Below, piece by piece: positions 1-64,000 of a stretch of DNA of 64,000 nucleotides. Below the pieces are notes generated by a model. That model was not told the origin of the DNA. It saw only the letters and a program-made list of their open reading frames with translations, and searched no databases. The DNA is taken from NCBI GenBank assembly GCA_028871475.1, contig JAGWMZ010000002.1:186001-250000 (forward strand), given 5' to 3'. This stretch comes from Sphingomonadales bacterium. GTDB taxonomy: Bacteria; Pseudomonadota; Alphaproteobacteria; Sphingomonadales; Sphingomonadaceae. The number at the start of each line of letters is the position of its first letter. Position 1 is the first letter of the stretch. The position numbers were made by a program, and so were the translations under genes.

Positions 1-1193
1 TGACAGATGGGCCAGTTGGCGGGGGGCGCCGCTTCCTCCGCCTGGGGAGCCTGCGATGCGGGCAGGTCGGGCTCGACAGGCGGGGGCTCCGGTGTCTCCG
101 TCGCGGCGTCCGGCTCTCTGGCGTTCTCGTCACCCTGCACGATCAGCGTGTCGGGAATGAAATGGGGATGCGGACTGAAACCGGGGGCTGGGCGAAAGAC
201 ATGCAGCGCCGGTTCGGGGGTGGCGGGTTCTTGTGGAGCGGGCAGGGGCGCGGGTTCCTCCTCGGTCGGCTCCTGCGCGGCTTCCATCGCGCCGGTGATG
301 ACGAGTGGGCCCAGCTCATGCCTGCCATGGTTGGACAGGATCAGGCGATAGCGCAGCGTCGCTTCGGTCAGCGTGGTGGCGAAGCGGGTGGGGCGAAAAT
401 CCAGCGTCAGTTCGGGGCCGGGCGCGGCCAGTTCGACCCTGGCGATGGCCGCGGCGAAGGTCGGCGGCGCGACGGGCGCAGGCTCGACAGCAGGGGGCAT
501 GGCGGGCGCGGGTGCTGGTTCCGGCGTGGTTGCCGTGCCCTGAACGGGAACAGCCTGCATGGGCGGTGCGCCATCGCTTGCGGTTCCGGCGGTGCTGGCA
601 GGTTTGCGGCGCCACAGGGCCCAGCCGCCCAGCGCGCCAAGCAGCGCCGCTACTGCCAGAGGCCATTGCGGCAGCGGCGCCTGAGCTGGCGCTGGGCTTG
701 GGGCGATTGCGGCTTTGGGCGCCGGTGCGGGCGCGGGGATATTGACCGCCGTCGCCGGTGTGGTCGCTGGCGGCGTAGGCGTAGGCGTAGGCGTAGGCTT
801 CGGTGTGGGCGTAGGACTCGGCGTGGGCGCGGCCGGTTTTGCCGTTTGTGCGGGCGGCGCTTCGGCATGAGTCGCGTGCCGGGGCTGGGCCGGGTGGCGC
901 GTTTTGGCCGGTTGCGCCTTATGCGGTGCGGAATGACTTGCCGGTGTCACCGGGATCACCGGGTCGACATCGATCCGGGGCGCGGGGGACGGGCTGGGCT
1001 TGGCGGCACTGCCGGGCGGCGTTTTGTAGCTGCCGTTCCAGTCGCCGATCGACTGCGCCGTGGCGCTTCCCGCGCCAGCCGTTATCGCGCCGGCCATCAT
1101 GACGCCGGCACAGCCCAGCCGGGCCATGCGCCTGGCCAGCACCGGGCGGCGGGCTGTGGGGGCGCGGAAAGGGCGGGGCGCTGGGGCGGGCAT
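1..1193 (-). CDS. Secreted/membrane-anchored Pro/Thr-rich protein of unknown function (3' end outside window)
   Basis: Open minus-strand frame from ATG at 1193 to the window edge, absent from the ORF track because it has no stop in the window. Translation begins [48 protein letters not shown] (signal peptide-like), then a [19 protein letters not shown] linker, a TM-like segment [20 protein letters not shown] and a C-terminal domain. Confidence 0.75.
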
Positions 1194-1388
1194 CGGGTCG
1201 CTTCTTGGCAAGAGGGGCCGGTCACGCAAGGCATGCGCATTGGGTGGTTACGGCAGAACCTGTTCACCTATAAGCGGGCAGCGCGTCGGGCCCAACCCCC
1301 AAGTTTATCCTTCAATGGACCCGCACCCCGCGCGAAACACCCCATTGAGCGCTTGCGGCATGCGCCGCTTGGCGGCATGGGAGATATC

Positions 1389-1904
1389 ATGAGCGACCAC
1401 AGCGACGCAAACGACTCCGCCCCCCACGCCACGCCCCATGATGCGCCCCACTATGCACAAGGCGCGCTCCATCTTGGCCAAAGCAGCCGCCTGCCGGATT
1501 CTCCCGAGGCAGCCGTGCTTGACTATGTGCCCAATCCGCGCGTGGGTTCACTCTATCTGGTGCGCTTTGCCGCGCCGGAATTCACCTCACTGTGCCCGGT
1601 GACGGGCCAGCCCGACTTTGCCCATCTGGTCATCGACTATGCGCCGGGTGAAAAAATCGTCGAATCCAAGTCCCTGAAGCTGTTTCTGGGCAGTTTCCGC
1701 AATCACGCCGGGTTTCACGAGGATGTGACCGTGGGCATTGGCCAGCGCCTTTTTGATGAAATGGCGCCGCGCTGGCTGCGGATCGGCGGCTATTGGTATC
1801 CGCGCGGGGGCATCCCGATCGACGTGTTCTGGCAATCGGATGCGGCGCCGGCGGGCCTTTGGGTGCCCGATCAGGGCGTGGCGTCCTATCGCGGGCGTGG
1901 TTAG
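1389..1904 (+). CDS. queF: NADPH-dependent 7-cyano-7-deazaguanine reductase
   Basis: Translation from ATG 1389 contains [21 protein letters not shown] and [20 protein letters not shown], characteristic of QueF. The ORF track's 580-aa frame from 162 is an upstream run-on. Confidence 0.93.
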
Positions 1905-2009
1905 CACCTGCCTGCCCTGGGGGGCGCCGTGCCTGCGACAGGCTGAAACCTGTTCGGGCAACCGGGGCCGATGTTTTGCATTCTTTGTTCGTGAAGCCGG
2001 GGATCTGAC

Positions 2010-4223
2010 ATGAACACGCATACGCCGCCGCATCTGACCCATCTGGAGCGGGCTGTCGAACACACGTCCGATCCGGCGGTGGCGGCGGTGCAGCATCGCT
2101 TCTTCAACCGTGAGATGAGCTGGCTGGCGTTCAATGCCCGCGTGCTGGACGAAGCGCGCAACCATTCCTATCCCTTGCTCGAACGGCTGCGTTTCCTGTC
2201 GATTTCGGGTAACAATCTCGATGAATTCCTGATGGTGCGCGTGGCCGGGCTCGCCGGGCAAGTGCGGCGCAAGATCGAGGAAATCTCGATCGACGGGCAC
2301 ACGCCCGCCCAGCAACTGGACAACATCCGCGAGGAGGTGAGGCGGCTGGAAGGCGTGCAGCAGGAGATCTGGCAGGAGCTGCGCCCGGAGCTGGCGGCCC
2401 AGCACATCCATATCATCGACGAAGGGGCGGGCGAGGAGGGCGATGCCTGCACGCCCCGGCTGGATACGGCGCAAAACCGCTGGCTCAAAGACTATTTCCT
2501 TGAGCGCGTGCTGCCCGTCATTACCCCCCAGGCCATCGACCCGGCGCATCCTTTCCCTTTCGTGGGCAATGGCGGCATGGGGCTGATGGTCAGCCTGACG
2601 CGCGAGGCTGACGGCGCGCAGGTGATGGAGATGGTGCTCATCCCCGGCCCCTTGCCGCGTTTCGTGCGCGTTCCGGGCAAGGATGCCATCTACATCAGCA
2701 TCGAGACGGTGATCTGGCGCCATATCAACCTACTGTTCCCCAAATTCGAGGCGCAGGGCCACGGCGTGTTCCGCGTGCTGCGCGACAGCGACATCGAGAT
2801 CGAGGAAGACGCCGAGGATCTGGTCCGCTATTTCCGCACCGCCATCAAACGGCGGCGGCGCGGCAGCGTCATCATGCTGCAATTGCAGGGCGATTTCGAC
2901 CCCGAGGCCGAACTGCTGCTGCGCGACAAGCTCAAGCTCGACCATGCCATCGTCATCAAATCGGCGGGCCCCATCGGCATGACAGGCCTGTCGGAAATCT
3001 GCGATGAAAAGCGGCCCGAGCTGAAGTTCGAGCCTTACAGCCCGCGCTATCCCGAACGCATTCTGGAGCATGACGGCGATATTTTCTCGGCTATCCGGGA
3101 AAAGGATCTGGTCGTCCACCACCCTTACGAAAGTTTCGAGGTGGTGATCGACTTCCTGCGCCAGGCGGCCATCGACCCCGATGTGGTGGCGATCAAGCAG
3201 ACGCTTTACCGCGCGGGCAAACAGAGCGCGATCATCAATGCGCTGATCGCGGCCGCCGAGGCGGGCAAATCGGTGACCGCCGTGGTGGAACTGAAAGCCC
3301 GTTTCGACGAGGAGCAGAACCTGCACTGGGCCAGCCAGCTTGAAAATGCCGGCGTGCAGGTCATCTATGGTTTCGTCGATTGGAAGACCCACGCCAAGAT
3401 CAGCATGGTGGTGCGGCGCGAGGGCGATGGCTATCGCACCTATTGCCACTTCGGCACGGGCAATTATCACCCCATCACCGCGCGCATCTACACCGATCTG
3501 TCCTTCTTCACCGCCGAACCGGCGATCGGGCGCGATGCCAATCAGGTGTTCAACTTCATCACCGGCTATGTCGAGCCGCGCCGCACCTCGCTCATCGGCG
3601 TGGCCCCGGTGATGCTGCGCGAGCGGCTCTATGGCTGCATCGACCGCGAGATTGCGAACGCCAGGGCGGGCAAGCCGGCGCAGATCTGGGGCAAATTGAA
3701 TTCGCTCACCGATCACAATCTGATCGACCGGCTTTATGAGGCCAGCCAGGCAGGCGTGGAAGTGAGCCTTGTGGTGCGCGGCATTTGCTGCCTGAAACCC
3801 GGCATCAAGGGCCTCTCGCAGAACATCCGCGTCAAATCCATCATCGGTCGCTTTCTGGAGCATGGCCGGGTCTGGGCCTTTGGCGCGGGCAATCCTTTGC
3901 CCAATCCGCGCGCGCGCGTCTTCATCTCCAGCGCCGATGGCATGAGCCGCAATCTCGACCGCCGCGTCGAGGTGCTGATCCCCATCCGCAACCGCACGGT
4001 GCATGATCAGGTGCTCGATCAGGTGATGCTGGCCAATCTGCTGGACAATGAGCAGAGCTGGACGCTCGATTCCGAAGGCCATTACAAGCGCACCGTGCCG
4101 GGTGACCGGCCCTTTAACGCTCACCGCTATTTCATGACCAATCCCTCGCTGTCCGGGCGCGGGGCGGCGCTGGGGTCGGGGCGCAAGGTGCCCAAGCTGG
4201 CGCTGCGGCGCGGCGGGGCCTAA
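2010..4223 (+). CDS. ppk1: Polyphosphate kinase 1
   Basis: 737 aa; FFNREMSWLAFNARVLDEA, KQTLYRAGKQSAIINALIAAAEAGKSVTAVVELKARFDEEQN and HAKISMVVRREGDGYRTYCHFGTGNYHPITARIYTDLS are PPK1 hallmarks. Confidence 0.97.
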   Translation: MNTHTPPHLTHLERAVEHTSDPAVAAVQHRFFNREMSWLAFNARVLDEARNHSYPLLERLRFLSISGNNLDEFLMVRVAGLAGQVRRKIEEISIDGHTPAQQLDNIREEVRRLEGVQQEIWQELRPELAAQHIHIIDEGAGEEGDACTPRLDTAQNRWLKDYFLERVLPVITPQAIDPAHPFPFVGNGGMGLMVSLTREADGAQVMEMVLIPGPLPRFVRVPGKDAIYISIETVIWRHINLLFPKFEAQGHGVFRVLRDSDIEIEEDAEDLVRYFRTAIKRRRRGSVIMLQLQGDFDPEAELLLRDKLKLDHAIVIKSAGPIGMTGLSEICDEKRPELKFEPYSPRYPERILEHDGDIFSAIREKDLVVHHPYESFEVVIDFLRQAAIDPDVVAIKQTLYRAGKQSAIINALIAAAEAGKSVTAVVELKARFDEEQNLHWASQLENAGVQVIYGFVDWKTHAKISMVVRREGDGYRTYCHFGTGNYHPITARIYTDLSFFTAEPAIGRDANQVFNFITGYVEPRRTSLIGVAPVMLRERLYGCIDREIANARAGKPAQIWGKLNSLTDHNLIDRLYEASQAGVEVSLVVRGICCLKPGIKGLSQNIRVKSIIGRFLEHGRVWAFGAGNPLPNPRARVFISSADGMSRNLDRRVEVLIPIRNRTVHDQVLDQVMLANLLDNEQSWTLDSEGHYKRTVPGDRPFNAHRYFMTNPSLSGRGAALGSGRKVPKLALRRGGA

Positions 4224-4232
4224 GAGACCGAG

Positions 4233-5900
4233 ATGCATCACGAATCCAGCCTGCTGCGGCCGGTCGAGCAAGGCGCCGCGCGCGGCATCATTGACATCGG
4301 GTCGAACACGGTCCGCCTTGTCATTTTCGGCGGCCCGGCGCGGGCGCCCGCCGTTCTGCACAATGAGAAGGTGACCGCGCGGCTGGGCAAGGGCGTGGCG
4401 GACAATGGTCGCCTGTCTGACAAGGGCATGAAGGCGGCGCTCACCAGCCTTGCCCGCTATGCCGCCATTCTGCGCCTGCATGGGGTGGAGGATGTGCAAT
4501 GCGTGGCCACCGCCGCCGTGCGCGATGCCACCAATGGCCGCCAGTTTCTTGATCAGGTGGCGGCGCTGGGCCTCTCGCCCCGGTTGCTCTCGGGCGAGGA
4601 GGAAGCGGTCAGCAGCGCGCATGGGGTGATCTCGGCCTTCCCCGGTGCCCATGGTGTGGTGGGCGACCTTGGCGGCGGCAGCCTTGAACTCATCGACATT
4701 GATGGCGAGCGTTGCACCCATGGTTCCAGCCTGCCGCTGGGCACGCTGCGCCTGCCGGCGTTGCGCGATGATGGCGGGGCGCGTTTTTCCCGGCGGGTGA
4801 AAAAGATGCTCCGTTCGGTGCAATGGTCCACCGCGCATGACCAGCCGCTTTATCTGGTGGGCGGATCGTTCCGCGCGCTGGCCCGCTATGCCATGGTGCA
4901 GCAGAACTGGCCGATCGATGACCCTCATGGTTTTGAAATGGCGCCCGAGGATGCCATCAAGCTGGCCCGCAAGCTGACCGATCCCAAGATGGTGGCGCGG
5001 CTCAGCCCGCCGCCCGCCAAATCGGGCCATGGCAAGGTGCCCGCCGCGCGCTCTATGGCGGCGAAGGGTCCCGCGAAGGCAGCACTGACCAAGGCCCCCG
5101 CAAAGCCGCTGGCCAAGCTGCCCGCCGCCAAGGTGACCCAGCGCATCACCATTCCCGGCGTGTCCTCCGCGCGTCTGGCCAGCCTGCCCGATGCGGCGGC
5201 GCTGCTGGCGGTGCTGGTGCGCGAACTCAAGCCGCAAAAGCTGATTTTTTCCAGCTGGGGCCTGCGCGAGGGTCTGTTGGCCGAGGGGTTCGACGAGGCG
5301 ACGCGCGCTTCCGACCCGATGCTGGCGGGCATTTCGGCCTTTGCCGCTGCCCATCACGCGGCCATCCCGCAACTGGCGCTGGAAATGGTGCGTTGGACGG
5401 CGCGCGCCTTGCCGCCATCCTCCGACCCGGACGGGCCGCGCGTGCAGCGTTTGCGGCTGGGGGCGACCATGCTCTCGCTCGTCTCGCTCGACACCGAACC
5501 CAATCTGCGGCTGGAGCAGGGCGCCGACTGGGCGCTGCGCAAACGCTGGGTGGGGCTGACGGCGCGGGGGCGCGCGATGATCGCGCTGGCCGTGGCGGCC
5601 AACAGCGGGCGCACCGCCGTTCCGCCCGAACTGTTGCGCCTGGCGCCGATCGGGGTGTTGCGCGATGCGGTGGTGTGGGGGCTGGCCACGCGTCTGGCGC
5701 GGCGCCTGGGCGGCGGGGCCGTCATGGCGCTGGCTGGTACCTCGCTGCGGATGGCGGGTGGCGAACTGGTGCTGGCGGTGCGGCCTGATCTCGCTGCCCT
5801 GTGCAGCGAGATGGTGGAGAAGGATCTGCGCGTGCTGGCCGAATGCCTGGGCCTTGCCCCGCGCATCGACATTCTGGCCGAGGGCGCCGACCTGCCTTGA
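4233..5900 (+). CDS. ppx: Ppx/GppA family exopolyphosphatase
   Basis: GIIDIGSNTVRLVIFGG, ATAAVRDATNG, LSGEEEA and VGDLGGGSLELIDI; directly downstream of ppk1. Confidence 0.93.
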   Translation: MHHESSLLRPVEQGAARGIIDIGSNTVRLVIFGGPARAPAVLHNEKVTARLGKGVADNGRLSDKGMKAALTSLARYAAILRLHGVEDVQCVATAAVRDATNGRQFLDQVAALGLSPRLLSGEEEAVSSAHGVISAFPGAHGVVGDLGGGSLELIDIDGERCTHGSSLPLGTLRLPALRDDGGARFSRRVKKMLRSVQWSTAHDQPLYLVGGSFRALARYAMVQQNWPIDDPHGFEMAPEDAIKLARKLTDPKMVARLSPPPAKSGHGKVPAARSMAAKGPAKAALTKAPAKPLAKLPAAKVTQRITIPGVSSARLASLPDAAALLAVLVRELKPQKLIFSSWGLREGLLAEGFDEATRASDPMLAGISAFAAAHHAAIPQLALEMVRWTARALPPSSDPDGPRVQRLRLGATMLSLVSLDTEPNLRLEQGADWALRKRWVGLTARGRAMIALAVAANSGRTAVPPELLRLAPIGVLRDAVVWGLATRLARRLGGGAVMALAGTSLRMAGGELVLAVRPDLAALCSEMVEKDLRVLAECLGLAPRIDILAEGADLP

Positions 5901-6032
5901 TGTGAGTCTTGGGGCCAAAGGGTCTTGGGGCCAAAGGGTCTTGGGGATTGTCACGCAACTGACGCGCAATGGTCATGCCTGCGCAACCTCGCGGCGCTAT
6001 CACCAGAGGGACACGAGGCATGAGGACACCCC

Positions 6033-6935
6033 ATGTTGCGCGAGAGCACCCCGCAGGTCGATGATCTGTTTGCCAGCCTTGGCGGCCAGCGCCGCCTGCC
6101 CGAATGGCTTGACCTGCCTGAACCCAAGAGTTTCCGGCCCAAGCGCAAATATCGCACTGTCTGGATCAGCGATGTGCATTTGGGCACGCGCGGCTGCAAT
6201 GCGGCGCATCTGGTCGATTTCCTGCACTCCATCGAATGCGAGACGCTCTATCTGGTGGGCGACATCATCGATGGCTGGCGGCTGAAAAAGGGCTGGTACT
6301 GGCCCGACGCGCATAATGAAGTGCTGCGCCGCATTCTGAAGATGGCGCATCGCGGCACGCGGGTGGTTTTCATCTGCGGCAACCATGACGAGATGCTGCG
6401 CCCCTATGCCGGCATGACCTTTGGTGGCGTGGAACTGGTGCTTGAGGCGATCCATGTGACCGCCGACCGCCGCCGTCTGCTGGTCACCCATGGCGACAGT
6501 TTCGACGCGGTGGTGCTTTATCACAAGTGGCTCGCCTTCCTGGGGGACCAGGCCTACGAGATGATGATGCGCGTCAATGTGGCCTTCAACGCCATCCGCC
6601 GGGCGCTGAAGCTGCCCTATTGGTCGCTCTCGGCCTATCTCAAAAAACGCGTCAAGAACGCGGTCTCCTACATCTGTTCCTTTGAGGAAGCGGTGGCGCA
6701 TGAGGCGGTGGCGCGCGGGCTTGATGGCATTGTGTGCGGCCACATCCATTCGGCTGAAATTCGCCAGATCCAGGGCGTCACCTATTACAATGACGGCGAC
6801 TGGGTCGAAAGCTGCACCGCGCTGGTTGAGGAAGCCGATGGCGCGATGAGCATCGTCGATTACGGCGCCGAAGTGCGCGAGCGTGAACTGGCCGCGCTGG
6901 CCGTGCCCCGCGCGGCGCTGCCCCAGCCTGCCTGA
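6033..6935 (+). CDS. Calcineurin-like metallophosphoesterase (UDP-2,3-diacylglucosamine diphosphatase-like)
   Basis: ISDVHLGTRGCNAAHLVDFL, VGDIIDGWRL, FICGNHDEML, LVTHGDSFD and CGHIHSAEIR metal-binding motifs. Confidence 0.88.
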   Translation: MLRESTPQVDDLFASLGGQRRLPEWLDLPEPKSFRPKRKYRTVWISDVHLGTRGCNAAHLVDFLHSIECETLYLVGDIIDGWRLKKGWYWPDAHNEVLRRILKMAHRGTRVVFICGNHDEMLRPYAGMTFGGVELVLEAIHVTADRRRLLVTHGDSFDAVVLYHKWLAFLGDQAYEMMMRVNVAFNAIRRALKLPYWSLSAYLKKRVKNAVSYICSFEEAVAHEAVARGLDGIVCGHIHSAEIRQIQGVTYYNDGDWVESCTALVEEADGAMSIVDYGAEVRERELAALAVPRAALPQPA

Positions 6936-7006
6936 CCGTTTCCCCGATGGAGCGTGCCATGAACCCGACCGCCCCTCTCCAGATCGCCCCCAAGCAGATC
7001 GCGCCC

Positions 7007-8080
7007 ATGAAGATTGCCATCGCCACCGATGCCTGGTTTCCGCAGGTCAATGGCGTGGTGCGCACCCTGGCCGCCACCGTGGCCGAACTGCACCGGCGCG
7101 GCCATGAGGTCGAACTCATCACGCCCGAGCGGTTTCTGACCGTCGCGCTGCCCGGTTATAGCCAGATCCGCGTGGCGATCAGCCCGCGTTTCTCGGCCCG
7201 GCGCATGCTCGATGGTTTTGCCCCCGATCTCGTCCATATCGCCACCGAAGGCCCCATCGGCTGGAGCGCGCGCGGCTGGTGCCGGGCGCGTGGCGTGCCC
7301 TTCACCACGGCCTTCCACACCCGTTTCCCTGAATATCTCTCGGTGCGCACCGGCATCAGCGCGGAAAGGTTCTGGCCTATCATGCAGCGATTTCATGGAC
7401 CCAGCAGTGCCGTCATGGTCGCCACCCCCAGCCTGGCGGCCGAACTGGCCGGGCGGGGCATTGCCCATACCCATGCCTGGGGACGGGGTATCGACCACAC
7501 GCTGTTCACGCTGGTTGGCGATACGCTGCCCGAACTGGCCGAGCTGCCGCGCCCCATCCTGCTGAACGTGGGCCGGGTGGCCCCGGAAAAGAACCTTGAG
7601 GCCTTCCTCGATCTCGACACGCCGGGCAGCAAGGTGGTGGTGGGCGATGGCCCGGCTCTGGCCGAAATGCGCCGGCTTTACCCCGATGTCACCTTCCTTG
7701 GCGCATTGGCGGGCGAACGGCTGGCGGCGGCCTATCGCAGCGCCGATGTCTTCGTCTTCCCCAGCCTGACAGACACGTTCGGCCTCGTCATCATCGAGGC
7801 GCTGGCCTGCGGCCTGCCGGTGGCGGCCTATCCCGTCGCCGGGCCGATCGACATTCTGGGCGCGCAGGGACGCGGAGTGGAGCACGATTTCCCCGCCACC
7901 GTCGCCGCGCTCGACCGCGACCTTGGCGTGGCGGTGGACAAGGCGCTGCGCCTCGACAGCCAGGCCCCGGCGGTCTTTGCGGCACGCTTCACCTGGCCGC
8001 GCGCGACTGACCAGTTCCTGACCGCCATCGACCAGGCCGCCCGCGCCGGACGTGCCCAGCCCGTGCCCGAGCCTGCCTAA
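7007..8080 (+). CDS. Glycosyltransferase family 4 (GT-B)
   Basis: MKIAIATDAWFPQVNGVVRTLAATVAEL N-terminus, NVGRVAPEKNLEAFL, and VFVFPSLTDTFGLVIIEALACGLPVAAYPV. The start could be as early as 6947. Confidence 0.87.
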   Translation: MKIAIATDAWFPQVNGVVRTLAATVAELHRRGHEVELITPERFLTVALPGYSQIRVAISPRFSARRMLDGFAPDLVHIATEGPIGWSARGWCRARGVPFTTAFHTRFPEYLSVRTGISAERFWPIMQRFHGPSSAVMVATPSLAAELAGRGIAHTHAWGRGIDHTLFTLVGDTLPELAELPRPILLNVGRVAPEKNLEAFLDLDTPGSKVVVGDGPALAEMRRLYPDVTFLGALAGERLAAAYRSADVFVFPSLTDTFGLVIIEALACGLPVAAYPVAGPIDILGAQGRGVEHDFPATVAALDRDLGVAVDKALRLDSQAPAVFAARFTWPRATDQFLTAIDQAARAGRAQPVPEPA

Positions 8081-8160
8081 ATAGTCCTATCCCTGCCTCA
8101 TCGCTTGATCGCCGGCCCCGATGCGCTAGGGCAGCAAGGCTGTGAGCAGGGAGGAATGAC

Positions 8161-11100
8161 GTGCATGTCGGCTCGGCGGCGCTGTTTGCGCTGGCATGGA
8201 TAGGGCTGCTGTTTCTCGTTGCGGGCTGGGCTGATCGGCGGGCGCAGGGTTTTTCCCGGCATCTGCTGCCCGAACGCCAGCGCCGCCAGCGCCAGTTCGC
8301 CTATACGATGGCGCTGGGCGTCTTTTGCTCGAGCTGGACCATCTATGGCGCGGTGGGCAGCGCGGCGCGCACCGGCTGGGATTATCTGCCGATCTATGGC
8401 GCGCCGATCCTTGTGCTGCTGCTGGCGCCCGGCCTGCTGCGCCGCCTGTCGCGCGCGGTGGCCGAGGAACAGGCCGTCACCATTTCGGATTTCATCGCCG
8501 CGCGCTTTGGTCATGATCCGGTGGTGGCGCGGCTGGTCACGCTGATCGCGCTGGCTGGCACCGTGCCCTATATGGCGCTGCAATTGCGCTCGATGGGCAT
8601 CGCCTTTTCCATCGTCACCGGGCAGGCGGTGGCGGTGCCCACCATGGTGGCGGGCGCGGCGCTGCTGGCGCTGTTTGCCATGCTGTTCGGCGCCCGGCGT
8701 TTTGAGCTGACGGGGCGCTCTGAGGGGCTGATCTATGCGGTCGGCCTTGAATCATTGATGAAGATCTGCGCCATGCTGCTGGTCGGCGCACTGGCGGTGG
8801 CCATGGTCATGCATGCCCCGCCCGAGCGGGTGGCGGCAGGCTGGTCGCAACTGGCGGCGCGCTTTACCATGCACACCCTGTCCGCCGATACGCTGGCGAT
8901 TGCGCTGATTTCGGCCTTTGCGATGCTTGCCCTGCCGCGCCAGTTCTACATGGCGCTGGCCGAGGCGCATGATATCGAGGATCTGCCACAGGCGCGTTTC
9001 GGGTTTGCCTTTTATCTGACGTTGATGGCGCTGTCGGTCTTTCCGATCGTGCTGGCCGGGCTGACTGTGCTCTCGCCTGCCATGCAATCGGATTATTTCG
9101 TCCTGTGGCTGCCGCAGGTCAGCGGGCACCGCGTGATCATGGCGGTGGAACTGCTGGGCGGGATCAGCGCCGCTGCCGCCATGGTCATCACCGATTCCAC
9201 CGCTCTGGCCACCATGGTCTCGAATGATCTGGTGTTCCCCACGGTGGTGCGCGCGGCATTGGTGGAGGGCGGGGCGCCGCCGGCGGGCGCGCTGGGGCGG
9301 CGGATGCTGCTGGTACGCCGTGCTGCCATTCTGGCGTTGGTGGCCTCGGCGCTGACCTGGGCGCTGCTGGTCAACCCGGAGGATTCGCTGGCATCCATCG
9401 GACTTGTCGCCTTTGCCGCCATGGCCCAGTTCACGCCGCATCTCATCATGGCCGCCACCGGGCGACGGCGTGATCCGCTGGCGGCGCGGGTCAGCCTGGC
9501 GCTGGGCTTTGCCTTCTGGTTCTATACGCTGGCGCTGCCGCCGGTTCTGCCGCCGGCATGGCACACGTGGCTGGCGCAGGGCCCCGCCGACCCCGAGCGC
9601 CTGCTGGGCATCGGCCATACCAGCGTGCTGGTGCATGGCGTGGTGTGGAGTCTGGGCGTCAACATCGCTGCCTATCTGCTGGTGGCGGCGCGCAAGGCGC
9701 GCGGGGCGCCCTTGCCGGCGGCCATGCGCTGGCAGACGCAGATTTCCGATCTTGGCCAGCTGCGGGATCTGGTCGCCAGCTTCGTGGGGCAGGACAAGGC
9801 CGCTGCGGAGTTTCCTGAAGCGCAGCGCGGCGCGCCCATCGACAATCGCGCCGCCCAGCGGGCGCGGGCGCTGATCGGCGCGGTGGTGGGCACATCGGCG
9901 GCGCGCGCGCTGGTGGCCTCGGCGCTGGCGGGCGGGCGCATGACCCTGGCGCAGGTGACACGGCTGCTCGATGAGCGGGGCCATGCGCTGGGCTTTTCGC
10001 GGCAGGTGCTCACCGCGACGTTCGAGAACATCGAGGCGGGCATCAGCGTGGTTGATGCCGATCTCAATCTCGTCGCGTGGAATTCGCGTTATGAGGCGCT
10101 CTTCAATTACCCGCCGGGCATGGTCTATGTCGGCATGCCGGTGGTTGATTTGATGCGCTACAATGCGATGCGCGGCGAAATGGGCGAGGGCGACCCCGAA
10201 GAGATGGTGGCACGGCGTCTGGCCTATTTGCGCCGCGGCTTGCCTCATTCGATCGAGCGGCACCGGCGCGATGGTACGGTGATCAAGATTTCGGGCGGGC
10301 CGATGCCGGGCGGCGGCTATGTCATGTCCTATACCGACATCACCAGCGAGGCGATGGTGCGCGCCGAATTGCGCCAGACCCTGGCCCAGATGGAAAGCCG
10401 GGTGAGCGCGCGCACTGCCGAACTGTCGCAGGCCAACCGCCAGCTGGCCCGCGCCACGGCCGACAAGACGCGTTTTCTGGCGGCGGCCAGCCATGATCTG
10501 TTGCAGCCGCTTCATGCCGCGCGGCTGTTCACAGCGGCCCTGTCGCGTGATGTGGATGACAAGGCCAGGGTGCTGGTGTCGCGGGTGGATTCTGCGATCA
10601 CCGCGGCAGAAGGGCTGCTGCGCGCCTTGCTCGACATCAGCAAGCTGGATGCGGGCGGAGTGACGCCGCATCTTGAGCCGCTGGCGCTGACGCCCTTTCT
10701 GGGCGACCTCATCGACGGCTTCTATCCCATGGCCGAGAGCAAGGGCCTGTCGCTGCGCAGCGGTCCGCTGGGGGCGGGGCTGGATGTGGTGAGCGATCGG
10801 GGGCTGTTGCGTTCGCTGCTCCAGAATTTTCTGGCCAATGCCTTGCGTTACACGGTCGAGGGCGGGGTTCTGCTGGGCGTGCGGCGGCGGATGGTGGATG
10901 GCGTGGCCTGGGTGCGGGTGGATGTGGTCGACACGGGCGTTGGCATTCCGGCGGACAAGATGGAGTCGATCTTCAGCGAATTCACCCGTCTGGGTGATGT
11001 CGAGGTGGAAGGGCTGGGGCTGGGGCTGGCCTTGTCGGAGCGGATTGCCCGCCTGCTGGGCGCGCGGATCGAGGTCGCCTCGCGTCTGGGGCACGGCAGT

Positions 11101-11583
11101 CGTTTCAGCCTGTGGCTGGAGGCAGGCGGTGGCACGGCGGAGGGCCAGCGTTTCACGCCGTCAGAATGCGCGCCCCTGCCGGTCGAACATCGTGCCCTGA
11201 CCGTGCTGGCAATTGACGATGACGCGCGCACGGTGGAGGCGACGGTCGCTTTGCTCACCAGCATGGGCCACCGGGCCATCGGCGCCTCGGGCGGGGGGGA
11301 GGCTCTGCCCCATGCGCATGAGGCTGATGCGGCGCTGGTCGATTACCGGCTGGACCACGGCGCCGCGGGCAGCGAGGATGGGCTGACCGTGGTGCAGGAA
11401 CTGCGGGCGATCAAGCCGGGCCTGCCGGCCATGCTGATCACGGCGGAAAGCGGTGAATGGATTCGCGATCTGGCCGCATCTCTCGGCGTGGAGATGCACG
11501 CCAAGCCCGCCGCGCCCGAGGCGATCGAGCATTTTCTGGCGCGAGTGGCCACCGGCTTAGTGGGCGAGATCAAGCCCGAGTGA
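8161..11583 (+). CDS. Hybrid sensor kinase: sodium/solute-symporter-like membrane domain, PAS, histidine kinase, receiver
   Basis: 1140 aa; N-terminal multi-TM SSS-like region (SSWTIYGAVGSAARTGWDYLPIYGAP), H-box FLAAASHDLLQPLHAARLF, ATPase motifs VDTGVGIP and GLGLGLALSERIA, C-terminal receiver LAIDDDARTVEATVALL. GTG start. Confidence 0.92.
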   Translation: MHVGSAALFALAWIGLLFLVAGWADRRAQGFSRHLLPERQRRQRQFAYTMALGVFCSSWTIYGAVGSAARTGWDYLPIYGAPILVLLLAPGLLRRLSRAVAEEQAVTISDFIAARFGHDPVVARLVTLIALAGTVPYMALQLRSMGIAFSIVTGQAVAVPTMVAGAALLALFAMLFGARRFELTGRSEGLIYAVGLESLMKICAMLLVGALAVAMVMHAPPERVAAGWSQLAARFTMHTLSADTLAIALISAFAMLALPRQFYMALAEAHDIEDLPQARFGFAFYLTLMALSVFPIVLAGLTVLSPAMQSDYFVLWLPQVSGHRVIMAVELLGGISAAAAMVITDSTALATMVSNDLVFPTVVRAALVEGGAPPAGALGRRMLLVRRAAILALVASALTWALLVNPEDSLASIGLVAFAAMAQFTPHLIMAATGRRRDPLAARVSLALGFAFWFYTLALPPVLPPAWHTWLAQGPADPERLLGIGHTSVLVHGVVWSLGVNIAAYLLVAARKARGAPLPAAMRWQTQISDLGQLRDLVASFVGQDKAAAEFPEAQRGAPIDNRAAQRARALIGAVVGTSAARALVASALAGGRMTLAQVTRLLDERGHALGFSRQVLTATFENIEAGISVVDADLNLVAWNSRYEALFNYPPGMVYVGMPVVDLMRYNAMRGEMGEGDPEEMVARRLAYLRRGLPHSIERHRRDGTVIKISGGPMPGGGYVMSYTDITSEAMVRAELRQTLAQMESRVSARTAELSQANRQLARATADKTRFLAAASHDLLQPLHAARLFTAALSRDVDDKARVLVSRVDSAITAAEGLLRALLDISKLDAGGVTPHLEPLALTPFLGDLIDGFYPMAESKGLSLRSGPLGAGLDVVSDRGLLRSLLQNFLANALRYTVEGGVLLGVRRRMVDGVAWVRVDVVDTGVGIPADKMESIFSEFTRLGDVEVEGLGLGLALSERIARLLGARIEVASRLGHGSRFSLWLEAGGGTAEGQRFTPSECAPLPVEHRALTVLAIDDDARTVEATVALLTSMGHRAIGASGGGEALPHAHEADAALVDYRLDHGAAGSEDGLTVVQELRAIKPGLPAMLITAESGEWIRDLAASLGVEMHAKPAAPEAIEHFLARVATGLVGEIKPE

Positions 11584-12198
11584 ACGCGCCACCAGCGCCG
11601 CTTGCGTGCGGTTGCGCACGTCGAGCTTGCGCATGATCGCGGTCATATGCGCCTTCACCGTGCTTTCGGTGATGCCAAGGCTGTGGGCGATCTGCTTGTT
11701 GAGCTGACCATCGAGCACGGCGAGCAGCACCTTGAGCTGGGTGGGGGTGAGGCCGGCCACCTCGCGGCGGATGGTCTCGATGTCGCTGCCGGGCGCGGCG
11801 GTATGGCCATGGTGCAGCGGCGCCTGCCCGCCCATGATGCGCGCGATGGTCGCCTCGATCTGGTCGAGATCGGCGTGTTTGGAGAGGAAGGAGACGGCGC
11901 CAAAGGCGCGTGCTTCCTCGGCCGCCGCCGTGCCCTCGGCGCTGGAAATGACGAGGATGGGCACCTCGGGGCGTTCGGAATGGAGCAGGGCGATGCCCGA
12001 ATAGCCCACCGCGCCCGGCATTTTCAGGTCGAGCATGATGAGCTTCAGATCATCGCCGGCTTCCTGCGCGGCGCGGGCGGCAGCGGCCAGCGTGCCGGCT
12101 TCCAGAATGCGGGCGCCCGGGTTCACCCTGGCCGCGGCCAGCGTCAGCGCCTGGCGGAACAGGGGATGGTCATCGGCAATCAGGATCGTCACGCTCAC
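11557..12198 (-). CDS. LuxR/NarL-family response regulator
   Basis: ILIADDHPLFRQALTLA receiver and LTPTQLKVLLAVLDGQLNKQIAHSLGITESTVKAHMTAIMRKL LuxR HTH; tail-to-tail overlap with the kinase. Confidence 0.94.
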   Translation of the reverse strand: MSVTILIADDHPLFRQALTLAAARVNPGARILEAGTLAAAARAAQEAGDDLKLIMLDLKMPGAVGYSGIALLHSERPEVPILVISSAEGTAAAEEARAFGAVSFLSKHADLDQIEATIARIMGGQAPLHHGHTAAPGSDIETIRREVAGLTPTQLKVLLAVLDGQLNKQIAHSLGITESTVKAHMTAIMRKLDVRNRTQAALVARSLGLDLAH

Positions 12199-12220
12199 GG
12201 CAGTGGCTCCGCATCTTGGG

Positions 12221-12328
12221 CTAGAGCGTTTTCGAGCCAGATGGACTTATCTGGTGCCTGGCGAAAACGCGGTCGAACAAAAATCCAGAGCGCTTCGTCC
12301 GATCCAGTCGGAACGGATTTCGCTCTAG
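12221..12328. repeat. Compound palindromic intergenic element
   Basis: Outer arms CTAGAGCG (12221-12228)/CGCTCTAG (12321-12328); nested GCGTTTTCG (12226-12234)/CGAAAACGC (12262-12270); further nested CCAGAT/ATCTGG, AATCC/GGATT and TCCGA/TCGGA pairs. Confidence 0.75.
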
Positions 12329-12514
12329 AATGAAGAGATGCGCTCTTTGCCTTCGAACGGCAAGGGTGGCCTTTCGTCGCAGAACCTGCGCCAAAGTCGT
12401 GTCTTTGCCGCACATGGCCGAAGTTTTCGCGAAATTTGCCCGTGATCAAGGCGCGGGGCGGTCAGCGAGTCCATAAACGCCCCATCGAAGCCCATCACGG
12501 GAGGAACCCCTGCC

Positions 12515-13054
12515 ATGTCCGACACGCTTTCCATCGCCCAGCCTGCCCAGAAGCCTCGCCAACTGACCACCCGGTCGGGTCTGGTCATTGAAGTCGTGCC
12601 CGCCACCGATCAGGATGGCGATGCACTCGCCGCCTTTTTCGACGAGGTGAGCGAGCAGGACCGCCGGTTCCGTTTTCTGAGCGCCTGCCAGCATCTGAGC
12701 GCCGAGCAGATCGACGTGCTCACCCATCCCGACCATTTCCGCACGGAAAGCTTTCTGGCCTATGATCCGGCCAAGGGCGAACTGGTGGCCTCGGCCATGC
12801 TGGCCTGCGACGGCAAGCTCGATACCGCCGAAGTTGCCGTCTCGATCCGCCATGACTATCGGGCGCTGGGCATCGGCTGGGCGCTGCTCGACCTGCTGGC
12901 GGAAGAAGCGCAGCGGCGCGGTGTGCGCCGGGTGATCTCGATCGAGAGCCGCGAGAACCATGCGGCCATCGAACTGGAACGCGAAAAGGGCTTTACCCCC
13001 GAGCCTTTCGAGGGTGATCCTTCGCTGGTCGTGCTCTCGCGCCATTTCCGATAG
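12515..13054 (+). CDS. GNAT-family N-acetyltransferase
   Basis: 179 aa; AEVAVSIRHDYRALGIGWALLDLLAEEAQRRGVRRVISIESRENHAAIELEREKGF is typical acetyl-CoA-binding motif A/B; upstream GGGAGGAA RBS. Confidence 0.9.
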   Translation: MSDTLSIAQPAQKPRQLTTRSGLVIEVVPATDQDGDALAAFFDEVSEQDRRFRFLSACQHLSAEQIDVLTHPDHFRTESFLAYDPAKGELVASAMLACDGKLDTAEVAVSIRHDYRALGIGWALLDLLAEEAQRRGVRRVISIESRENHAAIELEREKGFTPEPFEGDPSLVVLSRHFR

Positions 13055-13165
13055 GATTTGGCGCCTGATCTTCGTCATTTCACCAATTTACGTGGTGCCA
13101 CGATCGGTCAAGCTGCCCTTCGCGCGGGGCAGGCGCATCGCCTGCCCGTCTGTGAAGGGGGTTCC

Positions 13166-14443
13166 ATGCTCGATCGTCGTGCGATGCTTGCCAACAGCCT
13201 GTTCGCCGGGGCGGCCTCCGCCCTGCCAGCCTCTGCCCTGGCGGCGGTGGATCTGCCAGCGCCCGGCCTCTATGCCAGTCATGAGGACGCCTATTGGGCT
13301 GCGCTGCGCAAGCAGTTCCTCATCCCCGAAGGCGTGGTCAATCTCAACAATGGCACGGTGGGGTCCTCGCCGCGCCCGGTGCTGAAAGCCATCTACGACA
13401 GCTATGAGCTGACCGAGCAGATGACCCAGCCCGAGCCTGAGGGCTACCCCATCTGGGGCTATGGGCCTTGGACCGAATTTCGCGCGCCCTTTGCCGCATT
13501 GATGGGCGCCCGCACCGACCAGATGGCCGTGCTGCGCAACGCCACCGAAGCGAACAATGTGGTGGCGGGCGGCTTTGACATGAAGCCGGGTGATGAAGTG
13601 CTGATGTCCGACGAGGAGCACGGCAGCGGCGAGCAGCCATGGGTTTTGCGTGCCAAACGCTATGGCATTGTGGTCAAGAAATTCGCCCTGCCCAAGCCTG
13701 CAAAGACGCCTGCCGACATCCTCAATCGCATCAATGACGCCATCACGCCGAAGACGAAGATCATCTTCGTCAGCCATATTTCCACCAACAGTGGCCTCAT
13801 CCTGCCGGCCAAGGAGATTGCCGCGCTGGCGCGGTCCAGGGGCATTATCTCGGCCTTTGACGGGGCCCATGCGGCAGGGATGCTCAAGGTCGACCTCAAT
13901 GACATCGGCTGCGACATCTACACCGGCTCGATGCACAAATGGCTTTTTGCCACCAAGGGAACGGGCTTCCTCTATGTGCGCGGGCCCGAGGTGATGGAGC
14001 GCCTGTGGCCCACCACCGTGACGGGCGGCTGGGATGCGCCCGCGCGCGATGTCGATCGCTATTCGCAGATCGGCTCCTCGAACATTCCGGCCATGATGGG
14101 CCTGCTGGCGGCGATCAACCTGGCCAACACCATCGGCATCGAACGGATCGAGAAGCGCCATCGTTACCTGGCCGATTACATCCATGGCGAGATGATCAAG
14201 CGCGGTGCCCATGACCTGACCTCGCCCGACCCGACGATGCGCTGCGCCATCGCCACGGTCGACATGAGCCCGGTGCAGATGCACGAACTGATGGACTGGA
14301 TGTGGGCCAACCATCGCATTCGCGTGCGTGGCGGGGCGCCGGGGCGCATTCGTCTGTCCACGCCCTATTACCTGCAAAAGCACGACATCGACAATTTCCT
14401 CGATAAATATGATGCCTTTCGCAAGATGAAGGGGATTGCCTGA
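13166..14443 (+). CDS. Class V PLP aminotransferase (isopenicillin-N epimerase-like) with Tat-like signal
   Basis: MLDRRAMLANSLFAGAASALPASALAA leader; NLNNGTVGSSPRPVLKA, DGAHAAGMLKVDLNDIGCDIYTGSMHKWLFATKGTGFLYVR (PLP Lys motif). Confidence 0.9.
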   Translation: MLDRRAMLANSLFAGAASALPASALAAVDLPAPGLYASHEDAYWAALRKQFLIPEGVVNLNNGTVGSSPRPVLKAIYDSYELTEQMTQPEPEGYPIWGYGPWTEFRAPFAALMGARTDQMAVLRNATEANNVVAGGFDMKPGDEVLMSDEEHGSGEQPWVLRAKRYGIVVKKFALPKPAKTPADILNRINDAITPKTKIIFVSHISTNSGLILPAKEIAALARSRGIISAFDGAHAAGMLKVDLNDIGCDIYTGSMHKWLFATKGTGFLYVRGPEVMERLWPTTVTGGWDAPARDVDRYSQIGSSNIPAMMGLLAAINLANTIGIERIEKRHRYLADYIHGEMIKRGAHDLTSPDPTMRCAIATVDMSPVQMHELMDWMWANHRIRVRGGAPGRIRLSTPYYLQKHDIDNFLDKYDAFRKMKGIA

Positions 14444-14505
14444 GGACAGGCGAGCGGTTCGCTCGGTGGCTTGCGCCATGCATGGTTGCGGCCCATACTT
14501 CCCCC

Positions 14506-14886
14506 ATGGACGAACCGACCCCATCGCAACTGATCGACCAGCGCATCGCCGAACTGGGTGATTGGCGCGGCGCCGTGCTGGCCCATATGCGCGCGCTGAT
14601 CCATCAGGCGCTGCCCGATGTGGTGGAGATGTGGAAATGGCGCGGCGTGCCCGTGTGGGAGCGTGATGGCATCCTGTGCACCGGCGAAAGCTACAAAGCG
14701 GTGGTCAAGCTGACCTTCGCCAAGGGCGCCAGCCTGCCCGACCCGGCCAGCCTGTTCAACGCCAGCCTTGATGGCAATGTGCGCCGCGCCATCGATCTGC
14801 TCGAAGGCGCCGCTGTTGACGAGGAGGCCTTCAAGGCGCTGATCCTTGCCGCGGCGGCGCTCAATGGGGCGAAGAAGAAGCGTTGA
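14506..14886 (+). CDS. DUF1801-type small protein
   Basis: MWKWRGVPVWERDGILCTGESYKAVVKLTFAKGA matches the DUF1801-like pattern. Confidence 0.75.
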   Translation: MDEPTPSQLIDQRIAELGDWRGAVLAHMRALIHQALPDVVEMWKWRGVPVWERDGILCTGESYKAVVKLTFAKGASLPDPASLFNASLDGNVRRAIDLLEGAAVDEEAFKALILAAAALNGAKKKR

Positions 14887-14889
14887 CCC

Positions 14890-15771
14890 TTACCAGAGCA
14901 CGCCGTCCTCATCGGGGGTGACGGGCGCGGGGGCTTCGTCACCCAGGCCCTGCCTCAGGTCGATCTCGATGGTGCGGCACATGGCTTCGAGCGGCAGATC
15001 GTGGATGGTGCCGGCAAAGGGATCGACCAGATCATCGCCAATGGCCAGAACCGCCAAAAACATCGTGCCGGCCACCGTTGAGCCGAGCGGTGTGACGACG
15101 CCCAGCGACTCGACCAGTCCGAAAGGCAAGAGCACGCAGAACAGCCGCGTGAACAGCTTGGGAAACACGCGGAACTGGGCGGGCAGGGGGGTGTTTTTCA
15201 ACCGCTCCATGCCGCCCTGCGCATTGGCGATGTCGATCAGCACGCGTTCGAGCTGGGCCTGCTGGATCGTGTCGATCAGCCCCTGCTGGCGTGCCTGCGT
15301 GATCAGCGCGCCGGTGCCGTCAAGAATGGCGTTGGCAGCGTTGGCCTTGGCCAGCACCTGCCCGGCCTCGGCCTGCGACAGGTCGGGCAGGGTCTGCGCG
15401 CTCATCCCCACGCGGCGCAATTGGCAGCGCAGCGCGTTCACATAGGCGATCTGGCGCGTGACGATGGCGCGGGCGAGCGGATGGTCGGCGGGCAGGAAAT
15501 TGCGCGTGGCGCGTGCCAGGCTGCGGCTGGCGTTGATCATCGCGCCCCACAGGCCGCGCCCTTCCCACCAGCGCGCATAGGCCGAGGTGCTGCGGAAACC
15601 CAGGATCAGCGCCAGCGCGCTGCCGAACAGGGTGAGCGGCAGCCCCGGCGCCTTGAAGGGCAGATAGTAATAGGTGACCGTAACGATCACATCCCAGACG
15701 AAGAGCACCAGCAACTGGCGTTTGATGCCGCCCAGAATGGTCTGATAGCTGGAATGGGAGATGACAACCAT
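14890..15771 (-). CDS. Bestrophin-family (UPF0187) channel-like membrane protein
   Basis: 293 aa; RSTSAYARWWEGRGLWGAMINASRSLARATRNFL and GDDLVDPFAGTIHDLPLEAMCRTIEIDLRQ. Confidence 0.9.
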   Translation of the reverse strand: MVVISHSSYQTILGGIKRQLLVLFVWDVIVTVTYYYLPFKAPGLPLTLFGSALALILGFRSTSAYARWWEGRGLWGAMINASRSLARATRNFLPADHPLARAIVTRQIAYVNALRCQLRRVGMSAQTLPDLSQAEAGQVLAKANAANAILDGTGALITQARQQGLIDTIQQAQLERVLIDIANAQGGMERLKNTPLPAQFRVFPKLFTRLFCVLLPFGLVESLGVVTPLGSTVAGTMFLAVLAIGDDLVDPFAGTIHDLPLEAMCRTIEIDLRQGLGDEAPAPVTPDEDGVLW

Positions 15772-15835
15772 GGTGGCGAGACTGTCCTGTGTCTTTCACG
15801 AATGCAAGCGGGGTGACGGATTGGGCGGGCGCGGC

Positions 15836-16075
15836 CTATTGCGCGATGGGACGAAGCTGATCGGTCGTCGGCTGGGCATTCATCGCATGGGAAAGCGCCA
15901 CCGATGTGCCAGTGGCCGGGCGGATGTGAAACCATTCGGGCCGATCGATGGCGACCAGAAAGCTCAGGATGGCCATGCCGATGCCCACCAGCCCGGCGGT
16001 GCTGGTGAGGCGCAGGCGGGTATCCTCCATGGCGGCATGGGTGGGCTGGGCAGGGTGGGGATGATAGGGGCGCAT
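15836..16075 (-). CDS. Small single-TM protein of unknown function
   Basis: 79 aa with hydrophobic GLVGIGMAILSFLVAI; 64 bp upstream of the bestrophin gene on the same strand. Confidence 0.45.
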   Translation of the reverse strand: MRPYHPHPAQPTHAAMEDTRLRLTSTAGLVGIGMAILSFLVAIDRPEWFHIRPATGTSVALSHAMNAQPTTDQLRPIAQ

Positions 16076-16317
16076 TGAAAAACTCCATAGGTCGCCATGC
16101 GATTCTGCTTGGCAGAGAAAACTATGGGGTTGGGACGTTTCTCCGGAATTATGGCTTCGTTACAAAGCGTTTCCGCGTTGCAGCGCGCGTTGTGCGGTGC
16201 CGCATGGTCGGCCAATTGAGCGATGTTCCGACCATGCCTGCCTGTCTCCGCCCAGTAGCGGTGCGTGCTTGGGCGTGCGGGGCTTGGCTTTCGCACCGTC
16301 TCTGCTAGGCGGGGATC

Positions 16318-18189
16318 ATGCTCACGATCCAGAACATCACCGTGCGCCTTGGCGGGCGCAACATCATCGACGGCGCCAGCGCGGCGATCCCTCCGCGCGG
16401 CAAGGTGGGGCTGATCGGGCGCAATGGCGCGGGCAAGTCGACACTGGTGAAAGCCATCATCGGCCAGATCGAACCGGACGAAGGCAGCGTCGACATGCCG
16501 CGCCGCGCGCGTCTGGGTTACATCGCGCAGGAAGCGCCCAGCGGGCAGACCACACCCTTTGAAAGCGTGCTCTCCGCCGATGTGGAGCGCACGCAACTGC
16601 TGGAGGAGGCCGAGACCTGCACCGACCCTGACCGTCTGGGCGATGTGCATGAGCGACTGCTGGCGATCGATGCCTATAGCGCCCCGGCCCGCGCGGCACG
16701 CATCCTCATCGGCCTTGGCTTTGACGAGGAGATGCAAGGCCGCCCCCTCGACAGTTTTTCGGGCGGATGGAAGATGCGCGTGGCGCTGGCCAGCCTGCTG
16801 TTTTCCGCGCCCGATGTCATGCTGCTCGACGAACCCTCGAACCACCTCGACCTGGAAGCGACGCTGTGGCTGGAGAATTTCCTGAAAGCCTATCCCGCCA
16901 CGCTGATCGTCATTAGCCATGAGCGCGATCTGCTGAACAATGTGGTCGACAACATCCTGCACCTGCAGGGCGGCAAGCTGACGCTTTACCCCGGCAATTA
17001 CGACAGCTTTGAAAAGCAGCGCGCCGAAAGGCTGATCCAGCAGGCCGCCGCCCGCGCAGCGCAGGAAGCGCGCGCCGCCAAATTGCGCGACTATGTGGCG
17101 CGCAACAGCGCCCGCGCCTCCACCGCCAAGCAGGCCCAGTCGCGCGCCAAAATGCTGGCCAAGATGCAGCCCGTGGCGGCGCAGCTGGAAGACCCGACGC
17201 TCAGCTTCGATTTTCCCGATCCGGCCGAACTGCGCCCGCCGCTCATCACGCTCGATCTTGCCTCGGTCGGCTATACCGAGGCCAGGCCGATCCTGACGCG
17301 GCTCAACCTGCGCATCGATCCGGATGACCGCATCGCCCTCTTGGGCCGCAACGGCAACGGCAAGACCACGCTGGCCCGCCTGCTGGCCGCGCAATTGACC
17401 CCGATGGCGGGCAAGATCACCGCGGCGGGCAAGATGAATGTCGGCTATTTCACCCAGTATCAGGTGGAGGAACTGGCCGGCGATTCGACCCCGCTGGAGC
17501 TGATGGCCCGCGCCATGGACGGCAAGAGCCCCGCCGCCGTGCGCGCCCAGCTTGGCCGTTTCGGCTTTTCGGGCAACCATGCCACGGCCAATGTCGGAAC
17601 ATTGTCGGGTGGTGAGCGCGCCCGTCTGGCGCTGGCGCTGGTGACGCGCGATGCGCCGCATCTCCTCGTGCTCGACGAGCCGACCAACCACCTCGACATC
17701 GATGCGCGCGAGGCGCTGGTGCAGGCGCTCAACACCTATACGGGCGCGGTCATCCTTATCAGCCATGACCGCCATATGGTCGAGCTGACGGCGGACCGGC
17801 TGGTGCTGGTCGATGGCGGCACGGCGCAGGATTACAACGGCAGCATCGAAGATTACATCGACTTTATTCTGGGCCGTAACCAGCCGAAGGTGGAGACCAG
17901 GGCGGACACGAAAAAGCCCAAGGCCGACAAGCGCGCCAACGCCCTTGCCCGCGAGGAATACAAGGCGGCGCAAAAGAAGCTGCGCGAGGCCGAGACCCGC
18001 ATCACCAAACTGCAGGCACAGATCGAGGCGCTGGACGGGGCCATGGCCGACCCTGCCAAAGCGCCCAAGGAGCTGGCCGGCGTGAACATGGGTGAACTGG
18101 CCCGTCGCCGCGCCGTGCTCGACGATCAATTGCAGGACGCCGAAGCCGCATGGCTGGAACTGGGCGAGGCGGTGGAGGACGCGGGCTGA
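16318..18189 (+). CDS. ABC-F family ATPase (Uup/YheS-like)
   Basis: Two ABC modules: GRNGAGKSTL...SFSGGWKMRVALASLL...LLDEPSNHLDLEATLWL and GRNGNGKTTLARLL...LSGGERARLALALV...LDEPTNHLDIDAREALV; no TM segments. Confidence 0.96.
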   Translation: MLTIQNITVRLGGRNIIDGASAAIPPRGKVGLIGRNGAGKSTLVKAIIGQIEPDEGSVDMPRRARLGYIAQEAPSGQTTPFESVLSADVERTQLLEEAETCTDPDRLGDVHERLLAIDAYSAPARAARILIGLGFDEEMQGRPLDSFSGGWKMRVALASLLFSAPDVMLLDEPSNHLDLEATLWLENFLKAYPATLIVISHERDLLNNVVDNILHLQGGKLTLYPGNYDSFEKQRAERLIQQAAARAAQEARAAKLRDYVARNSARASTAKQAQSRAKMLAKMQPVAAQLEDPTLSFDFPDPAELRPPLITLDLASVGYTEARPILTRLNLRIDPDDRIALLGRNGNGKTTLARLLAAQLTPMAGKITAAGKMNVGYFTQYQVEELAGDSTPLELMARAMDGKSPAAVRAQLGRFGFSGNHATANVGTLSGGERARLALALVTRDAPHLLVLDEPTNHLDIDAREALVQALNTYTGAVILISHDRHMVELTADRLVLVDGGTAQDYNGSIEDYIDFILGRNQPKVETRADTKKPKADKRANALAREEYKAAQKKLREAETRITKLQAQIEALDGAMADPAKAPKELAGVNMGELARRRAVLDDQLQDAEAAWLELGEAVEDAG

Positions 18190-18311
18190 TCCGCGCCATG
18201 GTGAGGTACCGTGCTGTGGTAACCGGGCGCTTCCGCGCTTCCCCTTATACCTTGGTGGGGGAGGCTTAGGCTATCATCGGGTAAGCCGCCTTGCGGAGAA
18301 CCCCTGTTTTC

Positions 18312-20351
18312 ATGCCGCCTGCCACGCCGATCAATGTTGAGGATGCGCGCTGGATCGCGCTGAGCGAGGCGAGCGAGCGGCTGGCCACGGCGCGCTCGCT
18401 TGCGGCCATTGTCGACATCCTGCGCGAGACGGCGCGCGAGATTGTCGGCGCGCAGGGCATCGCGGTGGTCATCCGCGAGGGCGGCCATTGCTTTTACGCC
18501 GCCGAAGATGCGGTGGGCCCGCTGTGGACGGGCAACCGCTTTCCTCTGGAAACCTGCATTTCCGGTTGGGCGATGACGCGGGGCGAAACTGTCTGCATCG
18601 GCGACATCACGCTGGACGCGCGCGTGCCGCAGGCAGCCTATGCGCCCACCTTCGTGCGCAGTCTCGTCATGGTGCCCATCGGCAAGCCAGAGCCGGTGGC
18701 GGCGCTGGGCGCCTATTGGTCCGACGTGCGCGAGCATGATCCCGCGCAGGTGCGGCGGCTGGAGGCGCTGGCCCGCGCGGCGGCCATCGCGCTGGAAAAC
18801 ACCCGGTTGATCGACACGCTGACGCAAAGTGAGCGCGACCGCCAACTGGCGCTGGAGGCTGGGCGCATGGGGGTCTGGACGCTGGATCTGGCCAGCGGAA
18901 AGCTGGAAACCAACGCCACCTTTTGCGGCATTTTCGGGTTTGAGCCCGATCATCCCCTGACGATGGAGGAGTTGCGCGCAGCGGTTCATGCCGAGGACAG
19001 GGCCCATACCTTTCACACCATCGACAACAGCATCGAGACCGGTGAGGCCTGCGAGGTTGAGCATCGGCTGATCACCCCGCAAGGCGGCATCCGCTGGGTC
19101 AGCCTGCGTGCCAAGCCCAGCTTTCACCCCGATGGCCGGCCACGGGCGATTTCGGGCGTGCTGACTGATGTCACCGCGCGCGTGACGATGGAAGCAGAGC
19201 GCGCCGATTTTGCCGCCATGCTGGAGCAGCGGGTGGAACAGCGCACTGCCGAGCTGATCAAGGCACAGGAAGACTTGCGCCAGGTGCAGAAACTGGACGC
19301 GATGGGCCAGTTGACCGGCGGCGTGGCACATGATTTCAACAATCTGCTCACCCCCATTCTGGGCGGGCTCGATCTGCTCTCGCGCCGCAATGTCGGGGGT
19401 GAGCGCGAGCAGAAGATGATCGCCGGGGCGTTGCAATCGGCGGAAAGGGCGCGCACGCTGGTGCATCGGCTGCTCGCCTTTGCCCGGCGCCAGCCGCTGA
19501 CGGTGCAGTCGGTCGATATTGGCCTGCTGTTGCTCGATCTCGTCGGGTTGATCGAGGTGACATTGGGCCCGCGCCACAGGCTCTCGCTCACCATCGCGCC
19601 CGATGTCAGCCCGGCGCTGGTGGACCGTAACCAGCTCGAAATGGCGCTGGTCAATGTGGCGGTCAATGCCCGCGATGCGATGGCTTCGGGCGGCACGCTC
19701 GGCGTTTCGCTGCGTCAGGAGGACGGGCATGTGGTGATCGCCCTGCGCGATACGGGCGTCGGCATGGATGAAGCGACGCTGCAACGCGCCATCGAGCCGT
19801 TCTTTTCGACCAAGGGCGTGGGCAAGGGCACGGGGCTGGGGCTCTCCATGGTCCATGGGCTGATGGCCCAGCTGGGCGGGGCGCTGCGCATCGAGAGCAC
19901 CCCGGCGCGGGGCACGACGGTCGAACTGGTGATGCCCGCCAGCCAGGCCCCCATCGAGCGGACCGAGGTCCAGCCGCCCGTGCCGCTGGCCATGCATGGC
20001 AAGACCGTGCTGCTTGTCGATGACGAGGCAGTGGTGCGCGCCAGCGCGGCGGAGATGCTGGCGGAATTCGGCCTGCGGGTGATCGAGGCAGCCTCGGCGG
20101 AGGAAGCGCTTGCGGTGCTGGCGGGCGGGGCAAGGGTCGACCTGCTCGTCACCGACCACATGATGCCCGGGATGACCGGCGCCCAGCTGGTGGCCAAAGT
20201 CGCGCGCCGCTGGGCGGGGATGCCGGTGCTCCTGGTGTCGGGCTATTCGGATCTGGCGGGCGTTTCGGGCACCATACCGCGCCTTGCCAAGCCCTTCCGC
20301 CAGCGCGATCTGGCGGCCAGTCTGGCGTTGGTGCTGGGGGATCGGTCGTGA
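18312..20351 (+). CDS. GAF-PAS hybrid histidine kinase with C-terminal receiver
   Basis: [29 protein letters not shown]-box, [22 protein letters not shown]...[11 protein letters not shown], receiver [21 protein letters not shown]...[11 protein letters not shown]. Confidence 0.92.
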
Positions 20352-20397
20352 TCCGCTGACGGCGGCGCACCTTGCACAGGGGGCGATCCATTCCGAT

Positions 20398-21420
20398 ATG
20401 GGGCACATGACCCAGCCCCCCAAACTTTCCGTCCTTGACCTTGTCCCCATCAATGAAGGCAGTTCCATCGCGCAGGCGCTGGGCCATGCGGCAGAGCTGG
20501 CCGTCCATGCCGAGGATTGCGGCTACCACCGCTATTGGGTGGCCGAGCACCATGGCATGGCGGGCGTGGGCGGCGCGGCGACATCGGTGGTGCTGGCCCA
20601 TGTGGCGGCGGGCACGCGGGCCATCCGCATCGGCGCGGGGGGCATCATGCTGCCCAACCATGCGCCTTTGCAGATCGCCGAGCAATTCGGCACGCTTGAT
20701 GCGCTCTATCCCGGCCGGGTCGATCTGGCGCTGGGCCGCGCGCCCGGTTCGGACGGGCGGGTGGCGATGGCCCTGCGCCACGGCAATGCCGAAGAGTTTC
20801 CGCAGCAGGTGATGGAATTGCAGGCCTATTTCGCCGGCGATGACAGGCTGGGCTTTACCGCCACGCCGGGCGCCGGGGCCGCGCCGCAGATGTGGATCCT
20901 GGGGTCGAGCACCTATGGCGCGCAACTGGCCGCTGCGCTGGGCCTGCCCTATGGCTTTGCCTCGCATTTCGCCCCGGCGATGCTGGATGAGGCGCTGGAA
21001 ATCTATCGCCGCAATTTCCGCCCCTCCGCCTTTCTGGACAAGCCGCATGTGATGGTGGGCTTCAACGTCTTTGCGGCGGAGACGGTGGAGGAGGCGCGGT
21101 TTCTTGCCAGTTCGATGCAGCAGAAATTCATCTCGCTGCGCACCGGGCATGGGCGCGGGTGGTTCCAGCCGCCGGTCGAGGGCTATTACGAGAGCCTGCC
21201 CGCTGGCCATCGCGCTATGCTCGACCAGACGCTGGCCTGCGCCGCCATCGGCACGTGTGAGGATGTGGCGCAGGGCCTTTCCGCCATCATCCGCCGCACT
21301 GGCGCTGACGAGATCATGGTTGCCAGCCAGATCTTCGACCATCAGGCGCGGTTGAACAGCTATGCTCTGGCGGCGCAGGCCATGGCGCAGATCAGCGGCG
21401 CGGTGGACATCAGCGCCTGA
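20398..21420 (+). CDS. LLM-class flavin-dependent oxidoreductase
   Basis: [88 protein letters not shown]. Start could be 20407. Confidence 0.93.
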
Positions 21421-21525
21421 GCATGGTTTCCGCGCGCCGTTTCGTAACCTTTGCCCGGCGCCGGGCGTAAAAGAGACTGGGCGCGGCTCTGTGACGCGCG
21501 TGGTTTTTGCTTTTATGGTGCCGTC

Positions 21526-23238
21526 ATGATCCTGTTTCTCCTCTCCTATCTTGGCGGTGTGCTCACCATTTTAAGCCCCTGCATCCTGCCGGTGCTGCCT
21601 TTTGTCTTCGCCCGCGCCGACCAGCCTTTCCTGCGCAGCGGCCTGCCCTTGCTGCTGGGCATGGCAGTGACCTTTGCGGGTGTCGCGGCGCTGGCGGCGC
21701 TGGGCGGGGGCTGGGCGGTACAGGCCAACAGCTACGGCCGCGGGGTGGCGCTGGTGGTGTTGGCATTGTTTGGCCTGCTGCTGCTGTTCCCCTCGCTGTC
21801 CGACCGGGCGACGCGGCCGCTGGTGGCGCTGGGCGCGCGGCTCTCGCAATCCTCACGCGGAGGGCAATCGCGGGCCTCGGGCTTTGGCGCCAGCCTGCTG
21901 CTGGGCGTGGCGACGGGGCTGCTCTGGGCGCCTTGCGCCGGGCCGGTGCTGGGGCTGGTGCTGACGGGTGCCGCCCTGCAGGGCGCCGGCGCGCAGACGG
22001 CGCTGCTGCTGCTCACCTATGCCCTGGGCGCGGCGACATCGCTGGCGCTGGCCTTGCTGGTGGGGGGCAAGGTCTTTGCCGCCATGAAGCGCTCGATCGG
22101 GGTTGGCGAGCATATCCGCCGCGTGCTGGGCGTGCTGGTGCTGGCTGGCGTGGTGGCCATTGCGCTGGGGGTGGATACCGGCCTGCTCACACGCGTCTCG
22201 CTTTCCGGCACCAACCGTATCGAGCAGGGGCTGCTCGACCGTTTTCACGCCGGATCGGCCAAATCGACCGGCGATCTGGCGGTCGAGGGCCGGTTCCCAC
22301 CCCTGACCGGCGCCACGCAATGGCTCAATTCGCCCCCGCTCAGCCCGCAGGCGCTGCGCGGCAAGGTGGTGCTGGTCGATTTCTGGACCTACAGCTGCAT
22401 CAACTGCCTGCGCTCCTTGCCCTATGTGAAGGCATGGGCGCAGAAATATCAGGATCAGGGGCTGGTCGTCATTGGCGTCCATTCGCCCGAATTCGCCTTT
22501 GAGAAAGAGCCCGCCAATGTGCGCAAGGCGGTGCATGATCTGGGCATCACCTATCCCGTCGCGATGGACAATGACCTCAACATCTGGAGCGCCTTCAACA
22601 ATGAATATTGGCCCGCCCATTTCCTGATCGATGGGCAGGGGCGCATCCGCTACCACAGCTTTGGCGAAGGCGATTATGATGCCACCGAAAAGGCCATTCA
22701 GCGCCTGCTGATGGAAAATGGGCATATGGTGCGCGGCACCGCGCTGGTCGAGGCGACGGGCGTGGGCAAAGCGGCGGATCTTGGCGAGGTCGCCTCGCCC
22801 GAAACCTATGTCGGCTATGGCCGGGCCGAGCATTTTGCTTCACCTGGCGGTTTCGTGGGCGATATGGCGCATGACTACACGCTGCCCGGCCTGACCAAAC
22901 TCAACGATTGGGGGCTGGGCGGTCGCTGGAGCGTGGGGCAGGAACATGCCAGCGCCGAAGGGGCCGGGGCGAAGATCGCCTTCCGCTTCCATGCCCGCGA
23001 CCTGCACCTGGTGCTGGGGCCCGATGCGCAGGGCCGCCCGGTGCGTTTCCGCGTGACGATTGACGGTAAGACGCCGGGCGCCGACCATGGGCTCGATACC
23101 GACGGTGCCGGCATGGGCATGGTGACGCAGCAGCGGCTCTATCAGTTGATCCGTCAGAAGGGGCCGATTGTCGATCACACGTTCCAGATCGAGTTCCTCG
23201 ATCCCGGCGTGCAGGCCTTCGCCTTTACCTTCGGCTAA
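21526..23238 (+). CDS. dipZ: DipZ-like thiol-disulfide protein: CcdA domain plus TlpA-like thioredoxin plus C-terminal domain
   Basis: FLLSYLGGVLTILSPCILPVLPFVFARA (CcdA), VDFWTYSCINCLRSLPYVKAW (CxxC redoxin), C-terminal beta-rich domain. Confidence 0.93.
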   Translation: MILFLLSYLGGVLTILSPCILPVLPFVFARADQPFLRSGLPLLLGMAVTFAGVAALAALGGGWAVQANSYGRGVALVVLALFGLLLLFPSLSDRATRPLVALGARLSQSSRGGQSRASGFGASLLLGVATGLLWAPCAGPVLGLVLTGAALQGAGAQTALLLLTYALGAATSLALALLVGGKVFAAMKRSIGVGEHIRRVLGVLVLAGVVAIALGVDTGLLTRVSLSGTNRIEQGLLDRFHAGSAKSTGDLAVEGRFPPLTGATQWLNSPPLSPQALRGKVVLVDFWTYSCINCLRSLPYVKAWAQKYQDQGLVVIGVHSPEFAFEKEPANVRKAVHDLGITYPVAMDNDLNIWSAFNNEYWPAHFLIDGQGRIRYHSFGEGDYDATEKAIQRLLMENGHMVRGTALVEATGVGKAADLGEVASPETYVGYGRAEHFASPGGFVGDMAHDYTLPGLTKLNDWGLGGRWSVGQEHASAEGAGAKIAFRFHARDLHLVLGPDAQGRPVRFRVTIDGKTPGADHGLDTDGAGMGMVTQQRLYQLIRQKGPIVDHTFQIEFLDPGVQAFAFTFG

Positions 23239-23247
23239 AGGACCTGC

Positions 23248-24312
23248 TCAGGCCCGGCGTGGGCGCCGTCTTGGCGCCGCGTCGGACTGGCGGCGCACCA
23301 GTTTGTAATCGAGCAGGACATGCGGCGTTTCCTCGGCCGTGTTCTCGCGCCGCTGGCGCAGGTCGCGCACCAGCAGGTCGACCGCAGTGCGTGCCATATT
23401 GCCGATGGGCTGGTGAATGGTGGTGAGTTCGGGCCAGATGGTGGTGGCCAGCGGCGTATCGTCAAAGCCGCAGACGGTCAGATCGCCCGGCACATCCAGC
23501 CCGCGCCCATGGGCAATGGCGACAACGGCGGCGGCCATGTCGTCATTGGCGGCAAAGATGGCGGTGGGCGGTTCGCTCTGGTCGAGCAATTGCTCGGCGG
23601 CATCGAGGCCGGAGCGATAGTTGAACAGGCCCTGCGTGACCAGCGAAGGATCAAGCACCATGCCTGCCTCATCGAGCGCCATGCAATAGCCTTCGTAGCG
23701 GCGCTGGCCCGAATTATAGGCCGGATTGCCCTTGATGAAGCCGATGCGCCGGTGTCCCAGCGCGATCAGGTGCCGTGTCATATCGAGCGCGGCGAGGCGG
23801 TCGTCGATGTTGACCGCGGCCACATCGGCCGGCGGATGGCTGGCGGCGATGGTGACGGTGCGGATCGAGGCGGCTTGCAGCGCTTTGAGCATCTCGGGCG
23901 AATCGCAAAGCGGCGGGGGCAGCAGAATGCCGTTCACCCGCGCCTGAACGAGATGGTTGACGATCGTCTCGATCGACATGCCCTCGGCCAGCTTTTCCAC
24001 CGCCAGCAGCACATTGTGGCGGCCGGCCTGATCGAGCCCGCCCATCAGCAGTTCGGAGAGGAAGGAGGTGGAAGGGTTGGAAAAGACGAGGCAGATCCGC
24101 ATTTCATCGCCCCCCGCCAGCGTGCGCGCGGCGGCGCTGGGCGCGTAATTGAGCGCGGTAATGGCCTTGCGCACCTTTTCGCGGGTGACAGGGCGCACGG
24201 CCTGTTCGTCGTTGAGCACCCGCGAGACGGTCATGGCCGAAACGCCGGCATGTCTGGCAACGTCGATGATGGTCGGCGCGCTGCGCTGCCGGCGGGTTTC
24301 TCTGGCGTCCAT
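23248..24312 (-). CDS. LacI-family transcriptional regulator
   Basis: PTIIDVARHAGVSAMTVSRVLNDEQAVRPVTREKVRKAITALNYAPSAAARTLAGG HTH/hinge; GHRRIGFIKG and AANDDMAAAVVAIAHGRGLDVPGDLTVCGFDDTPLA effector domain. Confidence 0.96.
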   Translation of the reverse strand: MDARETRRQRSAPTIIDVARHAGVSAMTVSRVLNDEQAVRPVTREKVRKAITALNYAPSAAARTLAGGDEMRICLVFSNPSTSFLSELLMGGLDQAGRHNVLLAVEKLAEGMSIETIVNHLVQARVNGILLPPPLCDSPEMLKALQAASIRTVTIAASHPPADVAAVNIDDRLAALDMTRHLIALGHRRIGFIKGNPAYNSGQRRYEGYCMALDEAGMVLDPSLVTQGLFNYRSGLDAAEQLLDQSEPPTAIFAANDDMAAAVVAIAHGRGLDVPGDLTVCGFDDTPLATTIWPELTTIHQPIGNMARTAVDLLVRDLRQRRENTAEETPHVLLDYKLVRRQSDAAPRRRPRRA

Positions 24313-24375
24313 GAACTCTATTCTGCTGGATTCTGTTGATGGAGGCTGGCGTGAGGGTTACGTAATTGCGTCAAA

Positions 24376-24389
24376 TGTTAGCGAAAACA
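24376..24389. promoter_or_regulatory. Candidate LacI-type operator, half-degenerate
   Basis: TGTTAGCGAAAACA (reverse TGTTTTCGCTAACA), 64 bp upstream of the lacI-family gene; one half-site conserved. Confidence 0.5.
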
Positions 24390-24443
24390 AATGAAATTGC
24401 CATAACAATGTACCAGCCTCCTTCCCGGGTCTCCCGGTGACGG

Positions 24444-26618
24444 TCAGCCACGGCCCGGCGCGTAGGGGAATGTCAGCGCCTTGTACCAGTCGAGACGGTG
24501 TTCGGGCGCGGCACTGCCGGCGGGCAGGGGGCGTTTGCTGATCGACTGGAAATAGGCGATGCTGGCATCGCGCCACCATTGCGCCTCGCGGTGCTGAATG
24601 GCCAGATAGGTCTGCGTCTGGTCAAAGCGCTGCTGGTCGATAGAGGGGCGCAGGCTGTTCCACGTCGTCTGCATGGCCGCAACATAGGCGACGCCATGGT
24701 CATAGTGGTGCACCATCGCGTCCCACAGCGTCTCGCCAGAGGCCATCTTCTGGTCCCAGCCGACATGGTGGAACCACAGCCATTCCCGCTCGGGCGTGGT
24801 GGCCAGCGAGGAGAGCGCCTTGGCAACGGGCGGCGCATATTGGGCGATCGCCTCGCTGCCGCTCATGGTGCGGTCAAAGCCGATGCCTTGCGCGTCGGCC
24901 TTGTGGTAATAGGCCGGGTTCCATTCCGGGCGGCCAAGGTCAGACACCCAGGGGGCCGGGCCATAATGGTGGCCGGTGCCCATCAGATGCGCCAGACCCA
25001 GCGGCGTCATGTAATCGACCGCCGCCTCGCGCGAGCCCATCATCATGGAGACAATGGGCGCCACCACGCGCGGGTCGGTGGTGAAGGTCTGGTCGGCCCA
25101 TTCGCGCGCCACGGTCTGCGCCGAGCTTTCCGGGTTCCAGGCAAAGCGGCCATAGGCGTACCAGTCGGCCTGGTTGAAGGTGGAGCCGGACCAGTTGCGA
25201 TCGGTGCCGATGTTGGCGATGCCCGCCATGCCGGTCAGCTTGTGGTTATCCAGCTTGCCCTCGATCACCTTGGCCACGGTCGAGCCGGGGCCGTTCACCA
25301 TGGTGTCGCTGCGCAGCGTTTCCTCGAACAGGGGGCCAAGGTAGGTCAGATGGGTGGATTGGCCCAGATATTCCTTGGTGATCTGGAATTCCATCATCAG
25401 CGGGGTCTTGGGCATAGCGCCGAACAGCGGATGGAACGGCTCGCGCGGCTGGAAGTCGATGGCGCCGTTTTTCACCTGCACCATCACATTGTCGGCGAAC
25501 TGGCCATCGAGCGGCTTGAAATCATCGTAAGCCTGCTTGGCGCGGTCATCGAGGCGTGGATCTTTCTGCGCGCCCGCCGCATAGACGAAGGCGCGCCAGA
25601 TCACCACGCCGCCATGGGGTTTGAGCGCGGCGGCCAGCATGTTGGCGCCATCGGCATGGGTGCGGTGATAATCCTGCGGGCCGGGCTGGCCTTCGCTGTT
25701 GGCCTTCACCAGAAAGCCGCCGAAATCGGGGATGGCGGCGTAGATCTCATTGGCCTTGGCTGCCCACCACGCGGCGACCTGCGGGTCGAGCGGGTCGGCG
25801 TCCTTGAGATGGCCGATCTCGATAGGGGCGCTCCATTTGGCCGAGAGATAGACCTTGATGCCATAGGGGCGGAGCACGGAGGCCAGCGCGGCGGCCTTGG
25901 CGATATAGGGGGCGGTCAGGCTGTCGGCCTTGGCGTTCACATTGTTGAGCACCGTGCCGTTGATGCCGATCGAGGCGTTGAGCCTTGCGTAATCACTGTA
26001 GCGCGGGTCTTTCCAGTCGGGCAGGTGCCACCAGTCCCAGATGGAAAAGCCGGCATAGCCGCGTTCCACCGTGCCATCGAGATTGTCCCAGTGGTTGAGC
26101 AGGCGCAGCTTGAGTTTTGGCGTGCTGCGTTGGTCGAGATGGGCAAGGTCGGCCCCGGTGGCGGCCAGGCGCAGCAGGTCGAAGGCGCCATAGAGCAGCC
26201 CGATCTCGTGATTGGCGGTGATGAGGGTGACAGTCTTTCCCGCCATCGTCACCGTGCGGATGGCATAGCCTTCGTCGCCCAGATCAGCCGGGGAGGCCGG
26301 CAATGGGCGCGGCGAGGCCCCAGGTGTGGCCAGCACAATCGCACCGTCGCGCAGCGCCGTGGCCAGCGGCAGGGGCTTGCCCATCATGCCGGCAAAGCCG
26401 CGCTGCAATTCAGCCTGCGCGGCCTTGGCCGAGGGCCCCTTGTCCATGACGATCAGCGCCGTGGCATGGGCCGAAGCGTCTTGCAGGGCCGTGCCCTGCA
26501 GATGGGCGTAGCGCAGCCAGGCCTGATAGCCGTCCTCTGCCCGCGCGGCGGGGGCAAGGGCGAGTGAGGTGAACATCGCAAAAAGGGTAAGCAGCCAGCA
26601 GCACAGCCGAGCCAACAT
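24444..26618 (-). CDS. GH67 alpha-glucuronidase
   Basis: 724 aa with signal peptide; NHWDNLDGTVERGYAGFSIWDWWHLPDWKDPRYSDYARLNASIGINGTVLNNVNA and FGGFLVKANSEGQPGPQDYHRTHADGANMLA are GH67 hallmarks. Confidence 0.96.
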   Translation of the reverse strand: MLARLCCWLLTLFAMFTSLALAPAARAEDGYQAWLRYAHLQGTALQDASAHATALIVMDKGPSAKAAQAELQRGFAGMMGKPLPLATALRDGAIVLATPGASPRPLPASPADLGDEGYAIRTVTMAGKTVTLITANHEIGLLYGAFDLLRLAATGADLAHLDQRSTPKLKLRLLNHWDNLDGTVERGYAGFSIWDWWHLPDWKDPRYSDYARLNASIGINGTVLNNVNAKADSLTAPYIAKAAALASVLRPYGIKVYLSAKWSAPIEIGHLKDADPLDPQVAAWWAAKANEIYAAIPDFGGFLVKANSEGQPGPQDYHRTHADGANMLAAALKPHGGVVIWRAFVYAAGAQKDPRLDDRAKQAYDDFKPLDGQFADNVMVQVKNGAIDFQPREPFHPLFGAMPKTPLMMEFQITKEYLGQSTHLTYLGPLFEETLRSDTMVNGPGSTVAKVIEGKLDNHKLTGMAGIANIGTDRNWSGSTFNQADWYAYGRFAWNPESSAQTVAREWADQTFTTDPRVVAPIVSMMMGSREAAVDYMTPLGLAHLMGTGHHYGPAPWVSDLGRPEWNPAYYHKADAQGIGFDRTMSGSEAIAQYAPPVAKALSSLATTPEREWLWFHHVGWDQKMASGETLWDAMVHHYDHGVAYVAAMQTTWNSLRPSIDQQRFDQTQTYLAIQHREAQWWRDASIAYFQSISKRPLPAGSAAPEHRLDWYKALTFPYAPGRG

Positions 26619-26689
26619 CAGTCTCTCTCCCGAACCATGTGGCTGCCGCTCTGATCAAGGGCATTGACAGCCGGGTCTTGTCTGAGCAA

Positions 26690-26703
26690 TGGTAACGCTA
26701 TCA
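26690..26703. promoter_or_regulatory. Candidate LacI-type operator in the GH67/manD divergent promoter
   Basis: TGGTAACGCTATCA, near-palindromic, in the 26619-26927 divergent intergenic region; TTGACA hexamer at 26664-26669. Confidence 0.65.
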
Positions 26704-26927
26704 AGCAAGGCGCCGCAAGCGAAAATCGCAGCATAAACGATGCCGGGTGGAGAGGGTTACCATGTTTCAGGCCAGTCGAACGCCCGTGATGGCCGTTTGC
26801 GCTTCATCTGCGCTCGCCCGCGCCTTGCGCTCGATTGTCCGTTCTTGCCATGCCGGTGGCGCCGCGTTGCCGCCCCGCCATGGCCAGCCAACCCTTACGC
26901 CCGCCATCGTCTGAACAGGAAGAACCC

Positions 26928-28139
26928 ATGCCCAAGATTACCGGCGCCAAGGTCATTGTCACCTGCCCTGGCCGCAATTTCGTCACGCTCAAGATCGAAA
27001 CCGATGAGGGTGTCTATGGGCTTGGCGATGCCACGCTCAACGGTCGCGAACTCTCGGTGGCCAGCTATCTGCAGGATCACGTCATCCCCTGCCTGATCGG
27101 CCGTGACGCGCACCGTATCGAGGATATCTGGCAATATCTCTACAAGGGTGCCTATTGGCGCCGTGGCCCGGTCACCATGACGGCGATCGCCGCGGTCGAC
27201 ATGGCGCTGTGGGACATCAAGGGCAAGATCGCCGGCCTGCCGCTCTATCAGCTGCTGGGCGGGGCCAGCCGCGAGGGCGTGATGGTTTATGGCCACGCCA
27301 ACGGCACCAGCATCGAGGACACGATCGAGGTTGCGCTGGATTATCAGAAGCAGGGCTACAAGGCGATCCGCCTGCAATGCGGCGTGCCGGGCATGGCCAG
27401 CACCTATGGCGTCTCGAAGGACAAGTATTTCTACGAGCCTGCTGACGCTGATCTGCCGACCGAAAACGTCTGGAACACCAGCAAATATCTGCGCGTGGTG
27501 CCCGAACTGTTCAAGGCCGCGCGTGAGGCGCTGGGCTGGGACGTGCATCTGCTGCATGACATCCATCACCGCCTGACGCCGATCGAGGCGGGCCGTCTGG
27601 GCAAGGATCTGGAGCCCTATCGCCCCTTCTGGCTGGAAGATGCGACCCCTGCCGAAAATCAGGAAGCCTTCAGGCTGATCCGCCAGCACACCACCGCGCC
27701 GCTGGCCGTGGGCGAGATCTTCAACTCGATCTGGGACGCGAAGGATCTCATCCAGAATCAGCTGATCGACTATATCCGCGCGACGGTGGTGCATGCCGGC
27801 GGCATCACCCATCTGCGGCGGATTGCGGCGCTGGCCGACCTTTACCAGATCCGCACCGGCTGCCATGGCGCCACCGATCTCTCGCCGGTGTGCATGGCCG
27901 CCGCGCTGCATTTCGACCTGTCGGTGCCCAATTTCGGCATTCAGGAATATATGCGCCACACGGCGGAAACCGATGCGGTCTTCCCCCATGCCTATACCTT
28001 CGAGGATGGCATGATGCATCCGGGCGAAAAGCCGGGCCTTGGTGTGGAGATCGACGAGGAACTGGCCGCCCAATATGAATACAAACGCGCCTTCCTGCCG
28101 GTGAACCGGCTGGAAGACGGCACGATGTACAACTGGTAA
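26928..28139 (+). CDS. manD: D-mannonate dehydratase, enolase superfamily (ManD/RspA type)
   Basis: [58 protein letters not shown] and [38 protein letters not shown]. Confidence 0.97.
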
Positions 28140-28145
28140 ACCATC

Positions 28146-29417
28146 GTGGAGCAGGTCAAGCCGAAAGGGCGCATCCGCTGGATCGTCTGCGCATTGCTGT
28201 TTGCCGCGGTGGTGCTCAGCTACATCGACCGGCTGGTGCTGCCCACGCTCAAGCCCGCCCTGCAGGCCCGCTATGGCTGGAGCGAGACCGGCTATGCCAG
28301 CCTCGCCATCTGGTTTCAGGCGGGTTACGGCCTGGCCTATGTCATCTTCGGGCGGTTGATCGACCGCATCGGCGCGCGTACCGGCTATGCGCTGGCGGTG
28401 GGGTTGTGGACACTGGGCCATATGCTCCACGCCTGCTTTACCAGCACCACGGGCATGCTCATCGCGCGCATCCCGCTGGCGATTGGTGAGGCGGGGACGT
28501 TCCCCGCCGCGCTCTCGGCCACCAATGAATGGTTCCCCCGGCGCGAGCGGGCGCTGGCCATCGGCATTTTCAATGCTGGCTCCAATGTCGGGGCCATCGT
28601 TACCCCGCTGCTGGTGCCGATCATCGCGGTGACGCTGGGTTGGCGCTGGGCCTTCATCCTCACCGGCCTGCTGACGGTGGTGTGGCTGGCGGCCTGGCTG
28701 CTGATCTATCGCCGCCCGCGCGACAAGGCGGGGCTGAGCGCTGAAGAACTGGCCTGGATCGAGGCCGACCCGGTCGAGCCGCAGCGCCCTGTGCCATTTC
28801 TGGCGCTGTTCCGCCATCGCCAGACCTGGGCCTATCTGATGGGCCGCTTCCTGATCGATCCCGTCTGGTGGACCTTCCTGTTCTGGCTGCCTGACTTCTT
28901 CAACCGGCAGTATCACGTCAAGATGCTCGATTTCGGGCCGCCGCTCATTGCCGTCTATCTGCTGGCCGATGTCGGCTCGGTGGGCGGGGGCTGGCTGTCC
29001 TCGCGGCTGATGGGGCGCGGCTGGTCGACCAACAGGGCACGCAAGGGAGCGATGGGTTTCTGCGCGCTCTTCGCGCTGCCCATCGCCTTTGCCGCCCATG
29101 CGCCCTCGATGTGGGCGGCGGTGGGGCTGATCGGCCTTGCCTGCGCCGCGCATCAGGGTTTTTCGGCCAATGTCTATGCACTGCCCGGAGACCTGTTTCC
29201 GCGCTGGATGGCAGGCTCTGTCATCGGCATCGGCGGGCTTTCGGGCGCGCTGGGCGGCATGCTGATGGCCAAATATGCGGGCATCATCCTGCAAACCGTC
29301 GGCAGCTTTCAGCCGATCTTCGTCATTGCCTCCTGCGCCTATCTGGTGGCGCTTCTCGTCATTCACCTGATCGTCCCGCGTTACGGTCCGCTCACGCTTT
29401 CGGAAAACCCCGCATGA
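28146..29417 (+). CDS. MFS transporter, hexuronate (ExuT-like)/ACS family
   Basis: 12-TM-like; VLSYIDRLVLPTLKPALQARYGWSETGYASLAIWFQAGYGLAYVIFGRLIDRIGARTGYALAVGLWTLGHMLHA. Start appears to be GTG at 28146. Confidence 0.92.
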   Translation: MEQVKPKGRIRWIVCALLFAAVVLSYIDRLVLPTLKPALQARYGWSETGYASLAIWFQAGYGLAYVIFGRLIDRIGARTGYALAVGLWTLGHMLHACFTSTTGMLIARIPLAIGEAGTFPAALSATNEWFPRRERALAIGIFNAGSNVGAIVTPLLVPIIAVTLGWRWAFILTGLLTVVWLAAWLLIYRRPRDKAGLSAEELAWIEADPVEPQRPVPFLALFRHRQTWAYLMGRFLIDPVWWTFLFWLPDFFNRQYHVKMLDFGPPLIAVYLLADVGSVGGGWLSSRLMGRGWSTNRARKGAMGFCALFALPIAFAAHAPSMWAAVGLIGLACAAHQGFSANVYALPGDLFPRWMAGSVIGIGGLSGALGGMLMAKYAGIILQTVGSFQPIFVIASCAYLVALLVIHLIVPRYGPLTLSENPA

Positions 29418-30826
29418 AGCCCCTTCATCTCCATCCCGACCGCCTGTTTCCGGCCGAGACGCGCACGCGCGACATCGCCCGCGCGCTTTACGCCACGGTG
29501 GCGGATCTGCCCATCATAAGCCCGCATGGCCACACCGACCCGCGCTGGTTTGCCTATGACGAGCCTTTCGCGAACCCGTCCGACCTGCTGATCGTGCCTG
29601 ATCATTACGTGTTCCGGATGTTGATGAGCCAGGGCGTCAAGCTGGAGGAACTGGGCATTCCCACCGTGGACGGCAGCCCGACCGAAACCGACTCGCGCGC
29701 CATCTGGCGCCTCTTCGCCGCGAACTACCATCTCTTCGCCGGCACGCCTTCGCGCCAGTGGCTGGATTGGGTCTTTGCCGAGGTCTTCGCCATCGATGTG
29801 CGGCTGGAGAGTGCCAGTGCCGAGCTGTATTACGACACGATCGACGCCGCGCTGAAGACGCCCGAATTCCGCCCACGCGCCCTGTTCGAGCGGTTCAACA
29901 TCGAGGCCATCGCCACCACCGAAGGGCCGCTCGACAGGCTGGAGCACCACAAGGCGATCCGCGAGAGCGGCTGGGGCGGCAAGGTCGTCACCGCCTATCG
30001 CCCCGATCCGGTGATGGACCCGGAGAGCGCCGGTTTCATCGAGAAGGTTAAGGCCTTCTGCGCCATGACGGGCGAGGATGCGGGCAGCTTTGCCGGCTAT
30101 CTGCGCGCGCATGAAAAGCGCCGCGCCGATTTTCGCGCGGCCGGCGCCACCAGCACCGACCACGGCCACCCCACCGCCTTCACCGTCCATTTGAGCGCGC
30201 CCGAGATCGAGGCGCTCTACGCCAGGGTTATGGCCGGGCCCGTTTCGGCACAGGATGCCGAGTTGTTCCGCGGGCATATGCTGGTGGAAATGGCGCGCAT
30301 GTCGATCGAGGATGGCATGGTGATGCAGCTTCACCCGGGCGTCTGGCGCAGCCACAATGATTCCGTTCTGGCTCGTTTCGGCCGCGACAAGGGTGGCGAC
30401 ATTCCCATGCCGGGTGAGTTCGTGCAGGCGCTCAAGCCCCTGCTCGACCTCTATGGCAATGATCCGCGCCTGACGCTCATCCTCTTCACGCTGGATGAGG
30501 ACGTCTACAGCCGCGAACTCGCCCCGCTGGCGGGGCACTATCCCGCGCTGAGGCTGGGCCCGCCATGGTGGTTCCATGACAGCCCCGAGGGGATGCGCCG
30601 CTTCCGCGAACGCACGACGGAAACCGCCGGTTTCTACAACACCGTGGGCTTCAATGATGACACGCGCGCCTTCCTGTCGATCCCGGCGCGCCATGACGTG
30701 GCCCGCCGCATGGATTGCGGCTGGCTGGCACAACTGGTTGTCGAACATCGGCTGGAACAGGATGAGGCCTTCGATCTGGCGCGCGCTCTCGCCTATGATC
30801 TGGCCAAGCAGGCCTACAAACTGTGA
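29414..30826 (+). CDS. uxaC: Glucuronate isomerase
   Basis: HLHPDRLFPAETRTRDIARALYATVADLPIISPHGHTDPRWFAYDEPF; amidohydrolase-like UxaC; ATGA overlap with the MFS gene. Confidence 0.97.
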   Translation: MKPLHLHPDRLFPAETRTRDIARALYATVADLPIISPHGHTDPRWFAYDEPFANPSDLLIVPDHYVFRMLMSQGVKLEELGIPTVDGSPTETDSRAIWRLFAANYHLFAGTPSRQWLDWVFAEVFAIDVRLESASAELYYDTIDAALKTPEFRPRALFERFNIEAIATTEGPLDRLEHHKAIRESGWGGKVVTAYRPDPVMDPESAGFIEKVKAFCAMTGEDAGSFAGYLRAHEKRRADFRAAGATSTDHGHPTAFTVHLSAPEIEALYARVMAGPVSAQDAELFRGHMLVEMARMSIEDGMVMQLHPGVWRSHNDSVLARFGRDKGGDIPMPGEFVQALKPLLDLYGNDPRLTLILFTLDEDVYSRELAPLAGHYPALRLGPPWWFHDSPEGMRRFRERTTETAGFYNTVGFNDDTRAFLSIPARHDVARRMDCGWLAQLVVEHRLEQDEAFDLARALAYDLAKQAYKL

Positions 30827-32298
30827 TGCGCCTGAGCGAAGCGGAGCTGACGCAATTGCCGGGCGACGTCACCCGCCCGGGCTATGACCGCGCACAGGTG
30901 ACGGTGGGCGTTGTCCATCTGGGCATTGGTGCGTTCCACCGCGCACATCAGGCGGCGATGTTCGATGATGTGCTGGCTGCGGGTGATCTGCGCTGGGGCA
31001 TTGTGGCGGCATCGCTGCGCTCGCCCACGGTGCGTGAGCAGATGGCGCCGCAGGACGGGCTCTACACCATGCTGGTGCGCGATGGCGCGCAGCAGAGCGC
31101 GCGCATCATCGGTGCGGTGCAAAAGGTGCTGATCGCGCCCGAGACGACCGGTGAATTGCTGGCGGTGATGGCCTCGCCCGACACGCATATCGTCACGCTG
31201 ACCATCACCGAGAAGGGCTACAAGCTCGATCCGGCGACCGGCGCGCTGATCGAGGGTGATCCGCAGCTGGCCGCTGACCTTGCCTCGCTGGACAAGCCGC
31301 AAACGGCGCTGGGCTATATCGTCAAGGCGCTGTCCATGCGCCGCGTGGCGGGGCTGGAGCCCTTTACCGCCATTTCCTGCGACAATCTGCCGCACAACGG
31401 CTCGCGGCTTTATGCCGGCGTGCTGGAACTGGCGACGCGGCATGACCCATCGCTGGCGGCGTGGATTGCGGCCAAGGGTGCTTTCCCCGAAACCATGGTG
31501 GACCGCATCGTGCCTGCCACCACGCCGCAGGACATTGCCGATCTGGCGCAGCGTCTTGGCGTGGAAGACCGCGCCATGGTCAAGACCGAGCCCTTCACGC
31601 AATGGGTGATCGAGGACCGTTTCTGCGGACCCCGGCCTGCCTTTGGCGCTGGCGTGCAACTGACCGGGGCTGTCGCCCCATGGGAGGAGGCCAAGCTGCG
31701 CCTGCTCAATGGCGCCCATAGCGGGATCGCCTATCTGGGCGGTCTGGCGGGGCTGGCCCATGTGCATGAGGTGCTGGAAAAGGCCGAGGCGCGCGGTTTT
31801 GTCGAGCAATTATGGGATGAGGCGCAGGCAACGCTCTCGCCTCCGCCCGAGCTGGATATTGCCGCCTATCGCAAGGCGCTGATGGGTCGTTTCGACAATC
31901 CCGCCCTGATGCACCGCACGCATCAGATCGCCATGGACGGATCGCAGAAGCTGCCGCAGCGGCTGCTGGCGACCATCGCCGCACGCTTGCAGGCAGGGCA
32001 GGGGATCGCGGCGCTCTCGCTGGCTGTCGCGGGCTGGATCCGCTGGCAGGCCGGTGTCGATGATCTGGGGCAGGGCTTCACCGTGGATGATCCGCTGGCA
32101 GGGGCAATCGGCGCGGCACTGGCCGATGCGCCCGATGCCGCCGCGCGGATCGAGGCCGTGCTGGGTATCGAGGCGGTGGTGCCCGCCGCGCTGCGAGGGG
32201 ATGCGGTGCTGCGCAAGGCGCTGACCCATTGGCTGACCGTTCTGGAAACGAAGGGCGCACTGGCCGCGCTGGCCCTTTGCAAGGATGTTGCATGGTGA
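30826..32298 (+). CDS. uxuB: Mannitol dehydrogenase-family oxidoreductase (fructuronate reductase)
   Basis: VTVGVVHLGIGAFHRAHQAAMFDDVLAAGDLRWGIVAASLRSPTVREQMAPQDGLYTMLVRDG; SCDNLPHNGSRL; context of uxaC and manD. The alternative GTG start at 30823 is possible. Confidence 0.94.
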   Translation: MRLSEAELTQLPGDVTRPGYDRAQVTVGVVHLGIGAFHRAHQAAMFDDVLAAGDLRWGIVAASLRSPTVREQMAPQDGLYTMLVRDGAQQSARIIGAVQKVLIAPETTGELLAVMASPDTHIVTLTITEKGYKLDPATGALIEGDPQLAADLASLDKPQTALGYIVKALSMRRVAGLEPFTAISCDNLPHNGSRLYAGVLELATRHDPSLAAWIAAKGAFPETMVDRIVPATTPQDIADLAQRLGVEDRAMVKTEPFTQWVIEDRFCGPRPAFGAGVQLTGAVAPWEEAKLRLLNGAHSGIAYLGGLAGLAHVHEVLEKAEARGFVEQLWDEAQATLSPPPELDIAAYRKALMGRFDNPALMHRTHQIAMDGSQKLPQRLLATIAARLQAGQGIAALSLAVAGWIRWQAGVDDLGQGFTVDDPLAGAIGAALADAPDAAARIEAVLGIEAVVPAALRGDAVLRKALTHWLTVLETKGALAALALCKDVAW

Positions 32299-33938
32299 AG
32301 ACGCTGCTGTCGCTTGCCGGCCTGTCCCTCTCCGCCCTGCTGCTGGCGGCCACACCGGCACTGGCCGATGCGCCCAGGCTGGTGCGCCACGGCACGGCTA
32401 CGCAGCTTGAGGTGCAGGGCAAGCCCATGCTGCTGCTGGCGGGCGAACTGGGCAACAGCAGCGCCTCCAGCGAGGCCTATATGGCGCCGCATTGGAAGCG
32501 CCTGCGCGACATGCATCTCAACACGGTGCTGGCCCCGGTCTCGTGGGAACTGATCGAGCCGAAGGAGGGCCAGTATGACTGGTCCTCGGTCGATATGCTG
32601 ATCCAAAAGGCGCGGGCCAACAATCTCAATCTGGTCTTCCTGTGGTTCGGCGCGTGGAAGAACTCGATGTCGACCTATGTGCCGGGCTGGGTGAAGCGGG
32701 ATGAGGCGCGTTTCCCGCGCGCGCAATTGCCCAATGGGCAGGGGGTGGAGATCCTCTCGCCACTGGCTCCTGCCACGCTGGCGGCGGACGAAAAGGTGTT
32801 TGCCGCCCTGCTCGCCCATATCAAGGCGGTGGATGACAAGCAGAACACCGTGCTGATGGTGCAGGTGGAAAACGAGATCGGCATGCTGCCGGTGGCGCGC
32901 GACTACAGCCCGGCGGCCAACAAGGCCTATGCCGGGCCGGTGCCGCAGGAACTGATGGCGCGGCTGACCCAGCATCACGACACGCTGGTGCCCGGCCTGC
33001 GCCGTCTGTGGGAAGAGCATGGCGCCAAGACCAGCGGCACCTGGGCCGAGGTCTTCGGCCCAGGCAGCGCCGGCGAGGAAGTGTTCACCGCCTGGAGTTA
33101 TGCCCGTTTCGTCGACGGGCTGACCCGCGCGGGCAAGGCGGCCTACGATCTGCCGATGTATGTGAATGTGGCGCTCAACCGCCCCGGCCGCGCGCCGGGC
33201 GAATATCCCAGCGGCGGGCCCTTGCCGCATCTGATCGACGTTTGGAAAGCCGGGGCGCCGAGCCTCGATTTCCTGTCGCCCGACATCTATTTTCCCAATT
33301 TCGTCGACATCGTGAACATCTACAAGCGGCCCGACAATCCGCTGTTCATTCCCGAGGCGAACAATGCCGACCATCCGCAGGTGCCCGGCAATGCCTTTTA
33401 CGCCATCGGCAAGCTGGATGCGATCGGCTTTGGCCCCTTCTCGATCGAATCGATTGACGAAAAGCCGGGGGCCTTCGCCAGGGCCTATGACGTGCTCGAA
33501 CAGATCACGCCGCAGATTCTGGCCGCGCAGGGAACCGGGCGCATGTCGGCCTTCCGCCCGCGCTCGCTCTATGACGGCACGCTGATCTATGAGCCGGTGA
33601 CCGAGCGGATCGGCAATTATCTCTTCACGGTAAGCTTTGCCGATATCATGAAGCCGCAGGCGAATGCCGCGACCGGCAATGCCGGGGCGATCATCATCCA
33701 GACTGGCGCCGATGATTATCTGATTGCCGGTCAGGGTGTTACCGTCACCTTCAAGCCGGTTGGACCCGGGCCGGAGCAGGCAGGGATCGGTAGCGATTGG
33801 GAAGGGCGCTTTGACGCTTCGGGCCGGTGGATCGCCGGTCGGCTGCTCAATGGCGACCAGACTCACCAGGGGCGGCATGTACGGCTTGAGCCGGGCGAGT
33901 TCCAGATTCAGCGCGTCAATTTGTACCGCTACCAATAG
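32292..33938 (+). CDS. GH35-like/DUF5597 glycoside hydrolase, secreted
   Basis: Signal peptide MVKTLLSLAGLSLSALLLAATPALA; LLAGELGNSSASSEAYMAPHWKRLRDMHLNTVLAPVSWELIEPKEGQYDW; VLMVQVENEIGMLP catalytic region. Confidence 0.92.
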   Translation: MVKTLLSLAGLSLSALLLAATPALADAPRLVRHGTATQLEVQGKPMLLLAGELGNSSASSEAYMAPHWKRLRDMHLNTVLAPVSWELIEPKEGQYDWSSVDMLIQKARANNLNLVFLWFGAWKNSMSTYVPGWVKRDEARFPRAQLPNGQGVEILSPLAPATLAADEKVFAALLAHIKAVDDKQNTVLMVQVENEIGMLPVARDYSPAANKAYAGPVPQELMARLTQHHDTLVPGLRRLWEEHGAKTSGTWAEVFGPGSAGEEVFTAWSYARFVDGLTRAGKAAYDLPMYVNVALNRPGRAPGEYPSGGPLPHLIDVWKAGAPSLDFLSPDIYFPNFVDIVNIYKRPDNPLFIPEANNADHPQVPGNAFYAIGKLDAIGFGPFSIESIDEKPGAFARAYDVLEQITPQILAAQGTGRMSAFRPRSLYDGTLIYEPVTERIGNYLFTVSFADIMKPQANAATGNAGAIIIQTGADDYLIAGQGVTVTFKPVGPGPEQAGIGSDWEGRFDASGRWIAGRLLNGDQTHQGRHVRLEPGEFQIQRVNLYRYQ

Positions 33939-33952
33939 ATACAAATCTGTGG

Positions 33953-34001
33953 TTGACAGGGGCTTATGGGAGATTATTGATCGCTTCTGATAGCGCTATC
34001 A
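33953..34001 (+). promoter_or_regulatory. Candidate promoter with a perfect LacI-type operator
   Basis: TTGACA at 33953-33958, followed by the perfect 14-bp palindrome TGATAGCGCTATCA at 33988-34001. Confidence 0.65.
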
Positions 34002-34392
34002 AAACGATGTGAAACAACATCAACGGTGGCGTGACAGAGAGGATTGCGTCGATGAAGGTCAGCACAGACATGTCTGTTCGATCCCCATCGCGGAGCCTCT
34101 GCTCCTGCGTGGTGGGATCTGCCGCGCGCATGGGCCGAGCCTGGTTCGTCCGGGCTCCTCAATGCGCCGTTGCTTTTGCCATGCTGGAAAATGACTGCAG
34201 TATAAGTGACGTAGGTATAGCTGCCTGGTCATGAGGGTGGCAGCGATGTCCTCAAGCGTGGCTTATGCGACATAGGGCGGCGTGGTGCCGTCAAGTGGGA
34301 TGCCGGGCCGGCGCGCAAGGGCCTGCGTGGTTGGTGAATGTCGGCAAGGCTGGTGGTCTTGGGCCGTAGGAACGTGTTTTTTTAACCAAAAA

Positions 34393-34406
34393 TGATAGCG
34401 CTAACG
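34393..34406. promoter_or_regulatory. Candidate LacI-type operator proximal to the TonB receptor
   Basis: TGATAGCGCTAACG, 13 of 14 positions compatible with the TGNTANCGCTANCA consensus of the other sites; 62 bp before the receptor start. Confidence 0.6.
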
Positions 34407-34468
34407 TCAAAAATGGCCTGCCTCGATGCGAAGGCGCTGTCAGGCATGTTTGGGAATAGGGTGTGCAC

Positions 34469-37400
34469 ATGAATTACCGCAAGATGACCGTGATGATGGG
34501 GCTGGCTACGGGCGTTTCCAGCTTCGGATTGCTCGCTACGCCGGCCATGGCGCAACAGGCGCCCGCAACTGCAACCGCACCGGCCGCGCCTGCCGCTTCG
34601 GACCAGGCGCAGGCCAGTGAAATCGTTGTGACCGGCTATCGCGCCAGCCTGCAGCGCTCGGCAGAGATCAAGAAGAACAACGTCGGCCTGACCGAAACCA
34701 TTCTGGCCGAAGACATCGGCAAGTTCCCCGATTCGAACATCGCTGAATCGCTGAACCGCGTGCCGGGCGTGACCATCACCCGCGACAACGACGGCGAAGG
34801 CGTCAACGCGGCCATTCGCGGTCTGGGTTCGGCCTTCACGCAGGTCACGCTCAATGGTGCGGCGATCATGGTCGGTTCGACCGGCACCGCCGATGGTTCG
34901 GGCACCGGTCGTCAGGTCGACCTCAACTATTTCCCCACCGAACTCTTCACCTCGATCACCGTCGAGAAGAGCTCGCGCGCCGACATCCTCGAAGGCGGTG
35001 CCGCCGGGTCGATCGACCTGCGCACGGCCCATCCCTTCGACCGCCCCGGCACGCATTACTCACTGTCGATGGACGGCATCTACAACACCAACGCTGGCAA
35101 GCCCGGTTACAAGGGCGCCGCCGTTTTCAGCACCACCAAGGGTGAATTCGGCGTCCTCGTCGGCGTGTCGGGCATCAGCAACCAGGTCAATTCCGACGGT
35201 TTTGAATCGATTGGCTGGACCGAGCCCAACCTTTCCGCCGCGCAGAACACCACCTCGTCGCGCAACAACATCAACGGCACCGGCAGCAACGGCAGCACCT
35301 GGTCCATCCCCGGCACGGTTCCGGCGGGCGCAGGCAATGGTCTGACCACGGGCAGCACGCTGAACCAGGCGGCCTTGCTGGCGCTCAACCCGGGCCTGTC
35401 GATCACGCAGCTGAACCAGGCGCTGATCCCACGCCTTGGCCGCGTGTTCAACGAATACGGTTCGCGCAAGCGCATCACCGGCGTCGTCTCGCTGGAATAC
35501 AAGGGTGATGACAACGGTCTGCACCTCTATCTGGACAGCATGCTGACCAAGGCGCGCAACCAGGAACAGCGCATTGACATGGACTGGATCGTCCGTAACG
35601 GCAGCGCCATTCCCATCGGTCTGCAGGTTGACCCCAATGGCGTTGTAACCTCGGGCACCTTCGCCAATGCGCAGTCGTTCCTGGAATATCGTCCCTATGA
35701 CGAAAAGCTGACCTATTACGGCTTCAACCCGGGCGGCGAATATCAGGCCACCGACCACCTGAAGCTGGAGTTGAAGGCCGACCTGACGCACAGCAGCTTC
35801 TATCGCCAGTCGCCTTCGGTGCTGGTGGCAACGGCGCTGGGCAGTGGCGATACCGTCAACTATACCAACAACAATGGCAACATCGGCATTGCCTCGAGCA
35901 CGGATCTCGACAATCCGGCCAACTTCTTCTGGAACAGCCAGTCGCGCGTCAACATTCAGGACGAACGCCGCCAGACCACCACGAAGGGCATCCGCGGCAG
36001 CATCAAGTGGGATCACGACGATCTGGTGCTGCGCGTGGGCGCTGCCTATGACAACAACTACCGCAACATCGTTGCCTACGACAACAGCGCGCTGTGGCAG
36101 AACGCAGTGTGCGGCAACAACCCCAATGTTGCCCTGCTGGCGCCCAACACGTCGCCGGCCTGCAACGGGGCGAATGCGCCTGGCTCGGCGGCTGCCAACT
36201 ATCCGGGTTACGGCACGGGTTACACCGCCGGCGCCACCACGCCGATCGCCTATCAGGGTTCGCTGATCCCGCAGTCGGCTCTGGCCAGCTATCTGATCCC
36301 GGGTCCCAAGGGCTTTGTCACGGTCAACTGGCCGGCCTTTGCCGCGGCGTCGAACTACAACCAGTTCAACAACTCGGCTCCCTTCTCGACCTCGTCGAAC
36401 ACGGGCGCCAACTCGGGTCAGTTCCAGGAAAAGAACTTCGGCGCCTATGTCGAAGCTGACGACAAGTTCGAGTTCGGCGACAACACGCTGCGCCTCAACG
36501 GTGGTGTGCGCTTCATCCACACCAACCAGCGCATCGGCGGTTATGTGGCCAATGGCACCGTCGCCCAGCAGAACGCGAACCTGCAGAACGGTGGCTATTA
36601 TCCCACCGTTGGTTTTGCGGCCTATAATTTCATCAACACCTACAATTCCTACAGCTATGCCCTGCCGGCCTTCACGGCGGATCTGAACGTGGGCCGCCAT
36701 GCGGTGTTCCGTGCCAGCTGGTCGAAGACGCTGACCCGTCCCGATCCCAATGCCATGCTGCCGGGCGTCAACTTCTCCGATCCGTCGGCCTATCAGGTCA
36801 CGCTGGGCAACCCCGCCCTGGCGCCTTACCTGTCGAAGAACCTCGACCTTGGCTTTGAATATTACACGGGCAAGGAAGGCTACATCGCCATTGCGGCCTA
36901 TCGCAAGTCGATCACCGGTTTCACCCAGTCGCAGAACATCAGCGGCACCTTCGGCCAGCTGGCGCAGTACGGTATCAACATCAACACCGTGACCCAGCAG
37001 CAGGCCCTTGTGATCAACTCGCAGGGCGGCAACAACTCGCCGATCTCGATCAGCGAGCAGGTCAATGCCGGCAATCTGGTGATCAATGGCGGCGAATTCA
37101 CGATCGTTCAGCCGCTCGACTTCCTGCTTGCCTCGCATGGCATCAAGGGTCTGGGCGTGATCGCGAACCTGACGGTGATCGACCAGTCGAGCCAGAGCGG
37201 CGTTTATGCCACCGGCGTGCCCCACACCAGCTACAATCTGACGCTGTATTACGATCACAAGGGCGTTTCGGCCCGCGTGCTCTACAACTACACGGGTGGT
37301 TCGCTGGCGGCGCAGGGCCCGCAGAACGGTCTGAACGGTTTTGGCATCTACAGCGATCCGCACAAGGAACTGGACTTTTCGTCCAACTTTGATCTGGAGA

Positions 37401-37558
37401 AGATCTTCGGTGGCAGCAGCTATCTGCCCACGATCTCCCTCAACATCACCAATCTGACGAAGAGCCACATCCGTACCTATCTGCAGTACAAGAATGCCAC
37501 CTACTCGGACTACAACCCGGGTACGACGTTCAGCCTTGGCCTGCGCGAGAAGTTCTGA
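34469..37558 (+). CDS. TonB-dependent receptor (CAZyme-locus type)
   Basis: Signal peptide; EIVVTGYRASLQRSAEIKKNNVGLTETILAEDIGKFPDSNIAESLNRVPGVTITRDNDGEGVNAAIRGLGSAFTQVTLNGA plug; C-terminal TTFSLGLREKF. Confidence 0.97.
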   Translation: MNYRKMTVMMGLATGVSSFGLLATPAMAQQAPATATAPAAPAASDQAQASEIVVTGYRASLQRSAEIKKNNVGLTETILAEDIGKFPDSNIAESLNRVPGVTITRDNDGEGVNAAIRGLGSAFTQVTLNGAAIMVGSTGTADGSGTGRQVDLNYFPTELFTSITVEKSSRADILEGGAAGSIDLRTAHPFDRPGTHYSLSMDGIYNTNAGKPGYKGAAVFSTTKGEFGVLVGVSGISNQVNSDGFESIGWTEPNLSAAQNTTSSRNNINGTGSNGSTWSIPGTVPAGAGNGLTTGSTLNQAALLALNPGLSITQLNQALIPRLGRVFNEYGSRKRITGVVSLEYKGDDNGLHLYLDSMLTKARNQEQRIDMDWIVRNGSAIPIGLQVDPNGVVTSGTFANAQSFLEYRPYDEKLTYYGFNPGGEYQATDHLKLELKADLTHSSFYRQSPSVLVATALGSGDTVNYTNNNGNIGIASSTDLDNPANFFWNSQSRVNIQDERRQTTTKGIRGSIKWDHDDLVLRVGAAYDNNYRNIVAYDNSALWQNAVCGNNPNVALLAPNTSPACNGANAPGSAAANYPGYGTGYTAGATTPIAYQGSLIPQSALASYLIPGPKGFVTVNWPAFAAASNYNQFNNSAPFSTSSNTGANSGQFQEKNFGAYVEADDKFEFGDNTLRLNGGVRFIHTNQRIGGYVANGTVAQQNANLQNGGYYPTVGFAAYNFINTYNSYSYALPAFTADLNVGRHAVFRASWSKTLTRPDPNAMLPGVNFSDPSAYQVTLGNPALAPYLSKNLDLGFEYYTGKEGYIAIAAYRKSITGFTQSQNISGTFGQLAQYGININTVTQQQALVINSQGGNNSPISISEQVNAGNLVINGGEFTIVQPLDFLLASHGIKGLGVIANLTVIDQSSQSGVYATGVPHTSYNLTLYYDHKGVSARVLYNYTGGSLAAQGPQNGLNGFGIYSDPHKELDFSSNFDLEKIFGGSSYLPTISLNITNLTKSHIRTYLQYKNATYSDYNPGTTFSLGLREKF

Positions 37559-37682
37559 TGATCCAGCCGTCTCGGGAAGGGCAGGGCCATGCGCCTTGCC
37601 CGACCCGGTCGGCCTATGCTCCAGAAGGGCCAGGCGGTGGCTCTCCATCGTCTGGTATTTTGCGATAGTCCCGGGAAAGGTC

Positions 37683-39023
37683 GTGTTCGTGTCTCACAGC
37701 TTTGTCACCTCTTCGTCCTTGTGCAAACGCGAGCGGCGGGGGCGGCGGCTGTCATTCCCAAGCCTGCGCCTGTGCGTTGTTGGTCTGGCCGCTGCCGGGC
37801 TGATGGCGGGCGGCGGGGCCATGGCCCGGCCTGCTCCGGCCCCATCCAAACCGGTCTGGCAGGAAAGCTGGGCTTCCGCGCAGCAGATCCCCGAAGCTGC
37901 CAATGCGCTTGATCCGGCGCTGCTGAGTGATGCCAGCCTGCGCCAGATCGTCCATCTTTCCGCTGGTGGCGGCGCCTTGCGCCTGCGCCTGTCCAATGCT
38001 TTCGGCACCGCGCCCCTCACGCTGGATGCCGTGCATGTGGCGCGGGCTCTCTCTCCCGCAGGCGCCGCCACCGATCCGGCCAGCGACCATGCCGTCACCT
38101 TTGATGGCCAGTCGAGCGTGACCATTCCGGCCGGGGCGGATTATCTGTCCGATCCGATTCACTGGCGGGTTGCCCCCTTCAGCGATCTGGCGGTGAGCAT
38201 GCATTTTGCCGCCGCGCCCCAGCAGCAGACCAGCCACCCCGGTTCGCGCGCGACCTCATGGCTGCTGCGCGGCCAGCACAGCGCCGAGGCGGCCTGGACC
38301 GGCGCGCGCTCTTTCGATCACTGGTACAACCTGTCGGGCGTCGAGGTGCTGACACGCGCCGGGACGGGCGGCGTGGTGGCGCTGGGCGATTCGATCACCG
38401 ATGGCCATGGCGCCACGACCAATGGCAATGACCGCTGGCCTGATGCGCTGGCGCGGCGCGGCGCGGCGCGGGGCCTGGCCGTGGTGAATGTGGGTATCGG
38501 CGGCAACCGGTTGCTGCACGACGGGCTGGGCCCCAATGCGCTGGCGCGTTTCGATCGCGATGTTCTGGCACAGAGCGGGGCCTGCACGGTCATCCTGCTC
38601 GAAGGGATCAATGATCTGGGCACGTTTGCGCGTGATCCGGCTGTGCGCGCCACGCTGACCGGCGAGGATCATCAGAAGTTCGTCTCGCAGATCATCGGCG
38701 CCTATCGCCAGATCATCGCGCGGGGCCATGCCCATGGGCTGCACATGGTGGGGGCGACGATCCTGCCCTTTGGCGGCAATGACTATTATCACCCCGATGC
38801 CGCGCTGGAGGCGGATCGCGCGGCCATCAACGCATGGATTCGGGCCAAGGGGCATTTTGACGCGATGGTCGATTTCGACGCTGTGACGCGCGATCCGCAG
38901 CATCCCGACCGCATGCGGCCGGCTTTCGATTCCGGCGATCACCTCCACCCTTCGCCGGCCGGTTACAAGGCCATGGCCGGCGCCATTTCGCTGACCGATC
39001 TGGCCCGTTGCAAGCCGCGTTGA
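37683..39023 (+). CDS. Secreted SGNH/GDSL-type hydrolase (candidate carbohydrate esterase)
   Basis: VVALGDSITDGHGATTNGNDRWPDALARRG (block I), VNVGIGGNRLLHDG, LEGINDLGTFA and DGDHLHPS-like SGDHLHPSPAGY. Start is ambiguous (GTG 37683 or 37689). Confidence 0.93.
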   Translation: MFVSHSFVTSSSLCKRERRGRRLSFPSLRLCVVGLAAAGLMAGGGAMARPAPAPSKPVWQESWASAQQIPEAANALDPALLSDASLRQIVHLSAGGGALRLRLSNAFGTAPLTLDAVHVARALSPAGAATDPASDHAVTFDGQSSVTIPAGADYLSDPIHWRVAPFSDLAVSMHFAAAPQQQTSHPGSRATSWLLRGQHSAEAAWTGARSFDHWYNLSGVEVLTRAGTGGVVALGDSITDGHGATTNGNDRWPDALARRGAARGLAVVNVGIGGNRLLHDGLGPNALARFDRDVLAQSGACTVILLEGINDLGTFARDPAVRATLTGEDHQKFVSQIIGAYRQIIARGHAHGLHMVGATILPFGGNDYYHPDAALEADRAAINAWIRAKGHFDAMVDFDAVTRDPQHPDRMRPAFDSGDHLHPSPAGYKAMAGAISLTDLARCKPR

Positions 39024-39054
39024 GCGCGATCATGCGGGCAGATTGGGTGGATGG

Positions 39055-39074
39055 TGCCGATCCTCGGATCGGCA
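39055..39074 (+). terminator. Hairpin downstream of the SGNH hydrolase
   Basis: TGCCGATC-CTCG-GATCGGCA perfect hairpin 32 nt after the stop, followed by GCTCCTTTT; weak T tract. Confidence 0.5.
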
Positions 39075-39293
39075 GCTCCTTTTGGGATTTTGCCACTTTG
39101 ACCGTAAAAAGCCCGTAGAATCGCTTGATGACACCGGTTTCCTAATCTATGCCAAGCCTCAGCAAGGCACTTTGGGAGAGGTCGCTTCATGCATGCAGAA
39201 CGGCAAGGGGCGGATTCCGCCTCATTGATACATGCGTCCATCGCCAAGGTGCCGTCGGGTGCGGTGAGAGCGACAGGGCGACCAGCCATCGCC

Positions 39294-42200
39294 ATGCGCA
39301 TCCTCGCCACCGCCTCGCTCGCGGCTCTTGCGCTCGGGGCGCTTCCTGCCGCGGCCGCCCCAGGTGACGGACTGCTGTTCCGCGCCTCGCTCGACCATGA
39401 TTTTCACGCTGAAACCGCAGGCGGCGACCCGGTTCCCAATTTCCGCAGCGATGTGAGCATCGTGCCCGATGGCGCCATCGGCGGCGCGGCGCGCTGGGAG
39501 GATGACGGCTATGTCGCGTGGAAGGCGCCGGGCAACATGCTGGCCGCGCGCGGCACGCTCTCCTTCTTCTGGCGTTCGCGTTATCCCGTGGGCGAAGCGC
39601 CTTTCGTCATCTTTCGCGCCGGTTTTGCTGACCACACCAGTTGGGACATGACCTTCCTGCGCATCGACTGGAATGGCCATGGCTTCGACGCTTTCGTCAC
39701 CGATGCCAGCCTGTCGCGCATTCGCGTCTCATGGGCCATGCCGCAAAAGCCTTCGCCCAGCGTCTGGAACCACATCGCCTTTGCCTGGGATGAGACGGTG
39801 GGCGTGCGCCTCTACGTCGATGGGCATGAGGTGGCCGCCAAGGACCAGAAGGCCGATCTCGACAATGGGCTCGACGGTTTCGGCATGGCCGGGCGGGTGC
39901 TTTCGCCGCATCAGGTGCAGAGCCGCTATAATTTCATGCGTGGCAGCGATCTCGATGAGATCCGCGTCTATGATCACATGCTGCCCGCCGCCGCCATTGC
40001 CACATTGGCCGCGAAGGGTGAGCCGGCGGCTGACAAGGGGTCGGACAAAAGCGCGGCATGGGCCGCATGGCTGCACCGCTATGGCTGGGACAAAGGCCTG
40101 CCGCCCGTACTGGAACCGGGCACCACCACCATCCGCAAGGTGGAGTTCGCCGATGCGCGCGACATGAAGGAGCGCATGTGGAAAGGCGTGGATGGCATCG
40201 ACGAGACGACCTGGCCGGGCGTTTACAACCGCTCGCGCCTGCCGGGGCGCGATGATTATTTCGAGCTGCCCGACTGGAATGTCTATGTCGAGGGCGGCAA
40301 GCGCTATGAGCTGACCGTGCCGACGGGCGAGCCTTTCAACCGCGTGGAAATTCGCGGCGGGGCCTATGGCAGCCTGACATGGGCGGGGGATAGCGGCAAA
40401 AGCCAGCTTCTGGCCCAGCGTCCGCAAGGGGTGGTGCGCAGCGCTGACAGCTTTGCCACGCGGCAGGGCGGGGTGCTCTCCTTCACCAACATCATGCAGG
40501 AACAGCCCATTCAGGAAATCTGGGCCTATGATGTGACGCAGGCCCCCGAACCCAACGGCAGCTTCAAGCTCGACTATGTGATCGATGCGAAGACTTCGCC
40601 CGATATGGCGCCACTTTCGGCGCTCAACAGCTTCATCGCCGGGCGCTATCCGTTGGACGAACGCACCACGGTGGTCGCCATGCCCAGCAGCGGGGTGAAG
40701 GCGGCGGTGGGCGCCGGGGCGGCTGGTGCCGGTGGCGGCAATGCCGTCATCGCGGGCGCGGCACCCATCGTCCATGTGCTCATCCCTTCCAGCTTTGGCG
40801 AGGCCAAGGCGGATCAGCCTTTGGCTCGCGCCTGGGATTATGGCTGGCAAAATCTGCATGACGGGCTGGATGGCATCGCCATCGACCTGCCCGCGCTCAA
40901 TGTCACGCCGCGGCCGGGCGGGCTTGTCGCGCTCAACATTCGGGTGAAAGACCCGATCTGGCCGATGCGCGACATGATCGACGTCTCGGTCTCGGTGCCG
41001 CCGGGGCAGAAACGCACGCTGTGGCTGGACCTGCGCGACCGCATCCTCTCGAACGACAGCCTTTATCTCTCCATCGCGGCCTCCGCGCCCGATTTCACTG
41101 CTGCCTCGCTCAATGGCGCGCATATCCGCCTGGTCTTCAAGCCGCGCGCGCAGGCCCTGCGCGAGCATGTGGCCGACCGGTTGATGCAGGTGAAGGACAA
41201 TTGGAGCTATCTGGTCGAGGAGCACACCGCCTCGATGCGCGAAGGGCTTTACCGCCGCCTGCATGGCGATGTGACCGACCTGCTGCGCGTTGACCCGGAC
41301 AATGCGGAAGCCCGCGCCTGGTGGGCCGACATTGACTATCGCCCGGAAAACCTGCCCCCTGTATCCCTGCCGCCAGTGCCGGCGGGCGTGCCGGGCTGGG
41401 CCGCGCGCCAGTTGCAGGATCTGGCGCTGGTGCGCCATTTCGTGAACTGGTGGATCGACGAGCGGCAGGTGCCCTTTGGCGATTTTGGCGGCGGCATTTC
41501 CGATGATACCGATCTTGTCCAGCAATGGCCCGGTGTCGCGCTGATGGGGGTGGAGCCGGACAAGATCAACGCCTCGGTGCGCGCGCTGTCGGATGCGGCC
41601 TACAAGAACGGCATGATCGTCAATGGCTTGCCCTATATCACCACGGACGAGTTGCATGTTTACGAGGAGGGCATCAACTCCAACGGCGAGCGGCTCTACC
41701 TCAACTGGGGCGAGCCCAAGGCGGTCGAGCGGCTGATGGCGACGACCAAGGCGCTGCAGTCAGTGATCATGGTCAATCCGGCCGGGCATATGCATTTCGC
41801 CAGCAATTGGTATGGCGCGCGCAAGATGTATCGTGAAGGGCCGTGGGAATGGCAGAAGCCCTATTCCTTCTCTGTCACGCAAAGTCCCATTCTGGTCGGG
41901 CTCTACAATGGCAATGCGACGGCGCGCGGGTTGGTCACGGGGCTGATGGATGGGCTGCTGGCCCATGGCAAGCAGGGCAGCGACGGGCTCTGGCGTTTCC
42001 CCAATGACATCAACTGGCGCAGTGATGCCGAGCGGGCGGGCGATGGCGGTGGCGCCTCATTGCCTCCGCAGGCGGCCTGGGCGGCGTGGCGTTTTACGGG
42101 CGACGCGCGCTATTTGCGGCCCATCGACACGCTGATCGCCAAGGGCGGCTTTGGCGCCTTGCACCAGTTCGATGACAACGGCTTTGCCTTGCTGCCCGAT

Positions 42201-43067
42201 GGTGCGGCGCTGCTCGCCAAAGTGCCCGCCAAGCCCACCACCGGCTTTGGGCATTATGCCGCATGGCTGAAAACCGGAGATCGCAAGGAGATCGAAACGC
42301 TGCACGAAGAGGCGATCATCGACAAGACCCAGCATATGGGGATGATGACGCAAGGGCATTGGTGGACCGACCGGGTGGAGATCGCCTCGGACATGTTGCA
42401 GCGCGAAAGGCTGGGCGGCATTGCGCTGGTGCGGGGCAATTACTGGCCGGGCAACCTCGTGAGCTGGCGTTTTGCCGAGCCGGAGGGGGCGGAAAAGGTC
42501 GCCCTGCTGGTCAGCAATGACCGTGCCGATCATTTCCGCGTGACGGCCTATAACAGCAGCGAGAAGGATCAGGCGGCCACCATGTCGACCTGGGATATTC
42601 CGGCAGGTAGCTGGATCATGCGCGGTGATGACGGCAGCGAGCAGCATGTCACGCTGGAGCGCAGCGCCAGCATCGCGCTGCGCTTTGCCCCGGGGCGCGA
42701 AACCACGCTGGATTTCCGCCTTGCCAAGGCAGAGGCGCCGGTGGAGCAGCGGCCCGATCTGGGCATTGGCGCGGATGATGTGCAGGTGGCGCGGGGCGCG
42801 GTCGCTGTCACCGTTCACAGCCTTGGCGCCAAACCTGCCGAAGGCGGCGTGGCGATGCTGGTGGCGGCGGATGGCCGTGTCCTGGCAAAAGTGACGATCC
42901 CGACCCTGCCGGCCCCCAGTGATCTGACGCCCAAGACAACCAGCCTGCGTCTGCCGCTGCCTGCGGGCGGCGCGGCGCAAGGGCTCACGGTGCGGGTCAG
43001 CCTGCCGGACAGCGTGCAAGAGATTACCCAGCTCAACAACAGCATTCCGGTTCCGGCCGGGCGATGA
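39294..43067 (+). CDS. Large secreted LamG/concanavalin-like protein of unknown function; candidate polysaccharide-active enzyme
   Basis: 1258 codons from ATG 39294; signal peptide MRILATASLAALALGALPAAAAPG; LamG-like GLLFRASLDHDFHAETAGG...RWEDDGYVAWKAPGNMLAARGTLSFFWRSRYPVGEAPFVIFRAG; conserved-looking FVNWWIDERQVPFGDFGGGISDDTDLVQQWPGVALMG. Confidence 0.85.
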   Translation: MRILATASLAALALGALPAAAAPGDGLLFRASLDHDFHAETAGGDPVPNFRSDVSIVPDGAIGGAARWEDDGYVAWKAPGNMLAARGTLSFFWRSRYPVGEAPFVIFRAGFADHTSWDMTFLRIDWNGHGFDAFVTDASLSRIRVSWAMPQKPSPSVWNHIAFAWDETVGVRLYVDGHEVAAKDQKADLDNGLDGFGMAGRVLSPHQVQSRYNFMRGSDLDEIRVYDHMLPAAAIATLAAKGEPAADKGSDKSAAWAAWLHRYGWDKGLPPVLEPGTTTIRKVEFADARDMKERMWKGVDGIDETTWPGVYNRSRLPGRDDYFELPDWNVYVEGGKRYELTVPTGEPFNRVEIRGGAYGSLTWAGDSGKSQLLAQRPQGVVRSADSFATRQGGVLSFTNIMQEQPIQEIWAYDVTQAPEPNGSFKLDYVIDAKTSPDMAPLSALNSFIAGRYPLDERTTVVAMPSSGVKAAVGAGAAGAGGGNAVIAGAAPIVHVLIPSSFGEAKADQPLARAWDYGWQNLHDGLDGIAIDLPALNVTPRPGGLVALNIRVKDPIWPMRDMIDVSVSVPPGQKRTLWLDLRDRILSNDSLYLSIAASAPDFTAASLNGAHIRLVFKPRAQALREHVADRLMQVKDNWSYLVEEHTASMREGLYRRLHGDVTDLLRVDPDNAEARAWWADIDYRPENLPPVSLPPVPAGVPGWAARQLQDLALVRHFVNWWIDERQVPFGDFGGGISDDTDLVQQWPGVALMGVEPDKINASVRALSDAAYKNGMIVNGLPYITTDELHVYEEGINSNGERLYLNWGEPKAVERLMATTKALQSVIMVNPAGHMHFASNWYGARKMYREGPWEWQKPYSFSVTQSPILVGLYNGNATARGLVTGLMDGLLAHGKQGSDGLWRFPNDINWRSDAERAGDGGGASLPPQAAWAAWRFTGDARYLRPIDTLIAKGGFGALHQFDDNGFALLPDGAALLAKVPAKPTTGFGHYAAWLKTGDRKEIETLHEEAIIDKTQHMGMMTQGHWWTDRVEIASDMLQRERLGGIALVRGNYWPGNLVSWRFAEPEGAEKVALLVSNDRADHFRVTAYNSSEKDQAATMSTWDIPAGSWIMRGDDGSEQHVTLERSASIALRFAPGRETTLDFRLAKAEAPVEQRPDLGIGADDVQVARGAVAVTVHSLGAKPAEGGVAMLVAADGRVLAKVTIPTLPAPSDLTPKTTSLRLPLPAGGAAQGLTVRVSLPDSVQEITQLNNSIPVPAGR

Positions 43068-44539
43068 GTATGCGGCGGCGCGCGGTTCTGGGTGGCGTGA
43101 TGGGGCTGACGTTGGCTGGCTTTGGCGAGCGCTTGCGTGCCGTACCCGCAGCAAGGCCCGATCTTCGCGCGGCGCTGGATGCGGCGGAGAAAGCCGCCAC
43201 GCCTGATGCGGCACTGGCGCTGCTGGCCCCATTTGGCGAAGGGCATCTGACTGAAACCGACCGGCTAGACCTACGCGCGGCGCGGGCGGGGCTGGCGATT
43301 GATGCGCAGCTTGCCCGCCGCTTTCCCCATGGCGTGGGGCTGCGCCCCTATCGCGTTACACCGCGAGACGGGGCATGGCGCGGCCCATCGCCCGAGGCCA
43401 TCGATGCGGAAACGCGTGCTCTTACCGCCGATGCGCAGGCCGGGATTGTCCTGCCGCGTGTCTGGCTGGAGCGTCTGATCACCGCCATCGAGCAACACAA
43501 GGCCGCCGGGCCGGCACTGGCCTCCGCGCTTGGCCGGCAGGCGGATCTGTTGGCATCGCTGCGTCCGCAAAGTCCGGCACGACAGGGCCTGGGCCAATTG
43601 CCACAGGGAGAACGCTGGTTTGCCCTGCTTGCCGCGCGGCCGGGCGGGGCCATCGGCTCTCTGTCGCGGTGCGAGCAGCAGCTGGCCGCCCGCCGCGATG
43701 CCCTGCATCGGGAAGCGGGTGACATCTTCGCGCGGATGGGCGTGAGGGGGGAGACGGTCGGCGTCTGCTTTCGTCAGATATGGCAGGATCCGGCCTGGCT
43801 TTACAGCGACGATGCGCAAGGTCGTGCGCAGGCCGTGGCCGATATGACGCATCAACTGGCCTTCATGCGCGGCCGTCTTGGGGATCACTTCGGCCCCCTG
43901 CCCGCATGGTGCGTCAACGCCTCGGTCCGCGCCCTGAGCGCGCAGGAGATGGCCGCCGGGCATCAGGGCTATCGCGCGGTGCCAAGGCCCGGTGCGCCCG
44001 GTGCCTACATCGTGGATCTCAAGACCATCCGCCTGCGCCCGCGCTGGAGCCTGCCCGCCGTTGTCGCGCATGAATTGCTGCCCGGCCACATGATCCAGCT
44101 CGGCATGGAAGGGCTGCATCCGCCCCATCCGCTGCGCCGCCGCTATGCCAGCAGCTTTGTCGAGGGCTGGGCCATCTATGCCGAGCAGCTCGCCGCTGCC
44201 GAAGGCGCCTATCCCGACATTCTCTCGCGGCTCGGCAGCATCCATTGGGACCTGTTCCACATCTGCCGCGGGCTGGTGGACCTGGGCATCCATTTGCATG
44301 GCTGGAGCCATGAGGAGGCGCGCGCGCGGCTGGAGGACTGGCAGGGCGTGGCGGCCTATTTCGCGCCCTTCGACACCGATCTTGACCGTATCGCGCTGGA
44401 GCCCGGCGTGCGGCTGGCCGATGCGATGGCTGCCCTGGCGATCCGCGATCGGGCCGCGCTGCGTCAAGGCGATAGTCTGCGCGCCTTTCACAGGACGCTG
44501 GTGGAGAACGGTTCACGGCGGAGCGAGGATCTGCCCTGA
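43064..44539 (+). CDS. DUF885-family metalloprotein, Tat-like leader
   Basis: MSMRRRAVLGGVMGLTLAGFG leader; VVAHELLPGHMIQLGMEGLHPPHPLRRRYASSFVEGWAIYAEQLA is the DUF885 HExxxGH-like core; ATGA overlap with the LamG gene. Confidence 0.88.
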   Translation: MSMRRRAVLGGVMGLTLAGFGERLRAVPAARPDLRAALDAAEKAATPDAALALLAPFGEGHLTETDRLDLRAARAGLAIDAQLARRFPHGVGLRPYRVTPRDGAWRGPSPEAIDAETRALTADAQAGIVLPRVWLERLITAIEQHKAAGPALASALGRQADLLASLRPQSPARQGLGQLPQGERWFALLAARPGGAIGSLSRCEQQLAARRDALHREAGDIFARMGVRGETVGVCFRQIWQDPAWLYSDDAQGRAQAVADMTHQLAFMRGRLGDHFGPLPAWCVNASVRALSAQEMAAGHQGYRAVPRPGAPGAYIVDLKTIRLRPRWSLPAVVAHELLPGHMIQLGMEGLHPPHPLRRRYASSFVEGWAIYAEQLAAAEGAYPDILSRLGSIHWDLFHICRGLVDLGIHLHGWSHEEARARLEDWQGVAAYFAPFDTDLDRIALEPGVRLADAMAALAIRDRAALRQGDSLRAFHRTLVENGSRRSEDLP

Positions 44540-44616
44540 CGAGCCGCGCGATGGCATGGACCCTTCGCCACGCCTGCGCATTGAACACCGGGTGAGAGAT
44601 GTCGCGGAGATCGACA

Positions 44617-44910
44617 ATGCCACGCGGTGACAAATCGGCCTATACCGACAAGCAGAAGCGCAAGGCCCGCCATATCGAGGACAGCTACGAGGCGCGCGGT
44701 GTCCCGCAAGGCGAGGCGGCGAAACGCGCCTGGGCGACGGTGAACAAGGACTCGGGCGGCGGCAATCGTTCGGGTTCCGGGCGTGGCCGGACTGATACGC
44801 ATGTCTCCTCTTCACGCGGTGGACGGGCGAACCGCTCGGGCTCTCCCGAACAGCGCAGCGCCGCTGCCCGCAAGGGATGGGTGACGCGCCGCCGCAACCA
44901 GTCGAGCTGA
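44617..44910 (+). CDS. Small basic protein annotated elsewhere as plasmid stabilisation protein-like
   Basis: MPRGDKSAYTDKQKRKARHIEDSYEARGVPQGEAAKRAWATVNKDSGGGNRSGSGRG. Confidence 0.75.
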   Translation: MPRGDKSAYTDKQKRKARHIEDSYEARGVPQGEAAKRAWATVNKDSGGGNRSGSGRGRTDTHVSSSRGGRANRSGSPEQRSAAARKGWVTRRRNQSS

Positions 44911-44953
44911 CAGCAACTGGCCCCAAGCGGGGCCTTGCCAAAAGGATGGGAAC

Positions 44954-45193
44954 ATGACTGCTTTGACGATGAAGCGCGGGCTCTGTGTCGGCCTGCTCAG
45001 CGCCCTTGGCGGCTGGCTTTACCTCAGCCGGGGCACGGCGAAGAAGGATGGCAAGGGCGGGCACGAGGCATCGCCCACGCCTGTGCGCGATGCCGGCCCT
45101 GCCCATATGCGCGACAAGCCTGCCAAATGGGACAAGGTGGATGAAGCATCCGACGCTTCCTTCCCCGCCAGCGATCCGCCGTCCACCTATTGA
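44954..45193 (+). CDS. Small membrane-anchored protein with C-terminal SFPASDPPS motif
   Basis: 79 aa: N-terminal TM (GLCVGLLSALGGWLYLSRG) and C-terminal WDKVDEASDASFPASDPPSTY. Confidence 0.7.
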   Translation: MTALTMKRGLCVGLLSALGGWLYLSRGTAKKDGKGGHEASPTPVRDAGPAHMRDKPAKWDKVDEASDASFPASDPPSTY

Positions 45194-45384
45194 TCGCCGC
45201 GCTGCGACCAACCCTTGCCGGGGCGCGGTGAAACGTAATCCATGGCGACACTTTCGCCCGGCCCGGCACTTTCATCCTTCGCGCGGGGCAAGCCCGCGCG
45301 AGGCGAGCGAGAGAGAAATGCTGCGGCCATGCTGCGCTATTTCTCGTGCAGCAAAAGTCACATGCAAAACCATGGGAGCCCAAG

Positions 45385-45837
45385 ATGTCTCAGAACGAAC
45401 ATGATATTTCGACGCTGAACAGCCTGATCACAACCACCATCGACAGCGCCGAGGGCTATGCCGAAGCCGCAAGGGAGGCGCAGAACAGCCGCTTTGCCGC
45501 CCTCTTTTCCCAGCGCGCCAGTGAGCGGCGCGCCATGGCCACGCGGATGCAGAATGAGGTCAGCCTGCTGGGCGGCGAGCCCGAGCGGAGCGGTTCGGTC
45601 ATCGGCGGCGCCGAGCGCATGTTCTTCAACCTCAAATCGGCCGTGACGAACCACAATGAAAAGATGATCGTCAATGAGGTCGAGGCGGGTGAAGACCATA
45701 TCAAGGCGAAGTATGAGGATGCCGTGCTGGACCGCGCATTGTCGCCGCAGGTCAAGGCGATCATCGAGGATGCCTTCCGCCACGTGCTGGAAGGGCATGA
45801 CGAGATGCGCGACATCAAGCACGCGATGGAGCGTTGA
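45385..45837 (+). CDS. PA2169/DUF2383-family four-helix-bundle protein
   Basis: DISTLNSLITTTIDSAEGYAEAAREAQNSRFAALFSQRASERRAMATRMQNEVSLLGGEPERSGS...EAGEDHIKAKYEDAV. Confidence 0.88.
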   Translation: MSQNEHDISTLNSLITTTIDSAEGYAEAAREAQNSRFAALFSQRASERRAMATRMQNEVSLLGGEPERSGSVIGGAERMFFNLKSAVTNHNEKMIVNEVEAGEDHIKAKYEDAVLDRALSPQVKAIIEDAFRHVLEGHDEMRDIKHAMER

Positions 45838-45909
45838 TCGCAAGGTGCCAATCGTCACAAGGTGTCCGTCGCGACAAGGTGTCCGTCGCGATCGGGGGGG
45901 CTGGCAGTC

Positions 45910-46662
45910 TTACTGCCAGCCCTTGGCCTTTGCGGCCTGTTCCTGCTGCGCGTCGAGCGGATCGCCCTTGGCCATGGATTGCGCCAGCCCCATCAGTTCC
46001 GCGTCGGCGGAGCCTGCCTGCCGGTAATCGCCCGCCTCGGGCTGACTGCCGGGCAGCACATGCTGCAACTGCCATTGGCCCTTGTCATGGCAGGCAATGC
46101 CCGAGGCCTGCTGACCGCTGAACACCCGGCAGACATCGCCACTCTCGCGCCGGAACGTGCCCAGCATGCGGATCGAACCACTGCCCTGCGCCGAGGCAAG
46201 CTGCGTATCGAGCGCATGCCCCAGCGCGCCAGAGGCGACCAGCGCGCCATCCTTGACGCTGATCGGCCCGGTGTCGCGCCCGTGCCACTGCGTTCCGGCA
46301 AAGACGCCAATGGCAAGACAGGCCGCCATGGCCGCGCTCACCCATGCCCTGCCTTGCGTGGTCTGCCCGGATTGCTTCGGCTGGCGCGCGGCGCGCGCAG
46401 CTGCAAGATCCACCACCTGGGCCACGCGGGGCGGTTCCGGCGTGGTTTTCTGCCGGATGAGCCGAGCCCATTCCGGGGGCACCGGGGCCTGCGCGATGGG
46501 CGCGAAATGGGCGCTCAGCCGGTCACGCAGGGCGCGCTGTGCGGCGATGCGCTCGGCCAGATCGGGATCGCCCAGCGCCGCCAGCGTGACACGGCCACGC
46601 GCCTCCTCCTCCAGCTCGCCATCGACATAGGCCATGATCTCTTCGTCGGTCATATCGGTCAT
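45910..46662 (-). CDS. Anti-sigma factor-like single-TM protein
   Basis: MTDMTDEEIMAYVDGELEEEARGRVTLAALGDPDLAERIAAQRALRDRL cytoplasmic anti-sigma-like domain, TM VSAAMAACLAIGVFAGTQW; ATGA overlap with the sigma gene. Confidence 0.85.
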   Translation of the reverse strand: MTDMTDEEIMAYVDGELEEEARGRVTLAALGDPDLAERIAAQRALRDRLSAHFAPIAQAPVPPEWARLIRQKTTPEPPRVAQVVDLAAARAARQPKQSGQTTQGRAWVSAAMAACLAIGVFAGTQWHGRDTGPISVKDGALVASGALGHALDTQLASAQGSGSIRMLGTFRRESGDVCRVFSGQQASGIACHDKGQWQLQHVLPGSQPEAGDYRQAGSADAELMGLAQSMAKGDPLDAQQEQAAKAKGWQ

Positions 46663-47204
46663 GCCGTTTCTCCCAGCATGCGCATCAGCGCCTCGCGCCC
46701 GCGCACCAGCCGCGAGGTCAGCGTGCCCATGGGGCAACCGATGATCTCGGCGGCTTCCTTATAGGCAAAGCCTTCCACCAGCACGAGCATCACCGCCTCG
46801 CGCTGGTCGGCGGGCAGGGCGGCCATGGCGCGGTCGACATGAGCCATCTCGGCATGCGCCTCGATGGCCGCATCGCCCGCCACGCCCACATGCTCGCCCT
46901 CTTCCTCGGGGGCGAAGGTTTGCGCGCGTCTGCTGCGTGCCCTTGTCTCGTCAATCCAGAGGTTGCGCATGATCCGATACACCCATGCATCCAGCCGCGT
47001 TCCCTCCTGCCACAGATGGCTGGATTTGAGCGCGCGTTCGATCGTCGCCTGGCACAGGTCGTCGCCATCGGCCCCGTCGCGCGCCAGCCCGCGTGCGAAA
47101 CGCCGCATGCGGGGCAGCAGTTCGACCAGACTTTCCGCGAAATGGGTTGATGTCACGCCTTTTGCCTTGCTTGTGGATGAAACGGATGCAGGGATGCGTT
47201 TCAT
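46659..47204 (-). CDS. ECF RNA polymerase sigma factor
   Basis: LVELLPRMRRFARGLARDGADGDDLCQATIERALKSS (region 2), MALLP-like MAALPADQREAVMLVLVEGFAYKEAAEIIGCPMGTLTSRLVRGREAL (region 4). Start uncertain (ATG 47204 or GTG 47156). Confidence 0.93.
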   Translation of the reverse strand: MKRIPASVSSTSKAKGVTSTHFAESLVELLPRMRRFARGLARDGADGDDLCQATIERALKSSHLWQEGTRLDAWVYRIMRNLWIDETRARSRRAQTFAPEEEGEHVGVAGDAAIEAHAEMAHVDRAMAALPADQREAVMLVLVEGFAYKEAAEIIGCPMGTLTSRLVRGREALMRMLGETA

Positions 47205-47207
47205 CCA
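47174..47207. promoter_or_regulatory. Inverted repeat at the sigma/subtilase divergent junction
   Basis: TGGATGAAACG (47174-47184) - 12 nt - CGTTTCATCCA (47197-47207), perfect 11-bp arms. Confidence 0.55.
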
Positions 47208-47243
47208 TCGTGCCTGCCGTTTTTTTGATCCGGGAACAAGCCC

Positions 47244-48500
47244 ATGTGGAAAGCTTCGAAGCGATGGTTGCAAAGAGCCGGGCTGATCATGGCCCTGTCC
47301 GCCATGACGGGCGGCGCCCATGCCCAGATCAGCCTGCCCGGCGGTGTCGGCGGGCGGGTGGGCGATGCCGTGGGGCAATTGGGCGACAGGCTGGGCGAGA
47401 CGGTGGGCGATGTGACCCGCCCTGTCACCGACACGCTCGGCACGGTCGCGCAAATGGCACAGGCCCGCCTGTCGCGGCTGGATGCTTTCGTGCGCGGCCA
47501 TCGCGCCAGCGTCGAGGTGGATGACACCGGCCAGCCCGCGCGCGCGCATGAGGTGCTGCTGCTCGACCCCGATCCCGCCGCATTGGCCAGTGCGGCCTCG
47601 GCCGGGTTTGGCGTGATCGATCAGGGCGACCTTGGCGGATTGGGCGTGGCCTATGCGCGGCTCTCCACGCCCGCGGACATGGCGCTGGCCTCGGCACTGC
47701 GCCGCCTGCGCCACCTCTTGCCCGGCAAGGAGGTGAGCGCGGACCAGATCCATTTCACCAGCGGCAGCCTGGCTCCCGGCCGGGGCGAGGGCGGAGCGGC
47801 CCCGCAACCGCGCGGCGGCACGGTGGGCATCATTGACGGCGGGGTGACGCCCGGCGCCCGGATCGTGGCGCAGGCCGGCTTTGCCAGTGGCGGCCCGCAT
47901 CCCAACGCTCATGCGCAGGCGATTGCCTCGCTGCTGGCCGGGGCGGGCACGGCGCGCACCTATGTGGCCGATGTCTATGGCACCGATCCGGCGGGCGGCA
48001 ATGCGCTGGCCATCGCGCGGGCGCTGGCATGGATGGCGGGGCAGCATGTGCCGGTGGTGTCGATCAGCCTTGTCGGCCCGGCCAATCCCTTGCTGGCGCG
48101 TGCGATCGGCGCGGCGCAGTCACGCGGGATGATCGTGACGGCGGCGGTGGGCAATGATGGCGCCGCCGCGCCGCCCGCTTTCCCGGCCTCCTATGATGGT
48201 GTCATCGCGGTGACGGGGGTGGACGGGCACGGGCGCGTGCTGTTCGAGGCGGGCCATGCCAGCCATCTCGACTATGCCGCGCCCGGCGCCGACATGACTG
48301 CCATTGGTCTGCGCGGGAAGGTGGAACGGCTGCGCGGCACCTCCTTTGCCGCCCCTTTGGTGGCCGCGCGGATCGCCGCGCTCGATGAAGGGCATGCTTC
48401 ACGCCAGATGGTGCTCCGCCGGGCCGATGGTGAGGCTGTGGGGGCCAGCGCGCGCACCGGGCGCGGCATCCTGTGCGGAGCCTGCCGCAAGGGGATCTGA
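47244..48500 (+). CDS. Secreted S8 subtilisin-like serine protease (divergent)
   Basis: Signal peptide; VGIIDGGV (Asp), NAHAQAIASLLAGAG (His), AAVGNDGA (oxyanion Asn), GTSFAAPLVAARIA (Ser). Confidence 0.88.
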   Translation: MWKASKRWLQRAGLIMALSAMTGGAHAQISLPGGVGGRVGDAVGQLGDRLGETVGDVTRPVTDTLGTVAQMAQARLSRLDAFVRGHRASVEVDDTGQPARAHEVLLLDPDPAALASAASAGFGVIDQGDLGGLGVAYARLSTPADMALASALRRLRHLLPGKEVSADQIHFTSGSLAPGRGEGGAAPQPRGGTVGIIDGGVTPGARIVAQAGFASGGPHPNAHAQAIASLLAGAGTARTYVADVYGTDPAGGNALAIARALAWMAGQHVPVVSISLVGPANPLLARAIGAAQSRGMIVTAAVGNDGAAAPPAFPASYDGVIAVTGVDGHGRVLFEAGHASHLDYAAPGADMTAIGLRGKVERLRGTSFAAPLVAARIAALDEGHASRQMVLRRADGEAVGASARTGRGILCGACRKGI

Positions 48501-48602
48501 AAAAATTTCGCGAAGTATGGATGAAAGCTGAAAGCCCTCTCGTTCATCTCCCAGAGCCGGACATTCAAGGACGCGCTCCAGACATTCTTCAGGAGATGAA
48601 CC

Positions 48603-49478
48603 ATGAACCGCTTTTCTTCTTTTTCGCTTGCCGCTCTTGCTCTGGCACTGGGCACTGTTTCCATGCCGGCCCATGCCCAGTTGCTGGGTGGTGGCGGGCT
48701 TGGCGGGGCGCTGGGCGGCGGCTTTGGCGGCGGCCTGGGCGGAGGCCTGGGTGGTGGCTTTGGCACCATGAGTGGCGCGATGAACGGCACGCTGGATTCG
48801 ACCCGCTCGGTCGCCAACACTGTCCGCCACCGCTCGGGCGATGTGACCGCCAGCGCCACCGGCCATGGCAGCACCTCGGGCAGCCAGTCGGTCAACCGCA
48901 AGACGGGCCAGGTTCAGGCCAGCCGCAGCGCATCGGGCTCGGGCAATCTGGCGAGCAGCGCCACCACGCCGCTCAACTCGGCCGCCGCTTCGCTGGGTGG
49001 ATCGGGCAGCGCCTCGGGCAGTGGCAGCGCGCAGCTGGTGGGCACCAATGACCTGCGCAACACGGCGCAATCGGCCCGTTCGACCGTCGGCAGCACGGCA
49101 GGTCAGGCGCGCTCCGCGGCCACCAGCACCGGCCAGGCGCTGGCCGCCCGCACGTCCAATGCGGTGAGCGGCACCACGGCCACGGCGGTCGGCGCGGCCC
49201 GGGGCTCGGCGGAGATCGCCGGCACGGCCGGGCGTTCGACACTGGCGCTGGCGGGCAGCAGCGCGGCGGGCGTGGCGGGTGCCACGGGCGTCAAGCCGGG
49301 CATGGTGGTGCGCTCGCTCAATGGGCAGAAGCTGGGCAAGGTGAAGCAGGTGGTGGCCGATGAGAGCGGCAATGTCAGCAGCCTGGTGGTCAGCACCGGG
49401 GCCGGCAATGTCACCATGCCCGCCTCTGAGCTTTCCGCGCAGGGCAATGGCAAGGGGCTGGTTGCCACCGGCCAGTAA
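48603..49478 (+). CDS. Secreted Gly/Ser-rich protein with C-terminal PRC-barrel-like domain
   Basis: Signal peptide MNRFSSFSLAALALALGTVSMPAHAQ; GGGLGGALGGGFGGGLGGGLGGGFG; C-terminal MVVRSLNGQKLGKVKQVVADESGNVSSLVVSTG. Confidence 0.8.
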   Translation: MNRFSSFSLAALALALGTVSMPAHAQLLGGGGLGGALGGGFGGGLGGGLGGGFGTMSGAMNGTLDSTRSVANTVRHRSGDVTASATGHGSTSGSQSVNRKTGQVQASRSASGSGNLASSATTPLNSAAASLGGSGSASGSGSAQLVGTNDLRNTAQSARSTVGSTAGQARSAATSTGQALAARTSNAVSGTTATAVGAARGSAEIAGTAGRSTLALAGSSAAGVAGATGVKPGMVVRSLNGQKLGKVKQVVADESGNVSSLVVSTGAGNVTMPASELSAQGNGKGLVATGQ

Positions 49479-49507
49479 GCGCCGATCTTCCCGCCGACTT
49501 GGCCGGC

Positions 49508-49539
49508 AAAGGGACGGGCGTCTTGCCCGTCCCTTTTTT
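49508..49539 (+). terminator. Rho-independent terminator
   Basis: AAGGGACGGGC-GTCTT-GCCCGTCCCTT followed by TTTT, about 30 nt after the stop at 49478. Confidence 0.9.
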
Positions 49540-49776
49540 GCGGTGCGGGGACGGGTTTGCATCTGAGCCCATGCCGCGCCGTGGATGGAGCGGGCCGTGG
49601 CCGATGATCCGTTGAATATCGGGCAGTTGGGTTCACCTTCGGTCGGGCATGCAAAAACGAGCCTGTATTTTGCGCCGCAGCGTTCCAGTTCATGGATTGG
49701 AAAGGTTCGCTGTCTTAATCGCGCAGTCAGGCGATACGGCTGTTCCGAGGCCCCCTGCGGATTTGCCGAATGCCTG

Positions 49777-49825
49777 AATGAAATGCGTGCCCGAAGGGCG
49801 AAGTCCGTCGGGCACGCATTTCATT
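49777..49825. repeat. Long perfect inverted repeat (intergenic stem-loop)
   Basis: AATGAAATGCGTGCCCGA (49777-49794) - AGGGCGAAGTCCG - TCGGGCACGCATTTCATT (49808-49825), 18-bp perfect arms. Confidence 0.85.
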
Positions 49826-50134
49826 TGAAGATCGCGCATGGGGCCCCTCATTTGACAGGGTTATTGTTCAGCCGCGCTGCCATGGCGGCATGCTGTTCTT
49901 GCATTCATCTATGATGGTTCATGAAAGAGCCGACCTCGCCTGTTTGGCAAGGATTGCGCGCGGCCACAACGCGGTTCGGGTGAAGGGAGGCCTGTGGCGC
50001 ATCCATGGGCCACCAATGTTGCCGCCATTTTTCACATGGTACAAACGCGCATGACGGGCCGGCTGGCCGATAAATCCGGCGCCGGGCCATCGCGGCGCGG
50101 GTTCCTCCTTGCTTAGCGGCCATAACTGTTCAAC

Positions 50135-50905
50135 ATGCCCGCCATGGAAGAGGCACTCGAAGGACGAAGCGCAAGGCGCCTTGATGCGACGCGCAACGTC
50201 GAATTGCTGCACACGACCGTGGCCCGCGATCTGGGGATCGCCATTGTTCAGGGCAGGCACAAGCCGGGCGAACTGCTGCCCAGCGAACTGACCGCGGTGC
50301 AGACCCTGAAGATTTCGCGCCCTGCCTATCGCGAGGCGATCCGTATGCTGGCGGCCAAGAATCTCGTCGAGATCCGGCCCAAATCGGGCACACGGGTGCT
50401 GCCACGGCGACAATGGAATTTGCTCGATCCCGATGTTCTGGGCTGGATCCTTCAGAACGGCCCGCCAGATACATTCCTGACGGCCTTGTTCGATGTCCGC
50501 ATGATCGTGGAGCCGGCGGCGGCGGCTCTGGCGGCGCAGCGCCGGACACAGACCCATCTCGAACAGATGACCGATGCGCTCGACATCATGGGGCAGCATC
50601 CGCATGACAGCCCGGAAGGGCAGGCGGCCGATGAGGCGTTTCATCGCGTGCTGCTCGATGCGGCGGACAATGAGGTGCTCTCGCAGCTTGCCTCGCTGAT
50701 CGGGGCATCTGTCAGCTATATCGCCGAATTCAAGCGCAGCCGCCATGTGCCGCGTGACCCCAAGCCGGACCATGATGCCCTGTTCCGGGCGATTGCGGCC
50801 CGCCGCAGCGAGGCGGCGCGTTCGATCGTGCAGAACCTGATCGGGCATGCGCGCGAGGATATGGAGACCTTGTTCGACGACGGCGATCCGATGCCGCCGG
50901 GCTGA
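50135..50905 (+). CDS. GntR/FadR-family transcriptional regulator
   Basis: ARDLGIAIVQGRHKPGELLPSELTAVQTLKISRPAYREAIRMLAAKNLVEIRPKSGTRVLPRRQWNLLDPDVLGW; FCD-type C-terminal domain. Confidence 0.93.
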   Translation: MPAMEEALEGRSARRLDATRNVELLHTTVARDLGIAIVQGRHKPGELLPSELTAVQTLKISRPAYREAIRMLAAKNLVEIRPKSGTRVLPRRQWNLLDPDVLGWILQNGPPDTFLTALFDVRMIVEPAAAALAAQRRTQTHLEQMTDALDIMGQHPHDSPEGQAADEAFHRVLLDAADNEVLSQLASLIGASVSYIAEFKRSRHVPRDPKPDHDALFRAIAARRSEAARSIVQNLIGHAREDMETLFDDGDPMPPG

Positions 50906-50924
50906 AGGCTTCGGCGGGGGTGTT

Positions 50925-50976
50925 GCAAAAAATCCCGCCCGCATCGGTGCTTCATGGGAAGCATGATGCGGGCGGG
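50925..50976 (-). terminator. Rho-independent terminator of the minus-strand TonB receptor
   Basis: CCCGCCCGCATC (50934-50945)/GATGCGGGCGGG (50965-50976) with nested TGCTTC/GAAGCA; on the minus strand the stem is followed by ATTTTTTG. Confidence 0.88.
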
Positions 50977-50993
50977 CAGGGTGGATATGGTTC

Positions 50994-53879
50994 CTAGAAG
51001 CTCGAACGCAGGCCGATCGTCACGACGCGACCCAGCGGGTTGGCGCTGCTCGCGTCATAGCCGGTCGCGCCGCTGGTGCTGGCCACGTTGACGAAAGGCG
51101 GATCCTTGTCGAAGAGATTGGTCGCATCGACGAAGAGATTGGCTTTCTTGAAACGGCCGAAGTCCTTCAGCGTATAGGATACATGCAGGTCGACGGTGGT
51201 GAAGGGCGAGACATGATCGCCCCCGCCGACGGGCACGCCGGCGGCATTGCGCACAATCGGGTTCATCACGCCTGCGCCCCACCAGGTGTAGGGCCCTTCA
51301 TAGGTCACGCCCACCACCGCGTTGAACGGGCCCTTGTCATAGCCGATGTTGGCGCGGCCCTCGGTCTTGAGTGAAGGGAAGGTGGTGTTGAAACCTGCCG
51401 TGCCCAGCACGCTGAAATGGGTGCCATCGGCCCCGAACCATTGTTCGAACTTGGTTTTGCGGGTGAAGGAGCCGTCGAGCGTGACGTTCCCCGCCGGAGT
51501 GTTGAAGTGATACATCGCTTCAAAGTCGATGCCCGCAACATTGAGGTTGAGCACATTGTTCTGCGTGTAGTTGTAGATCCAGTAGGCGGTCGCGCTGGCG
51601 CCTGTCTGGGGTAGTGAGCCCTGCACCGCGGCAATTTGCGCCGCTGTGGCGCCGCCGGGATAGAGCGTCAGCAAATTGGACAGGCTGGCCGCACCGAAGG
51701 CATAGGCGCTGGTCGGCGCGGTGATGCCATTGCGCAACTGGTCGCTCCAGTAGGTCAGGCTGACCCGCAGGCCGGGGATCTGCACCGGCGTCAGGTCAAA
51801 TCCCACGCTCCAGTCCGTGCCCGTCTGCGGTTTCAGCCTGGCGTTGCCGCCTTGCAGGAAGACGCCATAGACGTTCGACAGGTTGCAGCTGGTGCTGGTG
51901 CACACCGCGCCCGGAATGGCCGTGACGCTGGGGTAGAGCGAGATCGGCACGTTGGTGAGGCCGCCTGCCACCGTGGTGCCAAGGCCATAGGCAAAGGCTG
52001 ATTCGCCAGTTTGGCCCGAGGCATTGGCGCCGATCGAGGTAAGGGCGGGGGCTACGAAGGAGCGCGACCAGTTGCCACGGAACTTGATGCCGCGCACCGG
52101 CTCGAAATTGGCGGCGACCTTGGGGTTGGTGGTGCTGCCGAAATCGCTGTAATGATCAAACCGGCCCGAGACGTTGACGTCGATCGACCTGACAAAGCCG
52201 TCCTTCACCAGTGGCAGATAGAGTTCGCCATAGACCGACTGCACATTGCGCTTGTAGGTGAGGGGGATGTAGATCGAATTGGCGCTGGCCCCGCCCAGAC
52301 CATTGAGCGCGGTGTGCGCCTGATCGATGGAATAGCCCAGCAATTCGCCGCCCACCGCTGCCTTCACCGCCCCGCCCGGCAGGTCGAAAAGTTCGCCGCT
52401 GATTTTGGCATAGGCGTTTCGCATAGTCTGGGTGGTGTTGTAGAATGTGGCGCTGTCGGTCAGTGAGGCCAGCGTCGCGGTGGATGTCTGGCCGCCAAAA
52501 GGATCGAAGGCATTGGCAGTGGTCAGCGTCTGGGTCACCGTTTCGGGGATGCCGTTCAGTGTGGCCGAGGTCGTGCCCGCCACTGCAAGGTTGAAGCTGG
52601 CCTGATTGAGCGTGCCCTGACTGATGATCTGGGAATGGTCGCGCCCGAACACGCCGCCGACATTCAGGGACCATTTGGGATTGAAGTCATAGGTCGCATC
52701 GAGATGGGCGTAGACATCCTCGGCGCTGCCTGTTGAGGTGGCGCCGGGCCCGTAGAGCTGGTTCGCATCGAAATTGATTGTGTAGGATGTCGGCGTCGTG
52801 CCGCCCAGATTGAAGGCGCGGAAATAGGGATTGGCCGAGGTCATCGTCGCTGAGGCCGAACCGCGCGACACGTTCGAGACCGTCTTGCGGAAAGAATAGT
52901 CGATATCGCCGACGATATGCAGATTGTCGCCGACATCCTGGCGGAGCTGGACATAGGCGGTGTGGCGCGTTTCCTGCGGCAGCAGGTCGCCGGCGGCGGG
53001 GGAGCAATTGCCCTGCTGCGTGGTGTTGTAGCTTCCGGCCGTGCCGGTGTTGTAATAGGTTTTGCCGCCTGCCGTCAGGCTGGGATTGGCGCATTTGTTG
53101 GTGGTCTGGTTCGTGCCGCCCAGCGGGACAAGGTTCACGCTGCGTGCATAGGAGCGGGCCTGTTGCGACAGGTTGGACTTGTCCGAGAAGCTGTAGGCCG
53201 CCAGCACCGATCCCGTGCTCCAGCTCTTGCCCCACAGCACCGCCGCGCTGTTGGTGTGATAGGCATTGCCAAAGCCGTGTTGCACATTGGCTTCAAGCCC
53301 GCTGAAGTTCTTGCGGGTGATGAAATTGATGACGCCGGCCACCGCGTCCGAGCCATAGACCGAGGAGGCGCCGTCGGTCAGCACCTCGACGCGTTCGAGC
53401 GCAATGGTGGGAATGATGTTGGGGTCGGCCAGCATATGGTTGGCCCCCGTGGTGGGGAGGCGGTGCCCGTTCATCAGGATCAGCGTCGAGTTTGAGGCCG
53501 ACGCGCCAAGACCGTGAATGGTCGGCGCATTGGTGCCCGAATTGTCCGCCGAGCCCGAGCTGCCCTGGCTGGGCGCCTGCAGGCCCGTGATCGAGGGCAC
53601 GGATTTGAGGATTTGCTGCACCGATTGCGCGGCCGTGTTGTCGATCTGCGCCTTGCCCAGCGTGGTCAGGGCCGAACCGACGGGCGCCACGCCTTTCAGG
53701 CTGGAGCCGGTCACGATGATGTCCCTGTCCGACGTGGTGGTGGGGGCGGCGGTATCCGCGTCCCGTGATGCCTGCCCCTGATTTGGCGGTGTTGTCTGCG
53801 CGATGGCGGGTGAATGCATAACGAACATCACTGCGCTTGCAGACGCGAGTAAAAACGCACGGCTTGCCGGCATGGTCAT
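50994..53879 (-). CDS. TonB-dependent receptor
   Basis: 961 aa; DIIVTGSSLKGVAPVGSALTTLGKAQIDNTAAQSVQQILKSVPSITGLQ...APTIHGLGASASNSTLILMNGHRLPTTG...VEVLTDGASSVYGSDAVAGVINFITRKNFSG; C-terminal GRVVTIGLRSSF. Confidence 0.97.
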   Translation of the reverse strand: MTMPASRAFLLASASAVMFVMHSPAIAQTTPPNQGQASRDADTAAPTTTSDRDIIVTGSSLKGVAPVGSALTTLGKAQIDNTAAQSVQQILKSVPSITGLQAPSQGSSGSADNSGTNAPTIHGLGASASNSTLILMNGHRLPTTGANHMLADPNIIPTIALERVEVLTDGASSVYGSDAVAGVINFITRKNFSGLEANVQHGFGNAYHTNSAAVLWGKSWSTGSVLAAYSFSDKSNLSQQARSYARSVNLVPLGGTNQTTNKCANPSLTAGGKTYYNTGTAGSYNTTQQGNCSPAAGDLLPQETRHTAYVQLRQDVGDNLHIVGDIDYSFRKTVSNVSRGSASATMTSANPYFRAFNLGGTTPTSYTINFDANQLYGPGATSTGSAEDVYAHLDATYDFNPKWSLNVGGVFGRDHSQIISQGTLNQASFNLAVAGTTSATLNGIPETVTQTLTTANAFDPFGGQTSTATLASLTDSATFYNTTQTMRNAYAKISGELFDLPGGAVKAAVGGELLGYSIDQAHTALNGLGGASANSIYIPLTYKRNVQSVYGELYLPLVKDGFVRSIDVNVSGRFDHYSDFGSTTNPKVAANFEPVRGIKFRGNWSRSFVAPALTSIGANASGQTGESAFAYGLGTTVAGGLTNVPISLYPSVTAIPGAVCTSTSCNLSNVYGVFLQGGNARLKPQTGTDWSVGFDLTPVQIPGLRVSLTYWSDQLRNGITAPTSAYAFGAASLSNLLTLYPGGATAAQIAAVQGSLPQTGASATAYWIYNYTQNNVLNLNVAGIDFEAMYHFNTPAGNVTLDGSFTRKTKFEQWFGADGTHFSVLGTAGFNTTFPSLKTEGRANIGYDKGPFNAVVGVTYEGPYTWWGAGVMNPIVRNAAGVPVGGGDHVSPFTTVDLHVSYTLKDFGRFKKANLFVDATNLFDKDPPFVNVASTSGATGYDASSANPLGRVVTIGLRSSF

Positions 53880-53894
53880 CTCCCCTTTGTTTTC

Positions 53895-53905
53895 TTGTCA
53901 TACCA
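53895..53905. promoter_or_regulatory. Candidate FadR-type operator
   Basis: TTGTCATACCA fits the TNGTNNNACNA pattern of the FadR subfamily of GntR regulators; lies just upstream of the minus-strand receptor start. Confidence 0.4.
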
Positions 53906-54125
53906 AAATTGCGATCCGTTTTAGTGATGTCAACAAGATTCCGCCTCATTCGTCAATTCTGCGGGACAGATGGCGATGACTCCGCACCATGCTTGCATTT
54001 TCACGCGAAGAAATTTCTGAAAAAATCACTCTTGCCTGACAAGAATCTCTCATGCAGGATGCGGGGAATTGCTCATCGAAGTGACAGGGCCGCATGCCGC
54101 CAAAGCGCATTCGGCAGGGAGAAGG

Positions 54126-54455
54126 ATGATGATGGCCGTGACAGGTCGGAACCTGGTTTTCGCGCTGATGGGCGCCCTTGTGGCGGCGTCATCGGCGCTG
54201 GGGCATGCGCAGTCAGCGGCGCCTGTGGTGGCCGCGCCCCAGCCTTCCGGCGCGCCCGGTGACCCTGACGAGCCCTTCGTGGAAGCGACCTGTGCCGACT
54301 GTCATCCCATGGTGCAGATCACGGCACGGCACATGAAGGCCGAGGAATGGGCCGCGATCGTCGACAGGATGATTGGTCTGGGAGCGCAGGTCACCTCGCA
54401 GGAGGATCGTGACAGGATCATTGCCTGGCTCGCGGCGCATCAGGGGCCCCAATGA
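54126..54455 (+). CDS. Small periplasmic c-type cytochrome-like protein
   Basis: Signal peptide; single heme motif EATCADCHPMVQI; HMKAEEWAAIVDRMIGLGAQVTSQEDRDRIIAWLAAHQ with a Met before the C-terminal helix. Confidence 0.85.
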   Translation: MMMAVTGRNLVFALMGALVAASSALGHAQSAAPVVAAPQPSGAPGDPDEPFVEATCADCHPMVQITARHMKAEEWAAIVDRMIGLGAQVTSQEDRDRIIAWLAAHQGPQ

Positions 54456-54931
54456 CAACAGATCTTATGATTGGACAGCAGGCAATGGCAAAGAAGATCC
54501 ATATTCTCAACGGCCCCAATCTTGGCCTTCTGGGGGTGCGTGAACCGCATCTCTATGGTTCGGCCACGCTGGCCGATGTCGAACGCGAATGCCGGGAGAT
54601 CGCCAAGCCCGCAGGATTCGAGGTGATCTGCCGCCAGACCGATGCCGAGCACGAGATGATCCATTTCATCCATGAGGCGCGCATCGGCGCGGCGGGCATC
54701 GTCATCAATCCGGCGGCCTTCTGCTATGCGGGCTATCCGGTGCTCGATGCGCTCAAGATGTGCGACTGCCCGATCATCGAGGTCCACATCACCAACATCC
54801 ACCGTCGCGAGGCGGAATGGCGCGCCAAATCGATCCTGACGCAGGGCGTGACGGGCATGATCAGCGGGCTGGGCATCGACGTTTACGGATTGGGGGTCCG
54901 TCACATCATCCGCGTGCGGTCGGGACAGTGA
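54452..54931 (+). CDS. aroQ: Type II 3-dehydroquinate dehydratase-family protein (divergent paralogue)
   Basis: IHILNGPNLGLLGVREPHLYGSATLADVE, VINPAAFCYAGYPVLDAL, IIEVHITNIHRREAEWRAKS and GLGIDVYGLGVRHI; ATGA overlap with the cytochrome. Confidence 0.88.
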   Translation: MTTDLMIGQQAMAKKIHILNGPNLGLLGVREPHLYGSATLADVERECREIAKPAGFEVICRQTDAEHEMIHFIHEARIGAAGIVINPAAFCYAGYPVLDALKMCDCPIIEVHITNIHRREAEWRAKSILTQGVTGMISGLGIDVYGLGVRHIIRVRSGQ

Positions 54932-56235
54932 CGCGCGCGACGGCAAGGGCGGGGCAGAAGGAGCGGGGGGCACGCCCGACGCGCGCCCGCTTTGCCGTGC
55001 TGGCTCTGGTGACGGCCGCGACCGTGCTCAATTACCTTGACCGATCGGTGATGAGCGTCGCTGCCAGGCCAATGAGCGCGGAACTGGGCCTGTCGCCCGG
55101 CATGCTGGGCGTGATCTTCTCGGCTTTTTCATGGACCTATGCGGCCGCGCAGATCCCGGGCGGACTGCTGCTCGACCGGCTGGGGACGAGGCTCACCTAT
55201 GCCCTTTCGCTCATTTTCTGGTCGGCCTTCACGCTGCTCCATGGCTTTGCCGCCAACATCGGCACGCTGATCGGCCTGCGCTTTGGCCTCGGCATCGCGG
55301 AGGCGCCCTGCTATCCCTGCAACAGCCGCATTCTGGCGACCTGGTTTCCGCAGGGCGAACGGGCCCGCGCGACGGGAGTTTACTCGGTGGGGCAATATTT
55401 TGGCCTCGCCTTTCTCAGCCCGCTGCTGTTCTGGATCGTGGCGAACTGGGGCTGGCGCAGCCTGTTCATCCTGGTCGGCGCCATTGGCATCGCCTTCGGG
55501 CTTGCCTGGTATGGGGTCTATCGCGATCCTGTGCACAGCACACGGGTGAACAGGGTCGAACTGGCGCATATCGCCGCTGGCGGCGGCATGGGCACCACAC
55601 GGACGCCGCCCTTTTCCTGGGCGCGCATGGGCAGCCTTATGGCCCGGCGGCAGGTGCTGGGCGCCTCGCTGGGTCAGTTCTGCAGCAATTCGGCGCTGGT
55701 TTTCCTGATCACCTGGTTCCCCACCTATCTGTCCACCGAGCGCCATCTCGATTTCGTGAAGTCCGGTTTTTTCGTCGCCTTGCCCTATGTGGCCGCGTCG
55801 CTGGGTGTGCTCTCGGGCGGGGTGGTGTCGGATTGGCTGATCCGCCGCACAGGCTCTGCCACCATTGGCCGCAAGGCGCCGGTGGTCGCCGGATTGTTGC
55901 TCGTCTCCACCATCCTGTCGCTTGGCGCCATTCGCGACAATGGATTGTTGATCGCGGTGATGTCGGTGGCAGCCTTTGGTCAGGGTCTGTGCAATCTCGG
56001 CTGGACGCTGATTTCCGATGTCGCCCCTGAAGGCGAAATCGGCCTGACGAGCGGCATCTTCAACCTGTGCACCAACATCGCGGGCATTGTCACACCCATG
56101 GTGATCGGTTTTGTCGTGCAGGCTTCGGGATCATTCCGGGGCGCGCTGGTCTATATCGGCAGCGTCGCCTTGCTGGGGGTGCTCTCCTATCTTTTCGTCA
56201 TTGGTGACGTGCGGCGCCTTGCGGCAGACAGCTGA
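54928..56235 (+). CDS. MFS transporter, ACS family
   Basis: VLNYLDRSVMSVAARPMSAELGLSPGMLGVIFSAFSWTYAAAQIPGGLLLDRLGTRLTYALSLIFWSAFT. GTG start at 54928 overlaps the aroQ-like stop. Confidence 0.93.
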   Translation: MTRATARAGQKERGARPTRARFAVLALVTAATVLNYLDRSVMSVAARPMSAELGLSPGMLGVIFSAFSWTYAAAQIPGGLLLDRLGTRLTYALSLIFWSAFTLLHGFAANIGTLIGLRFGLGIAEAPCYPCNSRILATWFPQGERARATGVYSVGQYFGLAFLSPLLFWIVANWGWRSLFILVGAIGIAFGLAWYGVYRDPVHSTRVNRVELAHIAAGGGMGTTRTPPFSWARMGSLMARRQVLGASLGQFCSNSALVFLITWFPTYLSTERHLDFVKSGFFVALPYVAASLGVLSGGVVSDWLIRRTGSATIGRKAPVVAGLLLVSTILSLGAIRDNGLLIAVMSVAAFGQGLCNLGWTLISDVAPEGEIGLTSGIFNLCTNIAGIVTPMVIGFVVQASGSFRGALVYIGSVALLGVLSYLFVIGDVRRLAADS

Positions 56236-56306
56236 TTGAAAAAACGAACAAGGCCGGGCGGGGCGCAAAGGACCGATGCCGGCAAAGCCAGAAGGAAGGC
56301 GAGAGG

Positions 56307-58292
56307 ATGACGCTGATCTTGCGAGCAGGCGTAAGCGCGCTGCTGATGACATGGGCCACCACCGGTGCCATCGCCGCCATGGCCGCGCCGGACCAGGACT
56401 GGAGCAGACCGAACGGCGATGGCGCGGCAACCCGCTTTTCGCGCGCCGGCCAGATCACGCCTGCCAACATCGGCCATCTCAGGCAGGCCTGGGTCTTCCA
56501 TATGAAGCCGGCGACGGCCGCTCCCACAGCGGTGCCCAGCGCGGCGGATCAGGCGCAGGCCGCCGCGGAACAGGCGGGGCCGCCACCCGGCGCGCCGCCT
56601 GCCGCTGGAGGTGCGGGCGCAAGGCGCTTTCCGGCTTTCTTCGGCAATGGCCGGTTCAGTGCCTCGGAAACCGCGCCGCTGATCGTCGGGGGCACCATGT
56701 ATGTCGCCACGCCCTACAATCAGGTCGTGGCGCTCAACGCGGCCACGGGCGAGAAGATCTGGTCGCACGATCTGCCCAAGGGCGTGCAGCCCGCCCGGCG
56801 CGGCATGGACTTCTGGCCCGGCGAGAAAGGGCAGGGCGCCGCGCTGTTCTTTGGCGGCAGCGACGGGCGGCTTTACGCGCTGCGGATCGCCGACGGCCAG
56901 CCCAGCCCCGGCTTTGGCGAGAAGGGCTCGATCAACCTCAGGACGCCCGACGTGATGGTCACGGGGATGAACAAGCCCTATTCGATGACCTCGCCGCCCG
57001 TGATCTGGGGGCATCTGGTCATCACCGGATCGGCGGTGGGGGAAGGGATCGGCGGCGCGGTGGGCGATGTGCGCGCCTGGGATGCCAGGACCGGCAAGCT
57101 CGTCTGGACGGTCCATTCCGTGCCCCGGCCCGGCGAGCCCAACACCGGCAGCTGGGCGGGCGAGAGCGGCCATAACCGTTCTGGCGTCAATGTGTGGGGC
57201 GAGATGACGGTCGATGCGAAACGCGGCATCGTCTATCTTCCCTTCGGCGCGCCGGCGGATGACCGGGTGGGCGTCGACCGGCCCGGCAACAACCTTTATG
57301 GTTCCTCGGTCGTCGCGGTCGATGCGGCGACGGGGCGCTACATCTGGCATTTCCAGGTCGTCCACCACGACATCTGGGACAATGATACCGAAACCCCGCC
57401 GATGCTGTTCGACGTGAAGCATGGCGGCAAGGTCATTCCGGCGGTGGGCATCTTTTCGAAAAACCAGATGCTGTTCATCCTCAACCGCGTCACCGGCAAG
57501 CCGATCTATGGCGTGGAGGAGCGCCCGGTTCCCAAAAGCGACGTGCCCGGCGAGATCACTTCGCCCACGCAGCCCTTTCCCGTGCTGCCCGCACCGCTGG
57601 CGCAGATGAGCATGACCACCGACCAATTGTCGAAGATCACGCCCGAGCAGGAGACTTTCTGCCGCAAGCTGGTGGCGGACAACGCCATTGCGATGGGCGG
57701 CCCCTACAATCCTCCCACCTACAACCGCCCCATGGTCTATATGCCCGGCACCATCGGCGCGCTGTTTGGCGGCAGCTTTGACCCCGCGCGCGGGCTTTAT
57801 ATCGTCAACATCTCGCCCTTGGGGCAAATACAGGAGATCATGCCCAACGGGCAGGGCGGTTTCTACAATATGGGGCCGGTCAATGGCCGTTTCTGGAATC
57901 CGGCCACGCGGATGCCGTGCCAGAGCGGTTCATGGGGTGATCTGGTGGCGGTCAACGTCAACACTGGCAAAATTGCCTGGCGCAGCCGTCTGGGCGTGAC
58001 CGACAGCCTGCCCGCCGCCTTGCAGGCCACCGGGCGGCCATCGGCGGGCGGCCCGACCAGCACGGCGGGCGGCGTGACCTTCATCGGGGCCACCGACGAT
58101 GCGCGGTTCCGGGCTTTTGACACGAAGACCGGCAAGGAGATCTGGAGTGACCGGCTGCCGGCCCCGGCCCATAGCGTGCCGGTGAGTTACAGTGTGAAGG
58201 GCAGGCAATATGTCGCCATCGTTGCCACGGGCGGCAGCTTTCTGGGCACGCCGGTCACCAGTGACAGTCTCATCGTCTATAGCCTGCGGTAA
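56307..58292 (+). CDS. Secreted PQQ-dependent quinoprotein dehydrogenase
   Basis: DWSRPNGDGAATRFSRAGQITPANIGHLRQAWVFHMKP, VVALNAATGEKIWSHDL, YIWHFQVVHHDIWDNDTETPPMLFDV, STAGGVTFIGATDDARFRAFDTKTGKEIWSDRLPAPAHSVPVSYSVKGRQYVAI. Confidence 0.93.
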   Translation: MTLILRAGVSALLMTWATTGAIAAMAAPDQDWSRPNGDGAATRFSRAGQITPANIGHLRQAWVFHMKPATAAPTAVPSAADQAQAAAEQAGPPPGAPPAAGGAGARRFPAFFGNGRFSASETAPLIVGGTMYVATPYNQVVALNAATGEKIWSHDLPKGVQPARRGMDFWPGEKGQGAALFFGGSDGRLYALRIADGQPSPGFGEKGSINLRTPDVMVTGMNKPYSMTSPPVIWGHLVITGSAVGEGIGGAVGDVRAWDARTGKLVWTVHSVPRPGEPNTGSWAGESGHNRSGVNVWGEMTVDAKRGIVYLPFGAPADDRVGVDRPGNNLYGSSVVAVDAATGRYIWHFQVVHHDIWDNDTETPPMLFDVKHGGKVIPAVGIFSKNQMLFILNRVTGKPIYGVEERPVPKSDVPGEITSPTQPFPVLPAPLAQMSMTTDQLSKITPEQETFCRKLVADNAIAMGGPYNPPTYNRPMVYMPGTIGALFGGSFDPARGLYIVNISPLGQIQEIMPNGQGGFYNMGPVNGRFWNPATRMPCQSGSWGDLVAVNVNTGKIAWRSRLGVTDSLPAALQATGRPSAGGPTSTAGGVTFIGATDDARFRAFDTKTGKEIWSDRLPAPAHSVPVSYSVKGRQYVAIVATGGSFLGTPVTSDSLIVYSLR

Positions 58293-58302
58293 GGACAAGC
58301 TT

Positions 58303-59298
58303 ATGAAAAAGATCATTGGTTTGCTGCTTCTGGCCAGTTGCGGCGCGGCTGGTGCTCAGGTCGGCAATCCGGGCGGTGCGATCAACGACCGGCTCGGTGA
58401 CCGGGATTATGGCGTGTGTCGCGGCGTCGATCCGCGCTGTTTTCACGATTGGCCACGCGCCGCTGTGAAACAGTACCGTATCCTGCTCTACACCCATACC
58501 GCCGGGCCGCGTCACGCCAATCTGGGTGCGCCGCTGGGCGCCGGGCTCAATCCCCCGCTGGGGCCCGATAACATTGCCCAGCGCGAGATGCTGCGGATCG
58601 CGCAGGAGAATGGCTGGGCCATCGACTATACGGAAGACCCCCGGGACATGGCCAATCTGAGCGGCTATCACGCGGTGATCTTCCTCTCCACCTCGCGCGA
58701 TGCTCTCGACGACAATGGCAAGACGGCGCTGCGCCAGTATATGCGGGCGGGCGGCGGCTTCGTGGCAATCCATAACGCCTTTGGCACGCTGTATAACTGG
58801 CCCTATTACGAAGGCCTGCTGGGCAATGCCAATTTCTACGATCACGGCCCGGCGCGTGACGGGGATGTGGTGATCGTTGACGACAAGGATGCTGCGACCC
58901 ATGGCCTGCCAGCCCGTTGGCGCTTCCATGACGAATGGTACAATCTCATCCCCTTTCCCACCCATGTGCGCTTTCTGGCGACCATAGATGAAAAGTCCTG
59001 GGACCCGGCGCAGGCCCATTATCCCGATGGCCCGCCAAGGGCGATGAGCGGCCCGCGTCCGCCGAATTTGCCGCCCATGTCGCGCTATCCATCGGTGGTG
59101 GGGCATCATCCCGGTCACGGCAGCTTTCACCCGGTTGTCTGGTGCCAATATTACGATGGCGGCAAGGTCTGGGTGACGACATTGGGCCATGATGCCAAGG
59201 CCTTCGAGAAGGATGGCGAACCGGGCGCCGCGCAGTTTCAGGCGATGATCACGGGCGGCATCAAGTCGGTGATGGGCGCGGCGCCGTTCTGCCGATAG
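58303..59298 (+). CDS. Secreted ThuA-domain protein
   Basis: Signal peptide; YRILLYTHTAGPRHANLG, GYHAVIFLSTSRDALDDNGKTALRQYMRAGGGFVAIHNAFGTLYNWPYYEGLLG, VVWCQYYDGGKVWVTTLGHD. Confidence 0.9.
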   Translation: MKKIIGLLLLASCGAAGAQVGNPGGAINDRLGDRDYGVCRGVDPRCFHDWPRAAVKQYRILLYTHTAGPRHANLGAPLGAGLNPPLGPDNIAQREMLRIAQENGWAIDYTEDPRDMANLSGYHAVIFLSTSRDALDDNGKTALRQYMRAGGGFVAIHNAFGTLYNWPYYEGLLGNANFYDHGPARDGDVVIVDDKDAATHGLPARWRFHDEWYNLIPFPTHVRFLATIDEKSWDPAQAHYPDGPPRAMSGPRPPNLPPMSRYPSVVGHHPGHGSFHPVVWCQYYDGGKVWVTTLGHDAKAFEKDGEPGAAQFQAMITGGIKSVMGAAPFCR

Positions 59299-59403
59299 CT
59301 GTCAGGTAAACGCTCGCACCCGGCCTGCGTGACATGCTTGTGTCGGCCGCGGCCATGGCGCCGACCCGCCGTCAACGGGGCGGCGGCGCCTTGGCATGGG
59401 CGG

Positions 59404-59805
59404 TCAATACTCGTCTTCGTCGGTGCGAAACGTCAGTTCGACCTTGATGCCATTGGGGTCAAGCAGGTTGAGCTGATGCAGGCGGCGGGCCGGCAAGGGC
59501 TGTTCGCGAAAGGCAACGCCATTGGCGGTCAATCGCTCGCGGCAGCTGGACAGGCCGCTGCAGTCAAAGGCGACATGGTCGAGGCGGCTGGCCTGGCCGG
59601 CGGGCGCTGCCGCTTCGCCGGGCAGTGGCGCGTTGACGTGAATGAGCGGCTGGCCCTGCTCGTCATAGAGCCAGACATTGTCGGGGCGCATCACCGCTGA
59701 CACCGCCGGGCCCCGGCGAAAGCCGAGACAGGCTTCATAGAACAGCAGCGTTTCCTCGAACAGCGGCGTGCGGATGTTGACATGGCCAAGGCGATCGACG
59801 CGCAT
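59404..59805 (-). CDS. VOC-family (glyoxalase/bleomycin-resistance fold) protein
   Basis: MRVDRLGHVNIRTPLFEETLLFYEACLGFRRGP...RLDHVAFDCSGL...LNLLDPNGIKVELTF. Confidence 0.88.
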   Translation of the reverse strand: MRVDRLGHVNIRTPLFEETLLFYEACLGFRRGPAVSAVMRPDNVWLYDEQGQPLIHVNAPLPGEAAAPAGQASRLDHVAFDCSGLSSCRERLTANGVAFREQPLPARRLHQLNLLDPNGIKVELTFRTDEDEY

Positions 59806-59877
59806 AAGGTGAAATCCGATTGGTCTACGGCGCAATTCTCGCGGCTTCTGGCGGTGTGTCAATGGCTCAAAACGCAA

Positions 59878-59908
59878 CGGGGGCAGGTCTGGAAAAGACC
59901 TGCCCCCG
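59878..59908 (-). terminator. Rho-independent terminator of the minus-strand TonB receptor
   Basis: CGGGGGCAGGTCT-GGAAA-AGACCTGCCCCCG, perfect 13-bp stem; minus-strand continuation TTGCGTTTTG. Confidence 0.8.
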
Positions 59909-59940
59909 GGGATTGCGCAGTGTGAAGTGGATCGAGCCGA

Positions 59941-62151
59941 TCAGAACTTCACGCTGAAGCGGACACCATATTCGCGCGGTGCACCATAGAACTCGTTCTT
60001 GCCGCTCTGGCCCGAGACATAGAAGTTGTTGGTGATGTTGGTGCCATAGAATTCCAGTCGCAGATCGCCCTTGTCGATCGCGACGCTGGCGTTCAGCAGG
60101 CTGTGGGCGTTGAGAAGGTCGGTGGCCGCGACATAGGTGACATAGGCCCACTGTGACCCGACATAGGCGTAGTTGATGCGCGGGGTGACGGTAACGTCGT
60201 TGCCGGCCGCGATCTTGTACTGCGCGCCCACGTTCCACGTCCATTTGGGACTGTAGAGGTTGGGGCCGCCGCTGGAGGTGGTCAGCGTGGGGGTGTAGTC
60301 AAAGCAGCGCGCCGCATTCGACCCGGTGCACTGGGGGAAGCCGGAAAACTGGCTGGGTACCGCCCATTTGTTGATCAGCGTGAAGCCGCTCAGGCTGGAG
60401 TCGACGAAAGACATGCCGCCATCGAGCGACAGCGCGCCAGTATGGGCCTGGAAGCTGGCCTCAAAGCCCTTGATGGTGGCATTGGCCAGATTGGTGACGC
60501 CACCCGCGCCCGAGCTCTGGTTGATGATGTCTTCCTGGAAGTTCTTGTATGAATTGTAGAACACGCCAAGCTGGGTGCGGACATGGCGATCCAGGAAGGT
60601 GGACTTCCAGCCGGCTTCGTAATCCATCACCGTTTCGGGATTGAACGTGCCACCCGGCGGGTTGATGCCGCCGTTCTTGTAACCGCGCGCGGCAAAGACA
60701 TAGATCAGATTGTTGCTGTCGGGCTTGTAGTTCAGCGTGATCTTGCCGGTGGCGCGGCCATCGCCTTCGGTGCCCGTCTGGGGCACCAGCACGGTGCGGT
60801 TGGGCAGCATCACCGCCCCCGTGCCATCGACGTGGAAATGCGAGTAGCGCAGGCCTGCCTCGATCTGCAACTTGTCAGTCAACTGGTAGCTGGCCTGGCC
60901 GAACACGCCGACCAGCGCCTTGTTGGTGTCGGGCTCGATCAGCAGGGTGGTGGCGCCGGCGGTGGTGTTGTAATTGCGCACGTTGATCTTGTTGCGCTGG
61001 CCATAGGCGCCCAGCACATATTTGAAGCGGCCGGTGTCGGGCGAGATGATGTTGATTTCCTGTGAATACTGACGTTCGCGCACGAATTGCCCCGAACCCA
61101 GCGTGGCCAGTTCGGTGCCGTCGGTATCGTAGAGGTTGTTGATGCGCTTGTTCAGATAGGCGGTGCGCGACAGCACGGTCAGCCCGCTGTCAAACTGGTA
61201 CTTGAGTTCCAGCTGGGTGATGGTGGCGCGTTCAAAGTTCGACGGGTTGCTGTTGTAGTCGATGGTCCAGGGGGTGGTGGTGCGCCCGGCGGAAAACTGG
61301 GTGGTGGCGATAGGGCGATAGGCATAGCCGCCGGTCTGGCGGTCGATCAGTTCGACCTTGCCCAGCGCGGAAAAACCGCCCGATTTCCACAAGGCCTGAA
61401 CGCGGGCGTCATGCTCGCTCAACCGGTCCGGCGTGGCATGGGCGGGGCCGATGTCCGTGTAATAGCTGTCGCGCGACGCGGCCAGACCTGCCACGCGGAT
61501 GGCCAGCGTGTCCGTCACCGGCAGGTTGATCGCAACATTGGCGTTCAAATTCTGAAAGTTGCCATAGGCAACCGTGCCGCTGCCGCCGAACTTGCCCAGA
61601 ACCGGCTTGTTCGTGTTCATGTACAGCGCGCCGCCGGTGGAATTGGCGCCCGAGAGGGTGCCCTGCGGCCCGCGGAGCACTTCGACGCCGGCCATGTCGT
61701 AGAACTGCGCGCCCGAGACGATCGGGGGCTGGAACACGCCGTCCAGATAGGTGGACACGCCATTGGTGACCTGGGGTGAGCCGGAGGCCAGGCCGATGCC
61801 GCGGATGTTGATCGAGTCGGTCAGGCCCGCCTTGACGATGGAGAGGCCCGGCGAGGCGTTCTGGAGATCCGACTGGCGCACCACCGCCTTGTCGCCCAGC
61901 GCGTCGCCGGACAGGGCGGTGACCGCGATCGCCACATTCTGCACGCTTTCGCGGCGGCGCTGGGCCGTGACCACGATGTCCTTGCTGTCATCGGGCGCCT
62001 TGTCTGGTGCAGCCGCGTCAGCCGTCGGCGCGGAGGGCGCTGTCTGGGTGTCGGCCAGAGCCGGGTTCGAGGCCAGGATCGTACCCGCCAGCAGCAGGCA
62101 GGCGGCATGATGGCGCAGACGATACGTGGCTGCAAAGGGCAGTTTGCCCAT
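59941..62151 (-). CDS. TonB-dependent receptor (siderophore/aromatic type)
   Basis: 736 aa; DIVVTAQRRRESVQNVAIAVTALSGDALGDKAVVRQSDLQNASPGLSIVKAGLTDSINIRGIGLASGSPQVTNGVSTYLDGVF...VEVLRGPQGTLSGANSTGGALY; C-terminal REYGVRFSVKF. Confidence 0.97.
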   Translation of the reverse strand: MGKLPFAATYRLRHHAACLLLAGTILASNPALADTQTAPSAPTADAAAPDKAPDDSKDIVVTAQRRRESVQNVAIAVTALSGDALGDKAVVRQSDLQNASPGLSIVKAGLTDSINIRGIGLASGSPQVTNGVSTYLDGVFQPPIVSGAQFYDMAGVEVLRGPQGTLSGANSTGGALYMNTNKPVLGKFGGSGTVAYGNFQNLNANVAINLPVTDTLAIRVAGLAASRDSYYTDIGPAHATPDRLSEHDARVQALWKSGGFSALGKVELIDRQTGGYAYRPIATTQFSAGRTTTPWTIDYNSNPSNFERATITQLELKYQFDSGLTVLSRTAYLNKRINNLYDTDGTELATLGSGQFVRERQYSQEINIISPDTGRFKYVLGAYGQRNKINVRNYNTTAGATTLLIEPDTNKALVGVFGQASYQLTDKLQIEAGLRYSHFHVDGTGAVMLPNRTVLVPQTGTEGDGRATGKITLNYKPDSNNLIYVFAARGYKNGGINPPGGTFNPETVMDYEAGWKSTFLDRHVRTQLGVFYNSYKNFQEDIINQSSGAGGVTNLANATIKGFEASFQAHTGALSLDGGMSFVDSSLSGFTLINKWAVPSQFSGFPQCTGSNAARCFDYTPTLTTSSGGPNLYSPKWTWNVGAQYKIAAGNDVTVTPRINYAYVGSQWAYVTYVAATDLLNAHSLLNASVAIDKGDLRLEFYGTNITNNFYVSGQSGKNEFYGAPREYGVRFSVKF

Positions 62152-62186
62152 CCTCTCTCTCCAAACATTATGGCGCCTGAGGCGCG

Positions 62187-62208
62187 GTTGCTATAAACGC
62201 TATGCAAC
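62187..62208. promoter_or_regulatory. Inverted repeat upstream of the TonB receptor
   Basis: GTTGC (62187-62191) TATAAACGCTAT GCAAC (62204-62208). Confidence 0.35.
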
Positions 62209-62231
62209 ATAACATTTACCTCGACGCAAGA

Positions 62232-62249
62232 TGGATAATGTAATATCCA
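62232..62249. promoter_or_regulatory. Inverted repeat in the TonB receptor/tannase divergent promoter
   Basis: TGGATA-ATGTAA-TATCCA perfect 6-bp arms, central in the intergenic region 62152-62306. Confidence 0.45.
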
Positions 62250-62306
62250 ATAGCAAATTCGCGCGCTGTGGCGTAAAGGTCACAGACGATAAGAAGGGAG
62301 AGCTGT

Positions 62307-64000
62307 ATGAAGGGACTTCACCATCGCTTGCGTCAGGGTCTGCTGGCCGCGGGGGCCTGCGCGGTCACGGGCCTGGCCCTCTCGGGAACCGGCCTGAATG
62401 CGACGCAGTCCGCCGAGTCGCCCCCTCCGGCCCCTGCTCCCGCAATGACCCCCGCCATGGCTTCAGAGCCGGCGGGCACGGCCTGCTCGGCCGCGTTGGC
62501 GGTCGCCTGGCCCGAGGCCGGCACGCGAATCGAACGGGCTGCTCCGGTTCCCGCTGGCCTGATCAACGGGCAGATGATCCCCGCCCATTGCGAGGTCTTT
62601 GGCATCATGCATGAGCATAAGGGCGTGGACGGGCAGGACTATGCCATCCGCTTTCACATGCGCCTGCCCGAGGCATGGAATGGCCGGTTCTTCTTTCAGG
62701 GTGGCGGCGGATCGAATGGCGAGATCGGCGATGCGCTGGGGCGGGTGAGCATGGTGCGCGGTTCCGCGATCACCCCGGCGATCATGCGCGGCTATGCGGT
62801 GGTCAGCCAGGATTCGGGCCATGACAATCAGCGCAACAGCAATCCCAAGAGGGGCGGGCCAACGGCCTTCGGTTTCGACCCGCAGGCGCGCAGCGAGTAT
62901 GGCCATGCCTCTCTGGCCCCCGTTGCCCTGGCCGCCAAGGCCATTGTGACCGCCTTCTACCACCGGCCTATTGTTCATTCCTATTTCGTGGGCTGCTCAA
63001 AGGGCGGCGAGGAGGGCATGGTCTTTGCCCAGCAGCATCCCGACATTTTTGACGGCATCATGGCGGCGGCCCCCGGTTTTGCCCTGCCGCGTGCCGCTGT
63101 CGAGGAAACCTGGGAAGTGCAGCGGCTGTCCCGGCTTCTGGCCAGGCCGGTCTCCTTCCCGGCTTTCCATACGGCGCTGACGGATCAGGATCTGGCCATC
63201 GCCGGGCGTGCGATCACCAGGGCCTGCGATGCGCTTGACGGCGCGGCCGATGGCATGGTGAGCAATGTGGCGGCCTGTACGACCGCCCGTGTGCGCCCCC
63301 AGATCGAGGCCAGCGTCTGCAAGGCGGGCCAGAGCGATTGCCTGACCCGTGCCAAGGCCGACACGCTCTATGACCTGATGCGCGGCGCCCGGCGCCCTGA
63401 TGGCAGCGCGATCTATTCCGACTGGGCGTGGGACCCGGGCATTGCGACACCAGGCTGGCGCATCTGGAAGCTGGGCTCATCGGACGGCAAGGTGCCCGCG
63501 CTCAACATTGTGCTGGGTGGGGCCTCGCTCCATACGGTCTTCATCGTGCCGCCGGTCGAGGTGCCGGGTGATCCGCAGGGCCTGCTCGATGCGGAATTGC
63601 GTTTCAATGTGTTGACCGATGGCCAGAAGATCTACGCCACCGGCGCAGGTTTCACCCATTCGGCCTGGCAGGATTCATCGGCGCATTCGACCGACCTGTC
63701 CGCCTTTGCCGCGCATGGCGGCAAGCTGATCGTGCCGCATGGCGCTGCCGATCCCGTGTTCTCGCTGCGCGATACGCTGGGCTGGTGGCAGGGCGTCAAT
63801 GCCCGCGCGAAGGGCAAGGCCTCCAGCTTTGCGCGTGTGTTTCCCGTGCCGGGCATGAACCATTGCGGCGGCGGCGACGCTGCCGATCAGTTCGACGGCC
63901 TCGCCGCGCTGGTGGATTGGGTCGAGCATGGCAAGGCTCCGGCCTCGATTCCCGCCAAGGGTGACCCGCAGGCGCCCTGGCCGGACCGCACCCGCCCGCT
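62307..64000 (+). CDS. Tannase/feruloyl esterase-family secreted esterase (3' end outside window)
   Basis: Open plus-strand frame to the window edge, absent from the ORF track. Signal-like leader; PEAWNGRFFFQGGGGSNGEIGDALG, FVGCSKGGEEGMVFAQQHPDIFDGIMAAAPGF (GCSxGG nucleophile), VPGMNHCGGGDAADQFDGLAALVDWVEHGKAP (His). Confidence 0.9.
   Translation, partial: MKGLHHRLRQGLLAAGACAVTGLALSGTGLNATQSAESPPPAPAPAMTPAMASEPAGTACSAALAVAWPEAGTRIERAAPVPAGLINGQMIPAHCEVFGIMHEHKGVDGQDYAIRFHMRLPEAWNGRFFFQGGGGSNGEIGDALGRVSMVRGSAITPAIMRGYAVVSQDSGHDNQRNSNPKRGGPTAFGFDPQARSEYGHASLAPVALAAKAIVTAFYHRPIVHSYFVGCSKGGEEGMVFAQQHPDIFDGIMAAAPGFALPRAAVEETWEVQRLSRLLARPVSFPAFHTALTDQDLAIAGRAITRACDALDGAADGMVSNVAACTTARVRPQIEASVCKAGQSDCLTRAKADTLYDLMRGARRPDGSAIYSDWAWDPGIATPGWRIWKLGSSDGKVPALNIVLGGASLHTVFIVPPVEVPGDPQGLLDAELRFNVLTDGQKIYATGAGFTHSAWQDSSAHSTDLSAFAAHGGKLIVPHGAADPVFSLRDTLGWWQGVNARAKGKASSFARVFPVPGMNHCGGGDAADQFDGLAALVDWVEHGKAPASIPAKGDPQAPWPDRTRP

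Follow-up and report, generated by a model that had tools for sequence, protein, structure and literature searches.

Known systems for quinate and hydroxycinnamate catabolism

Chlorogenate-type esters are abundant plant phenolics, and the literature searched on sphingomonad chlorogenate catabolism describes no sphingomonad locus. In Acinetobacter baylyi, QuiA, QuiB and QuiC of the pca-qui cluster lead from quinate to protocatechuate: a PQQ enzyme converts quinate to 3-dehydroquinate, which is followed by two dehydrations (PMC4213383). In type II dehydroquinases, the C5 hydroxyl of the substrate is held by His81 (PMC6011038), and in Sphingobium SYK-6 lignin aromatics are taken up in a TonB-dependent manner, as described for DdvT (PMC6874591). 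Here, we compare with these systems a window of 64,000 nucleotides, meaning the whole stretch of DNA analysed, which corresponds to bases 186001-250000 of contig C9 in a 4.97-Mb genome. The genome belongs to the same genus as Novosphingobium rosa, and the same locus is carried by G030 and L036. The predicted gene set would probably allow this Novosphingobium-like bacterium to import and degrade quinic-acid esters from plants, for example chlorogenic acid, and we think it likely that the window contains the import-and-entry half of a utilisation system for hydroxycinnamoyl-quinates (chlorogenate-type) or other acyl-quinates. While the chemistry of such a pathway is known, the composition of the gene set, a dehydroquinase clade with Tyr in place of His81 and the link between a ThuA protein and a PQQ dehydrogenase are new in detail. 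A preliminary description of the window, which had proposed the import and catabolism of a quinate-like ester, is partly supported: its outline holds, its extent fell short, and it assigned too much to the PQQ enzyme and the tannase.

Gene organization of the island

The first gene of the island codes for a GntR/FCD protein (50135-50905, +; PF07729 and PF00392), the probable local regulator, and is followed on the minus strand by that of the TonB receptor TBDR1 (50994-53879; PF00593/PF07715), the predicted importer of a quinate-type substrate. A plus-strand run then encodes a small exported mono-haem cytochrome c (ORF 54069-54455, start also placed at 54126), which has a single CADCH motif (54291-54305) and no Pfam match, an AroQ-like type II 3-dehydroquinate dehydratase (54485-54931, ORF opening at 54452; PF01220), an MFS transporter of the anion:cation symporter type (about 54928-56235; PF07690), a predicted soluble periplasmic PQQ beta-propeller dehydrogenase (56307-58292; PF01011, 567 bits) and an exported ThuA-family protein (about 58303-59298; PF06283, 151.8 bits versus a gathering threshold of 33.4). 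A VOC/glyoxalase-fold protein (59404-59877; PF00903, a weak match with E=8.5e-07) and a second TonB receptor, TBDR2 (59941-62151; PF00593, 109 bits), are encoded on the minus strand, and an exported protein of the tannase/feruloyl-esterase family (62307-64100; PF07519, 311 bits) on the plus strand. The gene families previously named for the island were all confirmed at these coordinates with Pfam and NCBIfam profile HMMs. The ORF of the tannase passes the window end by 100 bases (to 64100, contig-equivalent). The island does not stop there but continues with genes for a MarR regulator, a DUF3237 protein (64919-65443) and a vanillin/salicylaldehyde-type dehydrogenase, at contig positions equivalent to window 64237-66852.

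Both gene overlaps reported for the plus-strand run are present in the sequence. The AroQ-like gene does overlap that of the MFS transporter at a GTGA (54928-54931), whereas the ATGA start at 54452, within the cytochrome gene, is perhaps not used, since the AroQ-like homologs, including that of N. rosa, have their start some 11 codons later, at the position corresponding to Met12 (54485). Upstream of the island, window positions 34463-39023 encode another TonB receptor and then a GDSL lipase, and two opposite-strand ORFs overlap at 46659-48047 (-) and 47244-48500 (+), with sigma-70/PhyR-like and subtilase matches in different parts.

Conservation of the locus

A search with the AroQ-like protein as query yielded 26 loci, the nearest of which share neighbors. 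Six PQQ-type loci can be distinguished, namely the window, L036 of N. rosa, L090 from the same genus, and L040, L043 and L045 from a gammaproteobacterial, a Caulobacterales and a Hyphomonadaceae bin, respectively. The AroQ-like protein, the MFS transporter, the PQQ dehydrogenase, ThuA and TBDR1 are common to all six, with TBDR1-type receptors being 43-75% identical, and homologs of the small cytochrome c are found in five, the exception being L045. Five further loci (L038, L039 and L041 of Sphingobium, L042 of Sphingomonas vulcanisoli and L091 from the same genus) are without the PQQ enzyme and ThuA. MFS homologs with 55-86% identity lie beside AroQ-like genes, and over both locus types the neighbors include an NAD quinate/shikimate dehydrogenase, the 3-dehydroshikimate dehydratase QuiC, a BD-FAE esterase, a carboxylesterase and a TetR regulator. 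The NAD dehydrogenase was counted with the AroQ-like gene in eight of ten related loci, those named being L038-L043, L045, L090 and L091, and is found on contig C90 in the window's own genome. QuiC accompanies the AroQ-like relatives in L038-L042 and L091. The non-PQQ locus L038 also encodes, at 8802-9893 (+) next to the AroQ-like gene, a conserved protein of 358-416 amino acids with homologs in L039, L041 and L042 and no Pfam or NCBIfam match.

The gene set is far beyond chance, because its core recurs in other genera, with examples from Sphingomonadales, Caulobacterales, Hyphomonadaceae and gammaproteobacterial bins. It is true that strands alternate along the island and that VOC, the tannase and TBDR2 are not conserved, but in view of this recurrence it is hardly credible that the genes, although individually real, are chance neighbors and form no functional unit. 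Still, VOC, TBDR2 and the tannase are tied to the island less firmly. VOC is conserved only in N. rosa among the related loci, TBDR2 and the tannase were found in none of the related loci compared, N. rosa included, and TBDR2 has no similarity to TBDR1 detectable by BLASTP at 1e-5.

The quinate genes also meet genes for hydroxycinnamate degradation. L090 is a single 15-kb run with genes for the quinate dehydrogenase, TBDR1, MFS, AroQ-like, PQQ, ThuA, cytochrome and BD-FAE esterase proteins, TetR, FerA, FerB and a MarR regulator. FerA and FerB are likewise present in L042, where they lie, together with a DUF3237 protein and an aldehyde dehydrogenase, beside the quinate genes. The co-occurrence of quinate and hydroxycinnamate genes in L090 and L042 matches the two products of a hydroxycinnamoyl-quinate ester. 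DUF3237 proteins recur beside quinate or hydroxycinnamate genes, and are also found in L038, L039, L041 and L042.

A dehydroquinase clade with Tyr at position 81

The AroQ-like protein scores far above the gathering threshold of PF01220 (DHquinase_II; 151.8 versus 23.3 bits) and passes the subfamily model NF003807 (161.5 versus 130), but stays below the NCBIfam AroQ equivalog cut-off, TIGR01088 (140.5 versus 169.85). In an active-site alignment (M. tuberculosis numbering), Asn12, Arg19, Tyr24, Asn75, Asp88, Glu99, His101, Arg108 and Arg112 are all retained, whereas His81 is replaced by Tyr in every clade member (codon 54725-54727 in the window). All 20 of 20 close relatives keep the chemical residues and have Tyr for His81. 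These Tyr81 relatives form one clade (support 100/100), in which the neighbors of position 81 are also changed and a Phe-to-Trp exchange precedes Arg112. As His81 contacts the C5 hydroxyl of the substrate, these changes could indicate that the enzyme has lost dehydroquinase activity and acts on another substrate. We regard this as very unlikely, because every chemical residue is kept and nine genomes (G004, G013, G034, G019 and those of L037, L044, L047, L048 and L049) have no type II enzyme other than the clade member, with no type I dehydroquinase found in them. Some of these are incomplete bins, while G004 and G034 are 99% complete. In five Tyr81-only genomes with a high-scoring accB that were checked, the usual aroQ upstream of accB-accC is absent, and in G034 and G013 the sole dehydroquinase lies inside the quinate locus. 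As the only dehydroquinase found in nine genomes, the AroQ-like enzyme very probably still dehydrates 3-dehydroquinate, and a dead or non-dehydroquinase enzyme was rejected on the same ground. The simplest reading is that the Tyr81 clade has taken over dehydroquinate dehydration in biosynthesis in these genomes. The AroQ-like dehydratase belongs to a previously unrecognised branch; with the standard dehydroquinase apparently replaced in several genomes, a residue thought to be conserved would be dispensable or replaceable. The loci for which the Tyr81-type was the only dehydroquinase detected are L008, L009, L010, L011, L037, L044 and L047-L049, from nine genomes.

The PQQ dehydrogenase and its partners

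The PQQ enzyme was originally taken to be a quinate dehydrogenase, an assignment that is now less well supported. The protein has a signal peptide and is without the N-terminal membrane domain of QuiA and Gcd. TIGR03074, the model for membrane-bound quinate/glucose dehydrogenases, aligns from position 120 of the protein and only to profile positions 205-782, and its score is below the cut-off (399 versus 832.65). The catalytic Asp and Lys align to D466 and K493 of E. coli Gcd, and His262 and Arg201 of the glucose enzyme are missing. Since L040, L043, L045 and L090, four of the six PQQ-type loci, also encode the NAD quinate/shikimate dehydrogenase, the PQQ enzyme may act at a different ring position, on shikimate or on the uncleaved ester. 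The small cytochrome c is its probable electron acceptor. The own genome encodes two more PQQ dehydrogenases at C36:17602-24673 (L093), one of which shares 46% identity with the window enzyme and precedes a small cytochrome c of the same type.

ThuA is the constant partner of the PQQ enzyme, being present in all six PQQ-type loci and in none of the five others (Fisher p = 0.002, for loci that are not independent), and the proteins split into two diverged subtypes. The preliminary description had left ThuA unexplained; it still fits no reaction of the proposed pathway, but a large and poorly known family gains a definite enzymatic partner. It is possible, if somewhat doubtful, that the PQQ dehydrogenase works with cytochrome c and ThuA as an oxidation module of its own in the periplasm, which acts on another polyol, a sugar or an acylated cyclitol and merely lies beside the quinate locus, and that quinate is oxidised in the cytoplasm by the C90 NAD enzyme. 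The co-occurrence of both dehydrogenases in four PQQ-type loci, the five related loci that manage with the NAD enzyme alone, the features of QuiA and Gcd missing from the PQQ enzyme and the second PQQ-cytochrome pair on C36 are all consistent with this idea. However, the TBDR1, MFS and AroQ-like neighbors are shared in five separate lineages, and a PQQ and an NAD quinate dehydrogenase may be present together to handle different substrates, for instance quinate and shikimate. A more speculative and rather improbable proposal is that the three proteins constitute a periplasmic oxidise-then-cleave module, in which an acylated quinate would be converted to a ring ketone and ThuA would help to release the acid or to rearrange the keto-cyclitol, in parallel to 3-keto-sugar routes; together with the Tyr81 clade, this would make up a distinct route for hydroxycinnamoyl-quinates. 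The literature searched on ThuA in connection with keto-sugars contained nothing on point.

Remaining pathway steps in the genome

A dehydroshikimate dehydratase and protocatechuate genes are located elsewhere in the genome. QuiC is encoded on contig C90, so its absence from the genome was ruled out. It scores below the strict NCBIfam cut-off (651 versus 1200 bits) and resembles the solved protein 5hmq along its whole length (577 bits). Its neighbors are an NAD dehydrogenase resembling the quinate/shikimate dehydrogenase of Corynebacterium glutamicum (3jyo/2nlo, 256 bits), a carboxylesterase, an MFS protein with 59% identity to the window carrier and a TBDR1 paralog with about 75% identity. 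In this sister quinate locus (C90:33499-43905; L071, L072), the genes for QuiC, the NAD dehydrogenase, the carboxylesterase and the MFS protein are intact. The C90 receptor is split across two frames, which can be an assembly fault, and of the C90 AroQ only some 70 residues are left, close to a transposase-like ORF where the contig ends. Because AroQ and the receptor of C90 are broken, both loci would be served by the intact copies in the window.

That QuiC and the NAD dehydrogenase lie on another contig and not beside the window genes speaks against the quinate-ester reading, as do the scores of QuiC and the PQQ enzyme below their cut-offs, the absence of the tannase, TBDR2 and (except in N. 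rosa) VOC from related loci, and a ThuA protein that the pathway does not need. In N. rosa, a GntR gene whose product is 86% identical to that of the window closes contig C46, with QuiC some 5 kb away, and contig C47 begins with TBDR1; the two contigs are probably adjacent, and therefore QuiC would sit in the same locus there. Across the genus, the association of the AroQ-like gene with QuiC (4/6 versus 5/31, Fisher p = 0.022) is weak, given that the genomes are related.

Protocatechuate ring-cleavage genes are present on contig C1, which encodes LigA, LigB, LigK and an oxalomesaconate tautomerase, with LigAB, LigK and the tautomerase above the curated cut-offs. FerB and FerA are intact on contig C34. 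FerB passes the p-hydroxycinnamoyl-CoA hydratase/lyase cut-off (450.7 versus 276), and the suspicion that FerA is broken was rejected, as the supposed stops fall outside its 702-codon ORF. PqqE is found on contig C51 (558 versus a cut-off of 381), and the biosynthetic aroQ is a separate gene upstream of accB-accC on C50. In G013, G066 and G067, a PQQ dehydrogenase is present in the locus and no PqqE scores above the cut-off; these organisms may scavenge PQQ, or the genomes may be incomplete. The genome thus contains a quinate catabolic set beyond biosynthesis, with a second dehydroquinase in the window and QuiC and the NAD quinate dehydrogenase on C90, and the window is predicted to be one part of a dispersed hydroxycinnamoyl-quinate pathway. 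The earlier proposal of outer-membrane import followed by quinate-type catabolism via a type II dehydroquinase draws strong support from these genes elsewhere in the genome (QuiC, FerBA, LigAB, PqqE) and from the related loci, where the NAD dehydrogenase and QuiC lie beside the same AroQ-like gene.

Proposed ester hydrolysis and pathway

The tannase meets its family score and has an N-terminal signal-like sequence (read by eye). Its place in the island, as first proposed, finds less support as far as a conserved part is concerned. Of the proteins encoded further downstream, the MarR regulator has CouR as its closest PDB relative, and the aldehyde dehydrogenase is closest to salicylaldehyde and vanillin dehydrogenases. 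The tannase, TBDR2 and the vanillin-type dehydrogenase might be a neighboring module in their own right, for gallate or ferulate esters and with no relation to the quinate genes. The restriction of the tannase and TBDR2 to the window among the related loci fits such a module, as does the position of the MarR, DUF3237 and aldehyde dehydrogenase genes on the far side of these two. However, a MarR homolog adjoins the quinate genes in N. rosa (79% identity) and L090 (74%), and with the gene arrangement of L042 the two halves repeatedly meet, so we consider independence unlikely.

We hypothesize that the window genes act in a hydroxycinnamoyl-quinate pathway as follows. TBDR1 would carry quinate, either free or still in the ester, through the outer membrane, and a secreted esterase, here the tannase-family protein and also the carboxylesterase of C90, would release hydroxycinnamate and quinate. 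The soluble PQQ dehydrogenase would oxidise a ring hydroxyl in the periplasm, with the small cytochrome c receiving the electrons. The MFS carrier, which matches best the D-galactonate transporter family of NCBIfam (363 bits, below the cut-off), is predicted to take up quinate or dehydroquinate across the inner membrane. The AroQ-like enzyme would form 3-dehydroshikimate from 3-dehydroquinate, QuiC of C90 would convert it to protocatechuate, and LigAB and the downstream enzymes of C1 would open the ring. The acid half would be degraded via FerA/FerB of C34 and the vanillin-type aldehyde dehydrogenase just beyond the window, with its genes presumably under the control of the CouR/FerC-like MarR regulator. 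Of this scheme, the sequences themselves establish the protein families, the retained active-site residues, the gene linkage and the occurrence of the remaining steps in this genome, while the substrates (that of the esterase included), the direction of the PQQ reaction, its electron acceptor, the regulation and the part played by ThuA are predicted.

Comparison with known systems

From the comparison, a compact gene set emerges that lends itself to testing, and the steps missing from the window can be placed. As in A. baylyi, quinate is predicted to be converted via 3-dehydroquinate to protocatechuate. However, in A. baylyi the steps take place in the periplasm and the membrane-bound QuiA feeds into ubiquinone, whereas here a soluble PQQ enzyme is found with a small cytochrome c, the dehydroquinase is without a signal peptide, the 4,5-cleavage (Lig) route would open the ring, and the set additionally comprises TonB receptors and ThuA. 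The QsuD-type NAD quinate/shikimate dehydrogenase of C. glutamicum is the closest solved relative of the C90 dehydrogenase, the gene for which lies outside the window. The C90 QuiC has the same two-domain architecture as the QuiC1-type dehydratase of Pseudomonas, which is fused to an HPPD-like domain, with a match over the full length, but in contrast to that type it remains under the equivalog cut-off. With the ferulate system of Sphingobium SYK-6 (FerA, FerB, FerC and LigV), the genes described here share an ADP-forming-type feruloyl-CoA synthetase, a hydratase/lyase, a MarR regulator and a vanillin-type dehydrogenase, as well as TonB receptors predicted to act on aromatics; in contrast to SYK-6, the ferulate genes are joined to quinate catabolism in related loci. 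The window dehydroquinase shares family score, fold and catalytic residues with AroQ, and differs by belonging to the His81-to-Tyr clade and by not reaching TIGR01088. Lastly, ThuA is of the same family (PF06283) as that of trehalose utilisation, but here it is exported and tied to the PQQ enzyme and not to ThuB.
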